From: Gemmatimonadaceae bacterium | Lineage (GTDB): Bacteria; Gemmatimonadota; Gemmatimonadetes; Gemmatimonadales; Gemmatimonadaceae | Direction of reading: 5' to 3' | Assembly (NCBI GenBank): GCA_019637445.1 | Contig: JAHBVS010000001.1 | Span: 1,771,586-1,835,585 of the forward strand | DNA length: 64,000 bases | In this document: positions 1 through 64,000 of the stretch, one piece after another | Position numbering within the stretch: position 1 is the first letter of the stretch | How the letters are laid out: each line of letters begins with the position of its first letter | Position numbers and translations under genes: made by a program | The notes under the pieces: model-generated | Told to the model about the DNA's origin: nothing | Databases searched by the model: none | Seen by the model: the letters and a program-made list of their open reading frames with translations, nothing else

Positions 1-13
1 GCATCCGGCAGTT

Positions 14-37
14 CTCCGTGTCTCTGTGTCTCCGTGG
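14..37. repeat. CACAGAG-family intergenic repeat, variant copy
   Basis: On the minus strand this reads CCACGGAGACACAGAGACACGGAG, a diverged relative of the perfect 26-nt inverted repeat in front of gyrA (6891-6916 and 7057-7082). It lies before the first gene. The remaining bases 38-145 show no clear gene or hairpin. Calling it one family is my inference from shared CACAGAG/CACGGAG heptamers. Confidence 0.6.
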
Positions 38-145
38 TAAACCATTCGAACCGACCAAGCGTACACTGGATGAGTACGACCACGAGAAGCATCAGCCCGC
101 AGAGAGTGGTACTTTCTCGCGCACACACGAGTACCGGGAACACCT

Positions 146-670
146 ATGAGCGCACACCGCCGGATACGGCCGCAGGCAGACGAGTACAACAAGTTCTATG
201 CGGGCTACATCGCGCAGGTCCCAGATGGGGACATCGTCGAGGCGCTGATTGGCGGTGCCGAGATCGCCGCAGCGCTGCTCGGCGACCTGCCGGACTCCGT
301 GGCCAATCGGGCCTACGCGCCAGGGAAGTGGACCGTCAAGGAAGTCCTGCTGCACGCCACTGATGCCGAGCGGATCTTCACGTATCGGGCGCTGCGCATC
401 GCGCGCGGTGATACAACGCCGCTGCCGGGCTTTGACGAGAACGCCTACACCCCCCTGAGCGGGGCCGCGTCACGCACCATGGAGTCCATCCTCGACGAGT
501 TCGAGTCCGTGCGCGAGGCGTCGGTCACGCTGTTCACCGGGCTGCCCGCCGAGGCCTGGACGAGGAAGGGGACGGCGTCCGACAGCCCCGTCACCGCACG
601 GGCGATTGCGTGGATCACGGCAGGGCATCTGCTCCATCATCTCGGGGTGATTCAGGATCGATACCTCTAG
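146..670 (+). CDS. DinB-like four-helix-bundle protein
   Basis: A 174-residue protein of the DinB/DUF664-like superfamily, small soluble four-helix bundles that usually bind a divalent metal through three histidines. The expected ligands are visible: His70 (in LLHATDAE) and the C-terminal cluster His161, His164 and His165 (GHLLHHLG). KWTVKEVLLH is the typical helix-2 motif. Family members include thiol transferases and many uncharacterised damage- or stress-linked proteins, so substrate and pathway cannot be named. It converges on lpdA, from which it is separated by a heptamer repeat and a terminator hairpin. The stop codon TAG supplies the first base of the repeat. The ATG at 146 gives the full-length family fold. 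Confidence 0.8.
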   Translation: MSAHRRIRPQADEYNKFYAGYIAQVPDGDIVEALIGGAEIAAALLGDLPDSVANRAYAPGKWTVKEVLLHATDAERIFTYRALRIARGDTTPLPGFDENAYTPLSGAASRTMESILDEFESVREASVTLFTGLPAEAWTRKGTASDSPVTARAIAWITAGHLLHHLGVIQDRYL

Positions 671-797
671 GATGAAGGATGGAGGATGAAGGATGGAAGT
701 GAACGGCAACTACAACGGCAACTGCGCGACGTGATAAAGGGCGGCAACCGATGGTCGGTGCCGCCCTCTTTCATCTTCCATCCTTCATCCTTCATCT
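670..797. repeat. Inverted heptamer repeats GGATGRA between convergent genes
   Basis: Four heptamers run without gaps from the last base of the dinB-like stop codon: GGATGAA (670-676), GGATGGA (677-683), GGATGAA (684-690), GGATGGA (691-697). Inverted heptamers TCCATCC (777-783), TTCATCC (784-790) and TTCATCT (791-797) sit three bases before the lpdA stop (800-802). Between the arms are a GGCAACTACAACGGCAACTG stretch (about 703-723) and a terminator hairpin. Related low-complexity DNA occurs at 52097-52127 and 56886-56925. Confidence 0.8.
739..771. terminator. Bidirectional intrinsic terminator between dinB-like gene and lpdA
   Basis: GGGCGGCA (739-746) pairs with TGCCGCCC (759-766), extended inward by CCGA/TCGG around a three-base loop with one bulged A. 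AAA flanks it on the left and TCTTT on the right, so it can serve both converging genes. Confidence 0.75.
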
Positions 798-799
798 CC

Positions 800-2209
800 C
801 TACATGTGAATCGTCCGCCCCAGCGCCCCCAACGCCGCTTCCTTCACCACCTCGCTGAGCGTCGGGTGTGAGTGCACCGTCTCGCCCACGTCGTCGGCGG
901 TGCCGCGGTACTCCATCGCGAGCACGATCTCGCTGAGTAGGTCGCTCACGTTCGGGCCGATCATATGGCAGCCGAGGATCTCGTCCGTGCGCGCGTCGGT
1001 CACGAACTTCACGAAACCTTCCGTGCTGCCCATCGTGCGGGCGCGACCATTCGCGCTGAACGGGAACTTGCCGACCTTGTACTGACGGCCGCTGGCCTTC
1101 ACTTCGGCCTCGGTCATCCCCGCGCTGGCAACTTCGGGCCAGGTGTACACGACGCCCGGCATGTTGTGGTAGTGCATCTTCGCCTTCTTGCCCGCAATCA
1201 CCTCGGCGGCGATCACACCCTCTTCCTCGGCCTTGTGCGCGAGCAGCTTGCCGCCCGTGGCGTCGCCAATTGCGTAGACGTTCGGGAGGTTGGTCCGCAT
1301 CTGCGCATCCACGGCGATCTCGCCGCGCTTGCCGAGCTTGAGGCCCAGCGCCTCGGCGTCGATGCCCGTGAGCGCCGGCTTGCGGCCGATCGAGATCAGT
1401 ACGTAGTCGGCGCCGAAGGTGCGCGCGTCGCCGTTGGTGCCCGTGCCGACCACCACGCGCTGGCCCTCGCGGTGCCCGCCGGTCACCTGCGTCTTCGTGT
1501 GAATCTCCAGGCCCTGCTTGCTGAAGATCTTCGTCGCTTCCTTGATGACGTCGTCGTCCATGCCCGGCAGGATGGTCGGCGCGTACTCGATCACCGTGAC
1601 CATCGCGCCGAGGCGGCGCCACACGGAGCCGAGCTCAAGGCCGATCACGCCGCCGCCGATCACGATGAGGTGCTTGGGCACCTCGGGGATGCGCAGCGCG
1701 CCCACGTTGGAGAGCACGCGCTCTTCATCGAAGGGCAGGAAGGGCAAGCCCATCGGCACGGAGCCGGTGGCGACGATGACGTTCTTCGGGCGGTAGGCCG
1801 TGACATTGCCGTCGATGCCCTTCACCTCGACCACGTTGTCCTTGCGCAGCGTGGCCACGCCCTTGGCCCAGGTGACCTTGTTCTTCTTGAACAGGTACTC
1901 GACGCCCTTGGTGTTCTGCGAAACCACATCGTCCTTGCGCTTCATCATCTGCGCGAGGTCCAGCTGCACGCCGCTCAGGCGAATGCCGTGCTCCTGCGCG
2001 TGCTTGATGGCGAACTCGTAGTGCTCGCTGGAGCCGAGCAGCGCCTTCGACGGGATGCAGCCCACGTTGACGCAGGTGCCGCCGAGGGTCTTGTCGAACT
2101 CGGCGCAGACGACCGTGAGGCCGAGCTGCGCGGCGCGGATGGCGGCCACGTAGCCGCCGGGGCCGCCGCCAATGACGAGGACGTCGGGATTCAGGTTCTG
2201 GTCGGTCAC
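800..2209 (-). CDS. lpdA: Dihydrolipoyl dehydrogenase (E3)
   Basis: FAD-dependent dihydrolipoamide dehydrogenase, 469 residues, the E3 component that reoxidises lipoyl groups of 2-oxo-acid dehydrogenase complexes and passes electrons to NAD+. Visible landmarks: N-terminal FAD-binding GGGPGGYVAA, the redox disulfide Cys46-Cys51 (GGTCVNVGCIPSK), a second Rossmann motif VIGGGVIGLELG for NAD, the FAD motif YAIGDATGG, and the C-terminal catalytic HSHPTLSE. It lies 11 bp downstream of sucB on the same strand, so it most likely serves the 2-oxoglutarate dehydrogenase complex. The E1 gene is not in the window. Full length for the family. Confidence 0.96.
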   Translation of the reverse strand: MTDQNLNPDVLVIGGGPGGYVAAIRAAQLGLTVVCAEFDKTLGGTCVNVGCIPSKALLGSSEHYEFAIKHAQEHGIRLSGVQLDLAQMMKRKDDVVSQNTKGVEYLFKKNKVTWAKGVATLRKDNVVEVKGIDGNVTAYRPKNVIVATGSVPMGLPFLPFDEERVLSNVGALRIPEVPKHLIVIGGGVIGLELGSVWRRLGAMVTVIEYAPTILPGMDDDVIKEATKIFSKQGLEIHTKTQVTGGHREGQRVVVGTGTNGDARTFGADYVLISIGRKPALTGIDAEALGLKLGKRGEIAVDAQMRTNLPNVYAIGDATGGKLLAHKAEEEGVIAAEVIAGKKAKMHYHNMPGVVYTWPEVASAGMTEAEVKASGRQYKVGKFPFSANGRARTMGSTEGFVKFVTDARTDEILGCHMIGPNVSDLLSEIVLAMEYRGTADDVGETVHSHPTLSEVVKEAALGALGRTIHM

Positions 2210-2220
2210 GGGAGGGAGGG

Positions 2221-3591
2221 CTAGTCGTCGATGAGCATCGACGCCGGGTCTTCCATGAGCTCCTTCACCCGGACGAGGAACAGCACGGCCTGCTGGCCGT
2301 CGATGATGCGGTGGTCGTAGCTGAGCGCGATGTACATCATCGGGCGGATCTCGACCTGGCCGTCGATGGCGACGGGGCGGTCCTGGATCTTGTGCAGCCC
2401 GAGGATGGCGACCTGCGGATAGTTGATGATCGGCGTGGAGACCAGCGAGCCGAACACGCCACCGTTCGTGATGGTGAACGTGCCGCCGGTGAGGTCGTCC
2501 ATCGTCAGCTTGCCGTCGCGGGCGCGCTTGGCGACGGCGTTCATGGCGCGGCTGAAGCCGACCATCGAGAGCCGGTCGGCATCCTTGATGTTCGGCACGA
2601 CGAGCCCAGCCTCGCTGGCCACGGCGATGCCGAGGTTTACGTAGTGCTTGTAGACGATGCTGTCGCCGTCGATCTGCGCGTTCACCACCGGATACGCCTT
2701 GAGCGCCATCGCGGCGGCCTTGGCGAAGAAGGGCATGAAGCTGAGCTTCACGCCGTGCTCCTTCTCGACGCGCTCCTTCATCCGCGCGCGGACGGCGGAG
2801 ACGGCGCTCATGTCGATCTCATTGAACGTCGTCAGGTGCGCGGTGCTGTGCTGTGCGTTGAGCAGGTTCTCGGCGATGCGCTTGCGGCGCGTCGTCATCT
2901 TCTCGCGCGTCTCACGCTCGCCGGGGGCGCGCGGGGCGGGGGCCGGGGCGGCCGGCTTTGGCGCCGCAGTAGCGGGGGGGGCGCTCGGGGCGGCTGCCTT
3001 GGGGGCCGGCGGCGGCGCGGCAGCGGGGTCGCTGGCCTGCGTGGACGACGGCGTGGATCCGGTGGTGCGGCGCTCGAGAGCGTCGACGACGTCAGGCTTG
3101 GACACCACGCCACCACGGCCGGTGCCCTGCACGGATGAGAGGTCGAGCCCGTTCTCGTTCGCAAGCTTGGAAGCCGAGGGTGCGGCGCGGACTTCGCCCG
3201 AGTTACGGGGCGCGGGCGCGCTGCCGATGGCGGCGGTGGACGGCGGCGTCGGAATCCGCGGCGGCGTCTGCGGGACGGGGGTGGCTGCGGGCGGGGCTGA
3301 CGGGGCGGGTGCGGCCGGGGCCGGCGCGCTCGCGGCGGGCGCCGCCGCGCCGCTGCCGGCATCGCCGATATGCCCCAGCGTCTCGTTCAGTTGGACAACA
3401 TCGCCTTCGCGCTTGACGCGCTTCTGCAGCACGCCGGCATTGAGCGCGGGCACTTCGACGGTGATTTTATCGGTCTCAAGCTCGACGAGGGTGTCGCCGA
3501 CCGCGATGGCATCGCCCTCCTGCTTGAGCCAGCGGGATACGGTCGCCTCGGTGATGGACTCGCCGAGGGGCGGCACCTTGATCTCAATCAT
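2221..3591 (-). CDS. sucB: 2-oxoglutarate dehydrogenase E2, dihydrolipoyl succinyltransferase
   Basis: E2 core of the 2-oxoglutarate dehydrogenase complex, 456 residues. An N-terminal lipoyl domain carries the lipoylated Lys42 (ETDKITVEV). Long Ala/Pro-rich linkers flank a peripheral-subunit-binding domain (about 135-170, [12 protein letters not shown]...GRGGVV). The C-terminal catalytic acyltransferase domain ends with the active-site motif YDHRIIDGQ (His427, Asp431). Succinyl rather than acetyl specificity is inferred from the lipoyl start [12 protein letters not shown] and the catalytic domain. It is first in an operon with lpdA. A TATATTTCG box ends about five bases before the ATG, so the transcript may be nearly leaderless. 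The proline-rich linker gives long spurious ORFs in other frames. Confidence 0.93.
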
Positions 3592-3621
3592 GCGCGAAAT
3601 ATAGAAGCCGGGAGGAATTCA

Positions 3622-4665
3622 GTGCGAGCGTTGACCATCGATGCACATGGCGGGTTGGAGCAGATTCGGTTCCGTGAGGATGTGGCGGAGCCGGAGCTGC
3701 GTGCTGATGGCGACGTGCGGGTACGGATGCGGGCGGTGGCCCTCAACCGCCTCGACTTATGGACGATTGGCGGGCTTCCGGGCATCACGATTGTGCCCCC
3801 CTGGGTGCTGGGGGCGGACGGGATGGGCGTGGTCGAATCCGCGCAAGGCGATGCGGGCGGGCTGAAGGCCGGCGACCGGGTAGTGGTCAACCCTGGCATC
3901 TCCTGCCGACAGTGCGAGTGGTGCCAGCGAGGCGAGCAGTCGCTCTGCGTGCGATTCGGCCTGCTCGGCGAGCACCATCCGGGGACCTTTGCGGAGTACG
4001 CGGTGCTGCCGGCGGCGAACCTTCGCCGCATTCCGGACTCCGTGCCGGATGACGTCGCGGCTGCCTACACCTTGGCCACGCTGACTGCCTGGCGGATGTG
4101 CGTGACGCGCGCCGCCGTCCGCGAGGGCGAGGACGTGCTGATCTGGGGCATCGGCGGCGGGGTGGCGCAAGCCGCACTGCGCATCTGCAAGGCGCGCGGC
4201 GCGCGGGTCTGGGTGACGTCGTCGAGCCCTGACAAGCTGACGAAGGCCGAGGCGCTCGGGGCGGACGTGCTGATCAACCACGCCACTGAGGACGTGGGCC
4301 GCGTGGTTCGAGAGAAGACCAAGCGGCGCGGCGTGGACGTGGTGATTGAGTCCGTGGGCGAGCAGGCCTGGGACGCCTCGTTGATGAGCCTGACGCGCGG
4401 AGGTCGGCTGGTGACCTGCGGCGGGACCAGCGGACCGTCGCTGCGGATGGACGTGCGGCGGCTCTTTTGGTATCAGTGGAGCATCATGGGTTCGACGATG
4501 GGGAACGACGCCGAGTTTGATGCCGTGACTGCCGAGCTGGCGGCCGGACGGCTGTGGCCTTCCGTAGATGCCGTGTATCCGTTGGCCGAGGGGCGGGAGG
4601 CCTTCGCCCGGATGGAGCGCGGCGAACAGTTCGGCAAACTCGTGCTGAAGGTGAGCGATGGCTGA
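3622..4665 (+). CDS. Zinc-dependent alcohol dehydrogenase-like (MDR superfamily) oxidoreductase
   Basis: A 347-residue medium-chain dehydrogenase/reductase. The GroES-like catalytic domain has the structural zinc cysteines (SCRQCEWCQRGEQSLC), and the Rossmann domain has the nucleotide loop IWGIGGGVAQ. Members oxidise alcohols or reduce aldehydes, ketones or quinones with NAD(P)H; the substrate cannot be told. I start it at GTG 3622, because GGAGG lies at 3611-3615 and the product then begins VRALTIDAHGG, as in this family. An in-frame extension upstream would run into sucB on the other strand. It is divergent from sucB, with 30 bp between starts, and overlaps the next small gene by 8 bp. Confidence 0.88.
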   Translation: MRALTIDAHGGLEQIRFREDVAEPELRADGDVRVRMRAVALNRLDLWTIGGLPGITIVPPWVLGADGMGVVESAQGDAGGLKAGDRVVVNPGISCRQCEWCQRGEQSLCVRFGLLGEHHPGTFAEYAVLPAANLRRIPDSVPDDVAAAYTLATLTAWRMCVTRAAVREGEDVLIWGIGGGVAQAALRICKARGARVWVTSSSPDKLTKAEALGADVLINHATEDVGRVVREKTKRRGVDVVIESVGEQAWDASLMSLTRGGRLVTCGGTSGPSLRMDVRRLFWYQWSIMGSTMGNDAEFDAVTAELAAGRLWPSVDAVYPLAEGREAFARMERGEQFGKLVLKVSDG

Positions 4666-4882
4666 GAAGGCGCAGTTCACGCCCGAGGAGGAGCGCGAGG
4701 TGCGCGAGGCCTACGGCCGCGACGGTCACGCTGAATGCCCGCGCTGCAAGGTGCGGATGCACGAGCGCGAGATCGGCGGCGGCAGCTTCGGATTGGGCTA
4801 CGCGCGGCATCGCGAGTGGTTGCTCTGTCCGCAGTGTCGGCGCAGCGTGCTCTTTGACTTGAAGCGCGGCACACGGAACTGA
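4658..4882 (+). CDS. Small zinc-ribbon protein
   Basis: A 74-residue protein with two CXXC knuckles (Cys27/Cys30 in ECPRC and Cys57/Cys60 in LCPQC), consistent with one bound zinc. The N-terminus is highly charged (EEEREVREAYGRDG), with a basic segment after the second knuckle. No enzyme motif is seen. It starts 8 bp inside the end of the dehydrogenase gene, so the two are probably translationally coupled. Function unknown; nucleic-acid or protein binding is possible for zinc ribbons but not shown. Confidence 0.75.
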   Translation: MAEKAQFTPEEEREVREAYGRDGHAECPRCKVRMHEREIGGGSFGLGYARHREWLLCPQCRRSVLFDLKRGTRN

Positions 4883-4908
4883 AGGGCGGTCGCTACATTA
4901 TCACGCGG

Positions 4909-6126
4909 ATGCGATCACTCCTCCGCGCACTGTCCGCCATCGCGCTCACCGCCTTCGTTGCGGGAGCCCAGCAGGAGCCGCCCCCGCGGCTCGACTTCTC
5001 CACCGACACCGTCGAGGAAGCGCCGCGTCAGGACCAACTGACGAGTTCGGCGATGCGCACGGCCTTCGTGCGCAACCAGACGATCCTCGGGCTGTTCGTG
5101 TACGGGCCCGCCTTCGCGACGATGGTCGGTACGGAACCCGCCACGCGAATCGCCGGCTACATGGTGATGGCTGGCGGCACGTTCTTCGCCGCGAACGAGA
5201 CGGCCCGCCAATTCGCCATCACGCCGGCGCGGCAGGTGCTGTCGTCGCGGATGGCTTGGCGCGGCGGCGCGGCTGGGTTGTTCCTCTCCGGTGCCTCACG
5301 GATGCGCGAGGGCGAGGCGGGTGCGCTCACGTTGATTGGCGCGCTGGGTGGTGCGGGTGCCGGTATCGGCATCGGTGGCGGGCTGACGGAGGGTGAGGCC
5401 CAGTCGATGGTCGTCGGCCACGACATCTCGGCGGCGTCGGCATTCGCGCTGATGTACGTGGTGGATCCTTACGATTCCGACGGAACCGGAACGAGCGATC
5501 AGCTGCGCGTGATGATTCCGACTGCGGCGGGCCTCGCGGGCTACGCGCTGGGTCGGCTCTATGCGGGCCGCGCCAGCTATGAGGTCACGGCGGGTGATGC
5601 GCAGTTGCTGTGGCTTGGCGCAGCCATCGGCGGCACCTTGGCCGGTACGGCAGTCGTAGAATCGGACCCCGGCGCGCAGACGATCGCCGGCACGCTGCTG
5701 GTCGGTGGACTCGCCGGCGTCTGGGCTGCGGACCGTCTGCTTGTGCGTCGTCTCGACCACTCGCGCGCCGATGGTGCGTTCATCTCGCTGGGTGCTGGTG
5801 CGGGCGCGCTGATGGGTATCGGTGTCGGAGTGCTCGTGTCCGGCAACGTCGAGCGTAGCTCGGCGCCGACCTTGGCCTTCGCGGCGCTGGGTGGCGCGGC
5901 CGGCATCTGGCTCACGGAGCGCTATGCGCGCCCGCCAGCGGACCAGGGTCGTCGGATGGAGGTCGGCGCCGCCGGCGTCCGCGGACGACTGGGCCCCATC
6001 GGCCCGGCTGGCGCCCGTGGCGACGACTCGCGCGGCTTGCCCAGCGCCGAGTTCAACCCGATCGGCGCGCTCGCCGCGGCCAGCGGCGCCAACGGCCTGC
6101 ATTCGATCCTGCGCATCACGTTCTAG
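4909..6126 (+). CDS. Glycine-rich exported or membrane protein of unknown function
   Basis: A 405-residue protein beginning with a probable signal peptide (LLRALSAIALTAFVAGAQQ, cleavage after about residue 20). The rest is dominated by short hydrophobic, glycine-zipper-like stretches (for example LGGAGAGIGIGGGL and LGAAIGGTLAGTAV) separated by polar turns. This suggests repeated membrane-inserting hairpins or a compact glycine-rich shell. The C-terminus has GPIGPAGARG, collagen-like but very short. I recognise no family. It is the first gene after a 26-bp gap downstream of the zinc-ribbon gene; CTACATTAT just upstream may be a promoter -10. Confidence 0.65.
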   Translation: MRSLLRALSAIALTAFVAGAQQEPPPRLDFSTDTVEEAPRQDQLTSSAMRTAFVRNQTILGLFVYGPAFATMVGTEPATRIAGYMVMAGGTFFAANETARQFAITPARQVLSSRMAWRGGAAGLFLSGASRMREGEAGALTLIGALGGAGAGIGIGGGLTEGEAQSMVVGHDISAASAFALMYVVDPYDSDGTGTSDQLRVMIPTAAGLAGYALGRLYAGRASYEVTAGDAQLLWLGAAIGGTLAGTAVVESDPGAQTIAGTLLVGGLAGVWAADRLLVRRLDHSRADGAFISLGAGAGALMGIGVGVLVSGNVERSSAPTLAFAALGGAAGIWLTERYARPPADQGRRMEVGAAGVRGRLGPIGPAGARGDDSRGLPSAEFNPIGALAAASGANGLHSILRITF

Positions 6127-6162
6127 TTCGTCCACATTCCCATCGTCCTCCCCTGAGGACCC

Positions 6163-6876
6163 ATGACATTCCTCGACAGACTGACTGACAGCCTCGCGCG
6201 GCTCTGGGAGTACATCCCGGCGCTCTTCGGCGCGGCGGTGGTGCTCACGCTTGGCTACCTGATTGCGCGGCTCGCCCAGCGCACGGTGATGCGCCTGCTG
6301 CGCCGCGTGCACTTGAACGAGACGCTGGCCCGCGGTGGCATGACGGCGCCGCTTGATGCCTCGGGCACGCCACTGACGCCGACGCGCGTGGTCTCAAACG
6401 TCGTGTTCTGGTTCATCCTGTTCACGGCGATGCTGCTGGCGGCGGACACGCTGGGCATCGACTACCTCGGCCAGGCGTTCAGCGAGCTTGTGAGCTACGT
6501 GCCGAGCGTGATCGCGGCGGTGGTGATCGTGATCCTCGGCATCGTGCTGGGTGACTTGGTGGCGGCCCTGATCTCTGCCTCGGCCTCGGCGCTGACTGGG
6601 AGCACGATCCTCGCGCGCGTGGGCAAGGCGGGCGTGGTGCTATTGGCGGTGTTCATGTCGCTGCAGGAGCTGGGCGTGGCGACGGGGATCGTGACGACGG
6701 CGTTTGCGATCATCTTCGGCGCCGTGGCATTGGCGCTGGCGCTCTCCTTCGGGCTCGGCAACCGTGAGCTCGCCGGTGAGGTCACCCGGCGGGCCTACGA
6801 GCAGTGGCGTGCCGAGCGGGATGCGGTGCGCAGGGCGCAGGCGGATGCGGAGCCTCCTTCGGTGGACGGGCCTTAA
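6163..6876 (+). CDS. TM-helix-repeat (MscS-related) small membrane protein
   Basis: A 237-residue inner-membrane protein with about four hydrophobic helices (near 18-38, 84-103, 115-145 and 152-200). It resembles the conserved TM-helix repeats found beside or within mechanosensitive channels: GYLIARLAQRTVMRLLRR after TM1, SLQELGVATGIVTTAF, and LALALSFGLGNRELA at the pore-like end. It lacks the cytoplasmic beta domain of true MscS, so channel function is uncertain. It ends with a charged soluble tail. Its stop is followed by the CACAGAG repeat region and then gyrA. Confidence 0.72.
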   Translation: MTFLDRLTDSLARLWEYIPALFGAAVVLTLGYLIARLAQRTVMRLLRRVHLNETLARGGMTAPLDASGTPLTPTRVVSNVVFWFILFTAMLLAADTLGIDYLGQAFSELVSYVPSVIAAVVIVILGIVLGDLVAALISASASALTGSTILARVGKAGVVLLAVFMSLQELGVATGIVTTAFAIIFGAVALALALSFGLGNRELAGEVTRRAYEQWRAERDAVRRAQADAEPPSVDGP

Positions 6877-6890
6877 GGGCGAACTGCTTT

Positions 6891-7112
6891 GCCACAGAGG
6901 CACAGAGACACAGAGGGGTCGGCGCGGTTCTCAGGCGTCGCTCGCCCTCTGTGTCTTTTTCTTTGGGGGTCCGCCCAGCCGGCCTTGGCGCTGAGTCGTG
7001 GCAGTTGCAGTTCCCCCAAGAAGTTGCCGTTGCAGTTGCAGTTCGCCGTTGTGGTTCCTCTGTGTCTCTGTGCCTCTGTGGCCAAAAAATATCAAGACAC
7101 AGAGACCCAGAG
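6891..7112. repeat. Perfect 26-nt inverted CACAGAG repeat in the gap before gyrA
   Basis: This is the only gene-free stretch over 300 bp (6877-7208). GCCACAGAGGCACAGAGACA followed by CAGAGG (6891-6916) recurs perfectly inverted at 7057-7082. A shorter copy is at 6948-6956 (CCTCTGTGT) and another degenerate copy at 7096-7112 (GACACAGAGACCCAGAG). Between the arms lies a second repeat type, GTTGCAGTT/GTTGCCGTT units at about 7000-7045, like the GGCAAC stretch near 703-723. I see no ORF inside with a plausible start and codon use. Confidence 0.85.
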
Positions 7113-7131
7113 AATCACACCGTCTTTTCTG

Positions 7132-7162
7132 TTGTTTCCCCCTCTGAAATCGGCTAAATTTC
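7132..7162 (+). promoter_or_regulatory. gyrA promoter of TTG-N20-TAAATTTC type
   Basis: TTG at 7132-7134 is followed after exactly 20 bases by TAAATTTC (7155-7162). The same layout and the same GGCTAAATTTC 11-mer occur before leuS. It resembles the -33 TTTG / -7 TAnnTTTG promoters of Bacteroidota. The predicted start of transcription is about 35 bp before the gyrA ATG. Confidence 0.6.
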
Positions 7163-7208
7163 GGGGTCTGCCGCACCCCGCGAAATCAGCCCCTCTGAGC
7201 GAGCGAAA

Positions 7209-9728
<2,520 letters not shown>

Positions 9729-9730
9729 CG

Positions 9731-10906
9731 ATGAACACGACGGCGGTCCCATCCTCGGCGGTGCGGGCCGCCGTGGTGTTTCTGTCCCTGGCGTCGGCTG
9801 CGGTGGCGCCGGCGGTGGCGCAGCAGCCTCGCGCGGCGCGCGCACTGCCCGCGCACAACGCCGAGCTCGAGGAGCCTTGGACCGGTCCGCTGCAGTTGGT
9901 CGAGCTGCGCAACGGCAGCATCCTCGTGCACGACGGCCGTGAGAAGCGGATGGCCGTCGCGAACTTCGCGACGCAGGAGCAGCGCGAGGTGTCGAAGGAG
10001 GGCGGCGGCCCCACGGAGTACCGCAGCGTGATCGGGATGTGGGCGATGCCCGGCGATTCCGTGCAGGCGCTGGACCTGTTCCAGCAGCGGATGCTGGTGC
10101 TTGATCCGACGGGGAAGGCGATTGGCACGCGCCCGCTACCGGGGGCCGGTGACCCCATGGCGATGATGAACCAGCCGATGACGCGGCACATCGACGCGCA
10201 GGGCCGCTGGTACGGGCAGCAGATCGCGGTGTCGTTCGAAGGTGGCCGGATGAGTATGTCCGACTCGGCGGTGCTGGTGCGCACGCATCCGGCGACGATG
10301 AAGCGGGACACGCTGACGCGGATTCCGACGTTTACGACCGCACCACAGTTTTCACCGCAGCAGATCCGGATGGTCGTGCCGGGCTATCCGCCACTCGACG
10401 CCTGGGGTGTGTTCCCGGACGGGCGCGTGATCGTCGTGCGTGGGCGCGGCTATGTGCCGGAGATCTATCCCGTGGGTGCGGCGATGAAGCGTGGATCGGC
10501 ATTGCCGTACGTGCGCATGCCGGTGACCGCGGCGGACCGAAAGGCGATGATGGATTCAGTGCGGCGCGCGATCGATGAAGGGATCCGGCAGGCGGCCGGG
10601 TTCGCCGGTGCCGGCGCGGCAAACATCCCGCCAATCGAGCTCGTGGAGCCCGATCCTTGGCAGTCGGAGCGTCCGCCGCTCACGGCGGACGCGATTCGGG
10701 TGGATCCGCGTGGTCGTGCCTGGGTGCCCGTGTTCGATCGTACGCCTGGGCAACGCTTCGACCTGCTGGACGCCGAGGGCCGAATCGTCGACGCGATCAA
10801 GCTCCCGCCGGGGATTCAGCTGCTAGGGTTCGGGGCGAACAGCGTGTACACGGCACGGAAGGATGAGGATGACCTGCTGTACATCCGCCGGCATCCGCTG
10901 CCGTAA
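9731..10906 (+). CDS. Exported 6-bladed beta-propeller-type protein
   Basis: A 391-residue secreted protein with a signal peptide ending near residue 31 (ASAAVAPAVAQQ). The body has repeated beta-rich blades with motifs such as GSILVHDGREKRM, GGGPTEY and DSVQALDLFQQRMLVLDPTGKAI. This places it with the 6-bladed propeller (NHL-like) proteins abundant in Gemmatimonadota and Bacteroidota. The C-terminal blade (LLGFGANSVYTARKDEDDLLYIRRHPLP in two pieces) matches the last blade of the 15502-16755 protein. No catalytic residues can be named; such proteins are usually extracytoplasmic binding scaffolds. It starts 3 bp after gyrA and is probably co-transcribed with it. Confidence 0.75.
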   Translation: MNTTAVPSSAVRAAVVFLSLASAAVAPAVAQQPRAARALPAHNAELEEPWTGPLQLVELRNGSILVHDGREKRMAVANFATQEQREVSKEGGGPTEYRSVIGMWAMPGDSVQALDLFQQRMLVLDPTGKAIGTRPLPGAGDPMAMMNQPMTRHIDAQGRWYGQQIAVSFEGGRMSMSDSAVLVRTHPATMKRDTLTRIPTFTTAPQFSPQQIRMVVPGYPPLDAWGVFPDGRVIVVRGRGYVPEIYPVGAAMKRGSALPYVRMPVTAADRKAMMDSVRRAIDEGIRQAAGFAGAGAANIPPIELVEPDPWQSERPPLTADAIRVDPRGRAWVPVFDRTPGQRFDLLDAEGRIVDAIKLPPGIQLLGFGANSVYTARKDEDDLLYIRRHPLP

Positions 10907-10998
10907 CTAGTGCGCGCAGAATTGCTCCACGATGGCTGTAGGCAGTTGCAAAGCCCCGCGATCCCTACGTCGCCTGGAGGCGCTTTGTCCGAGATCGC

Positions 10999-12240
10999 CT
11001 AGCGTGCGACGGGTGCTGGGAGGGTTCGACGTTCCAGCGTTTGTAGGTCGTCCTCGTCCGAAAGGGCAAGCAGCACGTGAGTTCTCGTTACTGCCACCAC
11101 GCGAGCGTTTCGCTCGAACCGCACCTGCGCGATGAGTCCCGAGTCAAGGTTCACAACGTCATATAGCGAAGGCTTCCCGAACTCTACTGTCCGGCGAATC
11201 CAGACATCGCCGAGAGGAGAGATCGTGGTTGCGCCCGCGAGAAACGGAGGAAGCACGGCCGGCCAGTTACGGGGCTCCTCGATAGCCTCTCGTTGCATCG
11301 AGCTTGAGGCGCGTCCGCCGCGAGTGATGATTGTGGCCGGTCGCGGGGCGCGTTGCTCTTCCAACCATGCGCGCCGGTGATCAGCGGATACTGCAACTCG
11401 CGTCGCGGTCAACGTATGAATAGACGTTGTCCGGCCTTCCTCCACGACTCTCAGTTGATAGGGAAACGGGGTAAGAATCGCGACTCGCCCGCGTGCATCG
11501 ACGGCCCATTCGGTTGAAGGCTCAAATGGCTCTGGTGCGAGGCGGGATGTGCCGGACCCCGCGACCGAGTTGCCGATGACGACAGGATTCGCCGGAAGAC
11601 GAAACGGAGTCGTTGCCAGCGTGTCCGCCTCGCAGCGGTTGCGCCATCGCTCGATGGCGGTCTCTGGAACGGCTTCGCGCACTCCGTTCGTGCGCGTCGC
11701 GATGGGCGGACCTTGCGTGAAGAATCGTCCATCAGCGAGGACGAAACGAATCGTAGTTGTTCGCGCGCTGCCGAGACATGTACGACCTCCTGCCTCTCGC
11801 CACTGGCCCGACACGCGGCCGGCTGCGTCGACTTCGATGACACGCGAGCCAACACGATCAACAATCAGCACCCCCCCCAATCCATCTGCAACAAGGCGGT
11901 ACGCAATCATCGCTTCGGATGGTCCGCTGCCGCTACGGACGAGCTGCTTACTGCCTGAAAGGTCGCGCTCCACGATTCGAACTTCGGCATCGATTGGATC
12001 GTGCACGACAATGCGTCCGTCCGCCAGCTCCACAACGCCCGCAATAGCACTGAAACTCACGCGGTTGCCTGACTCGGCCTTGGTCATGTCAACCACGGCC
12101 GCCTGCGCGCGCGCGTCGCCACTGTGCAGTCCGAGGATACCAAGAAGCACGGTCGCGGCTGCACGACTCACACGCAGGCGCGCATCCGAGCGGAGCTCTC
12201 GGCCTCCAGCGATCTGCGACTCACTCGGTTCCTTCGGCAA
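10999..12240 (-). CDS. Exported 6-bladed beta-propeller-type protein, last gene of ECF/peptide cluster
   Basis: A 413-residue protein with an extended basic N-terminus and a signal-like segment (TVLLGILGLHSGDARAQA, cleavage near residue 46). Blade motifs include DGRIVVHDPIDAEVRIV, RSGSGPSEA and DGLGGVLIVDRVGSRVIEVD, plus a C-terminal YDVVN...DEDDL segment like its paralogues. Its start overlaps the end of the DsbA-like gene by 20 bp, so the two are translationally linked. The whole 11-14 kb minus-strand block is visibly poorer in GC than its flanks, which hints at transfer. Function unknown; in Bacteroidota, related propellers sit beside small secreted NVEALA-type peptides, and the arrangement here looks analogous. 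Confidence 0.7.
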   Translation of the reverse strand: MPKEPSESQIAGGRELRSDARLRVSRAAATVLLGILGLHSGDARAQAAVVDMTKAESGNRVSFSAIAGVVELADGRIVVHDPIDAEVRIVERDLSGSKQLVRSGSGPSEAMIAYRLVADGLGGVLIVDRVGSRVIEVDAAGRVSGQWREAGGRTCLGSARTTTIRFVLADGRFFTQGPPIATRTNGVREAVPETAIERWRNRCEADTLATTPFRLPANPVVIGNSVAGSGTSRLAPEPFEPSTEWAVDARGRVAILTPFPYQLRVVEEGRTTSIHTLTATRVAVSADHRRAWLEEQRAPRPATIITRGGRASSSMQREAIEEPRNWPAVLPPFLAGATTISPLGDVWIRRTVEFGKPSLYDVVNLDSGLIAQVRFERNARVVAVTRTHVLLALSDEDDLQTLERRTLPAPVAR

Positions 12241-12907
12241 GACTCAGCCTCCCTCGCTTGGATTCACCGAGCCAACGAGACAACCGACTGGCCGACGGCG
12301 GCACGCCCAAGAGGAATCCATTGACCACAAACGTCGGTGTCGCGTTGATACCCCAAGCAAGCGCCTGATTCCTTGCAGCATCAACCCGCTCTCGCACCCT
12401 CGGTTCCGACAGGCACGCGTCAAACCCCGGAAGATCCGGCACACCGGCATCAGAGCCCAATTCGCTCCAAGAAGCAATGCCGAACTCTCGTTGGCGCATT
12501 AGAGCAACGTCCACGAAGGCTCGCAGCACACCCTGCTCCGCGGCGCACTCCGCCGCTACCGCAGCCGCGACGGCAAAGCGATGTCCTCGAAGTGGAAGGT
12601 GAACCACTACGTGCGAGTAAGCTCGATCCGCATTCTCAGCTACGAACCGAGCGAACTCTGATTCGTGGTACTGCCTGCACGCGGGGCATTCCAGGTCGAC
12701 GAATTCGACAATCTTCAGTGCCGCCGTGGAGTCTCCAATCTCCAAACCGACTGCGCGCGCTTGTTCCCACCAGGCGACCTGTCTTGGCGCCGAAGTGTCG
12801 CGCCCCGTTGGTCGAGGAGCCAGCTCGCGCCAGACGACAACCGCCGTCAAACACACAGCGGTTGTCGTCAGCACGATCGTCAGGGCCCGGTCTAGGCGCG
12901 ATGACAT
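12221..12907 (-). CDS. Membrane-anchored DsbA-like thiol oxidoreductase
   Basis: A 228-residue thioredoxin-fold protein of the DsbA / disulfide-oxidoreductase type. One N-terminal membrane helix (about residues 8-26) anchors it facing the periplasm. The active site is Cys74-Pro-Ala-Cys77 (DLECPACRQYHE), the helical insertion follows, and the cis-proline loop is NATPTFVVNG near residue 193. It should form or exchange disulfide bonds. It lies 46 bp downstream of a gene for a secreted peptide with six cysteines and overlaps a propeller gene, so an obvious candidate substrate is that peptide. The CPAC active site differs from the E. coli CPHC. Confidence 0.85.
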   Translation of the reverse strand: MSSRLDRALTIVLTTTAVCLTAVVVWRELAPRPTGRDTSAPRQVAWWEQARAVGLEIGDSTAALKIVEFVDLECPACRQYHESEFARFVAENADRAYSHVVVHLPLRGHRFAVAAAVAAECAAEQGVLRAFVDVALMRQREFGIASWSELGSDAGVPDLPGFDACLSEPRVRERVDAARNQALAWGINATPTFVVNGFLLGVPPSASRLSRWLGESKRGRLSLAEGTE

Positions 12908-12953
12908 TCTGTTTCGCCCCTGGCTGCCGGAGGAAAATTAGTCTGCGGCAGCC

Positions 12954-13199
12954 TTACCATGGATCTGAAAGGCACACAAGCGCACCACTCTCAAAGCAAA
13001 CCGCGGCCTCCCATGCAGGGCATGACGAGTTGCAGAGAATCGCCCAGTCTTCTTCGTCGCCGTTCTGGCAGTTGTAAGCAGGAATCGGATCACCGCATGC
13101 CAATGTCGCGGCTTCTGACGCTTCTGGTGAAGAGGTGAGAAGTGCAAGTGCGGCAATCACCACCACGAGCGATGAACGTGCAACACCACTTCTGAGCAT
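12954..13199 (-). CDS. Small secreted six-cysteine peptide
   Basis: An 81-residue product. The start ATG (13199) is preceded by GGAGG at a good distance, which is why I prefer it over longer in-frame ORFs. Residues 1-30 form a clean signal peptide (SSLVVVIAALALLTSS, then EASEA-A). The mature part of about 51 residues is acidic and has six cysteines at 35, 44, 56, 60, 68 and 76, ending in DPW. Size, export signal, clustered cysteines and the downstream DsbA-like and propeller genes recall the NVEALA peptides of Bacteroidota, although the NVEALA motif itself is absent. It could be a signalling peptide, a toxin or a small structural protein; nothing in the sequence decides this. Confidence 0.75.
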   Translation of the reverse strand: MLRSGVARSSLVVVIAALALLTSSPEASEAATLACGDPIPAYNCQNGDEEDWAILCNSSCPAWEAAVCFESGALVCLSDPW

Positions 13200-13341
13200 A
13201 CGGCCTCCGTGAAGGATAGAGTGGCGTGGCCGCTCGGTTAGCTGCAACTGGACCGAGGTAGCCACCAAACGATTTGGCCTCTGTTGTGGAATCCGCACCC
13301 GCGCCGAGGCCGCCACGAGCCTCCTAGAGAGCATCCAGATG

Positions 13342-13914
13342 TCAAATCGGGTTAGTGCGAGATTCCTCGCGCGAATCTTCGAGCACCCCCGGACGCACCC
13401 GGCGGGCCGTCCTACCGCGCCGGCCTCGAAGATTCTTCTTCGCATGGGCCAAAGTGGCTTTGACCGTCTCTGGACTGCGTCCGAGCATTTCCGCGACTTG
13501 CTTGACGGACATCCCGAATCCGTGATGTGCCACCACGACCGTACGCTGTCTAGCGGGAAGCTGCATGACGAGATCGAGCAACTCGTCTTCCTGGGTATCA
13601 CGGGCGTGAGCGGATTGGACGCTGGTGTCAGGGGGTAGTGACTCGTCGCTGATTGCCTCCGAGAGTTCCGCGCGGCGCTCGCGCCGTCTCTTCTTCCACT
13701 CTCTACTAAGGACCGATCGTCCGACCGCTAGGAGCCAACCAACAAAATCGCCGTCGCCTCTAAACGAAGACCGGCGCTGCCATGCAATGAGCCAGGTCTG
13801 CTGGACAAGGTCCTCGACGTCGTCAGCGTCTGCGGCCCAATAGAGCGCCGCCCGTCGAAGCGCGCTCGATCCCCGATCCGCCTCTGTGGTAAACATCGAC
13901 TCGTCCATACTCAC
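13342..13914 (-). CDS. ECF-type RNA polymerase sigma factor
   Basis: About 190 residues with the two sigma-70 family domains that define extracytoplasmic-function sigma factors. Region 2 is DDVEDLVQQTWLIAWQR followed by WLLAVGRSVLSREWKKRRR. Region 4 is LPARQRTVVVAHHGFGMSVKQVAEMLGRSPETVKATLAHAKKNL, with its helix-turn-helix. Either GTG 13914 or ATG 13908 could be the start. No anti-sigma gene (zinc-finger or FecR type) follows. Instead the next genes encode a secreted Cys-rich peptide, a DsbA-like protein and a propeller, which suggests the sigma factor controls them. It has a basic C-terminal tail. Confidence 0.88.
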   Translation of the reverse strand: MSMDESMFTTEADRGSSALRRAALYWAADADDVEDLVQQTWLIAWQRRSSFRGDGDFVGWLLAVGRSVLSREWKKRRRERRAELSEAISDESLPPDTSVQSAHARDTQEDELLDLVMQLPARQRTVVVAHHGFGMSVKQVAEMLGRSPETVKATLAHAKKNLRGRRGRTARRVRPGVLEDSREESRTNPI

Positions 13915-14061
13915 CCGCGCCGAATCTGCGGAAAGACAGGGTGCTGGCAGGCTGGTGCAGTTTCTCGAACGCCCTCAAGCATTGCACCGTGCGCGCGGTA
14001 CGCACAAGAGGCTCGCGTGCCCTAGGCTCATCGAGGAATAGTTGTTCAACGGCAGAGATTG

Positions 14062-15360
14062 CTACCGAATCGCGTACAGCGTCCCATCCGTGCTGCCGAC
14101 GTAGAGCACGCCGTCGACGATCGTCGGCGACGACAGGATCGACCCGACCGTGTACATCGTCCGCATCCCCATCACCATGCCGTCGAGGGTGCGGTCCGGA
14201 TACATCCGCCCGGACTGAAAGCGTCCCGTGCTGTCCACCCAGGGCGCGAGGTTCGCCCGCGAGCCGTCGGTCTGGAATTGCGCGACGATGTTGCCGCCCG
14301 TGAGATCCACGGCGTGCAGGAAGCCATCGCTGGTGCCGTAGTAGACGCGGTTTCCGGCAATCGACGGCGACGAGAACGACACCGCGTTGTTCTGCAGGTC
14401 AAAGCGCACCGCGCCCGTGCGCGCGTCGAGCGCCTTGAAGCGCGTGCCATCGCTGGTGGCGAAGTAGACGACACCGTCGCGCAGCGCTGGCGAGCCAATC
14501 GTCCACCCACCGCGATTGTCGTGCACCCAACGCACGGCGCCCGTGGCGGCATCCACCGCGTGGAACTTGCCGTCGCGGCCGCCCACGAAGACCATCCCGT
14601 CCGCGACCGCCGCCGAACTGGCGATGCCAATCTGATTGTAGATCGTGGTGTCGTTGCCCGTGGTGTAGCGCCAGCGCTCGGCGCCCGTGCGCGCGTCGAG
14701 CGCGTAGAGATTGCGGTCCCAGCTGCCGATGTACACGGTACCCTGGTGCACGGCCGGCGTGGCGTGGATGACATCGCCGGCAGCGAACTTCCAGCGCAGC
14801 GCGCCGGTCGAGGCGTCGAGCGCGTAGACGTGCTGGTCGCCACTGCCGATGTAGAGCACGCCGTCGACGATGGTGGGCGAACTCAGGAACACGTCGAAGG
14901 GATCGGGCATCCGCTCCGTGCGCGGGATGGCGCCGTGGATGCCGGGCGCGGTGAATCGCCGCTCGCCCTGGGTCTGAAAGCGCCAGCGCTGCGTGCCGGC
15001 CACGGCGTCGATGCCGTACACATTGCCATCGAGCGAACTCACGAAGACGAGCCCGTCGTGTACCGCGGGGCTCGATGCCACCGGGCCGCGTGTGGCGAAT
15101 CGCCAGCGCTGTTCGCCGCTGGCCTTGTTGATGGCATAGACGAAGCCATCGCCGCTGCCGATGTAGACGGTCTCGCCGGAGACGGCCGGCGACGACAGGA
15201 TGTGGGCGCCGGTCTTGAAGCGCCAGGCGACCGTGCTGAGCGCTGGGGCCGGCGAATCATAGATGCCGGTGTGCGCCGGGTTGCCGCGGAACATCGTGGG
15301 CTGCGCCGCGAGCAGGACAGGGACGGCGAGCAGGGGAGCGATCGGGAGGAGGAGTCGCAT
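14062..15360 (-). CDS. Exported PQQ-type beta-propeller repeat protein
   Basis: A 432-residue secreted protein starting at ATG 15360 (MRLLLPIAPLLAVPVLLAAQ, signal peptide); the in-frame extension to 15486 has no signal and is not likely coding. The body is a series of PQQ-like blades of the form GTVYIGSxDGxVYAIDxxTGxxRWRF, occurring about eight times (for example VYALDASTGALRWKF and LYALDARTGAERWRY). No PQQ- or metal-ligand set of quinoprotein dehydrogenases is evident, so it is more likely a BamB-like scaffold or binding propeller than an enzyme. It lies upstream of the ECF sigma gene on the same strand, 148 bp away. Confidence 0.8.
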   Translation of the reverse strand: MRLLLPIAPLLAVPVLLAAQPTMFRGNPAHTGIYDSPAPALSTVAWRFKTGAHILSSPAVSGETVYIGSGDGFVYAINKASGEQRWRFATRGPVASSPAVHDGLVFVSSLDGNVYGIDAVAGTQRWRFQTQGERRFTAPGIHGAIPRTERMPDPFDVFLSSPTIVDGVLYIGSGDQHVYALDASTGALRWKFAAGDVIHATPAVHQGTVYIGSWDRNLYALDARTGAERWRYTTGNDTTIYNQIGIASSAAVADGMVFVGGRDGKFHAVDAATGAVRWVHDNRGGWTIGSPALRDGVVYFATSDGTRFKALDARTGAVRFDLQNNAVSFSSPSIAGNRVYYGTSDGFLHAVDLTGGNIVAQFQTDGSRANLAPWVDSTGRFQSGRMYPDRTLDGMVMGMRTMYTVGSILSSPTIVDGVLYVGSTDGTLYAIR

Positions 15361-15501
15361 TCCTAATTGAGTGGCTGGGGACTCAGGTTTGACCGAACCG
15401 GCCCGCCGAGGGTTTCCCGGGGCGAGGCAACGCTGAGCGACGACGCGGTGACCAAATCCTCGTAGCTTTCGCCCAGTCCCACTCATCTACGGAACCGAGA
15501 C

Positions 15502-16755
15502 ATGCGACGTTTCCCCTCTCCATTTGCCTGCGGGCTGGTCGTGCTCGCCGCCAGCGCTCTTAGTGCGACAGGAACCCAGGCCCAACAGGGCGTCCGCAGC
15601 CTGCCTGCGCCCGACAAGACCTTCGAGGAGCCGTTCAGCAGCATCGGAGCGGGCGCCTTGTACGAAAAGGCCGACGGCCGGGTGATTGTCGCCGACCCTC
15701 GCGACAAGATCATCTCGCTGGTTGACCTGCTGCGCGGCAGCAGCCAGTCGATTGGCCGGGAGGGTAGCGGTCCCGGCGAGTTCGGCATGCCGCTGCGCGT
15801 CTTCGGCGCCCCGGGCGACACCGCCTTCGTCTTCGATCCACTCAACTCGCGCTATCTCGTCATCGCGCCGGACGGCAAGCCGTCTGACTCGTTCCGCGTG
15901 GAGATCGAGTCGGGATCGTCGGCACCGGGTGGCATCCGCATTGGCGGGATGTCGATGGCCCGTACGTCCGATGCGCGCGGTCGTCTCTACACGGAGGCGC
16001 CGAGCATCACGATGGGACCGAACGGCCCGCAGGGCGCGGACTCCACGGCGCTTGTGCGCTACGACCGCGGCACGAAGCGGCTGGACACCTTGGGTTATGT
16101 GGCCGTGGTGAAGCCCGAGGTCAGCGGCGGCGGCGGTGGTGGCGGCGGGAACGTCAGCATCCGCATCGGCGGCGGAAACCCACTATCGCCGCGCGACGAG
16201 TGGGCGGTCTTCCCCGACGGCCGCGTGGGCATCGTGCGGCACAACCCGTTCCGCGTGGAGTTCGTGATGCCGGACGGCAAGAAGGTGTCGCCGGCGCCGT
16301 TCCGCTACACGCCGGTCCGCATGACGGCCGCCGACCGTCGCGAGGAGGAGCGCCTCCGTGAGGTGACGCGCCAAAACTCGATGATGATGTCGGTGACGAA
16401 CGAGAACGGCCGCACGAGCCGTTCCGCGCAGATTGGACCCGGTGCCAACGCTCCGCCGCTTCCCCCGCTCGACAATTGGCCGGAGTTCAAGCCGCCGTTC
16501 CGTCCGGGCCAGGCCAGCGTGTGGGCGCGTCCGAACGGCGAGCTCTGGATCCGCCGCCTCGAGGCCGCCGGTGCCAAGGGCACGCTATATGATGTCGTGA
16601 ACCCGGCCGGCGCGGTCATCATGCAGGTCCGCCTCCCGGAGGGCGTGACGCTCGTGGGTTTCGGCAAGAACACGGTCTATACGACCACGACCGACGAGGA
16701 CGGGCTCGTGTACCTGCGTCGCCACACGATCGGCGAGACGCCGTTGCGCGGCTAA
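15502..16755 (+). CDS. Exported 6-bladed beta-propeller-type protein
   Basis: A 417-residue secreted protein with a signal peptide (FACGLVVLAASALSATGTQAQ, to about residue 29). Blades include RVIVADPRDKIISLVDL, GREGSGPGEFG (the phrase that recurs in this family) and DGRVGIVRHNPFRVEFV. A glycine run (SGGGGGGGGN, near residue 212) interrupts one blade. The C-terminus LWIRRLEAAGAKGTLYDVVNP...GFGKNTVYTTTTDEDGLVYLRRH closely matches the 9731-10906 and 10999-12240 products, so these are paralogues. TAGCTTTC upstream may be a -7 element. It is divergent from the PQQ-repeat gene. Confidence 0.75.
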   Translation: MRRFPSPFACGLVVLAASALSATGTQAQQGVRSLPAPDKTFEEPFSSIGAGALYEKADGRVIVADPRDKIISLVDLLRGSSQSIGREGSGPGEFGMPLRVFGAPGDTAFVFDPLNSRYLVIAPDGKPSDSFRVEIESGSSAPGGIRIGGMSMARTSDARGRLYTEAPSITMGPNGPQGADSTALVRYDRGTKRLDTLGYVAVVKPEVSGGGGGGGGNVSIRIGGGNPLSPRDEWAVFPDGRVGIVRHNPFRVEFVMPDGKKVSPAPFRYTPVRMTAADRREEERLREVTRQNSMMMSVTNENGRTSRSAQIGPGANAPPLPPLDNWPEFKPPFRPGQASVWARPNGELWIRRLEAAGAKGTLYDVVNPAGAVIMQVRLPEGVTLVGFGKNTVYTTTTDEDGLVYLRRHTIGETPLRG

Positions 16756-16879
16756 GGTTGGTGTTCGTCAGCGAGTGACAGTCCGCGGGGCGTCGGGCAG
16801 AACCAGGCTCGGCGCCCTGCTTTCATTAGATGTCGGTGAAGCGTATTGACCGACCGTGAACCGAACGACAGATACGAGC

Positions 16880-18037
16880 ATGCAACGACGATTCCTGCTG
16901 GCCCTCGGTACAGCCATTCTGGTCGCCTGTGGTGGCGGCGATGCTGCCGACCCGTCCGTGGTGCGCGCCGATTCTGCTGGCGTGCGGCTCATTACGTCGA
17001 CGGGACCCGACAAGCCGCTGGGTTGGAAGTTCGATACCGTGGGCGTGCTGCGGGATTCGGTTGGTGAGCCGTGGCTGTTTACGAATGTGAGCACGAGTGA
17101 TGTGCTCACCGACCGCGCGGGTCGCGTGTACGTGCTCGAACGCGAGCCGGCGGTGCGTCGTTTTGGGCGCGATGGAAAGTATGAACGTTCGTTCGGTCGG
17201 CGCGGCGGAGCGCCGGGGGAGATGCAGCTTCCCTTCCTGATGCGGCAGCAGGGGGATTCAATCGCCGTGCTGGATCTGGCTCGGCAGGCCATCGTCCGCT
17301 GGGATCCGGAGTTTGAGCCCATCAGCGACATTCGGTTGGATGGCGCGTTTGCCGACGTCAGGGACTTCAGCTTCCGGCCCGGCGGCGTCTGGTTGCTTCG
17401 TCAGTACCAGGCCGACTCGGCCACGGTGAACAGCTTCCATCTCGATTCGGGTAGCACCTCGCCCTCGTTCAAGATTTCGCGTCCGACCCCGAGGATGGTC
17501 CAGGTGTCTTGTTCGGGCGGCTTGAACTTCAGCGCGCCGTTTCCCCCGTTCTTCTCGCCCGCCATCCAGTTCGACGCATCAGGTGGCCGCGTGCTCGTAA
17601 ACGTCGGGCCAGGCTATGACCTGCAATTGATTGAGGGCACGCGCCACATTGCGCGTATCCGCCGCGATCTCGTGCCGCGAGCACCAACCGTCGACGATGT
17701 ACGCGCGCAGTTCCCGGATGGCATGAAGATCCAGTTCGGCGGCAGTGCCGCGTGCACACTGGATCTCGAAGCGCTCATCGCGTCGGCAGGCATCGCTGAG
17801 TGGCTTCCGTTCGTGACGGGAGTCGCCCTGCTCTCCGATGGCACGATGTGGGTGAAGCGCTCGGGCAACGCCAAGCCCGTTGTTCTCGATGTGTTCGACT
17901 CCGACGGATCCTACGCCGGCACCCTCACGGGCCACAGCCTGCCCGTCGGCCGCCTGCCCACCGGCGAGGTGCTGTTTCCTGTCGACGACGAGGACTCCGG
18001 CGGCGTCGTGATCGCCCGCGTACAGATCAGCAAGTGA
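16880..18037 (+). CDS. Lipoprotein 6-bladed beta-propeller-type protein
   Basis: A 385-residue lipoprotein starting at ATG 16880, which gives a proper signal (MQRRFLLALGTAILVAC) with lipobox LVAC and the lipidated cysteine at residue 17. Blade motifs are VLTDRAGRVYVLEREPAVRRFGRDG, FGRRGGAPGEMQLPF and DSIAVLDLARQAIVRWD (each quoted in part). Unlike its three paralogues it is membrane-anchored. The final blade keeps LPTGEVLFPVDDEDSG. It is followed by a hairpin terminator and then the RND pump operon. Function unknown. Confidence 0.72.
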   Translation: MQRRFLLALGTAILVACGGGDAADPSVVRADSAGVRLITSTGPDKPLGWKFDTVGVLRDSVGEPWLFTNVSTSDVLTDRAGRVYVLEREPAVRRFGRDGKYERSFGRRGGAPGEMQLPFLMRQQGDSIAVLDLARQAIVRWDPEFEPISDIRLDGAFADVRDFSFRPGGVWLLRQYQADSATVNSFHLDSGSTSPSFKISRPTPRMVQVSCSGGLNFSAPFPPFFSPAIQFDASGGRVLVNVGPGYDLQLIEGTRHIARIRRDLVPRAPTVDDVRAQFPDGMKIQFGGSAACTLDLEALIASAGIAEWLPFVTGVALLSDGTMWVKRSGNAKPVVLDVFDSDGSYAGTLTGHSLPVGRLPTGEVLFPVDDEDSGGVVIARVQISK

Positions 18038-18054
18038 CCTAGGCCGGGATAGCA

Positions 18055-18076
18055 ACCCTCCGCTGGCGCGGAGGGT
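18055..18076 (+). terminator. Hairpin after propeller lipoprotein gene
   Basis: ACCCTCCGC (18055-18063) pairs perfectly with GCGGAGGGT (18068-18076) across a TGGC loop, 18 bp after the stop codon. There is no U-tract, so the ending may be weak or factor-aided. Confidence 0.6.
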
Positions 18077-18154
18077 CAAACGGGGCGCAGCTTCAGGGGC
18101 GTCGCGACTGATGTCTCCACCATTTCCTGATTCCCAGAACCCACTCGCATCGCC

Positions 18155-19306
18155 ATGAAGGCCCTTCGACTTCGCCATAGCCTGCTGTTGCTCGCGACCC
18201 TCGCCGTCGCCACCGCCTGCAAGAAGGACGGCGATGCCGCCGCCGCGGATGCCGCTGCGGCCGACTCCACCGCCGCGAACGAAGGCGGCTCGAGCAGCAG
18301 CTCAGTGTCGCTGCCGGTCGTCGCTGGTGAAGTCGCCGATGCCGACCTCGTGCTCACCATCAACACCACGGGCCAGGTTCGCTCGGACGCCGAAGGACGT
18401 ATTCGCGCCGAAGTGGCTGGCACCGTCGAACGCGTGATGGCGCGGCCCGGACAGCGCGTGCAGAAGGGCACGCCGCTCGTGCAGCTCGACCCGCGCCCGT
18501 TCGACCTGGATCTCGCGGAAGCCGAGGTCGCACTGAAGGTCTCGCAGCAGCAGTACGAGGATCTCTACCGCCCCGACTCGGCGGCCACGGGCGTGATGCC
18601 CTCGCAAGTGCGTCTCGATGCTTTCGTGATTCGCTCCGGTCTGGCAGCCGCACGCGTGCGCCTGGACCGCGCAAAGCTCGCCCGCGAGCGCGCGACTATC
18701 GTCGCGCCGTTCTCCGGCACCATCGATCGCATCAATACGGTGGCCGGTGACCGCGTGAACGCCGGTCAGGAACTCGGGCAGATCGTCGACCTGCAGAACC
18801 TGCGCATCGAGGCGGCGGTACTGGAGCACGACCTGCCGTTGATCCGCGTGGGTGGTGAGGCGGCCATCACCAGCGCCGCGATTCCCGGCGAGGTGATTGC
18901 CGGATCCGTGGCGGCAATCCTGCCGATGGTGGACAGCACCACACGCGCCGGTCGCGCCTTCGTGCGCGCGTCGGGCACCGGTGGCAAGCTGCGGCCCGGG
19001 ATGTACGCCGACGTGCGACTCGAGGCGCAGCGCCTGGAGAACCGCCGCGTCGTGCCGGCCCGCGCGATCATCGAGCGCGACGGGCGCCCGCTGGTCTTCG
19101 TGGTGAAGGACGGTCGCGCGCAATGGACCTACGTGCTGCCCGGCCGCAGCAACGGCCGCGAGACGGAGATCCTGCCGGACTCGGTGAGCGGCATCATCCC
19201 GGTGAATCCGGGTGACCAGGTGATTGTCGAAGGACACCTCACGCTGACGCACGATGCGCCGGTGCGGGTCGTGGCGGCGCGCGAGCGCACGCCCGGCGGC
19301 AACTAA
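18155..19306 (+). CDS. RND efflux periplasmic adaptor (membrane fusion lipoprotein)
   Basis: A 383-residue HlyD/AcrA-type adaptor linking RND pumps to an outer-membrane exit duct. It is a lipoprotein with lipobox ATAC and Cys22, followed by an Ala/Asp/Ser-rich linker. The lipoyl/barrel-sandwich halves flank a short alpha-hairpin: IRAEVAGTVERVMARPGQRVQKGTPLVQLD before it and IVAPFSGTIDRINTVAGDRVNAGQELGQI after it (quoted in part; about residues 85-120 and 180-210). A beta-barrel follows (IEAAVLEHDLPLIRVG). It is 18 bp upstream of the first pump gene. No TolC-like gene is present. Confidence 0.93.
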   Translation: MKALRLRHSLLLLATLAVATACKKDGDAAAADAAAADSTAANEGGSSSSSVSLPVVAGEVADADLVLTINTTGQVRSDAEGRIRAEVAGTVERVMARPGQRVQKGTPLVQLDPRPFDLDLAEAEVALKVSQQQYEDLYRPDSAATGVMPSQVRLDAFVIRSGLAAARVRLDRAKLARERATIVAPFSGTIDRINTVAGDRVNAGQELGQIVDLQNLRIEAAVLEHDLPLIRVGGEAAITSAAIPGEVIAGSVAAILPMVDSTTRAGRAFVRASGTGGKLRPGMYADVRLEAQRLENRRVVPARAIIERDGRPLVFVVKDGRAQWTYVLPGRSNGRETEILPDSVSGIIPVNPGDQVIVEGHLTLTHDAPVRVVAARERTPGGN

Positions 19307-19324
19307 GCGCCGGACCAGGACACC

Positions 19325-22300
19325 ATGTCGCTCGTCTCCAGCGCCGTCCGTCGTCCAGTGACGACGGTGGCCGCCACCCTGGCCATCGTCTTGCTCGGCA
19401 GCGTCTCGCTCACGCGCCTGCCCGTCACGCTGCTGCCCGACGTGACGCTGCCCGTGCTCACGGTGCGCACCACGTACGCAGGCGCGGCCGCCGAGGAAGT
19501 CTCGCGATTCGTCGCGGAGCCGATCGAGGCAACCGTGGCGGCTACGCCGGGCCTCGTGGAGCTGCGCTCCGTGAGCCGCAACGGTGAGGCCGTGACCACG
19601 ATGCGCTTTGCGTGGGGCACGGACATGCCCACGACCATCCTCACGGTGCGCGAGAGACTGGACCAGGCCCGCGCACGGCTGCCCGAGGGCGCGGCGCGTC
19701 CGACGCTGCTCACTAGCGACCCGGGTGAGCGCCCGATCGCCGTCATCGGTCTCACCGGCCTCAACGACCTGCGGCTCCTCGGCCGCACGGCCAACGACGT
19801 GCACGCGCGACGCCTTGAGCAGATCAGCGGTGTGGCGTCGGTCGCCGTGGTCGGCGCGCCGGAGGACGAGATCCGCATCGAGGTGGATCCAGAGCGCATG
19901 CGTGCGCTGGGGCTATCCACCAATGATGTGGCTACCGCGGTGCAGGCGGCCAATGCGAACGGCGCGGGCGGCACGATTCGCCGCGGCCAGTTCCGCTTCT
20001 CGGTGCGGGCGCTGACGGAATTTCGGCAGCTCGACGAAATCGCCGAGACGCCGGTCGGACCGGCGACGGCGAACCTGCGCCTGCGTGACGTGGCGACGAT
20101 CACGAGCACGTTGGCCGAGCCACGCACGCTCACGCGGCTGGACGGCGGTGCGGCCGTTGGGCTCGTGGTCTACAAGGACGCGGGCTCGAACACGGTCTCG
20201 GTGACCAAGGACCTGCGCGAGGTCATCGACCTGCTGCAGGGCGAGTTCCCCGACATCCGCATGCACGTGGTGGCCGCGCAGGCCGACTTCGTGGTGGACG
20301 CGCTGTCGAACCTCGGGCAGGAGATCTTCATCGGCGGCGCGATGGCGCTGATCATGATCCTCGTGTTCCTGCGGCACGTGCGCTCGTCGGTCGCCATCGG
20401 CGTCATCCTGCCGCTCTCGGTGATGATGGCGCTGGTGTTCCTGCAGCTCTTCGACGTGACGGTGAACGTGCTCTCGCTGGGTGGTCTCGCGCTCGGCGTG
20501 GGCCTGCTCGTGGACAACGCGATCGTCGTGGCGGATGCGGCAGGGAGAAAGGTTGCCGACTCGGACCTTCCGATGGACGAGGCGGCGATGGTCGCCACCG
20601 AGGAGGTGGCGGGGCCGCTGATTGCCGGCACGCTCACGACGCTGCTCGTCTTCGGTCCGATCATCTTCGTGAAGGGTCTCGCGGCCGCGCTGTTCCGCGA
20701 CCTCTCGCTGGCGGTGGTGCTGTCGACTGGCGGCTCGCTCATCCTCGCGCTCACGCTGATGCCGGTGATGATCGTGGGCCGTCGCAAGAACGCAGCGAAG
20801 GCCCACGAGAAGGCTACGCGCGAACCCGGCCCGATGGAGAAGCGGCTGCTCGACATCGGCGAACGCTTCGCCCACGTCTACGAGCAAGGGATGGAGTGGT
20901 CGCTCTCGCATCCGCGCGCGATGGGGATGGCGGGGCTGGCGATGGTCGGTGTGATGGTGATCTCGATGTGGCGGATGCCGAAGGAGATCCTGCCGCAGGT
21001 GGACGAGGGAATGGTCGTCGCCGCGCTGGCGCTGCCGGAGGGCACGGCCATTGAGGAGACGGTCCGCCAGGCGAGCCGCATCGAGGCAGCAGCCAAGGCG
21101 CTGGGTTCGATTGGCATCTACTCACGCGTCGGCATCGCCACGGACGAGGAAGTGCTCTCTGGCGCCGAGCCGGGAACGTCGGCGACGGGTCAGCTCCTTG
21201 TGCCTGTTCCCGACGGCATGGCCGCGGCGGACTTCGCACAACGGCTGCGCAACGCCGTCCCTGACCTCGCCGACGCCGGCCTGCTGGCGCTGGACTTGGC
21301 CGGTCAGTCCGAGTTCGGCTCGCTGATCGGCCGCGAAGGCCGCCTGGTGCGCGTCGAGGTGAGCGCGCGCACGCTGGCCGAGTCGCAGGTCTGGGCGGAT
21401 TCCGTGCGCCGGCAGATGTCGCAGCTCACGACGCTGAGCGATGTGCGCGACGCCTACAGCAGCACGCAGCCGCAGATCGAAGTCTCGCTGGAGCGCACGC
21501 GGCTGGCAGAGCGTGGGATCGGTGTGCAGGCCGTGCTGCGCGCGCTGCAGGGTGGCCTGGGTGGCGTGGATGCCAGCGAGCTGCGCGAGACCGATCGCCG
21601 CACGCCGATCCGCGTGCGCTACGCGGGCAATGCCAACGAGGATCTGCAGGTGGCCTTGGCCACGCCCGTGAACGGCGTGCCGCTCAGCCAACTGGTCACC
21701 TATAAGGAAGTGCGTGCGCCGATCGAGGTCGTGCGCGTGAACCAGCGGCCGGTGAGCATCGTTGAAGGACTTATCGAGGAGGGCGGTACGTCGCGCGCCA
21801 CGAAGGATGTGCAGACCCTGCTCGCGGGCTTCACGCCGCCGGCGGGGCTGACGTGGACGGTGACCGGCGCCGACGTGGAGCAGCGTCGCACGACCGAGCA
21901 GTTGGCCTTGGTGGCCATTCTCTCGGTCGCGCTGGTGTTCCTCGTGCTGGCTGGCGAGTTCGCGTCGTTCACCATCCCGATGGTGGTGATGATCACGGTG
22001 CCGCTCGCGGCCGCTGGCGGCCTGGTGTTCCTCTGGGTCACGGGGCAGAGCATCAATGCGGTGTCGTTGATCGGCATCGTCGTGATGATCGGTATGGCCG
22101 ACAACGAGGCCGTCGTGAAGCTCGACGCCATCCGGCGCTTCCGCGAGGAAGGGCATTCGGTGCACGACGCCGTGCTGCTCGGCGGGCGCCAGCGCCTGCG
22201 GGCCATCACGATGACATCGTTGACCACCATCTTTGGTGTGCTGCCGCTGGTCTTTGGTATCGGCAGTGGTGGCGCGCTCTACCAGCCACTGGCCGCCGCC

Positions 22301-22447
22301 GTCATCGGTGGCGCGATCGGGGCACAGTTGGTGACGTTCTTCCTGCTGCCGGTCGCGTACGCGCAGCTGGAGCTCTGGAAGGAGCGGCGTGAGGCGGCCG
22401 CGGCTGCGCGTGAGGGCCTCTCCGGCGCCAAGGAAGTGATCGCGTGA
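19325..22447 (+). CDS. RND efflux permease, first of two
   Basis: A 1040-residue inner-membrane RND transporter with the expected 12 helices and two large periplasmic loops; it would export small molecules by proton exchange. The TM4 motif GVGLLVDNAIVVADAA keeps the first of the two conserved aspartates (AcrB Asp407-equivalent), with Asn at the second. The TM10 region reads VMIGMADNEAVVKLDA. MTSLTTIFGVLPL is the usual segment before TM11. Its stop overlaps the start of the second pump (GTGA, 22444-22447), so the pair is translationally coupled, as in systems where two RND subunits share one trimer. Substrate unknown. Confidence 0.93.
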   Translation: MSLVSSAVRRPVTTVAATLAIVLLGSVSLTRLPVTLLPDVTLPVLTVRTTYAGAAAEEVSRFVAEPIEATVAATPGLVELRSVSRNGEAVTTMRFAWGTDMPTTILTVRERLDQARARLPEGAARPTLLTSDPGERPIAVIGLTGLNDLRLLGRTANDVHARRLEQISGVASVAVVGAPEDEIRIEVDPERMRALGLSTNDVATAVQAANANGAGGTIRRGQFRFSVRALTEFRQLDEIAETPVGPATANLRLRDVATITSTLAEPRTLTRLDGGAAVGLVVYKDAGSNTVSVTKDLREVIDLLQGEFPDIRMHVVAAQADFVVDALSNLGQEIFIGGAMALIMILVFLRHVRSSVAIGVILPLSVMMALVFLQLFDVTVNVLSLGGLALGVGLLVDNAIVVADAAGRKVADSDLPMDEAAMVATEEVAGPLIAGTLTTLLVFGPIIFVKGLAAALFRDLSLAVVLSTGGSLILALTLMPVMIVGRRKNAAKAHEKATREPGPMEKRLLDIGERFAHVYEQGMEWSLSHPRAMGMAGLAMVGVMVISMWRMPKEILPQVDEGMVVAALALPEGTAIEETVRQASRIEAAAKALGSIGIYSRVGIATDEEVLSGAEPGTSATGQLLVPVPDGMAAADFAQRLRNAVPDLADAGLLALDLAGQSEFGSLIGREGRLVRVEVSARTLAESQVWADSVRRQMSQLTTLSDVRDAYSSTQPQIEVSLERTRLAERGIGVQAVLRALQGGLGGVDASELRETDRRTPIRVRYAGNANEDLQVALATPVNGVPLSQLVTYKEVRAPIEVVRVNQRPVSIVEGLIEEGGTSRATKDVQTLLAGFTPPAGLTWTVTGADVEQRRTTEQLALVAILSVALVFLVLAGEFASFTIPMVVMITVPLAAAGGLVFLWVTGQSINAVSLIGIVVMIGMADNEAVVKLDAIRRFREEGHSVHDAVLLGGRQRLRAITMTSLTTIFGVLPLVFGIGSGGALYQPLAAAVIGGAIGAQLVTFFLLPVAYAQLELWKERREAAAAAREGLSGAKEVIA

Positions 22448-25400
22448 TTCGCTGGGCGGTGAGCCGACCGGCTGTGGTCTGGGCCGTGGCCGTGAGCATC
22501 GTGCTCGGCGGTGCGGTGTCGTTCACGCGGCTGGCCCTGGCCACGCGCACGACGGTTGAGTTGCCGCGGCTGCAGATCGCGGCATCGTGGCAGGGTGCGT
22601 CCGCAGAGCTCGTCGAGATGTACATCTCGTCGCCGATTGAGGCCGCGGTGCAGGGGGTGCGCGGTGTGCGACGCACGGAGAGCACGTCGACGGACGGCAG
22701 CTCGCGGATCACGGCGGAGCTTGACCCTGACGCGAACGTGCAGCTGACTCGGCTGGCGATCCTCGAGCGCATGGAGCTGCTGCGCGCCGATTTTCCGTTG
22801 GGATCGTCCCCGCCAGTTGTCGGGAATCTCGTGCCTCAGGACCTGGAGGAACCGCCGCTGCTCCGCGTGACGCTGCGCGGGCCCTACACGCCGGGCGCGT
22901 TGCAACGGATTGCCGATGACGTGTTCGTGCCCCGTCTAGGCGCCGTGAGCGGCGTCAGCGCGGTGGCGGTGAACGGCGGCACCGAGTTCGGCGCCAGCGT
23001 GTCCTACGATGCTCTGCTTCTCCGCCAACTTGGGGTCGAGCCTCAGGCGCTGGCGACGGCCATTCGCGAGTCGCGCGTCGTCGAGGCGCTCGGCACCGAG
23101 CGCCTCGGCGCAAGCAAGCGCGAGGTGGTGCTGCGCGACCAGCCGAACGCGCTCGAAGAGTTGAACGACCTGCCGATCCGCGGCCGCGGTGGCCGTGTGT
23201 TCCGGCTCGGAGAACTCGCGGAAGTACGGCCTGAGGAAGACACGCGAGGTGCCTTCTACCGCGTGAACGGCAACACCGCGCTGGCGCTGACCGTGACCCG
23301 TGAGGCAGGCTCCGACGCCATCAAGACGGCACAGGGAGTCCGGACCGCGCTGCAGGGGATGACGGACGAGCTGCCAGCGGGACTGCGCTGGCGCATTACG
23401 TCGGACGAGTCTGTGGAGCTCGACCGGCAGTTGACCGACCTGATTCGCCGCGGCGCGATTGCCTTCGCCACGGTGACCATCGTCCTGCTGATCGCGCTTC
23501 GCAATTGGCGCGCCGTCGCACTCGTGATGGGCTCCGCGGCAATCGCCATTGCCGGCACGGCGCTTGGACTGTTCCTGCTCAAGATCCCAGCGAACATGCT
23601 GACGCTGGCCGGTCTCGGGATGGGCATCGGCGTGCTGGTGCAGAACGGCCTGGTGATCGTTGAACGATTGCGCGGCACCGAGGACACACAGGAGGAGCGC
23701 GCGGCCGTGGCGCAGCGGATGGTGCCGGCCGTCGTCGGCGCGACGCTCACCACCGCCGTGGTGCTGTTCCCCTTCCTGTACCTGCAGGGCAATGCGCGCG
23801 CTGCGTTCTTCCCATTCGCGGCGGCGTTCACGCTGGCCTTGTTCTGCTCCGTGATCTCGGCAGTGGTGATGGTGCCGGCGCTGGCCAAGGGGCACGGGCT
23901 CAAGGAAACGCATTGGCCGCGCGCGCAGCGGGTTTACTCGTGGATGGTGAAGAAGACCATCCGCTGGCGCTGGGTGACGCTGGTGCTGGCCTTGGGTGCG
24001 ATTGGCGGCCTGAGTTGGGTCTTCGTCAAGAAGATCCCGCGCTTCTCCTTCGGTGGATTCGGGCAGCAGCGCAACTTCGTCTCCGTGAGCATCAGCTTCC
24101 CGCGTGGTTCTGATCCCGCGAGCCTGGATGCCGCGATGCGCGAGATGGAGAGCGTGGTGATCGGTTGGAACGGCGTCGAGGAAGTGGTCGCGTCGAACCG
24201 CGGCTTCTTCGGCGCCGGGATGCGCGTGTCGTTCACGCGTGCGGCCGAGACCACCGCCATTCCCCTTCAGGTGCAGGAGGCGCTCACCGCGCGCGCCGTG
24301 TACGTGGGTGGCGCGAGCATCTATGTCAGCGGCCAGGGCCCGGCCTTCAGCTCCGGCGGTGGTGGCGGTTCGAGCAGCAACTTCCGCATTCGCGTGTTGG
24401 GTTACTCCTACGCAGCGGTGGCCGAGCTCGCCGAGGACATTCGCTCGCGTCTGGAGAAGATCACGCGCGTGCGGAACGCGCAGGTGACCAGCGGCAGCTT
24501 CTTCGGCGGCGAGAAGGCGTTTGCGGTGACGCTGGACCCCGACCGTGACGCCCTCGCGCGCTATGGCGTGACCGCCCAGCAGTTCACCTCTGCGGTGAAC
24601 CGCGAGGTGCGCGGGCCGGTGGGTGGACAGCGCCTCGAGATCGGCGGCGAGGAGATTCCCGTCAGCGTGAAGGCGAAAGGTGCGCGCGAGCGTTCGCTTG
24701 GCGAGCTGCGCGACGCCCTCGTGCCGACGGCGCGCGGCACGCCGGCGCGCATCGCCGACCTCTCACGCGTGGACGAGCAGGAGCAGTTGGCGACCATCAC
24801 GCGCGAGGACCAGCAGTACCTGCGCATCGTCGCCTACGAGTTTCGCGGGCCCAACCGGCTCGCACAGCGCACGCACGACGCCTTTATGAAGAGCATCAGC
24901 GTGCCGCCGGGCTTCACGGTGGAGGACGCGCAGTTCTTCTTCAACACGCGCGACACAAGCCAGAAGGGACTGTGGCTGGTGTTCGCCATCGGCATCACGC
25001 TGGTGATCCTCGCCGTGGCGATGGTCTTCGACTCGGCTTGGGGCGCGGCGATGGTGTTCGCGTCGTTGCCCATTGCCTTGGCCGGCGTGATCGCGGCGTT
25101 CTGGTGGGCGGACGCGGCGTTCACGCGCGAGGCGGCGGTGGGCGTGATTCTCGTGGTCGGGCTAGCCGTCAACCAGAGCATCCTGCTCGTGGACGCTGCG
25201 CTCGAGCGCAAGCGCGCGTCGTCGGCCAACCGCTTGTCGCCGGGTCGCGTGCTGCGGGCCGCGCTGGATCGGTCGGGGATGATCGTGATGGTCACGCTGA
25301 CGACCATCGCGTCGCTGATCCCGCTCGCCGTGGGCACCAGCGCCACGACCCTGTTCGGCGCCATCGCGTTGGCGACGGCGGGGGGCACGATGGCCGGGAC

Positions 25401-25542
25401 CATCGGAGCGATGCTGATTCTGCCCGCCTTGCTGGCCGGACGGCGACTACACCGCCGCCCGAAGAAGGAGAAGAAGAAGCGGAAGTGGTTCCGGCGCGGC
25501 CCGAAGACCGGTCCAGTCGAGGAATCTCCCTTCCCGGCGTAG
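22444..25542 (+). CDS. RND efflux permease, second, with degenerate proton relay
   Basis: A 1032-residue RND transporter with the same overall plan as the preceding pump, but its TM4 reads GIGVLVQNGLVIVERL. Both conserved TM4 aspartates are therefore replaced (Gln and Asn). TM10 reads VGLAVNQSILLVDAAL. A glycine/serine stretch (SSGGGGGSSSN) sits in the second periplasmic loop. A basic cytoplasmic tail (RRPKKEKKKRKWFRR) ends the protein. The loss of TM4 Asp suggests it cannot move protons alone and works with the upstream pump, an inference by analogy with heteromeric MdtB-MdtC. It starts with GTG in a 4-bp overlap. Confidence 0.9.
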   Translation: MIRWAVSRPAVVWAVAVSIVLGGAVSFTRLALATRTTVELPRLQIAASWQGASAELVEMYISSPIEAAVQGVRGVRRTESTSTDGSSRITAELDPDANVQLTRLAILERMELLRADFPLGSSPPVVGNLVPQDLEEPPLLRVTLRGPYTPGALQRIADDVFVPRLGAVSGVSAVAVNGGTEFGASVSYDALLLRQLGVEPQALATAIRESRVVEALGTERLGASKREVVLRDQPNALEELNDLPIRGRGGRVFRLGELAEVRPEEDTRGAFYRVNGNTALALTVTREAGSDAIKTAQGVRTALQGMTDELPAGLRWRITSDESVELDRQLTDLIRRGAIAFATVTIVLLIALRNWRAVALVMGSAAIAIAGTALGLFLLKIPANMLTLAGLGMGIGVLVQNGLVIVERLRGTEDTQEERAAVAQRMVPAVVGATLTTAVVLFPFLYLQGNARAAFFPFAAAFTLALFCSVISAVVMVPALAKGHGLKETHWPRAQRVYSWMVKKTIRWRWVTLVLALGAIGGLSWVFVKKIPRFSFGGFGQQRNFVSVSISFPRGSDPASLDAAMREMESVVIGWNGVEEVVASNRGFFGAGMRVSFTRAAETTAIPLQVQEALTARAVYVGGASIYVSGQGPAFSSGGGGGSSSNFRIRVLGYSYAAVAELAEDIRSRLEKITRVRNAQVTSGSFFGGEKAFAVTLDPDRDALARYGVTAQQFTSAVNREVRGPVGGQRLEIGGEEIPVSVKAKGARERSLGELRDALVPTARGTPARIADLSRVDEQEQLATITREDQQYLRIVAYEFRGPNRLAQRTHDAFMKSISVPPGFTVEDAQFFFNTRDTSQKGLWLVFAIGITLVILAVAMVFDSAWGAAMVFASLPIALAGVIAAFWWADAAFTREAAVGVILVVGLAVNQSILLVDAALERKRASSANRLSPGRVLRAALDRSGMIVMVTLTTIASLIPLAVGTSATTLFGAIALATAGGTMAGTIGAMLILPALLAGRRLHRRPKKEKKKRKWFRRGPKTGPVEESPFPA

Positions 25543-25588
25543 TATCTTCCGGGCAGGTCATTCCACGCACCGTCATTCCGGAGCTTTG

Positions 25589-26197
25589 ATGCGCATTCGT
25601 CTGCTGGGCGCTCTGTCGGCCCTCTTGCTGCTGCCCGCCCTCGTCTCCGCCCAGGAGCACGAGCACGGCGACAACAACCACGCCAAGATGGAGCACCCGG
25701 TCACGGTGGTCGTGATCGTGCGCCACGCGGAAAAGGCGGCCGCGCCGGCGAACGACCCGCCGCTCACCGAGACCGGCAAGGCCCGCGCCGAGGCGCTGGT
25801 CGCGGCGCTGGCGGGCGCCAAGGTGGGGGCCGTGCTGCACACACCGACGACCCGTACCCGTGACACCGCGATGCCGGTTGCGCGTGCCAACAACATCACG
25901 CCCGAGGTGCTGCCCTTGGGCGGCGGGGTCGCGGCGCACGCCGAGCAGGTGGCCCAGGCCGTGATGAAGCACCCTGGCAAGACGGTCGTCGTCGTGGGCC
26001 ATTCCAACACGGTGATGCGCTACATCGAGGCACTGGGAGGCCCCAAGAACGCCGACCTCTGCGACCACCAGTACAACGGCATCTACACGCTGGTGATCGC
26101 CCACGGCGAGACGCGGCTGGTGGCGGGGCAGTACGGTCCCGACAACCCGGCCCCGACGCAGGCCTGCCCTGGGATGGCGGCTCCGGCAAGACAGTAG
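25589..26197 (+). CDS. Exported histidine phosphatase (phosphoglycerate-mutase-like)
   Basis: A 202-residue protein with a signal peptide (LLGALSALLLLPALVSAQ) followed by a His-rich stretch (EHEHGDNNHAKMEH). The core has the histidine-phosphatase signature VIVRHAEKA (Arg45-His46, phospho-acceptor) and the second catalytic His in VVVVGHSNTVMRY. ETGKARAEALVAAL is typical of the family. Exported SixA/PGM-like phosphatases act on small phospho-compounds; the substrate is not evident. ATG 25589 is preferred to the adjacent TTG. It ends at a strong hairpin. Confidence 0.82.
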   Translation: MRIRLLGALSALLLLPALVSAQEHEHGDNNHAKMEHPVTVVVIVRHAEKAAAPANDPPLTETGKARAEALVAALAGAKVGAVLHTPTTRTRDTAMPVARANNITPEVLPLGGGVAAHAEQVAQAVMKHPGKTVVVVGHSNTVMRYIEALGGPKNADLCDHQYNGIYTLVIAHGETRLVAGQYGPDNPAPTQACPGMAAPARQ

Positions 26198-26214
26198 GCG
26201 CCTTCTCGTGACTA

Positions 26215-26248
26215 GGCCGCCGCGACGCGCTCCTGCGTCGCGGCGGCC
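26215..26248 (+). terminator. Perfect 14-bp stem-loop after the phosphatase gene
   Basis: GGCCGCCGCGACGC (26215-26228) pairs with GCGTCGCGGCGGCC (26235-26248) across a six-base loop, 17 bp after the stop. Only TT follows, so termination may depend on the very strong stem or on Rho. Confidence 0.7.
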
Positions 26249-26254
26249 TTCGCG

Positions 26255-26285
26255 TTGCGGTGGGGGGGCGCGGGGGGCAAATTCC
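26255..26285 (+). promoter_or_regulatory. Probable promoter of the threonine dehydratase gene
   Basis: TTG (26255-26257), a 20-base spacer and CAAATTCC (26278-26285) repeat the layout seen before gyrA and leuS, with CA in place of TA. It falls just after the terminator and 18 bp before the ATG. Confidence 0.45.
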
Positions 26286-26302
26286 CCCGGTAACCCCCGA
26301 CG

Positions 26303-27292
26303 ATGACCATCGCCCCCGCCCTCGACACGCTGATCTCGCTCGACGACCTGCGCAGTGCCGCGGCCACCCTGCGCGGCGTGGCGGTGCGGACCCCGTTGCT
26401 GCGCTCGGACGACCTCTCCGAGCGGCTCGGCGTCCCGGCCTACGTGAAACCCGAAGGCCTGCAGCGCGGCGGCGCGTTCAAGTTCCGCGGGGCCTACAAC
26501 TATGTCGCGAATCTCTCGCCGGCTGACCGCGCCAAGGGCGTGATCACCGCGAGTTCGGGGAACCACGGCCAGGCTGTGGCGCTGGCGGCCACGCTCTTCG
26601 GCGTGCCGTCCACCATCGTGATGCCGACCACCGTGCCGCGTGCCAAGAAGGAAGGCGCCGAGCGGCTGGGGGCGCGCTGCTTCTATCACGGCATCACGAC
26701 GGCCGAGCGCATCGAGAAGGCGCGCGAGCTGCAGGCCGCCGAGGGACTCACCTTCGTGCCGCCCTTTGACGATGCGACGATCATTGCGGGGCAGGGCACC
26801 TGTGGATTGGAGATTGCCGAGGACCTGCCCGAGGTGGGCACGGTGCTCGTGCCGATCGGTGGCGGTGGCTTGAGCGCCGGCGTCGCGAGCGCCATCAAGG
26901 CGATGGCGCCCAAGACGCGCGTGGTGGGCGTGGAACCCGAGGGTTCGCCCAAGTATTCCAAGGCCAAGGCTGCTGGCGAGCCCGTGCCGATCCCGGCGAA
27001 TCCGAACGGATTGGCGGACGGCCTGCTCGCGGTGCAGATCGGCAGCCGCAACTTCCACCACTTGCAGGCGCATATGGACGACGTGGTCACCGTGCCTGAC
27101 TCCGCACTCGCCTCGGCGATGCGCTATGCGATGGACCGGCTCAAGCTGGTGCTCGAGCCCAGCGGTGCCATCACGCTCGCCGCGCTGCTCGACGGCACGG
27201 TGACGGCACATGGCCCGACGGTCGCGGTGCTCAGCGGTGCGAATATGGAATGGGACGGCATCACGGCGCTGCTCGCTGGAGGGAAGGCCTGA
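26303..27292 (+). CDS. PLP-dependent threonine/serine dehydratase
   Basis: A 329-residue fold-type II pyridoxal-phosphate enzyme. The Schiff-base lysine is Lys60 in GGAFKFRGAYN. ITASSGNHGQAVALAA is the substrate loop. The phosphate-binding glycine loop is PIGGGGLSAGVAS (near 176-188). It has no C-terminal ACT regulatory domain, so it resembles the short catabolic TdcB or serine-racemase type rather than feedback-regulated IlvA. The expected reaction is deamination of L-threonine to 2-oxobutanoate and/or of L-serine to pyruvate. Its stop TGA overlaps the ATG of the kinase gene (TGATG), so the two are coupled. Confidence 0.88.
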   Translation: MTIAPALDTLISLDDLRSAAATLRGVAVRTPLLRSDDLSERLGVPAYVKPEGLQRGGAFKFRGAYNYVANLSPADRAKGVITASSGNHGQAVALAATLFGVPSTIVMPTTVPRAKKEGAERLGARCFYHGITTAERIEKARELQAAEGLTFVPPFDDATIIAGQGTCGLEIAEDLPEVGTVLVPIGGGGLSAGVASAIKAMAPKTRVVGVEPEGSPKYSKAKAAGEPVPIPANPNGLADGLLAVQIGSRNFHHLQAHMDDVVTVPDSALASAMRYAMDRLKLVLEPSGAITLAALLDGTVTAHGPTVAVLSGANMEWDGITALLAGGKA

Positions 27293-28311
27293 TGCCCACC
27301 AAGTGTCCCGCCTGCGGCACCGAGTACGGCGACGAGGCGCGCTTCTGCACCAAGGACGGGACGCGGCTCGCGGCCGGCAACACGGCGCGCGCGACGGCCA
27401 TGCGCAATCCTGATGCGCCGGTAAGCGCGGCAGCCCCACCGTCCAAGACGGTGACCAGCCACGCGAACATGACGGGCCAGGTGCTCGACCGCCGCTACGC
27501 CATAGTCAAGAAGGTCGGCGAGGGCGGCATGTCATACGTGTACCTCGCGCGCGACGTCTCCAGCAACGAGCGCTACGCCATCAAGATCCTCTCGCCCACG
27601 CTGAGCAAGGACGAGAACGCGATGGCCCGCCTGCGGCGCGAAGCGGCGCTGGGCATCCGCCTGGCGCATCCGAACGTCTGCCACATCATGCGGATGGGCG
27701 AGACGGAGGACGGACTCGTCTACATCGTGATGCCGTTCGTGGAGGGCGAGATCCTCTCGGACCGCAACTATCGTGTGGGCAAGACGACGCTCGAGGACAC
27801 CGCGACCTTCATCACGCAGATCGCCGACGGGCTGCATGTGGCGCACAAGCTGGGCATCGTGCACCGCGACCTGAAGCCCGAGAACATCATGATCTGCAAG
27901 AAGGCCGACGGCGTCGAGTTCGCTGTGGTGATGGACTTCGGCCTTGCGAAGGAGAAGAAGGCCGGCGGCGAGCTGCAGAAGCTCACCGCCACCGGCATCA
28001 TCCTCGGCACGCCGGAGTTCATGAGTCCGGAGCAGCTGCGCGGCAAGCCGCTGGATCCGCGCACGGACATCTACTCGCTCTCGTTGATGACCTACGAGAT
28101 GCTCACCGCCAAGCTGCCCTTCGAGGGCAGCAACCAGCAGGCGATGATGATCGCGCGTCTGCGGGCGGAGCCGATCCCGGCGCGCAACCGCCGGCCGGAG
28201 ATTCCGGAGGCGGTGGATGCGGTGCTGCTCAAGGGCATGGCCCGCGAGGCCAACGAGCGGTATGCGACGGCGCCGGAGTTTGCCGCTGCGCTGCGCGCGG
28301 CCATCGGCTGA
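27292..28311 (+). CDS. Zinc-ribbon Ser/Thr protein kinase (Hanks type)
   Basis: A 339-residue cytoplasmic kinase. The N-terminus (KCPACGTEYGDEARFCTKDG) is a zinc-ribbon-like knuckle with three cysteines (5, 8, 19) where the fourth position is Asp. The kinase domain runs from about residue 66 to the end: P-loop GEGGMSYVYLARD, catalytic Lys in YAIKIL, HRDLKPENIM, DFGLAKE and the GTPEFMSPEQLRG activation segment. No transmembrane helix or sensor domain follows, so this is a soluble kinase. The ATG in TGATG at the end of the dehydratase gene decides the start. Substrates unknown; coupling to an amino-acid dehydratase is odd and may only reflect compact gene packing. Confidence 0.93.
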   Translation: MPTKCPACGTEYGDEARFCTKDGTRLAAGNTARATAMRNPDAPVSAAAPPSKTVTSHANMTGQVLDRRYAIVKKVGEGGMSYVYLARDVSSNERYAIKILSPTLSKDENAMARLRREAALGIRLAHPNVCHIMRMGETEDGLVYIVMPFVEGEILSDRNYRVGKTTLEDTATFITQIADGLHVAHKLGIVHRDLKPENIMICKKADGVEFAVVMDFGLAKEKKAGGELQKLTATGIILGTPEFMSPEQLRGKPLDPRTDIYSLSLMTYEMLTAKLPFEGSNQQAMMIARLRAEPIPARNRRPEIPEAVDAVLLKGMAREANERYATAPEFAAALRAAIG

Positions 28312-28312
28312 T

Positions 28313-29233
28313 TTGTCGCAGCCCGGTTCGCGCATAGCTTCGGCGCGGCTGGTCTCGGCCGCGCGTGGTATCCTCGGCGCGCTGATCATCTGGGTGCCAA
28401 CCGCGCTCTCGGCGCAGGCCGGGGGGCGACGCAACGCGCTCGATGGCATCGTGCCGCCGGCACCCTCGCGCGCGGACACGATGCTCGCGATGGGACGGCT
28501 CGCCGCCGCCGAGGAGGCGCTCTACGCCGCGGTGGATGCGCGGCCGCGGAGTCCGTCGCCGCGCGGGGCCTTGGCCGCGTACCTCGCCTCGCGCGGGCGA
28601 TTCAAGATCGCCGAGGTGCTGTTCGATGAAGCGCAGCGCTTTGGCGCGTCGCCGCAGGCCATCCGGGCGGCGAAGGAGCGGATGGCGCCGTACCGGGCGG
28701 TTGTGGCGGACGGGCCGGCAGTGGCGATACGCGTGTCTCCGCGCGTCGGCGACCCCACGTCGATCCTGGCCTTCGTCGGCCGCTTCTCGGCGCGCGGCGA
28801 TTCACTGCAGATGTTCCTTGATCTGACAGTCGAAGGTGTGCGCGTGGGTCGCCGCGCCGCCGAGCGGATGCGCGTGCGCGATGGGCGCACCTCGTTGTGG
28901 ATTGGCGAGCGGCAGCTGGATGGACTCCGCGTGACCATCGACTCGCTGGACACGCCCGACGATGTGCGCGTGGGCCTGGACGTGCTCTGGCCGCTGCATC
29001 CGCAGCTGGACACGCGGACCGGCATCCTCACGCTCGGACGCGCGCCCAACGCCGCTGCCATCACCGGGCGGGTGGAGCAGATCCCGTTTGTGCTGACCTT
29101 TCCGGGCCTGCAGTTGGTGCCACGCGTCGGACAGCCGCCGGTGGCATTGGAGTCGCGCGCGGGACAGGCGCTGCTGCGCGAGTCCCGCTGGCAGGTGGAT
29201 GCCGCAACGGCAACGCTGATCGTGGAGCGGTAG
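28313..29233 (+). CDS. Exported protein with TPR-like N-terminus and retropepsin-like C-terminus
   Basis: About 306 residues if TTG 28313 is the start; this gives a signal peptide (LVSAARGILGALIIWVPTALSAQA). Longer in-frame starts lie inside the kinase gene. After export, alpha-helical repeats (MGRLAAAEEALYAAVDARP and GRFKIAEVLFDEAQRFG) look TPR-like. The rest is beta-rich. VRVGLDVLWPLHPQLDTRTGILTLG resembles the end of retropepsin-like aspartyl proteases (LGxDxL...DxxxGxLxL; quoted in part), but no clear catalytic DTG/DSG is seen, so it may be a degenerate copy. This assignment is weak. It begins one base after the kinase stop. Confidence 0.55.
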   Translation: MSQPGSRIASARLVSAARGILGALIIWVPTALSAQAGGRRNALDGIVPPAPSRADTMLAMGRLAAAEEALYAAVDARPRSPSPRGALAAYLASRGRFKIAEVLFDEAQRFGASPQAIRAAKERMAPYRAVVADGPAVAIRVSPRVGDPTSILAFVGRFSARGDSLQMFLDLTVEGVRVGRRAAERMRVRDGRTSLWIGERQLDGLRVTIDSLDTPDDVRVGLDVLWPLHPQLDTRTGILTLGRAPNAAAITGRVEQIPFVLTFPGLQLVPRVGQPPVALESRAGQALLRESRWQVDAATATLIVER

Positions 29234-29273
29234 CCCGCGCGTCCTCGCCTGTTCACGGGAACGGCATCGCGTC

Positions 29274-30596
29274 TCAGCGCGCAGGGTATCCGTCTGGGCG
29301 ATACGCGATTGTCAGCTCCGTCCTGCCGCCCACAGCCACCGGTCGTCCTTGCACGTCAAAGTAAGCCCGATGGACCGGGCGATGGCGCTCGTCGAATCGT
29401 GTACGAATGACTGCCACGCCGTTGTCGCTGCGATTGACGGGACGGCCCGCACGGTCGAGGTACGCGAGCTCGACGAGATCTCCAGCAGCGTCGTAGCGTT
29501 CCTCCGTGCGGTGATATCCGCGCTCGCGGTGCAGCGTCGGCCTGCCGTCGGCCGCGAAGTATGCGAGCCCCAGGCGCCGAAGACCGCTCGCGTCCCAGCG
29601 AAAAACGTAGCCGCTGTATCCCGTCTCAGAGTTGACGATTCGCTGGCCACTGGAGTCGTGATTGAATCGCGAGAGCATGTTGCCGAAACGATCGAAGGTC
29701 GCGAGCGACCGCGTGAAGCCGTAAGCGTTGGACATCGAGGCGCCGTTCCGATCACGGTAGTGCTCGGAGAACTCGAATCCGCTTGCACTAAACTCGCGAA
29801 TGCCCCGAGCCACACGAGGGCCGTTCCCTTCCGCGCGGGCCTCGCGCCCGTCGTAGACGTTCCAGGCGAGCATCTGCCCGTCAGCCGCGAACTCCAGCTT
29901 GTCCTGGGCCGCGTGCATCGTGTTCTCCACGAGCCGGCCCTGCGCGTCGATGTTTTCCATCAGCGCGAGGTAGCCTGCCGGCCCGAAGTGCAGCCGCAGC
30001 CGGAAGAACGGGAAGCCCGGCCGGATGGGCGCCGCTGCGCCGGCGGCATCGAAACGCTCTTCGATCACGGTACCGTCCTTCTCGATGCTCCACTCGTATC
30101 GCGCGACGCCCCAGCCGTTCTGGATTGGCGCACCGTCCGCGTCGTGGAATGTCAGCGAGCGCCGATACCCCAGGGAGTCGAGCGTGAAACGCTCCTCCGC
30201 CACGTTGCCCTTTGTGTATATCGGGTTGCCGTGCGCGTCACGGAAGCGCCGGGTCTCGACGCCCTCGGCGTAGCAGATCTCGGTGACCGGTGCCTCGGAG
30301 AGTGCGTTGCCGGTGTGGTCCGGTGCCCGGGGGATGTCGCCGAGCCCGAAGACGACGCGAGCAAGTCGGCGATCGGCGCCGTACTCCAGGCGAAAGTGGT
30401 TCCGGCGACTCGCCTCCTCTGCCGTCATTCGGTGCACGCCGACGACGTCCTCGAACGGGGACTCGACGAACGAGAGTGCGGCAAAGTAGTCCGTCCACAC
30501 CGCGGGGGCGGGACGGCAGTCGGGCAGTGGCGCCTGTGAGACGGCAACGGAGGGGACCAGCAGGGCGGAAAGGACGATAAGTTGCGGACGTGGCAC
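29274..30596 (-). CDS. Exported protein with YD/RHS-like repeats
   Basis: About 440 residues from GTG 30596, which yields a signal peptide (LIVLSALLVPSVAVSQA). Reading further upstream in frame gives Arg/Ser-rich, non-signal sequence and overlaps the divergent regulator gene. The mature protein has imperfect repeats of about 30-40 residues with an aromatic-Asp-x-x-Gly pattern (LTFHDADGAPIQNGWG, FDRFGNMLSRFNHDSSGQ, ERYDAAGDLVELAYLDRAGRP), similar to the YD repeats of RHS and related wall-associated proteins. No toxin domain or RHS core-terminating motif is present. It faces a CadC-like regulator that may control it. Function unknown. Confidence 0.65.
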   Translation of the reverse strand: MPRPQLIVLSALLVPSVAVSQAPLPDCRPAPAVWTDYFAALSFVESPFEDVVGVHRMTAEEASRRNHFRLEYGADRRLARVVFGLGDIPRAPDHTGNALSEAPVTEICYAEGVETRRFRDAHGNPIYTKGNVAEERFTLDSLGYRRSLTFHDADGAPIQNGWGVARYEWSIEKDGTVIEERFDAAGAAAPIRPGFPFFRLRLHFGPAGYLALMENIDAQGRLVENTMHAAQDKLEFAADGQMLAWNVYDGREARAEGNGPRVARGIREFSASGFEFSEHYRDRNGASMSNAYGFTRSLATFDRFGNMLSRFNHDSSGQRIVNSETGYSGYVFRWDASGLRRLGLAYFAADGRPTLHRERGYHRTEERYDAAGDLVELAYLDRAGRPVNRSDNGVAVIRTRFDERHRPVHRAYFDVQGRPVAVGGRTELTIAYRPDGYPAR

Positions 30597-30725
30597 GGCG
30601 AGGAGGGATATGGGTGTCCTGGATGAGTGGCGTGCCCGGGCCGCTGGGACGCCGCCGACGCGCCGCAGGATCCACGATTCGGGACCGGTCCTCAAGGGAG
30701 CGAAGGTGACGCAAGGTGACGCAGC

Positions 30726-32003
30726 GTGATTGACGGGCGAGCGGACCGCTCTCGCGACACAATTCGGCTGCATCGGCTCACAAGAACGCTTGTCGGCCCG
30801 GCGGGCCGAGAGTCCATTCTGCCGGTGCTCAGCCTGCGTCTGCTGGATGCGCTGGCCCAGGATGCGCCGCAGTTCGTGGAGTCGGCCACGCTCATCGCGC
30901 GGGTGTGGCCTGACCAGCACATCTCCGCCGATGCGCTGAAGCAGCGTGTTCGGCAGCTGCGCGGGACGCTGGCGGAGGTCGGCTACGAGCCGCGGCTCAT
31001 CGACTCGGCGAGGGGTGAGGGCTACGCGTTGCTCGCGGCGCTCGAGGACTTCGTTCCGGGTGCGCCGGCGGCGGTCAATCCAGAGCGAACGCCGAGCCTT
31101 CAGTCCGACGGGCTGACATCGCGGCGCACAGCAGTGTGGGTCGGCCTTGCCCTTGGCGCGGCAGCGCTGGCGCTGTGGGTGTTGTCGCCGCGTCAGTCAG
31201 CGGACATGCGCGACGGAAGACTCGGCCCGACGCCGGTAAGAATCGCGTACGATTCGTCCGCCGAGCGCGCCGCGAGCCCCGCCGTCTTCCGCGGCGCGGC
31301 ACGTCTGCCCGACGTGCTGCTTGTGGCGGCGTCCGCGGGGACCGCCTGCAACGATGTCGCGCGTGCGCATCTGTGCCTGCGCGTAGTGGCCGGAGACAGT
31401 GGGGGGGCGGAACCGACAAACGCTGCGGCAGCGTTCGGTGGCGCGCCGCGCGTGCTGGAGCTCTTGCAGGTCGAAAGCGGAGCGGTGCTGTTGCGGTCCG
31501 ACCTTCTCCGCGCGGCCGACCCCGACACTGCAGTCTTCGTACTGCAGCTTGCCCAGTTCGCGACCCCTGGCGTGATGCGCTGGCTTGGCGGTCGGACGGG
31601 AGCGGGTGATCGCGAGTTCAGTGCATACCGCGAGGGCGTGCGGCTCCTCGGTACCTGCGGTGGCGCCACTCCCGCACAAGACCTGCAGCGAGTGATGGAT
31701 GCATCGCGGCGGGCACCGAACTTCCTCGCCCTCCGGGCACTCGCTCTGTTGCTCGCCGTCGAGGACGCCCTGGCGCGCGACGACACTGCGGCGCTGGTGC
31801 CGCTGCGCGACGACGCCGAGGAGCTCTTGCGTGCGGATGGCCAGCTTGCGCTCGCCCATGTGGCACTCGCACGATCACTCAGCGCGAGCCACTCGGACGT
31901 CGCGGAGCACGTCGCACGGGCGCTGCGGCTCCAGCCGATCCTGTCGGCGTTTTCCGGAGCCCAGAGTGTCCCTCGTCTTGTGGCTGCTCAAGACTGCGAC
32001 TGA
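30726..32003 (+). CDS. CadC/ToxR-like membrane-bound winged-helix regulator
   Basis: A 425-residue protein from GTG 30726. The N-terminal cytoplasmic domain (about 10-105) is an OmpR/PhoB-type winged helix: ILPVLSLRLLDALAQD, ATLIARVWPDQHISADALKQRVRQLR and the wing SARGEGYAL (quoted in part). A single membrane helix follows (TAVWVGLALGAAALALWVLS, about 137-157), then a large periplasmic region of about 260 residues. A one-component membrane regulator sensing outside signals is likely. The gene is divergent from the exported YD-repeat protein, which is the natural candidate target. The periplasmic part has no recognised sensor domain; VLRSDLLRAADPDTAVFVLQ recalls the solute-binding middle of some ToxR-like proteins. 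Confidence 0.75.
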   Translation: MIDGRADRSRDTIRLHRLTRTLVGPAGRESILPVLSLRLLDALAQDAPQFVESATLIARVWPDQHISADALKQRVRQLRGTLAEVGYEPRLIDSARGEGYALLAALEDFVPGAPAAVNPERTPSLQSDGLTSRRTAVWVGLALGAAALALWVLSPRQSADMRDGRLGPTPVRIAYDSSAERAASPAVFRGAARLPDVLLVAASAGTACNDVARAHLCLRVVAGDSGGAEPTNAAAAFGGAPRVLELLQVESGAVLLRSDLLRAADPDTAVFVLQLAQFATPGVMRWLGGRTGAGDREFSAYREGVRLLGTCGGATPAQDLQRVMDASRRAPNFLALRALALLLAVEDALARDDTAALVPLRDDAEELLRADGQLALAHVALARSLSASHSDVAEHVARALRLQPILSAFSGAQSVPRLVAAQDCD

Positions 32004-32161
32004 GGCAACGGCTTCTCAGCTGGACGACGGGAACGCCTAAGTCCGACCAGATTGCCGCTCTCTGCCCCGACCGGCAGATTGAGTGAACCTCGGGCCGCCG
32101 TTGATCGAAGGCAAGGTCGGCCTCGCAGCGCCTCGCTTCTTTCTCCGATTCTCGGGTGCAG

Positions 32162-33172
32162 ATGTCTGACCCGCTCCGAAACATCCGCCACAACGAAGTC
32201 GAAGACGACCTCGGCCTCGGCCGCGTCGTCGCCAACACCGTCCGCGGTCGTTTCATCAATCGCGACGGCTCGCCGGCCTCGCACAAGTTCGGGCTCGGCG
32301 GCCAACGCGCCGAACGCTTCTACCTGCACGCGCTGAACACACGCTGGCCCAAGTTCCTCGGCTGGCTCGTAGGGTCGCTGCTGCTGATCAACGGAATCTT
32401 TGCGCTGGCGTTCCGCTCCCTCGCGCCCGATGCCATCGGTGGTGCCGAGGCGCTGGGACTGTCGGACCCCTTCCTGCGGGCCCTTGTGTTCTCGGTGGGC
32501 ATCTTCACCCGCGCGGGCACCGGCCCGATGCACGCCGTGGGCGACACGGCGAACTGGTTGGCCATCGCGGTGTCGATTGTCGGCATCATCTATCTGATTG
32601 GCGCCGCGGGCTTGATCATCGCGCGGCTCACGCGGCCGCGGATGTTGATCGAGTTCAGCGAGTCCGCCATCGTCGCGCCGTACGAAGGTGGGCGCGGACT
32701 GATGTTCCGGATGGTCAACGCGCGCCCGGGCGAGCTCAGTGACGTGCGCGTCCGCGTGATGCTGGTGTTCTTCGAGACGGTAAATGGCGTGCGTGAACGT
32801 GACTTCCGCCTGCTGGAACTCGAGCGCGATTCCGTGGAACTGTTCAACCTGCACTGGACCGTGGTGCATCCCATCACCGCAAGCAGCCCGCTCAAAGGCG
32901 TGACGCCCGAGCAGCTGCGCGAGATGGAAGCCGAGGTGGTGATCTCGGTCAATGCGCACGAGGACACGTTCTCCACCCGCGTGCGGCAGCGGACGTCCTA
33001 CCTATGGGATGAAGTGCGTTGGGACGTGAAGTTTGCGAGCATCTTCACCAACGCGGCGGACGGTATTGTCGCCATCGATGTGGAGCGCCTCAGCCGCACC
33101 GAGCCGACGGGCGAGGGCAGCACTTCTCGCCCGGCGGCGCTGGAGGGCGGTGCACCCCTCAAGGTCTCGTAG
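32162..33172 (+). CDS. KirBac-like channel homologue with non-canonical filter
   Basis: A 336-residue protein from ATG 32162. TM1 is LGWLVGSLLLINGIFALAF (about 67-85), then comes a pore region, and TM2 is WLAIAVSIVGIIYLIGAAGLI. The cytoplasmic domain is clearly that of inward-rectifier (Kir) channels: FARFARPRA-like RLTRPRMLIEFS, APYEGGRGLMFRMVNAR, LHWTVVHPITASSPLKGVTPE and YLWDEVRWD. In KirBac the filter is TVGYG; the aligned residues here are Arg117-Ala-Gly-Thr-Gly121 in SVGIFTRAGTGPMHAVG. Potassium selectivity is therefore doubtful, and it may conduct another ion or act without conduction. Neighbours are a CPA1 antiporter (convergent) and the CadC-like gene. Confidence 0.85.
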   Translation: MSDPLRNIRHNEVEDDLGLGRVVANTVRGRFINRDGSPASHKFGLGGQRAERFYLHALNTRWPKFLGWLVGSLLLINGIFALAFRSLAPDAIGGAEALGLSDPFLRALVFSVGIFTRAGTGPMHAVGDTANWLAIAVSIVGIIYLIGAAGLIIARLTRPRMLIEFSESAIVAPYEGGRGLMFRMVNARPGELSDVRVRVMLVFFETVNGVRERDFRLLELERDSVELFNLHWTVVHPITASSPLKGVTPEQLREMEAEVVISVNAHEDTFSTRVRQRTSYLWDEVRWDVKFASIFTNAADGIVAIDVERLSRTEPTGEGSTSRPAALEGGAPLKVS

Positions 33173-33195
33173 GCCTCAGGGGCCTGGCGGAACGG

Positions 33196-34761
33196 TCAGG
33201 GAGACTCGCTGGCCCCGGCGCGAATCTCATCGAGATCCAGCTCGCGTTCGAGCGTCAGCAGCACCTCGTCGCCGATGGCGCCTTCATTCCGCAGGCGCAC
33301 CAACATCCGTCGCTGTGCGGCGATCATTCCGAGGCGCAGGCGTCCGCGGCCTTCCGCCGTGCCACCGCCGCGCTCAGCCTCGCGATGCCGCTCGCCAAGC
33401 TCCATGCGCAACCAATCCACGTCGTTGCGATCGATGCCCGGCTCCCGCGCCTGGTCCTCCAACGCCTCAGCCGCCCGTCGTGCCATCTCCCGACGCGCCA
33501 GCAGCTCCTCCGCGTGATGGCCGTGCTCCGGCTCGAACTTCATCCAGCGGATGATGGGCGCCAGCGAGAATCCCTGTACCGCGAGCGTCAGCACGATCAC
33601 CACCATCGTGATGACGATGATCTCAGAGCGGTAGGGAAACGGCGATCCGTCAGCCAGCGCAAACGGGAGTGCCAAAGCCGTGGCGAGAGACACGATGCCG
33701 CGCATCGCCGTCCACGACACCAATGCGACCGGCTTCCACTGCGGCGCCGGCTCACGGCGGCGTAGGTCTCGGTCCATCCAGCGAGGCAGATACGTCGCGA
33801 CGGGAACCCACACCAGCCGCACCGCCATCATCACGACGCCGATCAGCAGACCGGCCAATGCAACCGTGCCTAGTGACTCCGGCGGCACCTGTGCCACGAT
33901 CTCGCCGAACTGTGCGCCGAGGATCAGGAAGATCAGGGCATTGAGCAGGAAGATGAACAGGTCCCAGACCGCGCGGGCTTCGATGCGCGAGATCGGGCCG
34001 ACGACAGTTGAGAGGTGCTGCCGCACGTAGAGGCCGCCCGCCACGCTGGCGAGTACGGCCGACACGTGCACCGTCTCGGCCGCCACCCAGGCGATGTACG
34101 GGCCCGCCAGCGTCGCCAGCGTCTCGGCCAGCGCGTCTTTGGTGCGTGCGAGCGTCCAAATGATCAGCCAACCCACGGCGAGGCCGATCATCGTGCCCAC
34201 GCCCGCGTCGATGAAGAAGCGCACGACCGACTCGCCCCAGCTGAACACGCCGGTGACGGCCGCGGCCACCGCGGTGCGGTAGAGCACGAGCGCGCTGGCA
34301 TCGTTGACCAGCGACTCGCCCTCGAGGATCACGATCACGCGGCGAGGGACGGGCAGGCGGCTCACGATTGCTGCGGCCGCCACCGCGTCCGGCGGGGAGA
34401 CGATCGCGCCGAGCGCCACTGCGACGGCCCAGGGGATGCCCGGGAGGAGTTGCTTGGCCACGACCGCGACGATGACCGTGGTCGCCAGCACCAATCCGAC
34501 CGCGAGCAGCGAGATGGGTCGGATGTTCGCGCGAAACTCGCGCAGCGAGGTGAAGAAGGCCGCAGCCCAGAGGATGGGCGGCAGGAAGATGAAGAAGACG
34601 ACGTGCGGATCTAGGTGCGGGACCGTCACGCCAGGGAGCAGCCCGATCAGCGCGCCCGCGGCGACCTGGACGATGGGAGTCGGGATCGGCAGGCGCCGCG
34701 CCAGCGCCGTGAGGGCGATGACCAGCGCGATGGTGGCGAGGGCGGGGAGCAGGGCCGGCAT
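33196..34761 (-). CDS. CPA1-family Na+(K+)/H+ antiporter
   Basis: A 521-residue inner-membrane antiporter with about 12 hydrophobic helices and a cytoplasmic tail. The diagnostic motifs of CPA1 are GAIVSPPDAVAAAAIVSRL (ion-binding helix), then VILEGESLVNDASALVLYR, followed by a Gly-rich helix. The C-terminal tail from about residue 425 is charged and helical (ARREMARRAAEALEDQ) and may be regulatory. It exchanges Na+ or K+ for protons for pH and salt homeostasis. It ends 24 bp from the end of the Kir-like gene, with which it is convergent. Confidence 0.92.
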   Translation of the reverse strand: MPALLPALATIALVIALTALARRLPIPTPIVQVAAGALIGLLPGVTVPHLDPHVVFFIFLPPILWAAAFFTSLREFRANIRPISLLAVGLVLATTVIVAVVAKQLLPGIPWAVAVALGAIVSPPDAVAAAAIVSRLPVPRRVIVILEGESLVNDASALVLYRTAVAAAVTGVFSWGESVVRFFIDAGVGTMIGLAVGWLIIWTLARTKDALAETLATLAGPYIAWVAAETVHVSAVLASVAGGLYVRQHLSTVVGPISRIEARAVWDLFIFLLNALIFLILGAQFGEIVAQVPPESLGTVALAGLLIGVVMMAVRLVWVPVATYLPRWMDRDLRRREPAPQWKPVALVSWTAMRGIVSLATALALPFALADGSPFPYRSEIIVITMVVIVLTLAVQGFSLAPIIRWMKFEPEHGHHAEELLARREMARRAAEALEDQAREPGIDRNDVDWLRMELGERHREAERGGGTAEGRGRLRLGMIAAQRRMLVRLRNEGAIGDEVLLTLERELDLDEIRAGASESP

Positions 34762-34816
34762 TGTCGGGAGAATCTACGCCCAGCGCCGGCACCTTCGACA
34801 ACGCGGCGGCCGCGTC

Positions 34817-35650
34817 TCAGTCCTTTACGACGCGATGTACGTAGGCCTCGATGCCGTCAAGCACGCGCTGCAGGCCCCAATCAAAGCCTTCCTCCAGCGA
34901 CCGCGGTTGCCCATCCGACGGCGCCGTGATGATCGCCGCGAAGTGCGTGAAGCGTGGGTCCCCGATCGAGCGACCGAGGTCCGCGCCCACGCCCGCCGCC
35001 CACTCGGCGTCCGTCACGCCACGCGCCCGTGCGCGAGCCAGCGACACCGCCGTGTCCGAAGCGCCGCGCGTGTAGCCGTCCACCACGCTCAATGCACCAC
35101 CAATGTCCTGCGCGCGAAGCCCAGTGCGGGAGAGCGAATCGCTGATCGCCTCAAGCCACAGCAGCCAATTGGGCCCGTGCGGTGCAGCGACGAACGGCAA
35201 CTCGGCGAGCCATGGCCTGGCACAGAGCGATGCGCGCTTGGCGTGCGCCCATAGCGCGACCTCGCTGCGCCAGTCCGCGCGCGGCTCGTCGAAACGCGGC
35301 GGCTGGCCCGTGCCGGCGTCGATCACGGCGTCCAGCAGCGTCTCCTTGTTGGGGAAGTAGCGATAGAGCGCCATCGTGGTGTAGCCGAGCCGGCTCGCCA
35401 CGGCGTTCATCGTGACGGCCGAGAGCCCATCGGCATCGGCGATCTCCATAGCGGCCTCCACCACGTCGTCCGGCGTCACGGCGGCCTTCGGGCCACGGGT
35501 CCCCGGCGTGCGGTCCTCCCAGAGCAGCTGGCTACGACGCCGGAGCTCCGGGTCGATGCGGTTGGATGCTTCCATAACGTCGTCGTGCGTGAGTTCCCGC
35601 TTGCCGGTGTGCTTTCGGGCCTTTCCGGCCGCCCGCTTCTTTGCCGCCAT
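34817..35650 (-). CDS. TetR-family transcriptional repressor
   Basis: A 277-residue regulator with an unusual basic N-terminal extension of about 55 residues (MAAKKRAAGKARKHTGKRE). The TetR DNA-binding domain (about 58-105) contains TPDDVVEAAMEIADADGLSAVTMNAVASRLGYTTMALYRYFPNKETLLDAV (quoted in part), with the helix-turn-helix ending GYTTMALYRYF. The larger C-terminal ligand domain resembles the TetR_C type of antibiotic and multidrug regulators. Two tandem palindromes in its upstream region are probable operators. It is divergent from an outer-membrane/DUF2306/hydrolase operon, its likely target along with itself. Ligand unknown. Confidence 0.9.
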   Translation of the reverse strand: MAAKKRAAGKARKHTGKRELTHDDVMEASNRIDPELRRRSQLLWEDRTPGTRGPKAAVTPDDVVEAAMEIADADGLSAVTMNAVASRLGYTTMALYRYFPNKETLLDAVIDAGTGQPPRFDEPRADWRSEVALWAHAKRASLCARPWLAELPFVAAPHGPNWLLWLEAISDSLSRTGLRAQDIGGALSVVDGYTRGASDTAVSLARARARGVTDAEWAAGVGADLGRSIGDPRFTHFAAIITAPSDGQPRSLEEGFDWGLQRVLDGIEAYVHRVVKD

Positions 35651-35690
35651 CGCCCCTCCAGGGTCCCCAGGCCTTGACAGCCTAGAAACT

Positions 35691-35705
35691 GTGTATATCG
35701 TACAC
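35691..35705. promoter_or_regulatory. TetR operator 1
   Basis: GTGTATATCGTACAC has perfect GTGTA/TACAC arms around five bases. It is one of two tandem copies 22 bp apart (two helical turns), between the tetR and outer-membrane-protein starts. TTGACA lies at 35674-35679 on the plus strand. Confidence 0.75.
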
Positions 35706-35712
35706 TCGTACT

Positions 35713-35727
35713 GTGTATGTAGTACAC
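35713..35727. promoter_or_regulatory. TetR operator 2
   Basis: GTGTATGTAGTACAC repeats the GTGTA-N5-TACAC arms of operator 1 with a different centre, which argues that the arms are the recognised part. TACACT at its right end could double as a -10. Confidence 0.75.
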
Positions 35728-35814
35728 TAATTCAATCGCATCGAAAAAGAAAGGTGCGCGCCAGTCCAATCGCTTGCGCCGCCCACCACACACCCCCGTA
35801 CCGAGGATATCGCC

Positions 35815-36423
35815 GTGACCAGTATCGCCCGCAGCATCCAGTTGGCCTTCCGCACGATGACTACGCTGCTCGTGTTCGCCCTTCCCGCCGCGGCCCAAAC
35901 CGAGGCCCCGCGTCATTGGGAGGCCCGCATCACGAGCGGCTCGATGATGCCGGTCGGCGAGTTGCAGCAGTCGTTGCGCTCGGCGCCGCTGACGGCTGCG
36001 CAGGTCTCGTGGTCCCCGCGCCCCCAGCTTGCGGTGACGGGAACGCTGGGCTGGGCGCGCAGCCGGGACCTCCTCACGCTTGGGAGCCCGAAGGTGGATG
36101 CCATCACGCTCGATCTGGGCGTCGAGCTTCGGTCGCGTCCTCGGGCGCTCGGGCGCCGGAGCAGCATTGATGGATTCGCGGGCCTTGGCGCTGGGCTGCG
36201 CCGCTACGATTCCCGCGCCGTGGGTAGCGACGCCTCGCGGCACGCGGCCGCGTACGCCGCGGTGGGCAGCGAGCTTGTGTATCGCCGTGTGGGTCTGCGG
36301 CTCGAGCTGCGCGAATACGTCGGCGGATTCCGTCCGCTCAACGGCGCGGGCAGTCAGATGCTGGCCAACGATGTGGTGGTGATGACCGCGCTCCGCATTG
36401 TCCGTCGTGCGCCCCAGCGCTAG
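35815..36423 (+). CDS. Outer-membrane beta-barrel-like protein
   Basis: A 202-residue protein from GTG 35815 with a signal peptide (FRTMTTLLVFALPAAAQ). The rest shows alternating hydrophobic beta strands typical of small barrels, for example QLAVTGTLGWARSR, DAITLDLGVELRSR, SIDGFAGLGAGLRRYD and RVGLRLELREYVGGF. No catalytic motif was seen. It is first in a three-gene operon under the TetR operators, ahead of a DUF2306-like membrane protein and an alpha/beta hydrolase. The small barrel could be a porin-like or adhesin-like protein; there is no direct evidence. Confidence 0.65.
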   Translation: MTSIARSIQLAFRTMTTLLVFALPAAAQTEAPRHWEARITSGSMMPVGELQQSLRSAPLTAAQVSWSPRPQLAVTGTLGWARSRDLLTLGSPKVDAITLDLGVELRSRPRALGRRSSIDGFAGLGAGLRRYDSRAVGSDASRHAAAYAAVGSELVYRRVGLRLELREYVGGFRPLNGAGSQMLANDVVVMTALRIVRRAPQR

Positions 36424-36448
36424 CCCTCAACCCAACCGGACGACTTCA

Positions 36449-37120
36449 ATGACCCGCAAGGACTATCTGATTCCGGCTGGCCTGATCCTGCTGAGCCTGG
36501 TGCCGAGCGTTGCCGGCACGGCGCGCTTGGTGGAGATGGCCGGCGATCCCCTGGTGACCGAGCAGAACGCGCGCTTCCTCGCGTCTCCGTTGCCCATCCT
36601 GCTGCACATCCCGGCGGTCGTGCTCTATAGCATCGTCGGTGCGTTCCAGTTCTCGCCTGGGCTGCGTCGTCAGAAGCGTGGCTGGCATCGCGCCAGCGGT
36701 CGCCTGATGTTGCCGATGGGTATCGTCGCCGCACTGACTGGCCTGTGGATGGCGCACTTCTACGCCTGGCCTGCTGGCGACGGCTATATGGTGTACGGCG
36801 AGCGCCTGATCGTGGGCACCGCGATGCTAGCCTCACTGGTGCTCGGCGCCGACGCCATCCGCCGTCGTGACTTCAAGGCGCACGGCGACTGGATGATCCG
36901 TGCCTACGCGCTCGGGCTTGGCGCCGGCACGCAGGTGCTGACGCATCTGCCGTGGTTCATCCTGATGGAAGGCTGGCCCAGCGAGGGCCCACGTGGCGTG
37001 ATGATGGGCGGCGCTTGGCTTCTGAATGCGCTTGTGGCTGAGTCGATCATCCGGAAGTCGCGGGTGCCGCAGCCGCGCCCGGTGGCGATGGCGCCGCTGA
37101 CGTCGCCCGCTGCGGCCTGA
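36449..37120 (+). CDS. DUF2306-like membrane protein
   Basis: A 223-residue inner-membrane protein from ATG 36449 with about six helices. The hallmarks resemble the DUF2306 / predicted membrane family: LHIPAVVLYSIVGAFQF, LRRQKRGWHRASGRLMLP and FKAHGDWMIRAYALGLGAG with conserved His and Arg between helices (each quoted in part). Conserved His residues could bind heme, as in cytochrome b561-like proteins, but this is speculative. It lies between the outer-membrane barrel and the hydrolase and is presumably controlled by the TetR protein. Confidence 0.78.
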   Translation: MTRKDYLIPAGLILLSLVPSVAGTARLVEMAGDPLVTEQNARFLASPLPILLHIPAVVLYSIVGAFQFSPGLRRQKRGWHRASGRLMLPMGIVAALTGLWMAHFYAWPAGDGYMVYGERLIVGTAMLASLVLGADAIRRRDFKAHGDWMIRAYALGLGAGTQVLTHLPWFILMEGWPSEGPRGVMMGGAWLLNALVAESIIRKSRVPQPRPVAMAPLTSPAAA

Positions 37121-37134
37121 CGAGAGCCACCTAT

Positions 37135-38175
37135 ATGAAGATCAAGCGGTGGATCCGGCGTGCGTTGGTTGCGACGGTGGGATTGGTCCTTGGTGTCGTA
37201 GCGGTGGCATATGGGACGGCCGTGGGCGCGAGCGCGCCGGTCGGGTTCCAGGTCATTCGCGCCGCCAGCGACAGCGGACGGTCGTTCGCGGTGGGGGTGT
37301 GGTATCCGACCACCGCGCGTGCGTGGCCCACGACGCAGGTTGGCGCCGTGTTGATGAACGTGGCACGCAATGCGGCTGTGCAGGGCCAGGCGCTGCCGCT
37401 GGTGGTGATCTCGCACGGCAACGGTGGCGGTCCAACGCGCCACGCCGACCTGGCGATGGCACTGGCCGCGGCGGGCTACGTCGTGGCCGCCCCGATGCAC
37501 AGAGGCGACAACTTCCTCGATCAAGGGCGCGCGGGTGAGGCGACACTGTTCCACGAGCGCGTGGCAGAGCTGCGGGCGACCATTGACGCGATGACCGTGC
37601 AGTGGCCGGATCGCGCGCGCCTCGATACCTCGCGCGTGGCGGCCTTCGGCTTCTCGGCTGGCGGCTTCACGGTCCTCGCCGCAGCCGGAGCGCAGCCAAA
37701 CCTGGGCCAACTAGCGGCACACTGCGCAGCTGCGCCGGAGTTCGTGTGCCGCGTGCTCCGGGAGACGGGGTCCGCCCTTCTGCGCTCCGACACGTCTGTG
37801 GCGCTTCCGCGCTTCGAGCGGGACCCACGGATCCGTGCCATCATCGTGGCCGCCCCGGGCCTCGGCTTCACGATGGACTCGGCGGCGCTGTCCGGCGTGA
37901 CGGTGCCGTTGCAGCTGTGGAACGGTGAGGCCGACGGCGTCGTGCCCTACGCGACGAACGCCCGGCGAATCCGTGAAGTGTTGGGGATGGGCGTTGACTT
38001 CCGCTCCGTGGCTGGCGCGGGTCATCCGTCGTTTCTCGTGCCCTGCGGCCTGCTGCGGCCGTCGGGGCTCTGTAGCGACCCCGACGGCTTCGACCGCCGC
38101 GCGTTCCACGCAACCATGAACGCGGCGGCGATCAGCTTCCTCGACACACGACTCAAGCGGCGGCGTTCGCCGTAA
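37135..38175 (+). CDS. Exported alpha/beta hydrolase, dienelactone-hydrolase-like
   Basis: A 346-residue protein with an N-terminal membrane or signal segment (ALVATVGLVLGVVAVAYGTAVG). The hydrolase core has the oxyanion-side motif VVISHGNGGG, the nucleophile elbow AFGFSAGGF (Ser about 167), the acid in WNGEADGVVPY and the catalytic His in GAGHPSFLVPC. This is the layout of platelet-activating-factor-hydrolase / dienelactone-hydrolase-like esterases. Two cysteine-containing loops (AHCAAAPEFVCRVL) may form a disulfide outside the cytoplasm. It is the last gene of the TetR-controlled operon and overlaps the DUF2798 stop on the opposite strand. Confidence 0.83.
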   Translation: MKIKRWIRRALVATVGLVLGVVAVAYGTAVGASAPVGFQVIRAASDSGRSFAVGVWYPTTARAWPTTQVGAVLMNVARNAAVQGQALPLVVISHGNGGGPTRHADLAMALAAAGYVVAAPMHRGDNFLDQGRAGEATLFHERVAELRATIDAMTVQWPDRARLDTSRVAAFGFSAGGFTVLAAAGAQPNLGQLAAHCAAAPEFVCRVLRETGSALLRSDTSVALPRFERDPRIRAIIVAAPGLGFTMDSAALSGVTVPLQLWNGEADGVVPYATNARRIREVLGMGVDFRSVAGAGHPSFLVPCGLLRPSGLCSDPDGFDRRAFHATMNAAAISFLDTRLKRRRSP

Positions 38176-38389
38176 GGCCGGCGACGACTCGTCGCACGGC
38201 AGGCGCGACGACCGCTACCGTCGGGAAGGCCACTGGCCAGGTCGTGAGGCAGCTCCGCAACCAGGCGGCCGGGATGCCGCCGTGCCAGCCCTGATTGAGC
38301 AGGAGCACGAAGGCCGAGACAATCGAGACCATGATGGCTGAGAGCAGGGCGCTGAAGAGGATGGGGGCGTAACGCGGATGGATGTGCAC
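38153..38389 (-). CDS. DUF2798 small membrane protein
   Basis: A 78-residue protein from GTG 38389, chosen because GGAG lies just upstream and the product then begins VHIHPRYAP, typical of DUF2798. Two membrane helices (LFSALLSAIMVSIVSAFVLLL and TWPVAFPTVAVVAPAV; first quoted to 20 residues or fewer in the family) flank a polar loop NQGWHGGIPAAW. It is 11 bp downstream of the DUF2938 gene, under the MerR promoter. Its 3' end overlaps the convergent hydrolase gene by 23 bp. Function unknown. Confidence 0.8.
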   Translation of the reverse strand: MHIHPRYAPILFSALLSAIMVSIVSAFVLLLNQGWHGGIPAAWLRSCLTTWPVAFPTVAVVAPAVRRVVAGLTANAAA

Positions 38390-38399
38390 GGTGACTCCG

Positions 38400-38891
38400 T
38401 TAGATGGGATTGCTGAGTTGGATGATCCACCCGGCGACGTACAATCCCGCGCCGTAGACCAGGTGGGTGATGAGACTTTGTAGCCGTGTGGCCGTGGGGT
38501 TCGGCGTACGGGCGCCGGCAATGCCGGCGCCCATCGCCGGCTGCATCACGAGGAGCGGTGCGACGACCGTGACCAGGCCGACAAGGAGCGCCGGCCCCAC
38601 GGTCGGCCGCGCCAGCCACGCCGGGCCGGCCCACACCACGAGCAGGGTCGCGAAGCCGATGCCGATGCCGTAGTGGGCACACCAGCCAAGCAGGTGCTCC
38701 CAAGGAAGTGGCGCTGCGGCCTTGATCGACGCGTGGCGAAAACGACCGCGCGGCATGTAGGCGAACCAGCGGCCGATCAGGCGGTAGTCGGCACGCGGAA
38801 AGCCGAACAGCGGCTGCCGCGCGACGCCCCAGACGTCCATCGCTGCCGTAGCGATGATGCCGACGGCGAGTGTGCGCAGGGTGAGGTCCAA
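38400..38891 (-). CDS. DUF2938 membrane protein
   Basis: A 163-residue inner-membrane protein with four or five helices, matching DUF2938: VGIIATAAMDVWGVARQPLFG at the start, RLIGRWFAYMPRGRFRH, EHLLGWCAHYGIGIGFATLL, QPAMGAGIAGARTPNPTATR and LITHLVYGAGLYVAGWI (in parts). It is first gene of an operon with DUF2798, transcribed from a MerR-type promoter with a 19-bp spacer, divergent from the merR gene. Role unknown; control by a SoxR-like regulator hints at a redox or toxic-compound response. Confidence 0.85.
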   Translation of the reverse strand: MDLTLRTLAVGIIATAAMDVWGVARQPLFGFPRADYRLIGRWFAYMPRGRFRHASIKAAAPLPWEHLLGWCAHYGIGIGFATLLVVWAGPAWLARPTVGPALLVGLVTVVAPLLVMQPAMGAGIAGARTPNPTATRLQSLITHLVYGAGLYVAGWIIQLSNPI

Positions 38892-38930
38892 GGAATGCTC
38901 CAGGGCTGGCGGGTGAAGTGCGAGGATGGC

Positions 38931-38961
38931 AGTCTAGACGTTGAAGTGGACTTGAGGTCAA
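38931..38961 (-). promoter_or_regulatory. MerR-type promoter with 19-bp spacer
   Basis: On the minus strand TTGACC (38956-38961) and TAGACT (38931-38936) are separated by exactly 19 bases holding an imperfect dyad TCAAGTCCACTTCA. Overlong spacers of this kind are the mark of MerR activators, which twist the DNA to make the promoter usable. It points to DUF2938-DUF2798. Confidence 0.78.
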
Positions 38962-38971
38962 GGGGGGCTCG

Positions 38972-39382
38972 ATGGACATCGGCGAAGTCGTGGAGCAGTC
39001 CGGGGTCAGCGCATCGGCGCTGCGCTACTACGAGGCGCAGGGCCTGATTCGCTCCGTAGGGCGAGCGGGAGCGCGGCGACAGTTCGCGCCCGATGTGCTC
39101 GATCGGCTGTCATTGTTGGCCTTGGGCCAGATGGCTGGGCTGTCACTCAAGGAGATCGCGGCGATGCTGCCGTTGGATGCGCCGCCGCGGGTGGACCGCG
39201 AGCTGCTCTCGCGCCGTGCGGACGAGCTGGACCATCGGATCCGGCAGCTGACGGCGATGCGCAACGGCCTGCGGCACGCGGCCGTGTGTCGAGCACCCGA
39301 CCACCTGCAGTGCCCGACGTTCAGGCGATTGGTGCGAGTCGCCATGCGTGGTCGGGGAGGGACACGGCGCCGGCGCGGCTGA
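38972..39382 (+). CDS. MerR-family activator, SoxR-like
   Basis: A 136-residue regulator. The MerR winged helix is complete: DIGEVVEQSGVSASALRYYE, then GLIRSVGRAGARRQFAPDV, then a coiled dimer helix. The C-terminus has two cysteines (AVCRAPDHLQCPTFRRL), fewer than the four that hold the SoxR [2Fe-2S] cluster, so redox sensing through a cluster is doubtful; a thiol pair or metal is possible. GGGGGG precedes ATG 38972. It is divergent from DUF2938, whose promoter has the 19-bp spacer expected for this family. Confidence 0.9.
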   Translation: MDIGEVVEQSGVSASALRYYEAQGLIRSVGRAGARRQFAPDVLDRLSLLALGQMAGLSLKEIAAMLPLDAPPRVDRELLSRRADELDHRIRQLTAMRNGLRHAAVCRAPDHLQCPTFRRLVRVAMRGRGGTRRRRG

Positions 39383-39427
39383 GGAAACGGCCAGCGCCGT
39401 CCCGCGCGCTTCGGCGTATCATCCTCC

Positions 39428-40372
39428 ATGCGGCAGCGCGTCGGACTCCTGGTATTGCTTACATCGGCTACGGCGCCGCTGGTTGCCTGTGTCACAGTTC
39501 GCACAGAGCGACCGGACGAGATGGCGCCCGTGGAGTTCGCCACCGGGGCCCTTTGGGCTGTGCCAGCCTGCTCCGTAGTCGACACCACCGCTGCGAGTCC
39601 GGACACGATCCGTGTGCTGAACGTCCGAGCGCCGGCTCCCGATGCGGCGATGCCCGTCTGTCCGAAGCAGCGGCTGACGTTCGTGGACGCGCCTGTCGCG
39701 TACGCACTCCAAGTGCCAACAGGCGCAGACCTGCGCGATGTGATCGAGGTCGGCGTCGGTGTGAGTCGTCTTAGGCCCGACGTCGTCGTGACTACCTCCA
39801 CTGAAGTGGTGGAGTTCGCGCGCAAACGGGGCGGCTACAGTGTCGAAGCCTTGCCTTGGCAGTGGACCTATGTGCTGGTCACCGCCGAAGCCCGCGCCAT
39901 CGCGCGCTTCTCCTCGCCCCTGGAGCGCGACGCCCTCGCACGCGAGGCCGTACGCGCGCCAGCGCGTGGGGCCGTAGAGCCGTTCCCTGGTCGAGGCAAT
40001 GCCGACTGCACTGCGCCTGCCCTGACCGCCCGCGTCGAACCCAGTCGCGCCATCGCCTACGTGGAAGGAGATGGTATCTCGCGATCGCTCGCCGAACGAC
40101 TGGTCGTGATCACGGGGCTAGAGCGCGTGGTTGCGCTAGGCGCGGACTCAGTGGACGGAGCCCTGCGCTCCGGCCGTGCCGCGGCCGCGGTGTTCCCCAT
40201 ACCGCGCGATCCTCGCACAGGCTGCGCCGTGCCTGAGGGACTGCGCGTTCCTGCCACTGCCGTGCCGCTGGTTGATGTCCACGCCCACGTGATCGTTCGC
40301 CGGGGCAGCGGCGCCGCGTTCGTCATCGCGCCCGATGGCTCGCTGCACTTCGCACGTCGAGCGTCGCGATGA
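39428..40372 (+). CDS. Lipoprotein of unknown function upstream of two-component genes
   Basis: A 314-residue lipoprotein with lipobox LVAC (Cys21). The mature part has no recognised family. It contains four further cysteines that could form two disulfides (for example PACSV and MPVCPKQ, then NADCTAP and RTGCAVP), and two segments with an alternating hydrophobic pattern. A possible substrate-binding-like portion (LERVVALGADSVDGALRSGR, AAAVFPIPRDP) appears late in the chain. Its ATGA overlaps the sensor kinase gene start, so it belongs to the same operon and may be an accessory sensor protein for it. Confidence 0.65.
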   Translation: MRQRVGLLVLLTSATAPLVACVTVRTERPDEMAPVEFATGALWAVPACSVVDTTAASPDTIRVLNVRAPAPDAAMPVCPKQRLTFVDAPVAYALQVPTGADLRDVIEVGVGVSRLRPDVVVTTSTEVVEFARKRGGYSVEALPWQWTYVLVTAEARAIARFSSPLERDALAREAVRAPARGAVEPFPGRGNADCTAPALTARVEPSRAIAYVEGDGISRSLAERLVVITGLERVVALGADSVDGALRSGRAAAAVFPIPRDPRTGCAVPEGLRVPATAVPLVDVHAHVIVRRGSGAAFVIAPDGSLHFARRASR

Positions 40373-42018
40373 GCTTCCGAACCCGTCTGACGCTTGCGCT
40401 CGCCGCGCTGGGGACCATCCCGCTGCTGCTCTTCGGGCTCGGGCTGAACTGGGCGTTGGGTGCGCGGCTCGAACAGGAGTCCGAGGCGCGGCTGGATCTC
40501 GCGGCCTTCAGCGTCGAGCAGCAACTGACGCAGCTCGCGGTTCCACTGGGCGAGCGCGTGCAGGGTGCGGCCGCCGAGCTGGCGCGGGACAATCGCTTTC
40601 GGCTCGCACTGGCCGACGATCAATCTGCCGAGCGCCTGTGGTTGCTCGACTGGGCATCGGCGGCGATGCGGTCCGCAGGACTCACATTTCTGCAACTACA
40701 CGACTCCACGGGTCGGATCCTGAGCTCCGGCCACAATCGCAACGAGCACGGACGCCTCGCGGCCGCGGTGCCGCAGCTGTTCCGTGACAGTGCGCGACTT
40801 GCCGTCGTTGACGCACGAACGCCGGATGGGAGCCGTCGCAGCCTCGTAGTGATCGCCACCATCAGCGCGCGAGGAGAGCGATTCACGCTGGTCGGTGGCG
40901 TGCCGTTCGACTCCGCGCGAGTGTCTGCGTTCTCGACGGATCCCAGCATCACGTCGGTGCTCCGTCTCGATACAGGTTTCGCCGCCTCCGGCGTTCCTGT
41001 TCGGAGGCTCTCGCTCCCGTATCTCGACGACGCCAACAGCCGCGCGGCCACGACCGCAGTCCTGACTCTGCTGCACGACACAGCGAGCGCCCGCGAGCTC
41101 AAGGCGAGGTTGCGCAACTCGCTGCTGGCGGCCGTGGCAATCACGCTGCTGCTCGCCTTCGGAGTGGCCACGATCCTTGGCCAGCGCATCTCCCGGCCGC
41201 TGGCGCAGCTGGCCAGCCGCACCGCCGCACTCGATCTCGACCGCCTCGACCAGACGTTCAGCTCCGGGCGCGATGACGAGCTCGGCGCGCTCGAGCAGAC
41301 CTTCGATACGCTCACCGGCCGACTGCGCGCCAGCGTTGGCCGGTTGCGGGAGGTCGAACGCGCCGCAGCAACCGGTGAGCTCGCCCGCCAGGTGAACCAC
41401 GACATCAAGAACGGGCTGGCTCCGATTCGCAACGTGCTCCGGCACCTCGGCCAGGTCGCTGAGCGCGAGCCGGAGCAACTCGCCCAGATGTTCAAGGAGC
41501 GCCGCGGTACCCTCGAGTCCAGCGTGGAGTACCTCGACACGCTGGCTCGCAACTATGCCAAGCTCACGCCGTCGTTGGACCGCGGACCCACGGACCTGCG
41601 GCCAATCCTTGCCAAGCTGGCGGCTGCGGTCACGGCGTGCACTGTCGAACTCGACCTGCCTGATGCGCTCCCCAAGGTCCGTGCCGACGCCATCGTTCTG
41701 CGGCGAATACTCGAGAACCTCATTGCGAACGCCGCCGAGGCGATGGAAGGCATGCCAGGGCGCATCGCAGTCTCCGGCGCAGTGATCGGCGAGGTGAGTG
41801 ATCGTCGCGTGCGGGTCGCGATCACCGACACCGGCAGGGGAATGACGCGCGCCGAACTCGATCGCGCCTTCGACGACTTCCATACCACCAAGGCCAGCGG
41901 CACTGGGCTCGGCCTTTCGGTCGTGCGTCGCCTGCTAATGGACGTCGGCGGCTCCGTGCGGGCCGAGACCGCGCCGGGCGACGGATCCACCTTTACCATC
42001 GAGTTACCGGCCGCATGA
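40369..42018 (+). CDS. Membrane sensor histidine kinase, NtrB/AtoS-like
   Basis: A 549-residue sensor kinase. TM1 is near residues 5-27, an extracytoplasmic sensor region of about 220 residues follows, and TM2 is LLAAVAITLLLAFGVATIL (about 249-267). Next is a HAMP domain (SRPLAQLASRTAALDLDRLD). The phospho-acceptor His is in ARQVNHDIKNGLAPIRNVL (near 344), an unusual H-D-I-K context. HATPase boxes are N (ENLIANAAEAM), G1 (DTGRGMTRAEL) and G2 (GTGLGLSVV). It overlaps both neighbours by 4 bp and would phosphorylate the NtrC-type regulator that follows. Confidence 0.93.
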   Translation: MSFRTRLTLALAALGTIPLLLFGLGLNWALGARLEQESEARLDLAAFSVEQQLTQLAVPLGERVQGAAAELARDNRFRLALADDQSAERLWLLDWASAAMRSAGLTFLQLHDSTGRILSSGHNRNEHGRLAAAVPQLFRDSARLAVVDARTPDGSRRSLVVIATISARGERFTLVGGVPFDSARVSAFSTDPSITSVLRLDTGFAASGVPVRRLSLPYLDDANSRAATTAVLTLLHDTASARELKARLRNSLLAAVAITLLLAFGVATILGQRISRPLAQLASRTAALDLDRLDQTFSSGRDDELGALEQTFDTLTGRLRASVGRLREVERAAATGELARQVNHDIKNGLAPIRNVLRHLGQVAEREPEQLAQMFKERRGTLESSVEYLDTLARNYAKLTPSLDRGPTDLRPILAKLAAAVTACTVELDLPDALPKVRADAIVLRRILENLIANAAEAMEGMPGRIAVSGAVIGEVSDRRVRVAITDTGRGMTRAELDRAFDDFHTTKASGTGLGLSVVRRLLMDVGGSVRAETAPGDGSTFTIELPAA

Positions 42019-43385
42019 GCCATCTCCTCGTTGTCGATGATGTCGCGACGCTCGCCGAGCAGTATGCGTACGACCTGACGCGCATCGGCGGGCACAGCGT
42101 GCGCACGGCACCCAACGGCGGTGTCGCGCTGCGCCTGCTCGAATCGGGTGGAGTGGATTGCGTGATCCTCGACCTCGAGATGCCAGGCATCGATGGCTTC
42201 GAGGTGCTGCGCACGCTGCGGCATCGTGGCGACGACGTGCCGGTGATCGTGTACACGGGCACGGGTGACTTCGACCGCTGCATCGAAGCCGTGCGGCTCG
42301 GCGCGTCGGGGTTCATCGACAAGGCCGAACCGATGGAGCGCGTGGCGCAGGAAGTCGAGGGCGCCATCGAGCGGCACCGCCTGCGCCGCGAGCTCTTCGC
42401 ACTCCAAGCGCGCCTTGGCGAGTCCTCGCTGTTCGGCCACAGCGCCGCGATGCGGAAGCTCCGTGACGAGATTGCGCGCGCAGCGCCGGTGAAGAGCAGT
42501 GTCCTGATCACCGGCGAGAGCGGCACGGGAAAGGAGCTCGTCGCGCGCGAGCTGCATCGGAATGGCGCGCATCCTGCCGCGCCGTTCATCGCACTCAACT
42601 GCGCGGCGTTGCCGGAGAACCTCGTGGAAGCCGAGCTGTTCGGCCACGAGCGCGGTGCGTTCACCGGGGCCTCGGCGGCGCGAAAGGGCGCGTTCGAAGC
42701 AGCCGGGGACGGCACACTATTTCTCGACGAGATCGGCGAGATGCCGCTGGCGACTCAGCCGAAGCTGCTGCGGGTGCTGGAGAACCACACGGTCACGCGC
42801 GTGGGGAGCAACACGGCGACGAAGGTGAGTGCGCGCGTCGTGGCGGCCACCAATCGCGACCTGGACCAGATGGCGCGCGAGGGCGGCTTCCGCGAGGACC
42901 TGTACTATCGACTCAACGTCTTGGTCATCCGCACGCCGCCGCTGCGGGAGCGTCGGGAGGACATTGCGCCGCTGGCGGAGCGATTCGTCGAGTTGACCTG
43001 TCGCGACTTCGGAATCCTCGCCAAGCGGCTCTCGCCTGAGGCGCGCGAGGCCTTGGTGGCGCAGGATTGGCGGCGCAACAACGTGCGCGAGCTACGAAAC
43101 GCCATCGAACGGGCGGTGGTAAACGCCGAGGGCGAGACGATTCGCGCGGAACACCTCGCGCCGGGACTTCGCAGTGGTTCGGCGTCCTCAGGCAGCTCGC
43201 CTGGCGCCATGGACGGCGCCGAGTCCTTCCACGCGCAGCGAACGGACGCCGAGCGCCGCATCGTGTTGGCCGCGCTCGAGCGGCACGGTTGGCAGATCAC
43301 ACGCACTGCCGCGGCGTTGGAGCTCGCGGACCACGCGAGTCTGCTCAAGATCATGCGACGGCTGGGGATTCAGCGCGAAGGCTAG
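42015..43385 (+). CDS. NtrC-family sigma-54-dependent response regulator
   Basis: A 456-residue bacterial enhancer-binding protein. The receiver domain (1-120) has its phospho-acceptor Asp in CVILDLEMPG. The AAA+ domain has Walker A GESGTGKE, the sigma-54-contacting GAFTGA loop, Walker B GTLFLDEIGEM and an arginine-finger segment. A C-terminal Fis-type helix-turn-helix (ITRTAAALELADHASLLKIMRRLGI, in part) is present. It activates sigma-54 RNA polymerase when phosphorylated by the upstream kinase. A candidate enhancer palindrome lies 17 bp after the stop and a probable sigma-54 promoter lies 150 bp downstream, before the TPR lipoprotein gene. Confidence 0.95.
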   Translation: MSHLLVVDDVATLAEQYAYDLTRIGGHSVRTAPNGGVALRLLESGGVDCVILDLEMPGIDGFEVLRTLRHRGDDVPVIVYTGTGDFDRCIEAVRLGASGFIDKAEPMERVAQEVEGAIERHRLRRELFALQARLGESSLFGHSAAMRKLRDEIARAAPVKSSVLITGESGTGKELVARELHRNGAHPAAPFIALNCAALPENLVEAELFGHERGAFTGASAARKGAFEAAGDGTLFLDEIGEMPLATQPKLLRVLENHTVTRVGSNTATKVSARVVAATNRDLDQMAREGGFREDLYYRLNVLVIRTPPLRERREDIAPLAERFVELTCRDFGILAKRLSPEAREALVAQDWRRNNVRELRNAIERAVVNAEGETIRAEHLAPGLRSGSASSGSSPGAMDGAESFHAQRTDAERRIVLAALERHGWQITRTAAALELADHASLLKIMRRLGIQREG

Positions 43386-43401
43386 CTGCGCGACGCGTCC
43401 G

Positions 43402-43419
43402 CGTGTCCAGGCGGACACG
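43402..43419. promoter_or_regulatory. Palindrome, candidate enhancer site for the NtrC-type regulator
   Basis: CGTGTCC-AGGC-GGACACG is a perfect dyad 118 bp before the -24 element of the probable sigma-54 promoter. A half site GCGGACACG recurs at 43445-43453, 34 bp away (about three helical turns). It could alternatively act as a terminator hairpin for the regulator gene. Confidence 0.55.
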
Positions 43420-43535
43420 TGCATTCCACGACGATTGTGCTCGCGCGGACACGCCACGCGAAGGCCCGCCGAGTGGCGACGCTGCAAGCCGAGGATTCAC
43501 AACAGCTTGCGCGATGGCATCGTGACCGTGCCAAA

Positions 43536-43551
43536 CGGTACGCCTGATGCC
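43536..43551 (+). promoter_or_regulatory. Probable sigma-54 promoter of the TPR lipoprotein gene
   Basis: CGGTACGCCTGATGCC keeps the essential GG and GC separated by 10 bases (GG 43537-43538, GC 43549-43550) and the ACG and TGC of the consensus TGGCACG-N4-TTGCA. It mismatches at the T before GG, the C after it and one T. The predicted transcription start is about 43562, 40 bp before the gene. Confidence 0.5.
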
Positions 43552-43566
43552 TTTCCTGTGGACCGA

Positions 43567-43582
43567 CGGGAAATGATTCCCG
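43567..43582. promoter_or_regulatory. Small inverted repeat in the leader of the TPR gene
   Basis: CGGGAA-ATGA-TTCCCG is a perfect six-base dyad between the predicted sigma-54 start site and the GGGAGG ribosome-binding site (43591-43596). It could be an operator or a small RNA hairpin. Confidence 0.4.
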
Positions 43583-43601
43583 CCACCACAGGGAGGTCAG
43601 C

Positions 43602-44579
43602 ATGACCCGCAACAAGCAGCAGCACCTGTCCCTCGGCCACCTCACCATGGTTCCCGTGGTGGCCTTCACCCTGGCCTTCGCCGCCTGCGACGGCAAGGAC
43701 GAGCCGAAGTCGAAGCAGGTTGTCTCGGCGCAGGCCGTGACGCCCGGGATCACGCCGACAGCGATGGTCACGCGCGTGACGCCCGCCAAGGACATTCCGG
43801 TGCAGCCGGTGTCGACGCCCGCGCCGACGAGCTTCGGCAGCGCCGAGGAGGCCTACGAGGGCGGCGACTTCAAGACGGCGGCGCGGATGTACCGCACGCA
43901 GGTGGAGGAGACGCCTGGCTTCGGCCACGGGCACTACATGCTCGGCCTGTCGAGCTGGAAGGCCGGGGACTTCGAGGGCGCCAAGCAGGCGTTCGAGAAG
44001 AGCATCGAGATCACACCGACGTTCGCGAAGGCCTACTTCAACCTGGGGCGCGTGCTGCTCGACCTCGACCGCGTGCCCGAAGCCATGGAGGTGATCGAGA
44101 AGGGAAGGACCATCGACTCCACGTCGGGTGAGGGGCTGCGCCTCGTCGCCCGCGCGCAGGCCGAGTCCGGCAACGTCGATGGCGCGATCGCGACCTACAA
44201 GGAACTCCTCGTGCGGAACGAGGACGACGTGTGGGGTCTCAACAACCTCGGCATGCTCTACCTGCAGCGCGGCAACGTGGACGAGGCGCTCGGTCCGCTC
44301 GCCCGTGCCGTGCAGGTGAAGCCGACGGCGCCGCTGTTCCTCAACAACCTGGGGATGGCGCTGGAGCGGTCGGGGCATCCGGTGGCCGCGCTGCGTCGGT
44401 ATGAACTCGCGGTGCAGCATGACTCGAGCTACGTGAAGGCCGTGCGGAATGCCGAGCGGATGAAGGGGATCGTCCCCACCGGGGAGGTTGTGGACGAGGT
44501 CAGCGTGACCGTGCTGGCCGAGGGGTTCCGGCTGGTGGTGCGGTCGTGGAAGACGGACGTTGCGGTTCTGACGCCGTGA
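43602..44579 (+). CDS. TPR-repeat lipoprotein
   Basis: A 325-residue lipoprotein (AFTLAFAAC lipobox, Cys29) with a 40-residue Thr/Pro linker and then about five tetratricopeptide repeats: AYEGGDFKTAARMYRTQ, AGDFEGAKQAFEKSIEITP, LDRVPEAMEVIEKG, GNVDGAIATYKELL and GNVDEALGPLARAVQVKP. TPRs bind partner proteins, so this may be an envelope scaffold. GGGAGG lies six bases before the ATG. It follows the NtrC-type regulator gene after 216 bp that contain a sigma-54-like promoter and an enhancer-like palindrome, so it is a likely regulon member. It ends at a strong terminator shared with the convergent gene. Confidence 0.85.
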   Translation: MTRNKQQHLSLGHLTMVPVVAFTLAFAACDGKDEPKSKQVVSAQAVTPGITPTAMVTRVTPAKDIPVQPVSTPAPTSFGSAEEAYEGGDFKTAARMYRTQVEETPGFGHGHYMLGLSSWKAGDFEGAKQAFEKSIEITPTFAKAYFNLGRVLLDLDRVPEAMEVIEKGRTIDSTSGEGLRLVARAQAESGNVDGAIATYKELLVRNEDDVWGLNNLGMLYLQRGNVDEALGPLARAVQVKPTAPLFLNNLGMALERSGHPVAALRRYELAVQHDSSYVKAVRNAERMKGIVPTGEVVDEVSVTVLAEGFRLVVRSWKTDVAVLTP

Positions 44580-44599
44580 TTCCGGACGCGGGTGCTTCG

Positions 44600-44638
44600 A
44601 GTCAGCGGGCGAGTCGCAGCGCGGCTCGCCCGCTGATT
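44600..44638. terminator. Bidirectional terminator between TPR and hydroxy-acid dehydrogenase genes
   Basis: TCAGCGGGCGAG (44602-44613) pairs perfectly with CTCGCCCGCTGA (44625-44636), loop 11 bases, with two more pairs outside. It lies between convergent genes and can stop transcription from both sides. Confidence 0.75.
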
Positions 44639-44650
44639 CACATTGGATGT

Positions 44651-45925
44651 CTAGCCCACGCGGACGATGGCGTCGCTGCCGATGTCCGCGATCCGCCGCG
44701 TGCCGGCAAGCGCCATGACCGTACGTAACTCCCGCTTGAGCAACCGCAGCACCGCCGTCACGCCCGCCTCTCCGAAGGCACCGAGTCCCCAGAGGTACGG
44801 CCGCCCAATCCCGACGGCATCCGCCCCCATTGCCAATGCCTTGAAGACGTCCGTGCCGCGCCGCACGCCGGAGTCGAGGATCACCGGCACCCGCTTCCGA
44901 ACCACGCGCGCGATCTCCGGAAGCGATTCGATCGTTCCTCGTCCGGATTCGTCCGCGCGCCCGCCGTGATTGCTCACCACGATGCCATCCGCCCCGCGCC
45001 GCAGGCACTCGGCCGCATCCTCCGCGGTGACAATGCCCTTCACGTACACCGTCATGGGCGTGGCTGCCTTCAGCCGCTCCACAAACTCCCAAGTGTGCAT
45101 CGGCGTGTTGAAGTACTCGTCCTTCATCTCGATGCCGTCGAACATCGGCTTGCGGGCGAACTGCGTGTTCATGCTACCGTAGGAGTCGCTGGAAGCGTGG
45201 CACTGCGCGCAGTTGCGGCGGTCGCGCTTGATGAAGCGCGAGAGACTGATGCGATTGCTGGACACGGGCAGGTCCACGGTGAGCAGCACCACCGGACAGC
45301 CCGCGCCCTCAGCGCGGCGCAGCAGGCGCTCCGTGATCTCCCACTGGTTGGTGGGATAGAGCTGGTACCAGATGGGGGCGCCGCGTTCCTTGGCGACATC
45401 CTCCACCGAAGTTGTCGAGACGGTCGAGAGCATCATCAGGTGTCCTTCCGCCTTGGCCGCGCGCGCGGTGGCCAGTTCGCCTTCAGCGTGAAAGGCTCGC
45501 TGGCTGCCCGTGGGCATCACCACGATGGGCGAGTCTTGCTCCGTGCCTGATATGGACACCCGCATGTCGATGTCGCTGATATCGACGAGGCGCCGGCTGC
45601 GCAGCTGCCACCCGTCGAAGCCCGTACGGTTGGCGCGCAGCGTGGCGTCGCCGTCCACGCCAGTCGCGATATAGCCGTAATGCGCCGGTGGCAGCGTCCG
45701 CTGCGCGGTCACGCGCATATCGAACACATCGAGGGCGTCGTCGGCGCTGGAAATCAGTTCACCAAGGTCCTGGTCGGGTTCGCCGAGGGTGCCGAGTCGC
45801 TCCAAGGCCTGCTCGGCGGCGTTATCGTCGTCGGTGTCGCACCCGGCGGTCGCGAGGGCAGCGAGCAAGGGGCTCGCCGCGAGGTACTTCACGAGGGCGC
45901 GGCGTGAGGCGTCGGCGTCAGGCAT
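44651..45925 (-). CDS. Exported FMN-dependent alpha-hydroxy-acid dehydrogenase with CXXCH motif
   Basis: A 424-residue member of the lactate/glycolate/mandelate oxidase family from ATG 45925. The N-terminus SRRALVKYLAASPLLAALATAGC looks like a twin-arginine-type signal with a lipobox (Cys29; quoted as read, in part), so the enzyme is probably a lipoprotein outside the cytoplasm. The TIM-barrel FMN core has MPTGSQRAFHAEGE, the catalytic base His320 in VVSNHGGRADES and the phosphate loop DSGVRRGTDVFKAL. Between these is RRNCAQCHASSD: Cys239, Cys242 and His243 form a heme-c attachment motif, not expected in this family. It may pass electrons to a bound heme or cytochrome. The ORF upstream of 45925 is not coding. 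Confidence 0.85.
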   Translation of the reverse strand: MPDADASRRALVKYLAASPLLAALATAGCDTDDDNAAEQALERLGTLGEPDQDLGELISSADDALDVFDMRVTAQRTLPPAHYGYIATGVDGDATLRANRTGFDGWQLRSRRLVDISDIDMRVSISGTEQDSPIVVMPTGSQRAFHAEGELATARAAKAEGHLMMLSTVSTTSVEDVAKERGAPIWYQLYPTNQWEITERLLRRAEGAGCPVVLLTVDLPVSSNRISLSRFIKRDRRNCAQCHASSDSYGSMNTQFARKPMFDGIEMKDEYFNTPMHTWEFVERLKAATPMTVYVKGIVTAEDAAECLRRGADGIVVSNHGGRADESGRGTIESLPEIARVVRKRVPVILDSGVRRGTDVFKALAMGADAVGIGRPYLWGLGAFGEAGVTAVLRLLKRELRTVMALAGTRRIADIGSDAIVRVG

Positions 45926-46031
45926 GTCGGGCTCGCAGGTGGTGGGGTACGGCGAACATACGGCACAAGGCCGCACACCACGAGAGCGGCCGACGTCGAA
46001 GGAGGTACCTGTGCGCGCGCTCCGGCCGATC

Positions 46032-46595
46032 CTAGGCTGCGGAGCGAGCGTTCGGCGTCCGACGCGGAGACAGCTCCCGCGCCGTAATCCACACGCCGAA
46101 CACCACTTCGATTGCGGCAACCACGTAGGGAACCGTCGCTCCGCTCGGCATCCCCATGAAGATGCTGCCCAGTCCGACGCCACAGAGAACGGCGGCAATC
46201 ACCCAATACACAACATCGCCGTAGGCAGTGCGGAATCCGAAGTAGTGGGCGCCCACGGCAATGGCGGAGAGCGGGAACACGAGTTCCGGTCGATAAGGCA
46301 ACAGCAACCAGGCCGCGAGGAATCCGGCAAGCATCGGAAACACCGTTTCCGTCACCGTGCGCCCACCGATGTTCGTCACAGACGGAGGATCTCGGCGAAA
46401 CACGACGCGCACCAAGAGCGCCGAGATGGGGAAGATTGTCATCCCGCCGAAGAACAGGAACACGAATCCGGTAGGGACACCCGCCCGCGAGCTGGCCAGC
46501 GCCGCGACAAGCCACACAATCCCTGAGACGATCGCGCCCGGCCCACCGTTGAGGTACGACGCTCGGAGTTCAACCTGCGCGGATGCAACGTCCAC
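46032..46595 (-). CDS. DUF7010-like membrane protein
   Basis: A 187-residue inner-membrane protein with six predicted helices and a short basic tail. Sequence landmarks are LNGGPGAIVSGIVWLVAAL, FLFFGGMTIFPISALLV, FPMLAGFLAAWLLLPYR, AHYFGFRTAYGDVVYWVI and GSIFMGMPSGATVPYVVAAIE (parts). These fit the uncharacterised DUF7010 type. It lies 107 bp upstream of the hydroxy-acid dehydrogenase start, same strand. Function unknown. Confidence 0.72.
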   Translation of the reverse strand: MDVASAQVELRASYLNGGPGAIVSGIVWLVAALASSRAGVPTGFVFLFFGGMTIFPISALLVRVVFRRDPPSVTNIGGRTVTETVFPMLAGFLAAWLLLPYRPELVFPLSAIAVGAHYFGFRTAYGDVVYWVIAAVLCGVGLGSIFMGMPSGATVPYVVAAIEVVFGVWITARELSPRRTPNARSAA

Positions 46596-46779
46596 GGTTC
46601 TTCCTCCCTATGTGTCGTGTGCCGACCTGGTGGCGGCTCGAGAGCACCTACGGCGCAGCTCCGCGCCGGATTCACCCGACGCAGGATGCGCCCTAGAATC
46701 GCGAGTGGGACAGAGCGGGCAGCGGGAGTAACTTGCTACTGGGACAAGAGCATCAACGCCTGTATAGCAGAGGACGGCG

Positions 46780-47052
46780 ATGTCGAGGGCATTCCTGAGG
46801 GACGATGCGGAAGGGGAGATGCCCCGCCGCAACTACGCGCTGCCGGATCGCGATGATCCCGGCTTCGACCGTGCTGCGGCGCGGGCGTTGTTGGAAGCCG
46901 CGTGTGTGAATGAGACGCAGCTCGCCGAGCGGGCCACGGGCTACTACTGGGGCGAACCCAAGCTGCGTCCGTACGTCGAGGAAGTCGTCGCGGAGGCGGA
47001 AGCTGCCGGCCAGGAGCGGCTAGAGCAGGTGGCGCGTCGATATCTGCGGTAG
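46780..47052 (+). CDS. Small conserved hypothetical protein
   Basis: A 90-residue acidic soluble protein. The N-terminus MSRAFLRDDAEGEMPRR, then YALPDRDDPGFDRAAARALLEAA and an alpha-helical C-terminus (EEVVAEAEAAGQERLEQVARRYL) look like a conserved small family, but I cannot name it. No catalytic motif. It is convergent with the small membrane-protein gene, 3 bp apart. Confidence 0.55.
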   Translation: MSRAFLRDDAEGEMPRRNYALPDRDDPGFDRAAARALLEAACVNETQLAERATGYYWGEPKLRPYVEEVVAEAEAAGQERLEQVARRYLR

Positions 47053-47054
47053 CG

Positions 47055-47393
47055 CTACGCGATCCAGGCCGCGAGTGCCCAGACGATGCCCGCGGCATAC
47101 AGCGTCCCGAAGATCTCCTTGTTGTAGCGCGCCAGCCACTCGGGCAGATAGATGTCGAAGTTCGGCCGGCGGTCCTCGGTGTACCTCGCAGCGACATCCG
47201 TGAGTGGGCAGCGCCAGGAATTGAGCGCGAGCACCAGCGCTTCGCCGGCGACGAACCCGATGAGGATGCCGGCCAGGCCCAGCCGGCCGCGCCACAGCGC
47301 GAGCGGGATGCCAACCACGCAAGAGGCGAAAAAGGCCCAGGCGACCGTATGCACTAGCTTCACGGCCCGCAACTTCGAGGCTGCTCGGCTCAC
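47055..47393 (-). CDS. Small membrane protein, DUF2784-like
   Basis: A 112-residue protein with three membrane helices: VKLVHTVAWAFFASCVVGIP, LGLAGILIGFVAGEALVLAL and FGTLYAAGIVWALAAWI. The conserved loop NSWRCPLTDVAARY...FDIYLPEWLARYN joins helices 2 and 3. NSWRCPLT and the helix order resemble DUF2784 (tentative). It ends 3 bp from the stop of the preceding small gene and starts 5 bp downstream of the CoA-binding protein gene. Confidence 0.62.
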   Translation of the reverse strand: MSRAASKLRAVKLVHTVAWAFFASCVVGIPLALWRGRLGLAGILIGFVAGEALVLALNSWRCPLTDVAARYTEDRRPNFDIYLPEWLARYNKEIFGTLYAAGIVWALAAWIA

Positions 47394-47397
47394 GAAG

Positions 47398-47838
47398 TCA
47401 CCGTCCCCGCTCCTGCAGCTCCACCATCAAGCACCGATCCTGCACCACGTCAACGCCCTCCTCCGCGAGCGCCTGCGCCACCGCGTCGTTACGAATCCCC
47501 GACTGCAGCCAGACTGCGCGCGGTCGTGACGCCAGAAGGTCGTCCAGGTGCCCCGTCACATCCTTCGATCGGCGGAACACGTTCACCAGGTCCACACGCT
47601 CCCCAATCGCCGCGATGCTGCGGTACACCGGCTCGCCGAGGATTGAGCTGACCTCGGGATAGTAGACCGGAACAGGGATCACCCGCATCCCCGACCGCTG
47701 CACGTACTCGGGGACCCAGAACGCCGGTGCCCCGGATTCCGGGACCTTGATGCCCAGCACCGCCACGGTGCGCACGCGGTCCAGGAGCGCCGAAATCTCG
47801 GCATCTGTCTCGAGGAGGTGCTTCCGCCAATCGGCCAT
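47398..47838 (-). CDS. CoA-binding domain protein
   Basis: A 146-residue single-domain protein of the CoA_binding_2 (succinyl-CoA-synthetase-like Rossmann) type. Landmarks: VAVLGIKVPESGAPAFWVPEY (nucleotide loop, in part), GMRVIPVPVYYPEV, DLVNVFRRS, AVWLQSGIRND and VVQDRCLMVEL with the conserved Cys after QDR. Such stand-alone domains bind CoA, often through a disulfide; physiological role unclear. It is divergent from the saccharopine-dehydrogenase-like gene. Confidence 0.88.
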   Translation of the reverse strand: MADWRKHLLETDAEISALLDRVRTVAVLGIKVPESGAPAFWVPEYVQRSGMRVIPVPVYYPEVSSILGEPVYRSIAAIGERVDLVNVFRRSKDVTGHLDDLLASRPRAVWLQSGIRNDAVAQALAEEGVDVVQDRCLMVELQERGR

Positions 47839-47906
47839 GTCAAATCGGATGAAATGAGCTGGTCCCGCCGCTAGATTCCCAAAGCTACCCCCTGACCGGA
47901 GACTCG

Positions 47907-49058
47907 ATGCGGCTTCTCGTCCTCGGCGCCGGCCTGCAAGGCTCGGCCTGCGCCTACGACTTGTTGCAGAACCCTGACGTGAAGGAAGTGCGACTGGCGG
48001 ACCGCGTCACCGACGCGCTGCCGGACTTCCTGCAGCCATATGTGGGCAAGGGCCGACTCCAGCCCATCGCCCTCGACGTGAAGGACGCCGCCGCCGTGGC
48101 CCGTGCGATGGACGGTGTGCAGGCCGTGATGTGCGCGCTGCCCTACTACTTCAACGAGCCGATGACCCGCGCGGCGATCGCCGCGGGTGCCCATTTCTGC
48201 GACCTGGGCGGCAACACGGAGATCGTCCAGGAGCAAAAGCAGCTCGACGCCGAGGCGAAGGCCAAGGGTGTGACGGTGATCCCGGACTGCGGCCTCGCGC
48301 CCGGGATGGTGAACGTGCTCGCGCAGCTGGGAATCGACCGGCTAGACAAGACGGACTCGGTGCGCATCTACGTCGGTGGCCTGCCGCAGCACCCCGAAGG
48401 CCCGCTCAAGTACCAGATCGTCTATTCGATCGAAGGCGTGCTGGACTACTACACGACGCTCAGCTGGATCGTCCGCGACGGCAAGCGGATGGAAGTGAAG
48501 GCGCTGAGCGAGATCGAGCCGGTGCACTTCGATGCGCCGGTGGGCGAGTTGGAGGCCTTCCACACGGCAGGCGGGCTCTCGACGATGGCGCACCGCTACG
48601 AAGGCAAGATCCCGGAGATGGAGTACAAGACCCTGCGCTACCCCGGGCACGCGAAGATTATGGAGGCCATCCGCGAGCTCGGACTGCTCGAGGACAAGCC
48701 GGTGGACGTGAAGGGCACGCCGGTGGTGCCGCGTGATGTGGCGATTGCGCAGATGCAGCCACGCCTGTTCAAGCGCGAGAGTCCGGACCTGGTGGCCCTG
48801 CGCGTGGTGGTGAAGGGCACGAAGAACGGCAAGCCGCAGACGCAGAGCTTCGAGCTGGTGGATCGGAGGGACGCCGAGCACGGCATCAGCGCGATGATGC
48901 GCACCACGGGCTATTCACTGTCCATCACGGGGCAGTTGCAGGCACAGGGGCTCGTGAAGCCTGCCGGCGTGCACACGCCTGACGAGTGCGTGCCTGGCGA
49001 GCGCTACGTGGCGGAGCTCGCCAAGCGCGGGATCAACATTCGCGAAACAGTATCCTGA
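47907..49058 (+). CDS. Saccharopine dehydrogenase-family oxidoreductase
   Basis: A 383-residue enzyme with an N-terminal NAD(P)-binding Rossmann fold (LLVLGAGLQGSACAYDLL) and the saccharopine-dehydrogenase C-terminal domain. ALPYYFNEPMTRAAI, FCDLGGNTEIVQEQ and PDCGLAPGMVNVLA are the substrate-site motifs. It resembles L-lysine dehydrogenase / saccharopine-reductase types, but the substrate is not fixed by the sequence. A TAGATTCC box (47872-47879), 20 bases after ATG, recalls the other promoters here with a weak upstream element. It is followed by a hairpin. Confidence 0.85.
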   Translation: MRLLVLGAGLQGSACAYDLLQNPDVKEVRLADRVTDALPDFLQPYVGKGRLQPIALDVKDAAAVARAMDGVQAVMCALPYYFNEPMTRAAIAAGAHFCDLGGNTEIVQEQKQLDAEAKAKGVTVIPDCGLAPGMVNVLAQLGIDRLDKTDSVRIYVGGLPQHPEGPLKYQIVYSIEGVLDYYTTLSWIVRDGKRMEVKALSEIEPVHFDAPVGELEAFHTAGGLSTMAHRYEGKIPEMEYKTLRYPGHAKIMEAIRELGLLEDKPVDVKGTPVVPRDVAIAQMQPRLFKRESPDLVALRVVVKGTKNGKPQTQSFELVDRRDAEHGISAMMRTTGYSLSITGQLQAQGLVKPAGVHTPDECVPGERYVAELAKRGINIRETVS

Positions 49059-49087
49059 GGCGAAACGGCGCCGCAGCGAGCGTGATG

Positions 49088-49113
49088 CCGGCGGAACCGC
49101 GGAATGCCGCCGG
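49088..49113 (+). terminator. Hairpin after the saccharopine dehydrogenase-like gene
   Basis: CCGGCGG (49088-49094) pairs with CCGCCGG (49107-49113), loop 12 bases, 30 bp after the stop, followed by AACAGGTTT. Moderate strength. Confidence 0.45.
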
Positions 49114-49271
49114 AACAGGTTTAACGCGAACGTAATGCCCAAACGTCTCACGAGCGGGAACCATCCCCAGTCGTGACGCGTAGTTGGCTCAACGGGTATC
49201 TCGTCATACGCGGTGGACGATTCCCGTCACGCGCAGTAGGCTTGCGACACCTCAACCGGAAGGAGGGAGCG

Positions 49272-49526
49272 ATGGCTGAAAATGCGTTCGTAGTCCGTAC
49301 CTTCCCGAACAGCGTCGAGGCGGAGTTTGCCCAGGCGGTGCTGGATGCCAATGGCATCGCCTGCATGTTGCTGAAGGACAACGGCGGTGGGATGCTGCCG
49401 TTCCTGGATGTGCTGCACCCGGTGCGCTTGGTCGTGCGGCAGGGCGATGTGGATACGGCGGTGCGGCTGCTCGATGCGACGGCGGCCACGGATCCCAACG
49501 CCAAGGAACCACCGCTGCCGAGCTAG
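49272..49526 (+). CDS. DUF2007-like small protein
   Basis: An 84-residue protein from ATG 49272, chosen because AAGGAGGG lies just upstream; the in-frame extension to 49173 has no such site. AFVVRTFPNSVEAEFAQAVLDANGI with VRLVVRQGDVDTAVRLLD (parts) is the ferredoxin-like beta-alpha-beta pattern of DUF2007, called a putative signal-transducing domain. There are no ligand residues to name. Confidence 0.8.
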   Translation: MAENAFVVRTFPNSVEAEFAQAVLDANGIACMLLKDNGGGMLPFLDVLHPVRLVVRQGDVDTAVRLLDATAATDPNAKEPPLPS

Positions 49527-49560
49527 TAGTAGACTCTGCGCCGCCCGCGCGCTTGTCTCG

Positions 49561-51078
49561 TCAGCGCGCGAAGCCGGCCAGCGTCACGCCCATCGCATCG
49601 ATGGTGGAGCGGGCGCGCCAGAGATCTCGACCGTTGTACAGGAAGGCGAAGGCCAAGAGCTCCCCCGAGCGGGTCGTCACGTACCCGCCGAGGGAGCTCA
49701 CGTCGTTCGTGGTGCCGGTCTTGGCGCGGAGGTTGTTGTCGGCCGGTGTGCGGCGCATGCGGGTGCGCAAGGTCTCGGTGCGGCCCGCGACGGGTAGCGT
49801 GGTCGCGAAGACTTCGCCCCAAGGCGCGGCCTGCGCGTAGCTCAGCAGCTGCACCATCGACTTCGCCGTCACACGGTCGTGCGTGGAGAGGCCACTGCCA
49901 TCCGCGGCGAACACGGCGTTGCGGTCGGCGCCTACGCGAGATTCGAGAAAGGCGCGCAGGGCTTCGTTGGCCGCGGCGGCCGACCCGGCGTCCTGCTCGG
50001 TGCGCGCGGCATTCCGGAACAGCAGTTCGGCGAAGTGGTTGTTGCTCTCGCCGTTCATCGTCATGATCAGCTGCGCCAGCGGCGCCGAACCCCACGCGGT
50101 GAGACGCTCGGCATTCCCGGGCGCGGGATCGGCGCGGACTTCACCGTCGATCACGATGCCGCGTTTCTCAAGCGCGGCGCGGAAGGATGCGGCGGCGAAT
50201 CGCTCCGGTTCCTCGACGACCACGCGGTAGCGCCGCTCCGGGCTTGAGGCGCCTATCCATCCGTGCACGCGGAAGTGGCCGGCCACGGTGTCCTGCCACA
50301 CGCGAATCCAGGCGCCGCGGCTGCCTTCGCGCACGTTCACCGTGGAGTTGATGGGGATACCGTAGAGTTCTTCCTCGAACTGCACGGTGGCCCCGCGCGC
50401 GGTGGAGCGCACGACGATGTTGGCGATGTTCTCGTTGACGCTGAGCGCCGAGACGCGGGCCGCGTAGCCGGCCTGGAGGTAGCGGCGCAGCCAGCCGTCG
50501 GGCACGCGGCTGTCCTGGAACGCCGAGGCGTCGCCGACGATGTCGCCGGTCACGCGACGCACACCGGTCGCGTAGACCTGGTCAGCGATCGCGTCCATCG
50601 GCGAGACGCCATCGTGCCAGTTGCGATAGCGCGGGGAGAGCGAGGGGTCGCCGGCGCCCTTGAGGTAGAGATTGCCGGTGATCGTGCCGTCACTGAGCGC
50701 GCCGTCGCGCAGGATCTCGGTGCGGAACTGATGTGCGGGGCCGAAGCGGTCGAGTGCCATCGCCGACGTGTACAGCTTCATCGTCGACGCCGGCAGCAGC
50801 AGGGCGTCCGGATTGTGCGCGAACAGCGTGTCGCCGCGGGTAAGCGAGACGACCATCACGCCCCAGGCGCCGCGCGTGGTGGAGGCGCGAATCAGGGTTG
50901 CGAGGTCACGCTGCAGTGCAGCGCTGCCGATGGGACTGGTCGCGGCCGGCGTCGGCCGCGGCGCTGGCCGTCGGCCTGCCGGTGCCGTGGGGGGCCGCGG
51001 GGTCTGCGCTGCCGCGTCCACGGTGCCGATCAGGGCACAGCAGGCGAGGAGGGCGACGACGGCGCGGCGATGAGGCAT
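49561..51078 (-). CDS. dacB: D-alanyl-D-alanine carboxypeptidase/endopeptidase (PBP4, DacB type)
   Basis: A 505-residue periplasmic class C penicillin-binding protein. Signal peptide to about residue 25, then a Pro/Ala linker. The three active-site motifs of the fold are present: Ser98-Thr-Met-Lys101 (LPASTMKLY), SVN in ALSVNENIA and KTGT in LRAKTGTTND. The large insertion between the first two motifs identifies the PBP4 subclass. It trims or cleaves peptidoglycan cross-links. It follows ctaG after 30 bp on the same strand. Confidence 0.94.
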   Translation of the reverse strand: MPHRRAVVALLACCALIGTVDAAAQTPRPPTAPAGRRPAPRPTPAATSPIGSAALQRDLATLIRASTTRGAWGVMVVSLTRGDTLFAHNPDALLLPASTMKLYTSAMALDRFGPAHQFRTEILRDGALSDGTITGNLYLKGAGDPSLSPRYRNWHDGVSPMDAIADQVYATGVRRVTGDIVGDASAFQDSRVPDGWLRRYLQAGYAARVSALSVNENIANIVVRSTARGATVQFEEELYGIPINSTVNVREGSRGAWIRVWQDTVAGHFRVHGWIGASSPERRYRVVVEEPERFAAASFRAALEKRGIVIDGEVRADPAPGNAERLTAWGSAPLAQLIMTMNGESNNHFAELLFRNAARTEQDAGSAAAANEALRAFLESRVGADRNAVFAADGSGLSTHDRVTAKSMVQLLSYAQAAPWGEVFATTLPVAGRTETLRTRMRRTPADNNLRAKTGTTNDVSSLGGYVTTRSGELLAFAFLYNGRDLWRARSTIDAMGVTLAGFAR

Positions 51079-51108
51079 CTGTGCAGGTTAACCAGTGAGA
51101 CGAGGGGC

Positions 51109-51930
51109 TCAAGCCCTGACTTGCGCGCCGGCCCTGTCGTCACGCTGGCTGGTGCTCCAGCGGAAGAAGATCACCGAGGTGATCAGGTAGAAGAACAGGC
51201 CGCCGGGGATCCACATGATCAGGCCCCCGAGGCGCTGGTCCTCAAGGGGCGAGAGGCCCCAGAGGCGTGGCGCGCTGGCATAGGCAGGATAGAGCACGTG
51301 GTCTGCATACACGATGAAGATCGAGATGATCGTCATCGGGAGCGTCAGCAGGAAGCTGTAGAGCATCTGCCCCGGATAACTGAGTCTCGGCAGCTCCGGC
51401 AGCGGGCTCAACATGGGCCACCACATGATGACCGAGGCCACGAGGAACATCAGGTGCTGCAGGATGTGGATCTCGTGGTGGAACATCGCGGAGTTGTACA
51501 GCGGGGGGAGGTGCCAGCCGGCCAGGACGACGTTGAAGATCGTGAAGGCGGCGGTGGCTGGCGTGACCTTCTCCGCGAACTTCCTGATGGGCCTGAACTG
51601 CAAGGCGGGGCGGAGCATCCAGCCGGGAGTGCCCATCAGCAGCAGTGGCGGCACGACGATGGTGAGCACGAGGTGCTGCACCATGTGGCCGGTGAACAAG
51701 TAGTAGTCGCTGATGTCGTGGACGGGGCCGTTCAGCGTCAGGAACATCAGCAGCAGGCCAGTGCTGAAGCTGGCGGTCTGGAACAGCGTCGGTTTGTGGC
51801 TGCCGTCTCTTGGGATGCGGGAGAGCCACAACGCCTGGATCGCCAGGATGCCGATGACGGTGGACCAGTGGAGGGTGAAGCCTCCCTGGCTGAGGTCGAC
51901 GTTTGGGTGGGCCCAGATGACAGGCTTCAT
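51109..51930 (-). CDS. ctaG: Cytochrome c oxidase assembly protein CtaG (caa3 type)
   Basis: A 273-residue inner-membrane protein with seven hydrophobic helices. Conserved His and Pro motifs (FTGHMVQHLVLTIVVPPLLLMG, GWHLPPLYN, FHHEIHILQHLMFL and MWWPMLSPLP, in parts) match the caa3_CtaG family that assists assembly of caa3 oxidase. It is last in the oxidase operon, separated from subunit IV by a 195-bp repeat insert whose end abuts this ATG. Confidence 0.92.
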   Translation of the reverse strand: MKPVIWAHPNVDLSQGGFTLHWSTVIGILAIQALWLSRIPRDGSHKPTLFQTASFSTGLLLMFLTLNGPVHDISDYYLFTGHMVQHLVLTIVVPPLLLMGTPGWMLRPALQFRPIRKFAEKVTPATAAFTIFNVVLAGWHLPPLYNSAMFHHEIHILQHLMFLVASVIMWWPMLSPLPELPRLSYPGQMLYSFLLTLPMTIISIFIVYADHVLYPAYASAPRLWGLSPLEDQRLGGLIMWIPGGLFFYLITSVIFFRWSTSQRDDRAGAQVRA

Positions 51931-52127
51931 GCGGGATGCGGGGTGGAACTACGCAGAGGGAAGCGGGAACGGGATGCGGGATGATGCGGGGCGCGGGACT
52001 TGATGCGGGGGAGGATGCGGAGGGAGATGCGGGGGGGGGGGATACGGGATGCGGGGGCGCCCGGAGATTCCGAGCCACCCCCGCATCGCGTTTCAGCCTT
52101 CGTCCTACAACCTTCGTCCTCCGTCCT
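51931..52127. repeat. GATGCGGG repeat element, gene-free copy within the oxidase operon
   Basis: The 86 bases 51935-52020 align without gaps to 60362-60447 with about six differences. The core GCGGGAACGGGATGCGGGAT continues to 51991 (core 51963-51991) and is 28/29 identical, inverted, at 60996-61024. To its right GATGCGGGGG (52048-52057) pairs with CCCCCGCATC (52078-52087) as a hairpin. Then two CCTTCGTCCT units (52097-52106, 52111-52120) run into the subunit IV stop codon. It fills the entire gap between ctaG start and subunit IV stop. Confidence 0.85.
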
Positions 52128-52437
52128 AGAGAACAAACTTCCCAAACAGGAACAACAGTGCCGTGATCGTCGCGCCGGCAATGATGAGCGGGCCGGTGAA
52201 CAGGGCCTTGAACAGCTTGTGGTCGTACTTGAGGTGCATGTAGAACAGCACCACGATGGCGAACTTGGCGGCCGACATGATGATCAGCGCCGGATTGAAC
52301 AGCGGTGAGGCGACCAGGCTTGGGATGTAGTAGGCCCAGACCTCGATGGCCGTGATCAGCGTCAGGATGACGCCGACCTTGATGTACGTGGCGCCGGTCG
52401 GGTGCGCGTGGGCGGCGTCCTTGTGCTCGTGTGCCAT
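52126..52437 (-). CDS. Cytochrome c oxidase subunit IV (prokaryotic)
   Basis: A 103-residue protein from ATG 52437 with three membrane helices (KVGVILTLITAIEVWAYYI, IIMSAAKFAIVVLFYMHLKY and IIAGATITALLFLFGKFVL). The His-rich N-terminus (HEHKDAAHAHPTG) and YMHLKYD are typical of the small CyoD/CtaF subunit. It follows coxC after 16 bp. An in-frame extension to 52563 lies within coxC and is not coding. Confidence 0.88.
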   Translation of the reverse strand: MAHEHKDAAHAHPTGATYIKVGVILTLITAIEVWAYYIPSLVASPLFNPALIIMSAAKFAIVVLFYMHLKYDHKLFKALFTGPLIIAGATITALLFLFGKFVL

Positions 52438-52453
52438 GGGCGTCTCCGTCCGG

Positions 52454-53146
52454 TTACTGGATGAGGTAGATGAGCGTGAAGATCGCGATCCAGACCACGT
52501 CCACGAAGTGCCAGTAGAGCGCGGCGATGTCCACGAGCAGCTCGTCCTTGGGGCCGAGCCCACGCGTCCGGTCCACCCACAGCAGCGACATCAGCCAGAG
52601 CACGCCGACCGTCACGTGCGCACCGTGGAAGCCGGTGAGCGTGAAGAAGGTGGAGCCGAAGAGGTTGGTCTTGATCGTCAGGCCTTCGCGGACGAACGAG
52701 GTGAACTCGTAGGCCTGGAAGCCGAGGAAGGTCGTGCCGAGCAGGGCCGTCATGAACAGCCAGGTCTGGGAGGAGCGCTGGATGCGCGTCCACCAGTTGG
52801 CGCCCTCGGGCAGCGGCGTGTCCTTGAGCTGCACGGCCTGCAGGGCGAGCACCATGGCGAGGGACGACATCAGCAGCACGAAGGTCGAGGCCGACGTGAC
52901 CGGGATGTCGAGGATGGGCTTGAAGACCTGCCCGGCCTCGTTGATGTACTCGGTGTGCGGGAAGGGCCCGACGATGGAGCGGCCCTTGTAGATGAGGTAC
53001 GTGGCGATCAGCGACGCGAAGAGCATGCACTCCGACCCGATGAACGCCCAGATGGCGATCTTCCGGTGGTCGAGGCCCGTCGTCGTGTAGTGATGGTGCG
53101 CGTGCCCTTCGTCGTGGGCGTGCGCGGCGGCGGCGTGTGCGGACAC
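52454..53146 (-). CDS. coxC: Cytochrome c oxidase subunit III
   Basis: A 230-residue membrane subunit with five helices; AHAHDEGHAHHH at the N-terminus, KIAIWAFIGSECMLFASLIA, PLPEGANWWTRIQRSSQTWL and GFHGAHVTVGVLWLMSLL followed by ALYWHFVDVVWIAIFTLIYL (parts) are the conserved COX3 segments. It binds no metal and stabilises subunit I. It lies 14 bp after coxA. Confidence 0.95.
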   Translation of the reverse strand: MSAHAAAAHAHDEGHAHHHYTTTGLDHRKIAIWAFIGSECMLFASLIATYLIYKGRSIVGPFPHTEYINEAGQVFKPILDIPVTSASTFVLLMSSLAMVLALQAVQLKDTPLPEGANWWTRIQRSSQTWLFMTALLGTTFLGFQAYEFTSFVREGLTIKTNLFGSTFFTLTGFHGAHVTVGVLWLMSLLWVDRTRGLGPKDELLVDIAALYWHFVDVVWIAIFTLIYLIQ

Positions 53147-53160
53147 TGTGATGGTCTCCC

Positions 53161-55077
53161 TTACTCGAGCGGGCTGGTGAGCCAGGTATAGAGGCCCGCC
53201 ACCATCGCCAGCGCGCCACCGATCGTGACGGCCATCGAGACGGCGAACATGTCATTGCGGAGGAACAGCAGGCCGCAGAACATCACGACCATCGAGAAGG
53301 CGACCACCAGCGGCTTGGCCGTGGGGAAAGGCATCGGGATGCCGAGTTCCTTGGCCGTGTGGCGCTCCTTCTCCTCATGCATGGGCACCGCGTGGGCGTC
53401 GGTGATGGTCACCGCGTCGGCGTGCGAGTGCTCGATGCCGGCCGTCTTCTCCGGGGACTTCAGGTCCCAGAGCGGATAGCGCGACTCGACCTCGGGGATC
53501 TGCGCGAAGTTGTACTCCGGCGGCGGCGAGGGAATCGACCACTCCAGCGTGGCCGCGCCCCAGGGGTCATTGCCGGCGACGGCGCCGCGGGTGCGGCTGC
53601 GCAGGAAGTTCCAGACGAACACCGACGTCGCGATCACCAGCAGGTAGGTGCCGTAGGTGGCAAGCAGGTTGAACAGGTCAAAGCCCTGGCCGGCGTCGTA
53701 CGTATAGATGCGGCGCGACATGCCGAGCAGGCCGCTGAAGTGCATCGGGAAGAACGTGAGGTTCATGCCGATGAACGTCAGCCAGAAGTGCAGGTTGCCC
53801 AGCCCCTCGCCCATCATGCGTCCGGTCATCTTCGGGTAGTAATGGTAGATGCCGGCGAAGATGCCCATGATGCTTCCACCGAAGAGCACATAGTGGAAGT
53901 GCGCGACGATGAAGTAGGTGTCGGTCTGCTGCAGGTCGGCCGGCGGCGAGGAGTGCATCACGCCCGAGATGCCGCCGATGGTGAACATGCCGATCAGCGC
54001 GATGGCGAACTTCATCGGCACCGTGAAGCGGATCTGGCCGTCCCACATCGTGGCGATCCAGTTGAAGATCTTCACGCCCGTGGGGATGGCGATGAGCATC
54101 GTCATCATCGAGAAGATCGAGTCGGCCACGGGACCCATGCCCACGGCGAACATGTGGTGGGCCCACACGCCGAAGCCGAGGAAGCCGATCATGATGCCCG
54201 AGTAGACCATCACGTTGTAGCCGAACAGCGGCTTCTTCGAGAAGGTCGGCAGCACCTCCGACACGAGGCCGAAGGCGGGCAGGATGAGGATGTACACCTC
54301 GGGGTGGCCGAACACCCAGAACAGATGCTGCCAGAGCAGCGGGTCGGCGCCAGCGGCAATCGCGTAGAACGTCGTGCCGAAGAAACGATCCATCAGCAGG
54401 AAGAACAGCGCGATGGTGATCGGCGGGAACGCGAGGATGACGAGGAACTGCACGACGAACGACATCCACGTGAACATCGGCATGCGCATCAGGCTCATGC
54501 CCGGGGCGCGCATGTTGATGATCGTCGTGATGAAATTGAACGCCGCGGCCAGCGAGCTGATGCCGAGGATCTGCAGGCCGAGCACCCAGAAGTCGATGTT
54601 GGGGCCGGCCGAGAAGCGGCTCGTGCTGAGCGGGGCGTAGCCGAACCAGCCACCGTCGGGCGCGACCTGGAACAGGATGGGCAGCGTGATGAAGATGCCG
54701 CCGAAGAGGTACACCCAGTACGAGAACGCATTGAGCCGCGGGAAGGCGACGTCACGCGCGCCGATCTGCAGCGGAATCAAATAATTGAAGAACGCGGCCG
54801 AGAGCGGCATGATGGCGAGGAACACCATCGTCGTGCCGTGCATCGTGAACAGCTGGTTGTACGTCTCGGCGCTCACGAAGCCCATGTTCGGGCGCATGAG
54901 CTGCGTGCGGATGAGGACGGCCTCGAGGCCGCCGATGATGAAGAAGATGAGCGCGGTCCAGAGATAGAGCGTGCCGATCCGCTTGTGATCGACAGTGGTG
55001 ATCCAGCTCCAGATCCCCGTATTCTCCGCGGTCGCGGCGGAAGCCGTCGCGGTCGTCGGTGCAGCGATGGATGCCAT
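53161..55077 (-). CDS. coxA: Cytochrome c oxidase subunit I
   Basis: A 638-residue heme-copper oxidase catalytic subunit. It holds low-spin heme, high-spin heme and CuB. MHGTTMVFLAIMPLSAAFFN gives one low-spin heme His. WVFGHPEVYILILPAFG carries the CuB His cross-linked to Tyr and marks a type A oxidase. HHMFAVG holds the two further CuB His. YFIVAHFHYVLFGG holds the heme His pair. A C-terminal extension of about 110 residues adds two helices. The second gene of the operon. Confidence 0.97.
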   Translation of the reverse strand: MASIAAPTTATASAATAENTGIWSWITTVDHKRIGTLYLWTALIFFIIGGLEAVLIRTQLMRPNMGFVSAETYNQLFTMHGTTMVFLAIMPLSAAFFNYLIPLQIGARDVAFPRLNAFSYWVYLFGGIFITLPILFQVAPDGGWFGYAPLSTSRFSAGPNIDFWVLGLQILGISSLAAAFNFITTIINMRAPGMSLMRMPMFTWMSFVVQFLVILAFPPITIALFFLLMDRFFGTTFYAIAAGADPLLWQHLFWVFGHPEVYILILPAFGLVSEVLPTFSKKPLFGYNVMVYSGIMIGFLGFGVWAHHMFAVGMGPVADSIFSMMTMLIAIPTGVKIFNWIATMWDGQIRFTVPMKFAIALIGMFTIGGISGVMHSSPPADLQQTDTYFIVAHFHYVLFGGSIMGIFAGIYHYYPKMTGRMMGEGLGNLHFWLTFIGMNLTFFPMHFSGLLGMSRRIYTYDAGQGFDLFNLLATYGTYLLVIATSVFVWNFLRSRTRGAVAGNDPWGAATLEWSIPSPPPEYNFAQIPEVESRYPLWDLKSPEKTAGIEHSHADAVTITDAHAVPMHEEKERHTAKELGIPMPFPTAKPLVVAFSMVVMFCGLLFLRNDMFAVSMAVTIGGALAMVAGLYTWLTSPLE

Positions 55078-55094
55078 TGGTCAGGATCTCCGGA

Positions 55095-56288
55095 TCACTT
55101 GAGCGACCGCAGGTACGCCACGACATCGGCGATCTGCGCATCGGTGAGGCCCGCGGTCACGGGGCCCTTGAGGTCGGGGCTGTACTCGCCCACGCCGACG
55201 ACGAGCATCAGCGCGCCGGGCTTCATCTTCTTGGCGTTCTTCACCCAGCGCGCGACGTTGGCGTCGGTGTTGGGGAAGAGGCCGCCGCCGAAGGTGTGGC
55301 GGGAGGCGAAGTGCGTGAGGTTGGGACCGATCGTGGAGACGGCCATCGGGTTGCCACCGACAGCGTGACAGCCGATGCAGCCACCCATCAGGAAGGCGGT
55401 CTGGCCGCGCGTGGCGTCGCCGTTGGCGAGCAGCGCGTCGTCATACGCGATCGTCGCGTTGACCGGCGTCTTCGGGATCACGTGGTCCGGCAGGTCGGCG
55501 GCCGGGAACGTGTAGCCGTCCGCCGGGCCCGCGTAGGTGGAGTCACGGTGCGGGACGGCCGGTGACGCCTGGTGCGCCACCCAGGAGGCGAACTGCTCGG
55601 GTGACACGGTGAACATCCGGAACTTCATGTTCGCGTGGCTGGTGCCGCAGTACTCGACGCAGAAGCCGTTGTAGGCGTTCGTGCCGAGGTCGGGGTTCGG
55701 CGTGAACCAGAGGTAGTTCGTCCGGTTCGTGATGAGGTCGCGCTTGCCGCCCATCTGGGGGATCCAGAAGGAGTGCAGCACGTCCTTGCTGCGGAGCACG
55801 AAGTTCACCGGGCGGCCGACCGGCAGGTACAGCTCGTTGGCCGTGGTGACGCCGTACTCGGGATACTTGAACTCCCACCACCACTGGTTGCCGGTGACCT
55901 CGACCGTGAGCGCACCCGCCGGGGCCGGCGCCTGCGTCTGGAAGATGGTCTTCACGGTGGGGATGGCGATGAGCACGAGGATGACGGCGGGAATCGCCGT
56001 CCACGTGATCTCCAGCGCCACGTTGCCGTGCGTCTGCGGCGGCTCCGGGGAATCCGGCTTCTTGCGGAAGCGGATGATGGTGTAGAGGAGCGCCAACTCG
56101 ACGACGACGAACACGATCGTGCCCCAGAACAGCAGGCGGCCCCAGAGGCCATCGATCGCGATGTTGAAGTCGGTGGTGTGGTTGAAGGTGGAGTTCGGAT
56201 ACTGCTCCGCTCCACACGCGGTGAGCGTCAGGGTAATCGCTGCCAACAGCAGCGCTGGCGCCGCCTGACGCAGGCGCGACATCGACAT
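55095..56288 (-). CDS. coxB: Cytochrome c oxidase subunit II with fused cytochrome c domain (caa3 type)
   Basis: A 397-residue lipoprotein (TLTAC, Cys25). Two membrane helices (about 51-73 and 97-112) are followed by the cupredoxin CuA domain with ligands His172, Cys210, Glu212, Cys214, His218 and Met221 (CVEYCGTSHANM). A C-terminal class I cytochrome c domain has CIGCH (Cys304, Cys307, His308) and a later Met in AKKMKPG. Electrons enter through the fused cytochrome, so this is a caa3 oxidase. First gene of the operon; TATATGG (minus strand) near 56348 could be its -10. Confidence 0.96.
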   Translation of the reverse strand: MSMSRLRQAAPALLLAAITLTLTACGAEQYPNSTFNHTTDFNIAIDGLWGRLLFWGTIVFVVVELALLYTIIRFRKKPDSPEPPQTHGNVALEITWTAIPAVILVLIAIPTVKTIFQTQAPAPAGALTVEVTGNQWWWEFKYPEYGVTTANELYLPVGRPVNFVLRSKDVLHSFWIPQMGGKRDLITNRTNYLWFTPNPDLGTNAYNGFCVEYCGTSHANMKFRMFTVSPEQFASWVAHQASPAVPHRDSTYAGPADGYTFPAADLPDHVIPKTPVNATIAYDDALLANGDATRGQTAFLMGGCIGCHAVGGNPMAVSTIGPNLTHFASRHTFGGGLFPNTDANVARWVKNAKKMKPGALMLVVGVGEYSPDLKGPVTAGLTDAQIADVVAYLRSLK

Positions 56289-56507
56289 CGTGACTCGGGC
56301 TGGGGGGAGTGCCGCCGGTCCGGAAACGGACGGAAGCCGCCATATATGGGACTCGGAATAACCTACCCCGCCCCTAGGGGTCTCACAAGCGGCGGAACCC
56401 CCACCTAAGTCCTTGTGCCGGTCAAGGTTCGGACCCCTTGGCCGATACTGCGCCGCGGGGTCGCAGCCGCAGGAACGCCCGGGGGCGACGCGGCGCGGGC
56501 TGCGGTG

Positions 56508-56882
56508 CTAGTCCGGCGCGATCTCGATGGGCACCGCGTGCTGCTCCTTCACCTTGGCCTGCATGATCTCCAAGGCGGTGCGGATCTGGCCCACGTACTC
56601 ACGAAGGGCCCGCACCTTGGTTTGCTCGCCACCGCCCCGGCCGGACGCGAGGATCATCGCGCTCACCTGGTCGGCGATGAGGCCGAACTGGCCCTTGAGC
56701 TGCCCCTGCAGCGGGGTGGCAATCCGCTTGATCTGTCCCGGGATGATGCCGACGCCCCGCTGGTTCTTGACGTCGATGGCCATCCGCTCCACGTGGCCGT
56801 GGATGGTCTGGATGGTGGCCAGGGCCTCCTCGATGGTCTTCATCTTCTGGGCGCCTGCGCCGTCGAGCTTGACTCCGGCCAT
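56508..56882 (-). CDS. Conserved helical protein of unknown function
   Basis: A 124-residue soluble, mainly alpha-helical protein (TIEEALATIQTIHGHVERMA, GQIKRIATPLQGQLKGQFG, TKVRALREYVGQIRTALEI, in parts) with heptad-like spacing that suggests a coiled coil. No catalytic residues. It lies alone between the oxidase operon and the aspartase gene; GGATGAAGGGTGAAGG starts four bases before its ATG. Confidence 0.6.
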   Translation of the reverse strand: MAGVKLDGAGAQKMKTIEEALATIQTIHGHVERMAIDVKNQRGVGIIPGQIKRIATPLQGQLKGQFGLIADQVSAMILASGRGGGEQTKVRALREYVGQIRTALEIMQAKVKEQHAVPIEIAPD

Positions 56883-56885
56883 GTT

Positions 56886-56925
56886 TAGGATGAAGGGTGA
56901 AGGTGGGAGGTTGAAGGCATCTGGA
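56886..56925. repeat. Degenerate heptamer repeat next to a start codon
   Basis: From the fourth base upstream of the 56508-56882 gene: AGGATGAAGGGTGAAGGTGG, then GAGGTTGAAGGCATCTGGAT. It recalls the GGATGRA heptamers at 670-697 and GGATGCG of the 52- and 60-kb elements. The rest of the 153-bp gap, to 57034, holds only a weak GAGGCG/CGCCTC hairpin. Confidence 0.5.
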
Positions 56926-57034
56926 TGCGAGGTGCAAGGCTCCGTACACCGGACGAGGCGCCTTTCCCGCCTCTTGCCAACCTAAGGGCTTTTGCCGCGA
57001 GCCGCAGCGACGGGTAGCGGTCTGGGCGCGCCCG

Positions 57035-58894
57035 CTACCTGCCGGTCATGGCGCTGGGGTCCAGCACCGCATCCAGCTGCTTTCGCGTCATCAGCTTCTT
57101 CTCCAGCGCCAGCTCGGCCACGCCGCGGCCAGTTTCCAGGGCCTCCTTGGCCAACGCCGTGCACTTCTCATAGCCAAGCGTTGGCAGCAGCGCCGTGACA
57201 AGCCCGATGGAGCGCTCCACGAAGTCGCGCATCACCTGCGGGTTGGCCTCGATGCCGTCCACGCACTTCTCGCGCAGCACGCGGCAGGCGTTGGTCATCG
57301 CCGAGATGTTGCGCAGGAGCCGGAATGCGATGATCGGCTCGAAGACGTTGAGCTGCAGCTGCCCCGCCTCGGCGGCCAGCGTCACGGTGACGTCGCCGCC
57401 GATGACGTCGAAGCAGACCTGGTTCACCGCCTCGGGGATCACCGGGTTCACCTTGCCGGGCATGATGCTCGAGCCCGGCTGCATCGCTGGGAGGCGGATC
57501 TCTGCGAGGCCGGCGCGCGGGCCGCTGGAGAGCAGGCGCAGGTCGTTGCAGACCTTGCTAAGCTTGACGGCGCAGCGCTTGAGCACGCCGCTGAGCTGGA
57601 CGAAGGCGCCGGTGTCGCTGGTGGCCTCAACCAGATCCGGTGCCGTGACCAGTTGGAGCCCCGTCACCTGTGAGAGGTGCGCACGCACCTTCTCGGCGTA
57701 ACCCTCGGGCGCAGTGATGCGCGTGCCGATGGCGGTGGCGCCCATGTTGATTTCACGAATCAGCGCCTTGGCTTCCTCGAGCCGGTCCACGTCCTCCGCG
57801 ATGGTATTCGCAAAGGCGGTGAACTCCTGGCCGAGGGTCATTGGCACGGCGTCCTGCAACTGCGTGCGGCCCATCTTGATGTGCGGGGCGAACTCCTGGC
57901 CCTTGGCGCGGAAGGCGGCGACCAGCGCGCGCATCGCGCCCTGCAGATCGCCGATGGCGTAATGCAGCGCCAGACGCACCGCCGTCGGATACACGTCGTT
58001 GGTGCTCTGTGCCAGGTTCACGTGCTCGTTGGGATGCACGCGCGCGTAGTTGCCGCGCGGCTCGCCGAGCAGCTCGAGCGCGCGGTTCGCGATGACCTCG
58101 TTGGCGTTCATGTTGGTCGAGGTCCCCGCGCCGCCCTGGATCATGTCGACGCGGAAGTGCTCGTGGTGCGCGCCGGCCTCGATCTCATTGCAGGCGCGCA
58201 CGATCGCATCACCCACCTCGGCATCGAGCGTGCCGAGGTCGACATTGGCGCGCGCGGCGGCCTCCTTCACCTGGGCGATGGCGATGATCAGCTCGGGGAA
58301 GAAGCGCAGCGTGACGCCGGTGATCGGGAAGTTCTCGATGGCGCGCAATGTCTGCACGCCGTAGAGCGCGCCCTCGGGCACCTCGCGCTCGCCGAGCAGG
58401 TCCTTTTCCTTGCGGGTGTGCGAGCTGGCGTCGATGACGCGGTCGCGGCCGGAGAGCGAGAGGTCGGCCTGCTTGAGCCGCGCGGCGATGACGCGGGCCG
58501 CGCGCGAGACCAGGGCGGCATAGAGGCGCGGCTGGTCCTTGAGCATCGGGCCCAGCACGTCCTTGGAGAATCGCAGGGCCTTCAGCGTGTGGATGACACG
58601 GCCCTCGGTGTGGTGCACATCCTCCTGCAGCAGCAGACTCTCGCCGACGATGTCGCCGTGGCTCAGGGTGGCGAATCGCGTGGGCACGGCCCCGAAAGGC
58701 GCCTCGATCGCGAGTTGCCCGTCGAGGATGACCCAGATGGCCTGACGCTCCTCGCCGGCACGGAAGAGCCGGTCCTCCGGCTGGTACTCCACCTCCTCGG
58801 CGGCGCGGCCAAGGTGCCAGAGAAGTTGGTCAGGGAGGTCCGCGAAGAACGGGATCTCGGCGAGGACGTTGTTGCTGCTCGAATTGAAGGGCAT
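57035..58894 (-). CDS. aspA: Cyclic-nucleotide-binding-domain / aspartate ammonia-lyase fusion
   Basis: A 619-residue protein. Residues 1-150 are a CRP-like cyclic-nucleotide-binding domain: AEIPFFADLPDQLLWHLGRA, RAGEERQAIWVILDGQLAIE and HGDIVGESLLLQEDVHHTEG (parts). No DNA-binding domain follows. From about 165 comes aspartase: KEKDLLGEREVPEGALYGVQT, then GAGTSTNMNANEVIANRA, the THSE-region PNEHVNLAQSTND and the fumarase/aspartase signature GSSIMPGKVNP (near 467). It deaminates L-aspartate to fumarate. Nucleotide control by the added domain is an inference. The phosphate-binding cassette EGESLL-R is replaced by GDIVGESLLLQED. Confidence 0.9.
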   Translation of the reverse strand: MPFNSSSNNVLAEIPFFADLPDQLLWHLGRAAEEVEYQPEDRLFRAGEERQAIWVILDGQLAIEAPFGAVPTRFATLSHGDIVGESLLLQEDVHHTEGRVIHTLKALRFSKDVLGPMLKDQPRLYAALVSRAARVIAARLKQADLSLSGRDRVIDASSHTRKEKDLLGEREVPEGALYGVQTLRAIENFPITGVTLRFFPELIIAIAQVKEAAARANVDLGTLDAEVGDAIVRACNEIEAGAHHEHFRVDMIQGGAGTSTNMNANEVIANRALELLGEPRGNYARVHPNEHVNLAQSTNDVYPTAVRLALHYAIGDLQGAMRALVAAFRAKGQEFAPHIKMGRTQLQDAVPMTLGQEFTAFANTIAEDVDRLEEAKALIREINMGATAIGTRITAPEGYAEKVRAHLSQVTGLQLVTAPDLVEATSDTGAFVQLSGVLKRCAVKLSKVCNDLRLLSSGPRAGLAEIRLPAMQPGSSIMPGKVNPVIPEAVNQVCFDVIGGDVTVTLAAEAGQLQLNVFEPIIAFRLLRNISAMTNACRVLREKCVDGIEANPQVMRDFVERSIGLVTALLPTLGYEKCTALAKEALETGRGVAELALEKKLMTRKQLDAVLDPSAMTGR

Positions 58895-58911
58895 GATCTG
58901 CGGAAGTTAGC

Positions 58912-60306
58912 TCAGGCTCCCGGCGCGGCCGTGAGGCGCCGCACGAGGCGATACATGAACTCGAGGCCCTGGTAGAACGATTCCGTCTCGATCTTCTCGT
59001 TCATGCCGTGGGCGTTGGGATTGGAATAGAAGAGGCCGGAGATGCCGTACACGGGAATGCCGGCGCTGCGGAAGTACATCCCGTCGGTGGCGCCGGTGCT
59101 CATCGTGGGCACGACCGGGATGCCCGGGAAGATCTCCTGCGTGGTGGCTTCGAAGGCGCGCAGCAGGTCCGGCGAGAGCGGCGACGAGGGCGAATCGCGG
59201 TCGGCGCGGTTGGTGGTGATGTGGACGCTGGTGTCATTGACGGCGGCGACGAGCCGGGCACGCACGTCCTCGACCTTCTCGTCCGGCAGGATGCGGCAGT
59301 TCACGTTCGCCGTGGCGCGCTGCGGGAGTGCGTTCGAGGCGTGGCCGCCCTCGAGCAACGTGGCCACGCAGGTGGTACGCATGCGCGAGTTGTTGGAGAA
59401 GTCGCGGGCGATGATGGCGGCGGCCGCGGCATCGGCGTTGTTGGCGACGATGCGCCGCATGGCGGCGCCGGTCTCGCCGCCGAGGATGTCGGCCTGGCGC
59501 GAGAAGTACATCCGCGTGGTCTCGTTGAGCTTCACGGGCTGCTGCAGCTGGCCGATCTTGGTCAGCGCGGCGGAGAGCGCATAGATGGCGTTGTCGGGCC
59601 GCGGCACGGAGCTGTGGCCGCCCGGGTTGGTGGCCTCGACCTTGAAGTTCGCCACGTACTTCTCGGCGGACTGGACGTCATTGGAGACGCGCTTGTCGTC
59701 GACCATGCGTCCGCCGCCGCCCTCGTTGAGGACGTATGCGGCATCCACGAGCTCACGATGGTTCTGCAGCAGCCAGCGTACACCGTTCTCCGGCCCGCCC
59801 TCCTCGTCCGCCGTCAGCGCGACGATGATGTCGCGGTCGGGGACGAAGCCCTCGGCCTTCATCCGCAGAAGGATGGTGAGGTGGATGGCGCCCTCGTCCT
59901 TGTCGTCGGCGACGCCGCGGCCGTAGAAGTTGCCGTCGCGTTCGATGAACTCGAAGGGCGGGAGGGTCCAGTCCTCGGGGTTGGCCTCGACGACGTCGAT
60001 GTGGCTGAGGAGCAGGATGGGACGCTGCGCACGATTCCGGCCCCTGTAGCGGACGACGAGGTTGCCTTTGCGGGGGGCGTTCTCGAGGACGTGGATGTCG
60101 GATGCGGGGAAGCCGGCGGCTCGCATGTGCTTCGCCATGGCTTCGGCGGCTTCCACGGTGTTGCCGTTCGAATGCGTGGTGTTGATCTCGATCAGTTCCT
60201 TCAGCAATGACCGCGCTTGTTCCTCCCATCGCGTCAGCTGGCGTTGGGCGATGAGGGATGCGGGGAACAGTGCTAGGGCGGATGCGAGGGCGAGGATGCG
60301 GAGCAT
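58912..60306 (-). CDS. Exported M20-family metallopeptidase
   Basis: A 464-residue secreted dizinc peptidase from ATG 60306 (signal ILALASALALFPASLIAQ). The metal and catalytic motifs of the M20 clan are visible: ILLLSHIDVVEAN (zinc His, catalytic Asp), GRGVADDKDEGA (bridging Asp), ALTADEEGGPENG (catalytic Glu and zinc Glu) and a late His in NPNAHGMNEKIE. NPGGHSSVPRPDNAIYAL is the dimerisation-domain segment. It removes amino acids from peptides or N-acyl groups; substrate unclear. It reads away from the repeat-flanked S23 gene. Confidence 0.9.
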   Translation of the reverse strand: MLRILALASALALFPASLIAQRQLTRWEEQARSLLKELIEINTTHSNGNTVEAAEAMAKHMRAAGFPASDIHVLENAPRKGNLVVRYRGRNRAQRPILLLSHIDVVEANPEDWTLPPFEFIERDGNFYGRGVADDKDEGAIHLTILLRMKAEGFVPDRDIIVALTADEEGGPENGVRWLLQNHRELVDAAYVLNEGGGGRMVDDKRVSNDVQSAEKYVANFKVEATNPGGHSSVPRPDNAIYALSAALTKIGQLQQPVKLNETTRMYFSRQADILGGETGAAMRRIVANNADAAAAAIIARDFSNNSRMRTTCVATLLEGGHASNALPQRATANVNCRILPDEKVEDVRARLVAAVNDTSVHITTNRADRDSPSSPLSPDLLRAFEATTQEIFPGIPVVPTMSTGATDGMYFRSAGIPVYGISGLFYSNPNAHGMNEKIETESFYQGLEFMYRLVRRLTAAPGA

Positions 60307-60334
60307 TGTCTCGGTTTGGTTTGGGTCTCGATGA

Positions 60335-60500
60335 AGATGCGGGAGGCGGGATGCGAACGGCAATGCGGGGTCGAACTACGCAGAGGGCAGCGGGAACGGG
60401 ATGCGGGATGATGCGGGGCTCGGGACCTGATGCGGGGGAGGATTCGGGGGTGGATGCGGGGTGGGGATGCTGGGTGGATGCGGGAATCGGGATACGGTGT
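60335..60500. repeat. Left copy of GATGCGGG element beside S23/IVP gene
   Basis: Direct orientation. 60362-60447 matches 51935-52020. The core is 60390-60418 (GCGGGAACGGGATGCGGGAT...). Further GGATGCGGG-type units continue to 60500, just before the ATG of the S23 gene. With the inverted right copy (60921-61070) it encloses that gene. Confidence 0.88.
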
Positions 60501-60504
60501 GGGC

Positions 60505-60918
60505 ATGGATACTCGGTTTCCGGTGCCTGCCCTCAGTGGCGATGGGATGGATCCAGTCGAACGACTCTCTGCCTACCGGCTTGCCTTGGAGGCGATGCGG
60601 AAGGGGCGGGAGGATGTCGCTCGGATGCGGGGGGATCCGGCGTTGGCCGAGGTTGCGGGGCAGTTGCTGCGGGCGACCGCTTCCGTTGCGGCCAACATTG
60701 CCGAGGGGTATTCGCGCGGGTCGCCGAGTGATCGGCGGAAGTTCCTCGAGTACGCTCTGGGCTCCACGCGCGAGTCAATCGTGTGGTACGAGGCCTCCGA
60801 ACTCGCGGAGAAGCCCGAACGCCTCGATCGGCTGGTCTCAATCCGCAGGCTGTTGCTGACAATGATCCGCAGCGCCCGAACAGACAGTGCGCGCGACCGA
60901 CAGAAGTGGAGGCGATAG
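60505..60918 (+). CDS. S23/IVP-type four-helix-bundle protein
   Basis: A 137-residue helical protein of the family known from 23S rRNA intervening sequences and, more distantly, the Avd proteins of diversity-generating retroelements. The hallmark is RATASVAANIAEGYSRGSPSDRRKFLEYALGSTRES (residues 56-91, in part), with IAEG and the acidic/basic face of helices 2 and 3. ATG 60505 or 60547 could be the start; the frame opens further into the repeat at 60430. Members form pentamers with a basic groove that may bind nucleic acid. Here it is not inside an rRNA gene, and no reverse transcriptase gene is within 50 kb. Repeats flank it on both sides. Role unknown. Confidence 0.85.
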   Translation: MDTRFPVPALSGDGMDPVERLSAYRLALEAMRKGREDVARMRGDPALAEVAGQLLRATASVAANIAEGYSRGSPSDRRKFLEYALGSTRESIVWYEASELAEKPERLDRLVSIRRLLLTMIRSARTDSARDRQKWRR

Positions 60919-60920
60919 CC

Positions 60921-61070
60921 CCGCATCCCGCATTCGAGACCGAAGCGACGCATGGATCCGGAAACGGATGCGGAGCTCCCGCATCAAGCCCCTCACCCCG
61001 CATCATCCCGCATTCCGTTCCCGCTTCCCTTTGCGCACTTGGCCCGCATCGTAGTTCGCATTCCGCATCT
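60921..61070. repeat. Right, inverted copy of GATGCGGG element beside S23/IVP gene
   Basis: Starts three bases after the S23 stop codon. Core 60996-61024 is the reverse complement of 60390-60418 with one mismatch in 29. Around it the similarity continues over 60977-61060 with insertions. It ends about 40 bp before the asparaginase gene start. Confidence 0.85.
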
Positions 61071-61112
61071 CCACGGATTGGGGTACCATTGCAGCACCCC
61101 ATCCCCAAGCAA

Positions 61113-62141
61113 GTGACCACCAGACGCGACTTCCTAGCCTCGACGACGGCTGCCCTCGCAGCCTCCGCGATTCCCGCCTCCGAGGCCGCCGCATCCCAAG
61201 CTTCCGCATCCGCAGTCCGCGCGAGGCCGACGATTATCGCGAGCGCGAACGGCATCCGCGGCGTCCGCGTGGCCTATGACAAGATCGTCGCGGGTGAAGA
61301 CACCCTGGACGCCATCATCGCCGGCGTGAACATCCAAGAGTTGGACCCCCACGATCAGTCAGTCGGCCTCGGCGGCTTCCCGAATCGCGACGGCGTAGTG
61401 CAACTCGATGCCAGCTGCATGCACGGCCCCACCAAGCGCGCAGGTGCCGTCGGCTGCCTGGAGGACATCGCCACTCCGAGCCTGGTCGCGAAGGCGATCA
61501 TGGACTACACCGACCACATCATGCTGGTTGGTGACGATGCCAAGAAGTTTGCGCTGGAGCTTGGGTTCAAGCCGCAGAACCTGCTGACGGAGCAGACTCG
61601 GCAGGACTGGCTGCGCTGGCGCGCACAGTTGAATCCGAACGACGCCCATCTGGACTACGAAGGCAACGTCGCCATCAAGTTCTCGACCGGCACGATCAAC
61701 ATGAATGCCGTGAACGCGAGCGGTGACATTTCCTCGGTGACCACCACCAGCGGGATGGCCTGGAAGGTGCCGGGCCGTGTGGGCGACTCGCCGATCATTG
61801 GTGCGGGCCAGTACTGCGACAACACCGTCGGCGCCGCGGGCTCGACCGGACGCGGTGAGGCGAACATCAAGGTCTGTGGCGGCTTCCTCACCGTCGAGTT
61901 CATGCGGCAGGGGCTGTCGCCGCAGGCGGCCTGCCTCAAGACGCTGGAGCGGATCGTTGCGATGACCGAGCGCCGGCTCCTCGATGAACGCGGGCGGCCG
62001 ACCTTCGATATCCAGTTCTACGCCATCAGCAAGGACGGCCGTTACGGTTCGGCGACGATGTACGAAGGCGCCGAGTTTGCGGTGGCGGACTCGAATGGGG
62101 CGCGCGTGGAGAAGTGCGCGTTCCTCTACCGGCGCGGCTAG
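61113..62141 (+). CDS. Tat-exported Ntn-hydrolase, N4-(beta-N-acetylglucosaminyl)-L-asparaginase type
   Basis: A 342-residue protein from GTG 61113, which places a twin-arginine signal at the N-terminus (TTRRDFLAST, then alanine-rich to about residue 35). The body is the aspartylglucosaminidase-like Ntn fold. FSTGTINMNAVN holds the presumed autocleavage threonine (GTI, compare HDTI), followed by SVTTTSGMAWKVPGRVGDSP, IIGAGQYCDNTVGAAGSTG and GRGEANIKVCGG. The active enzyme would be two chains made by self-cleavage before Thr. It hydrolyses GlcNAc-asparagine or isoaspartyl bonds. The long ORF upstream passes through the repeat and is not coding. Confidence 0.88.
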   Translation: MTTRRDFLASTTAALAASAIPASEAAASQASASAVRARPTIIASANGIRGVRVAYDKIVAGEDTLDAIIAGVNIQELDPHDQSVGLGGFPNRDGVVQLDASCMHGPTKRAGAVGCLEDIATPSLVAKAIMDYTDHIMLVGDDAKKFALELGFKPQNLLTEQTRQDWLRWRAQLNPNDAHLDYEGNVAIKFSTGTINMNAVNASGDISSVTTTSGMAWKVPGRVGDSPIIGAGQYCDNTVGAAGSTGRGEANIKVCGGFLTVEFMRQGLSPQAACLKTLERIVAMTERRLLDERGRPTFDIQFYAISKDGRYGSATMYEGAEFAVADSNGARVEKCAFLYRRG

Positions 62142-62227
62142 CGGCGACGGGCGTCGCGATCGGCAGCGCGGCGCGTTCTAGGCCGCTGCGGCGTCCTCGG
62201 CGGCCTTGCGTCTCTCCCCAACCGCGG

Positions 62228-63598
62228 TCAACGTGCGCCGTCCGCGCGGCGAGTGCTCGTCCTGAAGCCCGCCGCCGCGCCGCCGACCTTCTCCGCCGAC
62301 TGCAGTAGCGAGCTCGCCGCGGCCGCAATCTCTTCGGTGCTGGCGCTCTGCTCCTCGCTAGCTGCCGCCACATCCTGCATCGAGTCGGCGAACGAGCGCG
62401 TGCCGCGCGACAGCGACTCCAGCTTCTCGGTGATCTCGCGCGCCAGCTGCTGACCGGAGCTCGCGGTGGCCGACATCGACGAGATCCAACCGTCCCCGGC
62501 GGCGACGGCGAGCTCCACGGAGCTGAAGGCCTCGCGGCCGCGCGATGTCGTGGCGCGTACCGTCTCCACCGTTGCGCGTGAGCGCACCGCCGAGGCGTGG
62601 GCGGCCTCGACCTGCGCAATCAAGTCCTTCATCAGGACGTCCGTCTTTGACGCCGCCTCCTGCGTGGCCTGCGCGAGACGTCGCACCTCGTTGGCCACCA
62701 CGGTGAATCCCTCGCCGTGCTCGCCGGCGCGCGAGGCCTCCATCGACGCGTTCATCGCCAGCAGCTTGGACTGCTTGGCGATGCGCTGCACCAGCGCGAC
62801 GAAGGCGAGGATCTCCTCCGATGCGCCTGCCAATGCCTCGGTAGCGGCCGCGCCGGCGCGCACATCGCTGGCGAGTTCGTCCAGGCGGCGCGCACCTTCG
62901 TCGAGATGCCCTGCGTTCCCGGCCGCCAGCTCGGAGAGTTCGCGGTTGCGGCGCAGGCCGTCGTTGGCGCCATCGCTGACGCCGGCGGCCAGCTGCGCGA
63001 GGCGGGTCGCATCGCCACTCAGGCCGCGGATGGTCTCGGCCATCGTCGCGGACTCGAGGCTGAGCGCGCTCGCCGTCTCGGCCACTCCCGACGCCGCTTG
63101 CGCCAGGTGCTCCGTGCTCGCGGTGATCTCCGAGGCCCGCTGCTGCGTGGCGCCGGCATTCTCGCGGATCAGCGAGGCGAGGCGCCGCAGCGTGCTCGTC
63201 ATCTCGACCATCGCACGGCCCAGGCGGCCGAGTTGACCGCCCTCGTCGGCGGCGTCGGGGCGCTGGGTGAGGTCGCCGCCGGCGATGGATTCCGCGACGT
63301 CCGCGAGCCCGCGGATCTGCTCGCCCACGGCGGGGGAGATGAGGAAGCGGAAGATGACCGCCGCCGCGGTGAGCGAGAAGGCCAGCACCAGCCCGACGAG
63401 CCAGGGGAGCCGTCCCTCGGCGGCCAGCTCGGTGATGATGGGCGCCCCGACCAGCATGGCGATGGCCACGCCCACCGCCCCCACGATGGCCGACCAGTCG
63501 GCGGCCTGGTCGATGATGTGGCGGCGGACGCGCCCGCGGGGGGCGTCAGGTTTGGTCGGAGCTTCCACGGCGGCTAAATTTCCCAGATTCCCTTCCAT
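62228..63598 (-). CDS. Methyl-accepting chemotaxis-like protein without large sensor domain
   Basis: A 456-residue protein from ATG 63598. Two membrane helices (SAIVGAVGVAIAMLVGAPII and LVGLVLAFSLTAAAVIFRFL) are only a few residues apart, so almost no periplasmic sensor remains. A HAMP-like helix (DVAESIAGGDLTQRPD) is followed by a long coiled coil with the receptor hairpin tip RIAKQSKLLAMNASMEASRAGEHGEGFTVVANEVRRLA (in part) that contacts CheA and CheW. It may sense membrane or cytoplasmic state. Its first 20 codons overlap the leuS promoter on the other strand, so a start further in is possible. Confidence 0.85.
   Translation of the reverse strand: MEGNLGNLAAVEAPTKPDAPRGRVRRHIIDQAADWSAIVGAVGVAIAMLVGAPIITELAAEGRLPWLVGLVLAFSLTAAAVIFRFLISPAVGEQIRGLADVAESIAGGDLTQRPDAADEGGQLGRLGRAMVEMTSTLRRLASLIRENAGATQQRASEITASTEHLAQAASGVAETASALSLESATMAETIRGLSGDATRLAQLAAGVSDGANDGLRRNRELSELAAGNAGHLDEGARRLDELASDVRAGAAATEALAGASEEILAFVALVQRIAKQSKLLAMNASMEASRAGEHGEGFTVVANEVRRLAQATQEAASKTDVLMKDLIAQVEAAHASAVRSRATVETVRATTSRGREAFSSVELAVAAGDGWISSMSATASSGQQLAREITEKLESLSRGTRSFADSMQDVAAASEEQSASTEEIAAAASSLLQSAEKVGGAAAGFRTSTRRADGAR
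63552..63582 (+). promoter_or_regulatory. leuS promoter of TTG-N20-TAAATTTC type
   Basis: TTG (63552-63554), 20-base spacer and TAAATTTC (63575-63582), the same as the gyrA promoter. It lies 21 bp before the leuS ATG and inside the 5' end of the chemotaxis-like gene. Confidence 0.6.
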
Positions 63599-63603
63599 AG
63601 ACG

Positions 63604-64000
63604 ATGACAGCACCCGCACCAGAGCCAATCGGCTACGACCCCACGGCGATCGAGGCGCGATGGCGGCAGCAGTGGGCCGATCGCGGCACGCATCGCAGCG
63701 ACATCGCGAACGGCGAACGTCCGTTCTACGCGTTGATGATGTTTCCCTACCCGTCGGCCGAAGGCCTGCACGTGGGGAATCTGTTCGCGTTCACCGGTTG
63801 TGATATCTATGCGCGCTTCCAGCGCCTGCAAGGTCACACGGTGTTCGAGCCGCTGGGCTACGACGCGTTCGGCATCCACTCGGAGAACTTCGCCCTGAAG
63901 GTCGGCGTGCATCCGATGGAGTTGATCCCGCGGAACATCGCGAACTTCCGTCGGCAGTTGGACCGCGCGGGCCTGATGGTGGACTGGTCGCGCTCGGTGG
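63604..64000 (+). CDS. leuS: Leucyl-tRNA synthetase (5' part; gene continues beyond the window)
   Basis: The first 132 codons of a class I aminoacyl-tRNA synthetase; the reading frame stays open to the end. The HIGH-type ATP motif is HVGN (His56-Asn59) in FPYPSAEGLHVGNL. FEPLGYDAFGIHSENFALKVGVHPMELI and NFRRQLDRAGLMVDWSRS (parts) match leucyl enzymes. It charges tRNA-Leu with leucine. ATG 63604 follows a strong promoter; only five bases separate it from the divergent chemotaxis-like start codon. Confidence 0.95.
   Translation, partial: MTAPAPEPIGYDPTAIEARWRQQWADRGTHRSDIANGERPFYALMMFPYPSAEGLHVGNLFAFTGCDIYARFQRLQGHTVFEPLGYDAFGIHSENFALKVGVHPMELIPRNIANFRRQLDRAGLMVDWSRSV

Follow-up and report, generated by a model that had tools for sequence, protein, structure and literature searches.

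S23/IVP genes between inverted copies of their own dispersed repeats: a possible REPtron-like gene-repeat system in Gemmatimonadaceae and other bacteria

Introduction

Reports of heptameric intergenic repeats in Calothrix, Nostoc, Xanthomonas and Beggiatoa go back decades, and we know of neither an origin nor a partner protein for them. S23 proteins are in a similar position, as structures have been solved and, to our knowledge, no function is known.

Among the described gene-repeat systems, REPtrons unite REP sequences or REPINs with a RAYT transposase (PMC3116915, PMC3733652). The heptameric repeats of Xanthomonas have the unit GGGAATC, occur mostly as four units and form 70 convergent pairs in Xanthomonas campestris (Xcc), while the heptamer of Nostoc reads GGGGAYT (PMC4692102). 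In Beggiatoaceae the unit is TAACTGA, and the author of that study sought an unknown repeat-binding protein (PMC4679880). Neither S23 nor a partner protein is mentioned in the texts of PMC4692102 and PMC4679880. The S23 protein Xcc0516 from Xcc forms a pentameric ring of four-helix bundles (PMC4990558). In the open-access literature we found no earlier report that links S23 to dispersed repeats.

Results

The S23 gene of the window and its repeat

The window analyzed here is a stretch of 64,000 nucleotides from the 3.35-Mb genome of a Gemmatimonadaceae bacterium (G000). Its gene at 60505-60918 (plus strand) encodes a protein of 137 amino acids, the assignment of which to the S23/IVP family proved sound. 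The protein scores above the curated cut-offs of PF05635 (47.8 bits, cut-off 33.8) and TIGR02436 (57 bits, cut-off 24) in profile searches, and its AlphaFold2 model (pLDDT 85) predicts four long helices arranged as a four-helix bundle. The solved structures closest to this model are the S23-family entries 2rld and 2gsc (E 2e-3 to 4e-3), the latter of which is also matched at the sequence level. The start codon is uncertain, with an in-frame ATG at 60430 lying within the left repeat. Judged by dN/dS values of 0.07-0.18, S23 is under purifying selection. Identity as a defence system was discarded, as PADLOC gave no match, and so was a phage origin, as one query of a phage collection did not find S23.

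As originally predicted, the gene is enclosed by a direct and an inverted copy of one dispersed repeat. The left arm (60343-60436, plus strand), with a head of about 85 nt that includes the repeat core, aligns locally over about 94 bp with the right arm (60978-61069, minus strand), which was also recognized by its core match. The interval that separates the left arm from the S23 start is occupied by GATGCGGG-type units (60437-60500, plus strand), and GGATGCGGG is found at 60452 and 60476. The arm-versus-arm alignment scores 48, compared with about 10-16 for controls of the same geometry. A 39-nt core is present at 60380-60418 (plus strand), at 60996-61034 (minus strand, three mismatches) and at 51953-51991 (plus strand, one mismatch), the number expected by chance being 0.00. 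With this expectation and with the far lower flank controls, a chance origin of the repeat pair was rejected. The third site belongs to a solo copy of the same repeat (51931-52127, plus strand), which, as had been claimed, lacks S23; it carries GATGCGGG units and fills the intergenic gap between ctaG and a COX4-like gene. A search of the whole genome with a 27-nt core returned further copies, nine in all (reversed-pattern control, zero). All nine bear GATGCGGG units, and the only close inverted pair among them is the one around S23. With GATGCGGG spaced at 12-13 bp and a head of 85 nt, this repeat is not a heptameric tandem array.

Several of the solo repeats in this genome (L001, L008, L127, L129) lie next to or around strong hairpins of the GGCC type that resemble intrinsic terminators.

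The genes around S23 are ordinary. An M20 peptidase (58912-60363, minus strand; Pfam) is its left neighbour and an asparaginase (61110-62141, plus strand; Pfam and orthologues), used below for the comparison of filled and empty sites, its right neighbour; an aspartase-like lyase (57035-58894, minus strand), an MCP and a cytochrome oxidase operon are also present. These neighbours are protein-coding and there is no Rfam match in 45000-64000, in accordance with the original placement of the gene outside rRNA; it does not lie within 23S rRNA. The statement that neither a transposase nor a reverse transcriptase is encoded nearby can be widened. No transposase is among the Pfam-typed genes of the locus, searches for Y1 transposases (PF01797) in this genome and in the sample of its genus were negative, and reverse transcriptases (PF00078) were found neither in this genome nor in the S23-rich genomes G020, G021, G022, G025, G033 and G040. 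These searches bear on the idea that a known transposase or reverse transcriptase owns the arrays and acts on them in trans, be it of the RAYT or IS200/IS605 type or a DGR-like reverse transcriptase with S23 as its Avd. The architecture does mimic that of REPtrons and MITEs (PMC3116915, PMC3733652), but within this genus such an origin is already largely refuted and we consider it highly improbable.

Inverted flanks around S23 genes

Two S23 genes were found in the window's genome by a PF05635 profile search. The second (G000:C2:529983-530294), located between genes named from sequence as ychF-like and pyrophosphatase-like, also resides between inverted repeats. These are of a different type and consist of tandem GTGAGTN heptamers. 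This heptamer is dispersed at about 35 places in the genome, many of which are hairpin elements built from an array, a loop and the inverted array; the inspected ones have ends like AACTGCAGT...ACTGCAGTT, common to the second S23 locus. The S23 gene beside ychF is syntenic in 14 genomes, with differing arrays. Given the inverted arrays at this second locus, inverted arrays around S23 genes in general were put to the test.

In the window's genome and in relatives from the same genus, family and order, 90 of 101 S23 genes proved to have inverted flanks with a score of at least 17. By the same measure, such flanks were recorded for 10 of 1241 other ORFs of similar geometry, which were mechanical ORFs and not curated genes, and for 13 of 1500 cross-locus pairs. 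The threshold of 17 was picked after the distributions had been seen, and the contrast persists at 15, 20 and 25. Flanks in direct orientation reached this score in only 7 of the 101 genes (the direct scores of six loci cut by contig ends were left out in the first flank pass), and 11 of the 101 loci are without detectable arms. When 400 kb of G022 with only four S23 matches were scanned without bias, three of six inverted pairs with a spacing of 300-800 bp enclosed S23.

A scan of named genomes yielded S23 loci from more than ten phyla. Outside Gemmatimonadota, inverted flanks were present at 55 of 71 S23 loci, mostly from draft or metagenome assemblies, compared with 5 of 559 random places. 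Because the scan was made with a tight profile, the sample leans towards one S23 subfamily. Since draft and metagenome assemblies prevailed, finished plasmids from Nostoc, Calothrix, Anabaena, Geminocystis, Leptolyngbya, Pseudanabaena, Gemmatirosa and Azospirillum were examined. Here, inverted flanks accompany 11 of 16 S23 loci, inverted arrays next to S23 on Nostoc and Calothrix plasmids included, and in some cases the arrays touch the ORF. An artefact of draft assembly was ruled out because the finished plasmids have the same arrangement. S23 genes are associated with inverted repeat flanks. The original prediction could have failed on S23 genes of related genomes that never lie beside such repeats; in related and unrelated genomes they mostly do, and the flank counts strongly support a gene-repeat system built on S23 without transposase or reverse transcriptase. 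What has to be given up is the picture of a single, one-off element, as each S23 has its own, mostly 7-bp, repeat.

On three plasmids, from Anabaena sp. 90, Picosynechococcus sp. PCC 7003 and Pseudanabaena galeata (L343, L352 and L353), S23 is situated within CRISPR operons, flanked by cas6 and cas4 or by cas10 and a Cmr3-family gene, and is co-directional with the operon.

Anatomy of the arms

Outside the window, most flanks are tandem repeats of a 7-bp unit, with four to five copies in each arm. Self-identity in the arms from other phyla amounts to 0.73 at lag 7 and to about 0.2-0.3 at lags not divisible by 7, and the best period was 7 in 46 of these 55 arms. Most other S23 loci, the second locus of the window's genome included, have repeats that are heptameric, tandem, intergenic and dispersed, and the window repeat is an atypical, non-heptameric member. 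The number of tandem units differs between arrays. Its median of 4.3-4.7, a figure influenced by the detection threshold, is only suggestive with regard to five units per pentamer, and this stoichiometry was not adopted. G outnumbers C in the 5' arm at 54 of 55 loci from other phyla and at 83 of 90 from the relatives, so that the polarity of the arms relative to the gene is fixed. A heptamer consensus common to all S23 arms was rejected, since its information of 3.84 exceeds the shuffled maximum of 3.78 only marginally; we claim G-richness only.

At seven loci of G020 (L026, L052, L054, L057, L062, L074, L110) the arms are mostly long inverted sequences and not heptamers, and 58 kb of flanks in this genome contain no period-7 arrays. 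This is possibly a second architectural type.

When the arms are read as sense RNA, their mismatches comprise 191 G-U and 183 A-C pairs (p=0.72), i.e., there is no excess of G-U. Selection for a stem in the transcript would be expected to enrich G-U, and as this is not seen, the complementarity looks like a property of the DNA. The mismatches therefore lend no support to the proposal that the repeat is an RNA partner of the protein. They also bear on an explanation at the RNA level, according to which the arms form a transcript stem around the S23 ORF that is cut by RNase III, with S23 as passenger or stem binder. Such a case is known from the intervening sequence of 23S rRNA, the terminal inverted repeats of which make a 28-bp stem with S23 inside (PMC4990558). 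However, a preference for wobble pairs is missing, no Rfam match is found near the window gene, and a stem does not require a 7-bp tandem structure; we judge this explanation improbable.

Pairing of S23 genes with dispersed repeats

Units were taken from the S23 arms and then counted across whole genomes. AGATGGG occurs 95 times in G010 and 111 times in G016, the two genomes whose ychF-linked S23 bears this unit, compared with 23 times in G021, 18 times in G007 and at most seven times in the remaining genomes. GTGAGTN was counted 54 times in G000, 19 times in G016 and at most six times in other genomes. GCTGAAG was present in G013 and G015 as predicted and in G009, G001 and G004 as well; G001 contains GCTGAAG arrays, yet its ychF-linked S23 does not have this unit. 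Among 43 genomes from several phyla, AGGATTC was found in 10 of 11 expected genomes and in 1 of 32 others (p=6e-8), the expected set having been written down from the arms of other phyla and tabulated after the count.

S23 genes residing in one genome mostly differ in their unit, as exemplified by AGAGTTG, TGCAGAG, CGAGGTC and ATCGTGA in G021. Heptamers alike in at least six of seven positions make up 3% at an S23 identity of 40-50% and 73% above 70% identity. Unit similarity also tracks S23 identity across phyla (p=0.004, with heptamers permuted only within a phylum). At the level of sequence, each S23 is paired with its own dispersed repeat, and protein and repeat covary. Two period-7 arrays were detected in 715 kb from genomes without S23 (G011, G031, G019, G014, G026) and 51 in 1.2 Mb from four genomes with S23, all of these genomes being related, so that the comparison is not phylogenetically independent. 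Three genomes bear arrays and have no detected S23 (G007, G009, G004), and all three are incomplete assemblies.

Could S23 be a passenger? Heptamer arrays might arise and expand by slippage in the host, and S23 genes might merely settle or survive between them. This would be in line with the tandem nature and variable unit number of the arrays and with solo arrays that flank other genes, too, such as an infA-like frame in G022. On the other hand, specificity for S23 exceeds 80%, compared with about 1% for other ORFs, the units differ among S23 genes of one genome, and almost no arrays are present in S23-less genomes. We thus give this explanation little credence.

In a tRNA cluster of G022 (G022:C5:257560-258520 and 264687-265119), the GTGACTA and TTGGCTA/G families are interleaved, and a short infA-like gene lies between inverted GTGACTA arrays. 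A separate family of seven copies, in which inverted ends of about 50 bp enclose a constant 932-941 bp, was noted in 400 kb of G012:C1 (1059231-1060286, 1126228-1127273, 1130985-1132034, 1140253-1141425, 1196387-1197437, 1299601-1300658, 1344755-1345799) and resembles an insertion sequence.

Evolution of the window's locus

S23 orthologues with 60-64% identity reside between the aspartase-like gene, here their left neighbour, and the asparaginase gene in G008, G016 and G006. In G006 (L267), S23 at this site has the opposite orientation with respect to 60343-61069 of the window, as recombination between inverted arms would produce. G003 contains a remnant that resembles the N-terminal part of S23 together with remnants of GATGCGGG, and the same site is without S23 in G005, G012, G002, G007, G010 and G011. 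The comparison of orthologous sites, from which the original prediction expected filled and empty states, revealed filled, flipped, relic and empty ones in sister species; as far as can be read from these alignments, the direction of gain or loss is given only by the relic, and empty and filled sites are too diverged to delimit ends or target-site duplications. The orthologues themselves are syntenic across species.

The arms in G008 belong to the repeat family of the window. At least six fixed base changes separate the nine copies in G000 from the five in G008, and they are common to S23 arms and solo copies. It follows that the repeat family turns over in concert within a species, while the gene stays in place. 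Recent self-copying of the whole 740-bp unit, as initially envisaged, was not seen: orthologues stay at one site and solo copies are devoid of the gene.

The M20 peptidase gene (58912-60363), located between the aspartase-like gene and S23 in the window, is absent from this position in G008, G016 and G006 and adjoins the asparaginase gene in G005, G012 and G002, which indicates a rearrangement beside the S23 unit.

Discussion

We put the chances at about even that the locus exemplifies a widespread gene-repeat system similar to REPtrons, with S23 binding the array cognate to it and the array spreading at the DNA level. This reading is based on the inverted flanks, the period of 7 and the polarity of the arms, the arrays predicted from units and the covariation of heptamer and S23, and furthermore on solo hairpins that share their ends with S23 loci, concerted turnover, the different site states, the low dN/dS of S23 and the missing signature of an RNA stem. 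Binding by S23, the stoichiometry of ring and array, and the step of mobility or copying are inferred. S23, if a ring of five four-helix bundles as in its solved relative, would recognize its cognate repeat as DNA, in typical arrays perhaps at a ratio of one subunit to one 7-bp unit. The inverted pair would then mark off a selfish element similar to REPtrons, from which the solo inverted arrays would descend as gene-less, non-autonomous offspring. As the system encodes no nuclease, transposase or reverse transcriptase, arrays may be copied or converted by enzymes of the host, to which S23 would lend specificity.

Several findings speak against the REPtron-like reading. No DNA-moving enzyme is encoded, and two S23 loci are syntenic over a genus or family, unlike an active transposon. 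In addition, there are loci without arms, arrays without detected S23 and the non-heptameric repeat of the window. The main rival is a regulatory ring protein. By analogy with TRAP, which acts on triplet repeats, S23 could be a domesticated nucleic-acid-binding ring that binds arrays near genes, either in transcripts or in DNA; the arrays around its own gene would serve autoregulation, the dispersed arrays would constitute a regulon, and mobility would be reduced to slow birth and death of repeats. The strong purifying selection that acts on S23, the preserved gene order at the ychF locus and the fixed polarity of the arms all suit such a role, and translational regulation has been proposed for TAACTGA repeats (PMC4679880). 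However, regulation requires neither an inverted pair around the protein's own gene nor concerted amplification of solo copies, and among sister species the window site can be empty or decayed. Nor do the arms have the excess of G-U that a stem serving as RNA target should display, an argument that covers stems and not single-strand recognition. Overall, we regard a regulatory ring as rather unlikely, though clearly less so than the other alternatives.

In a broader sense, S23/IVP proteins might be the dedicated partners of bacterial heptameric repeats and define a new class of minimal gene-repeat elements that spread arrays through genomes and phyla without transposase, reverse transcriptase or nuclease. 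Each ring would read the 7-bp array belonging to it. The intervening sequences of 23S rRNA and Avd would then be further uses of this protein, either derived or parallel. To this generalization we assign slightly less than an even chance. The link between S23 and heptamers provides long-unexplained 7-bp repeats with a candidate partner protein and S23 with a testable role. If S23 spreads arrays without any known DNA-processing enzyme, repeats would be propagated in a new way.

Of the known systems, diversity-generating retroelements contain with Avd a related four-helix bundle, and one S23 relative matches NF033474 below the cut-off; they differ in that the window's genome has no reverse transcriptase and no features of such retroelements were seen. 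The 23S rRNA intervening sequence of Coxiella (PMC4990558) resembles the present unit in its similar size and in having S23 within terminal inverted repeats. In contrast, the window S23 is not in rRNA, its arms are dispersed repeats with solo copies, and S23 arms lack the wobble signature of an RNA stem. With REPtrons, the window shares a single-copy gene between inverted copies of a dispersed repeat that also has solo copies; further similarities are solo inverted doublets forming hairpins, multiple distinct gene-repeat pairs per genome and signs of coevolution. The differences concern protein and repeat: S23 is a four-helix bundle and not an HUH/tyrosine transposase, Y1 transposases were not found here, and short palindromic REPs with a tetranucleotide tag are replaced by arms of about 94 bp in the window and mostly by 7-bp tandem arrays elsewhere. 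The heptameric repeats (PMC4692102, PMC4679880), compared by their published description, likewise consist of tandem 7-bp units; those of Xanthomonas and Nostoc are G-rich, most often have four units and frequently occur as convergent pairs, and both of these hosts, X. campestris and Nostoc, also have S23.
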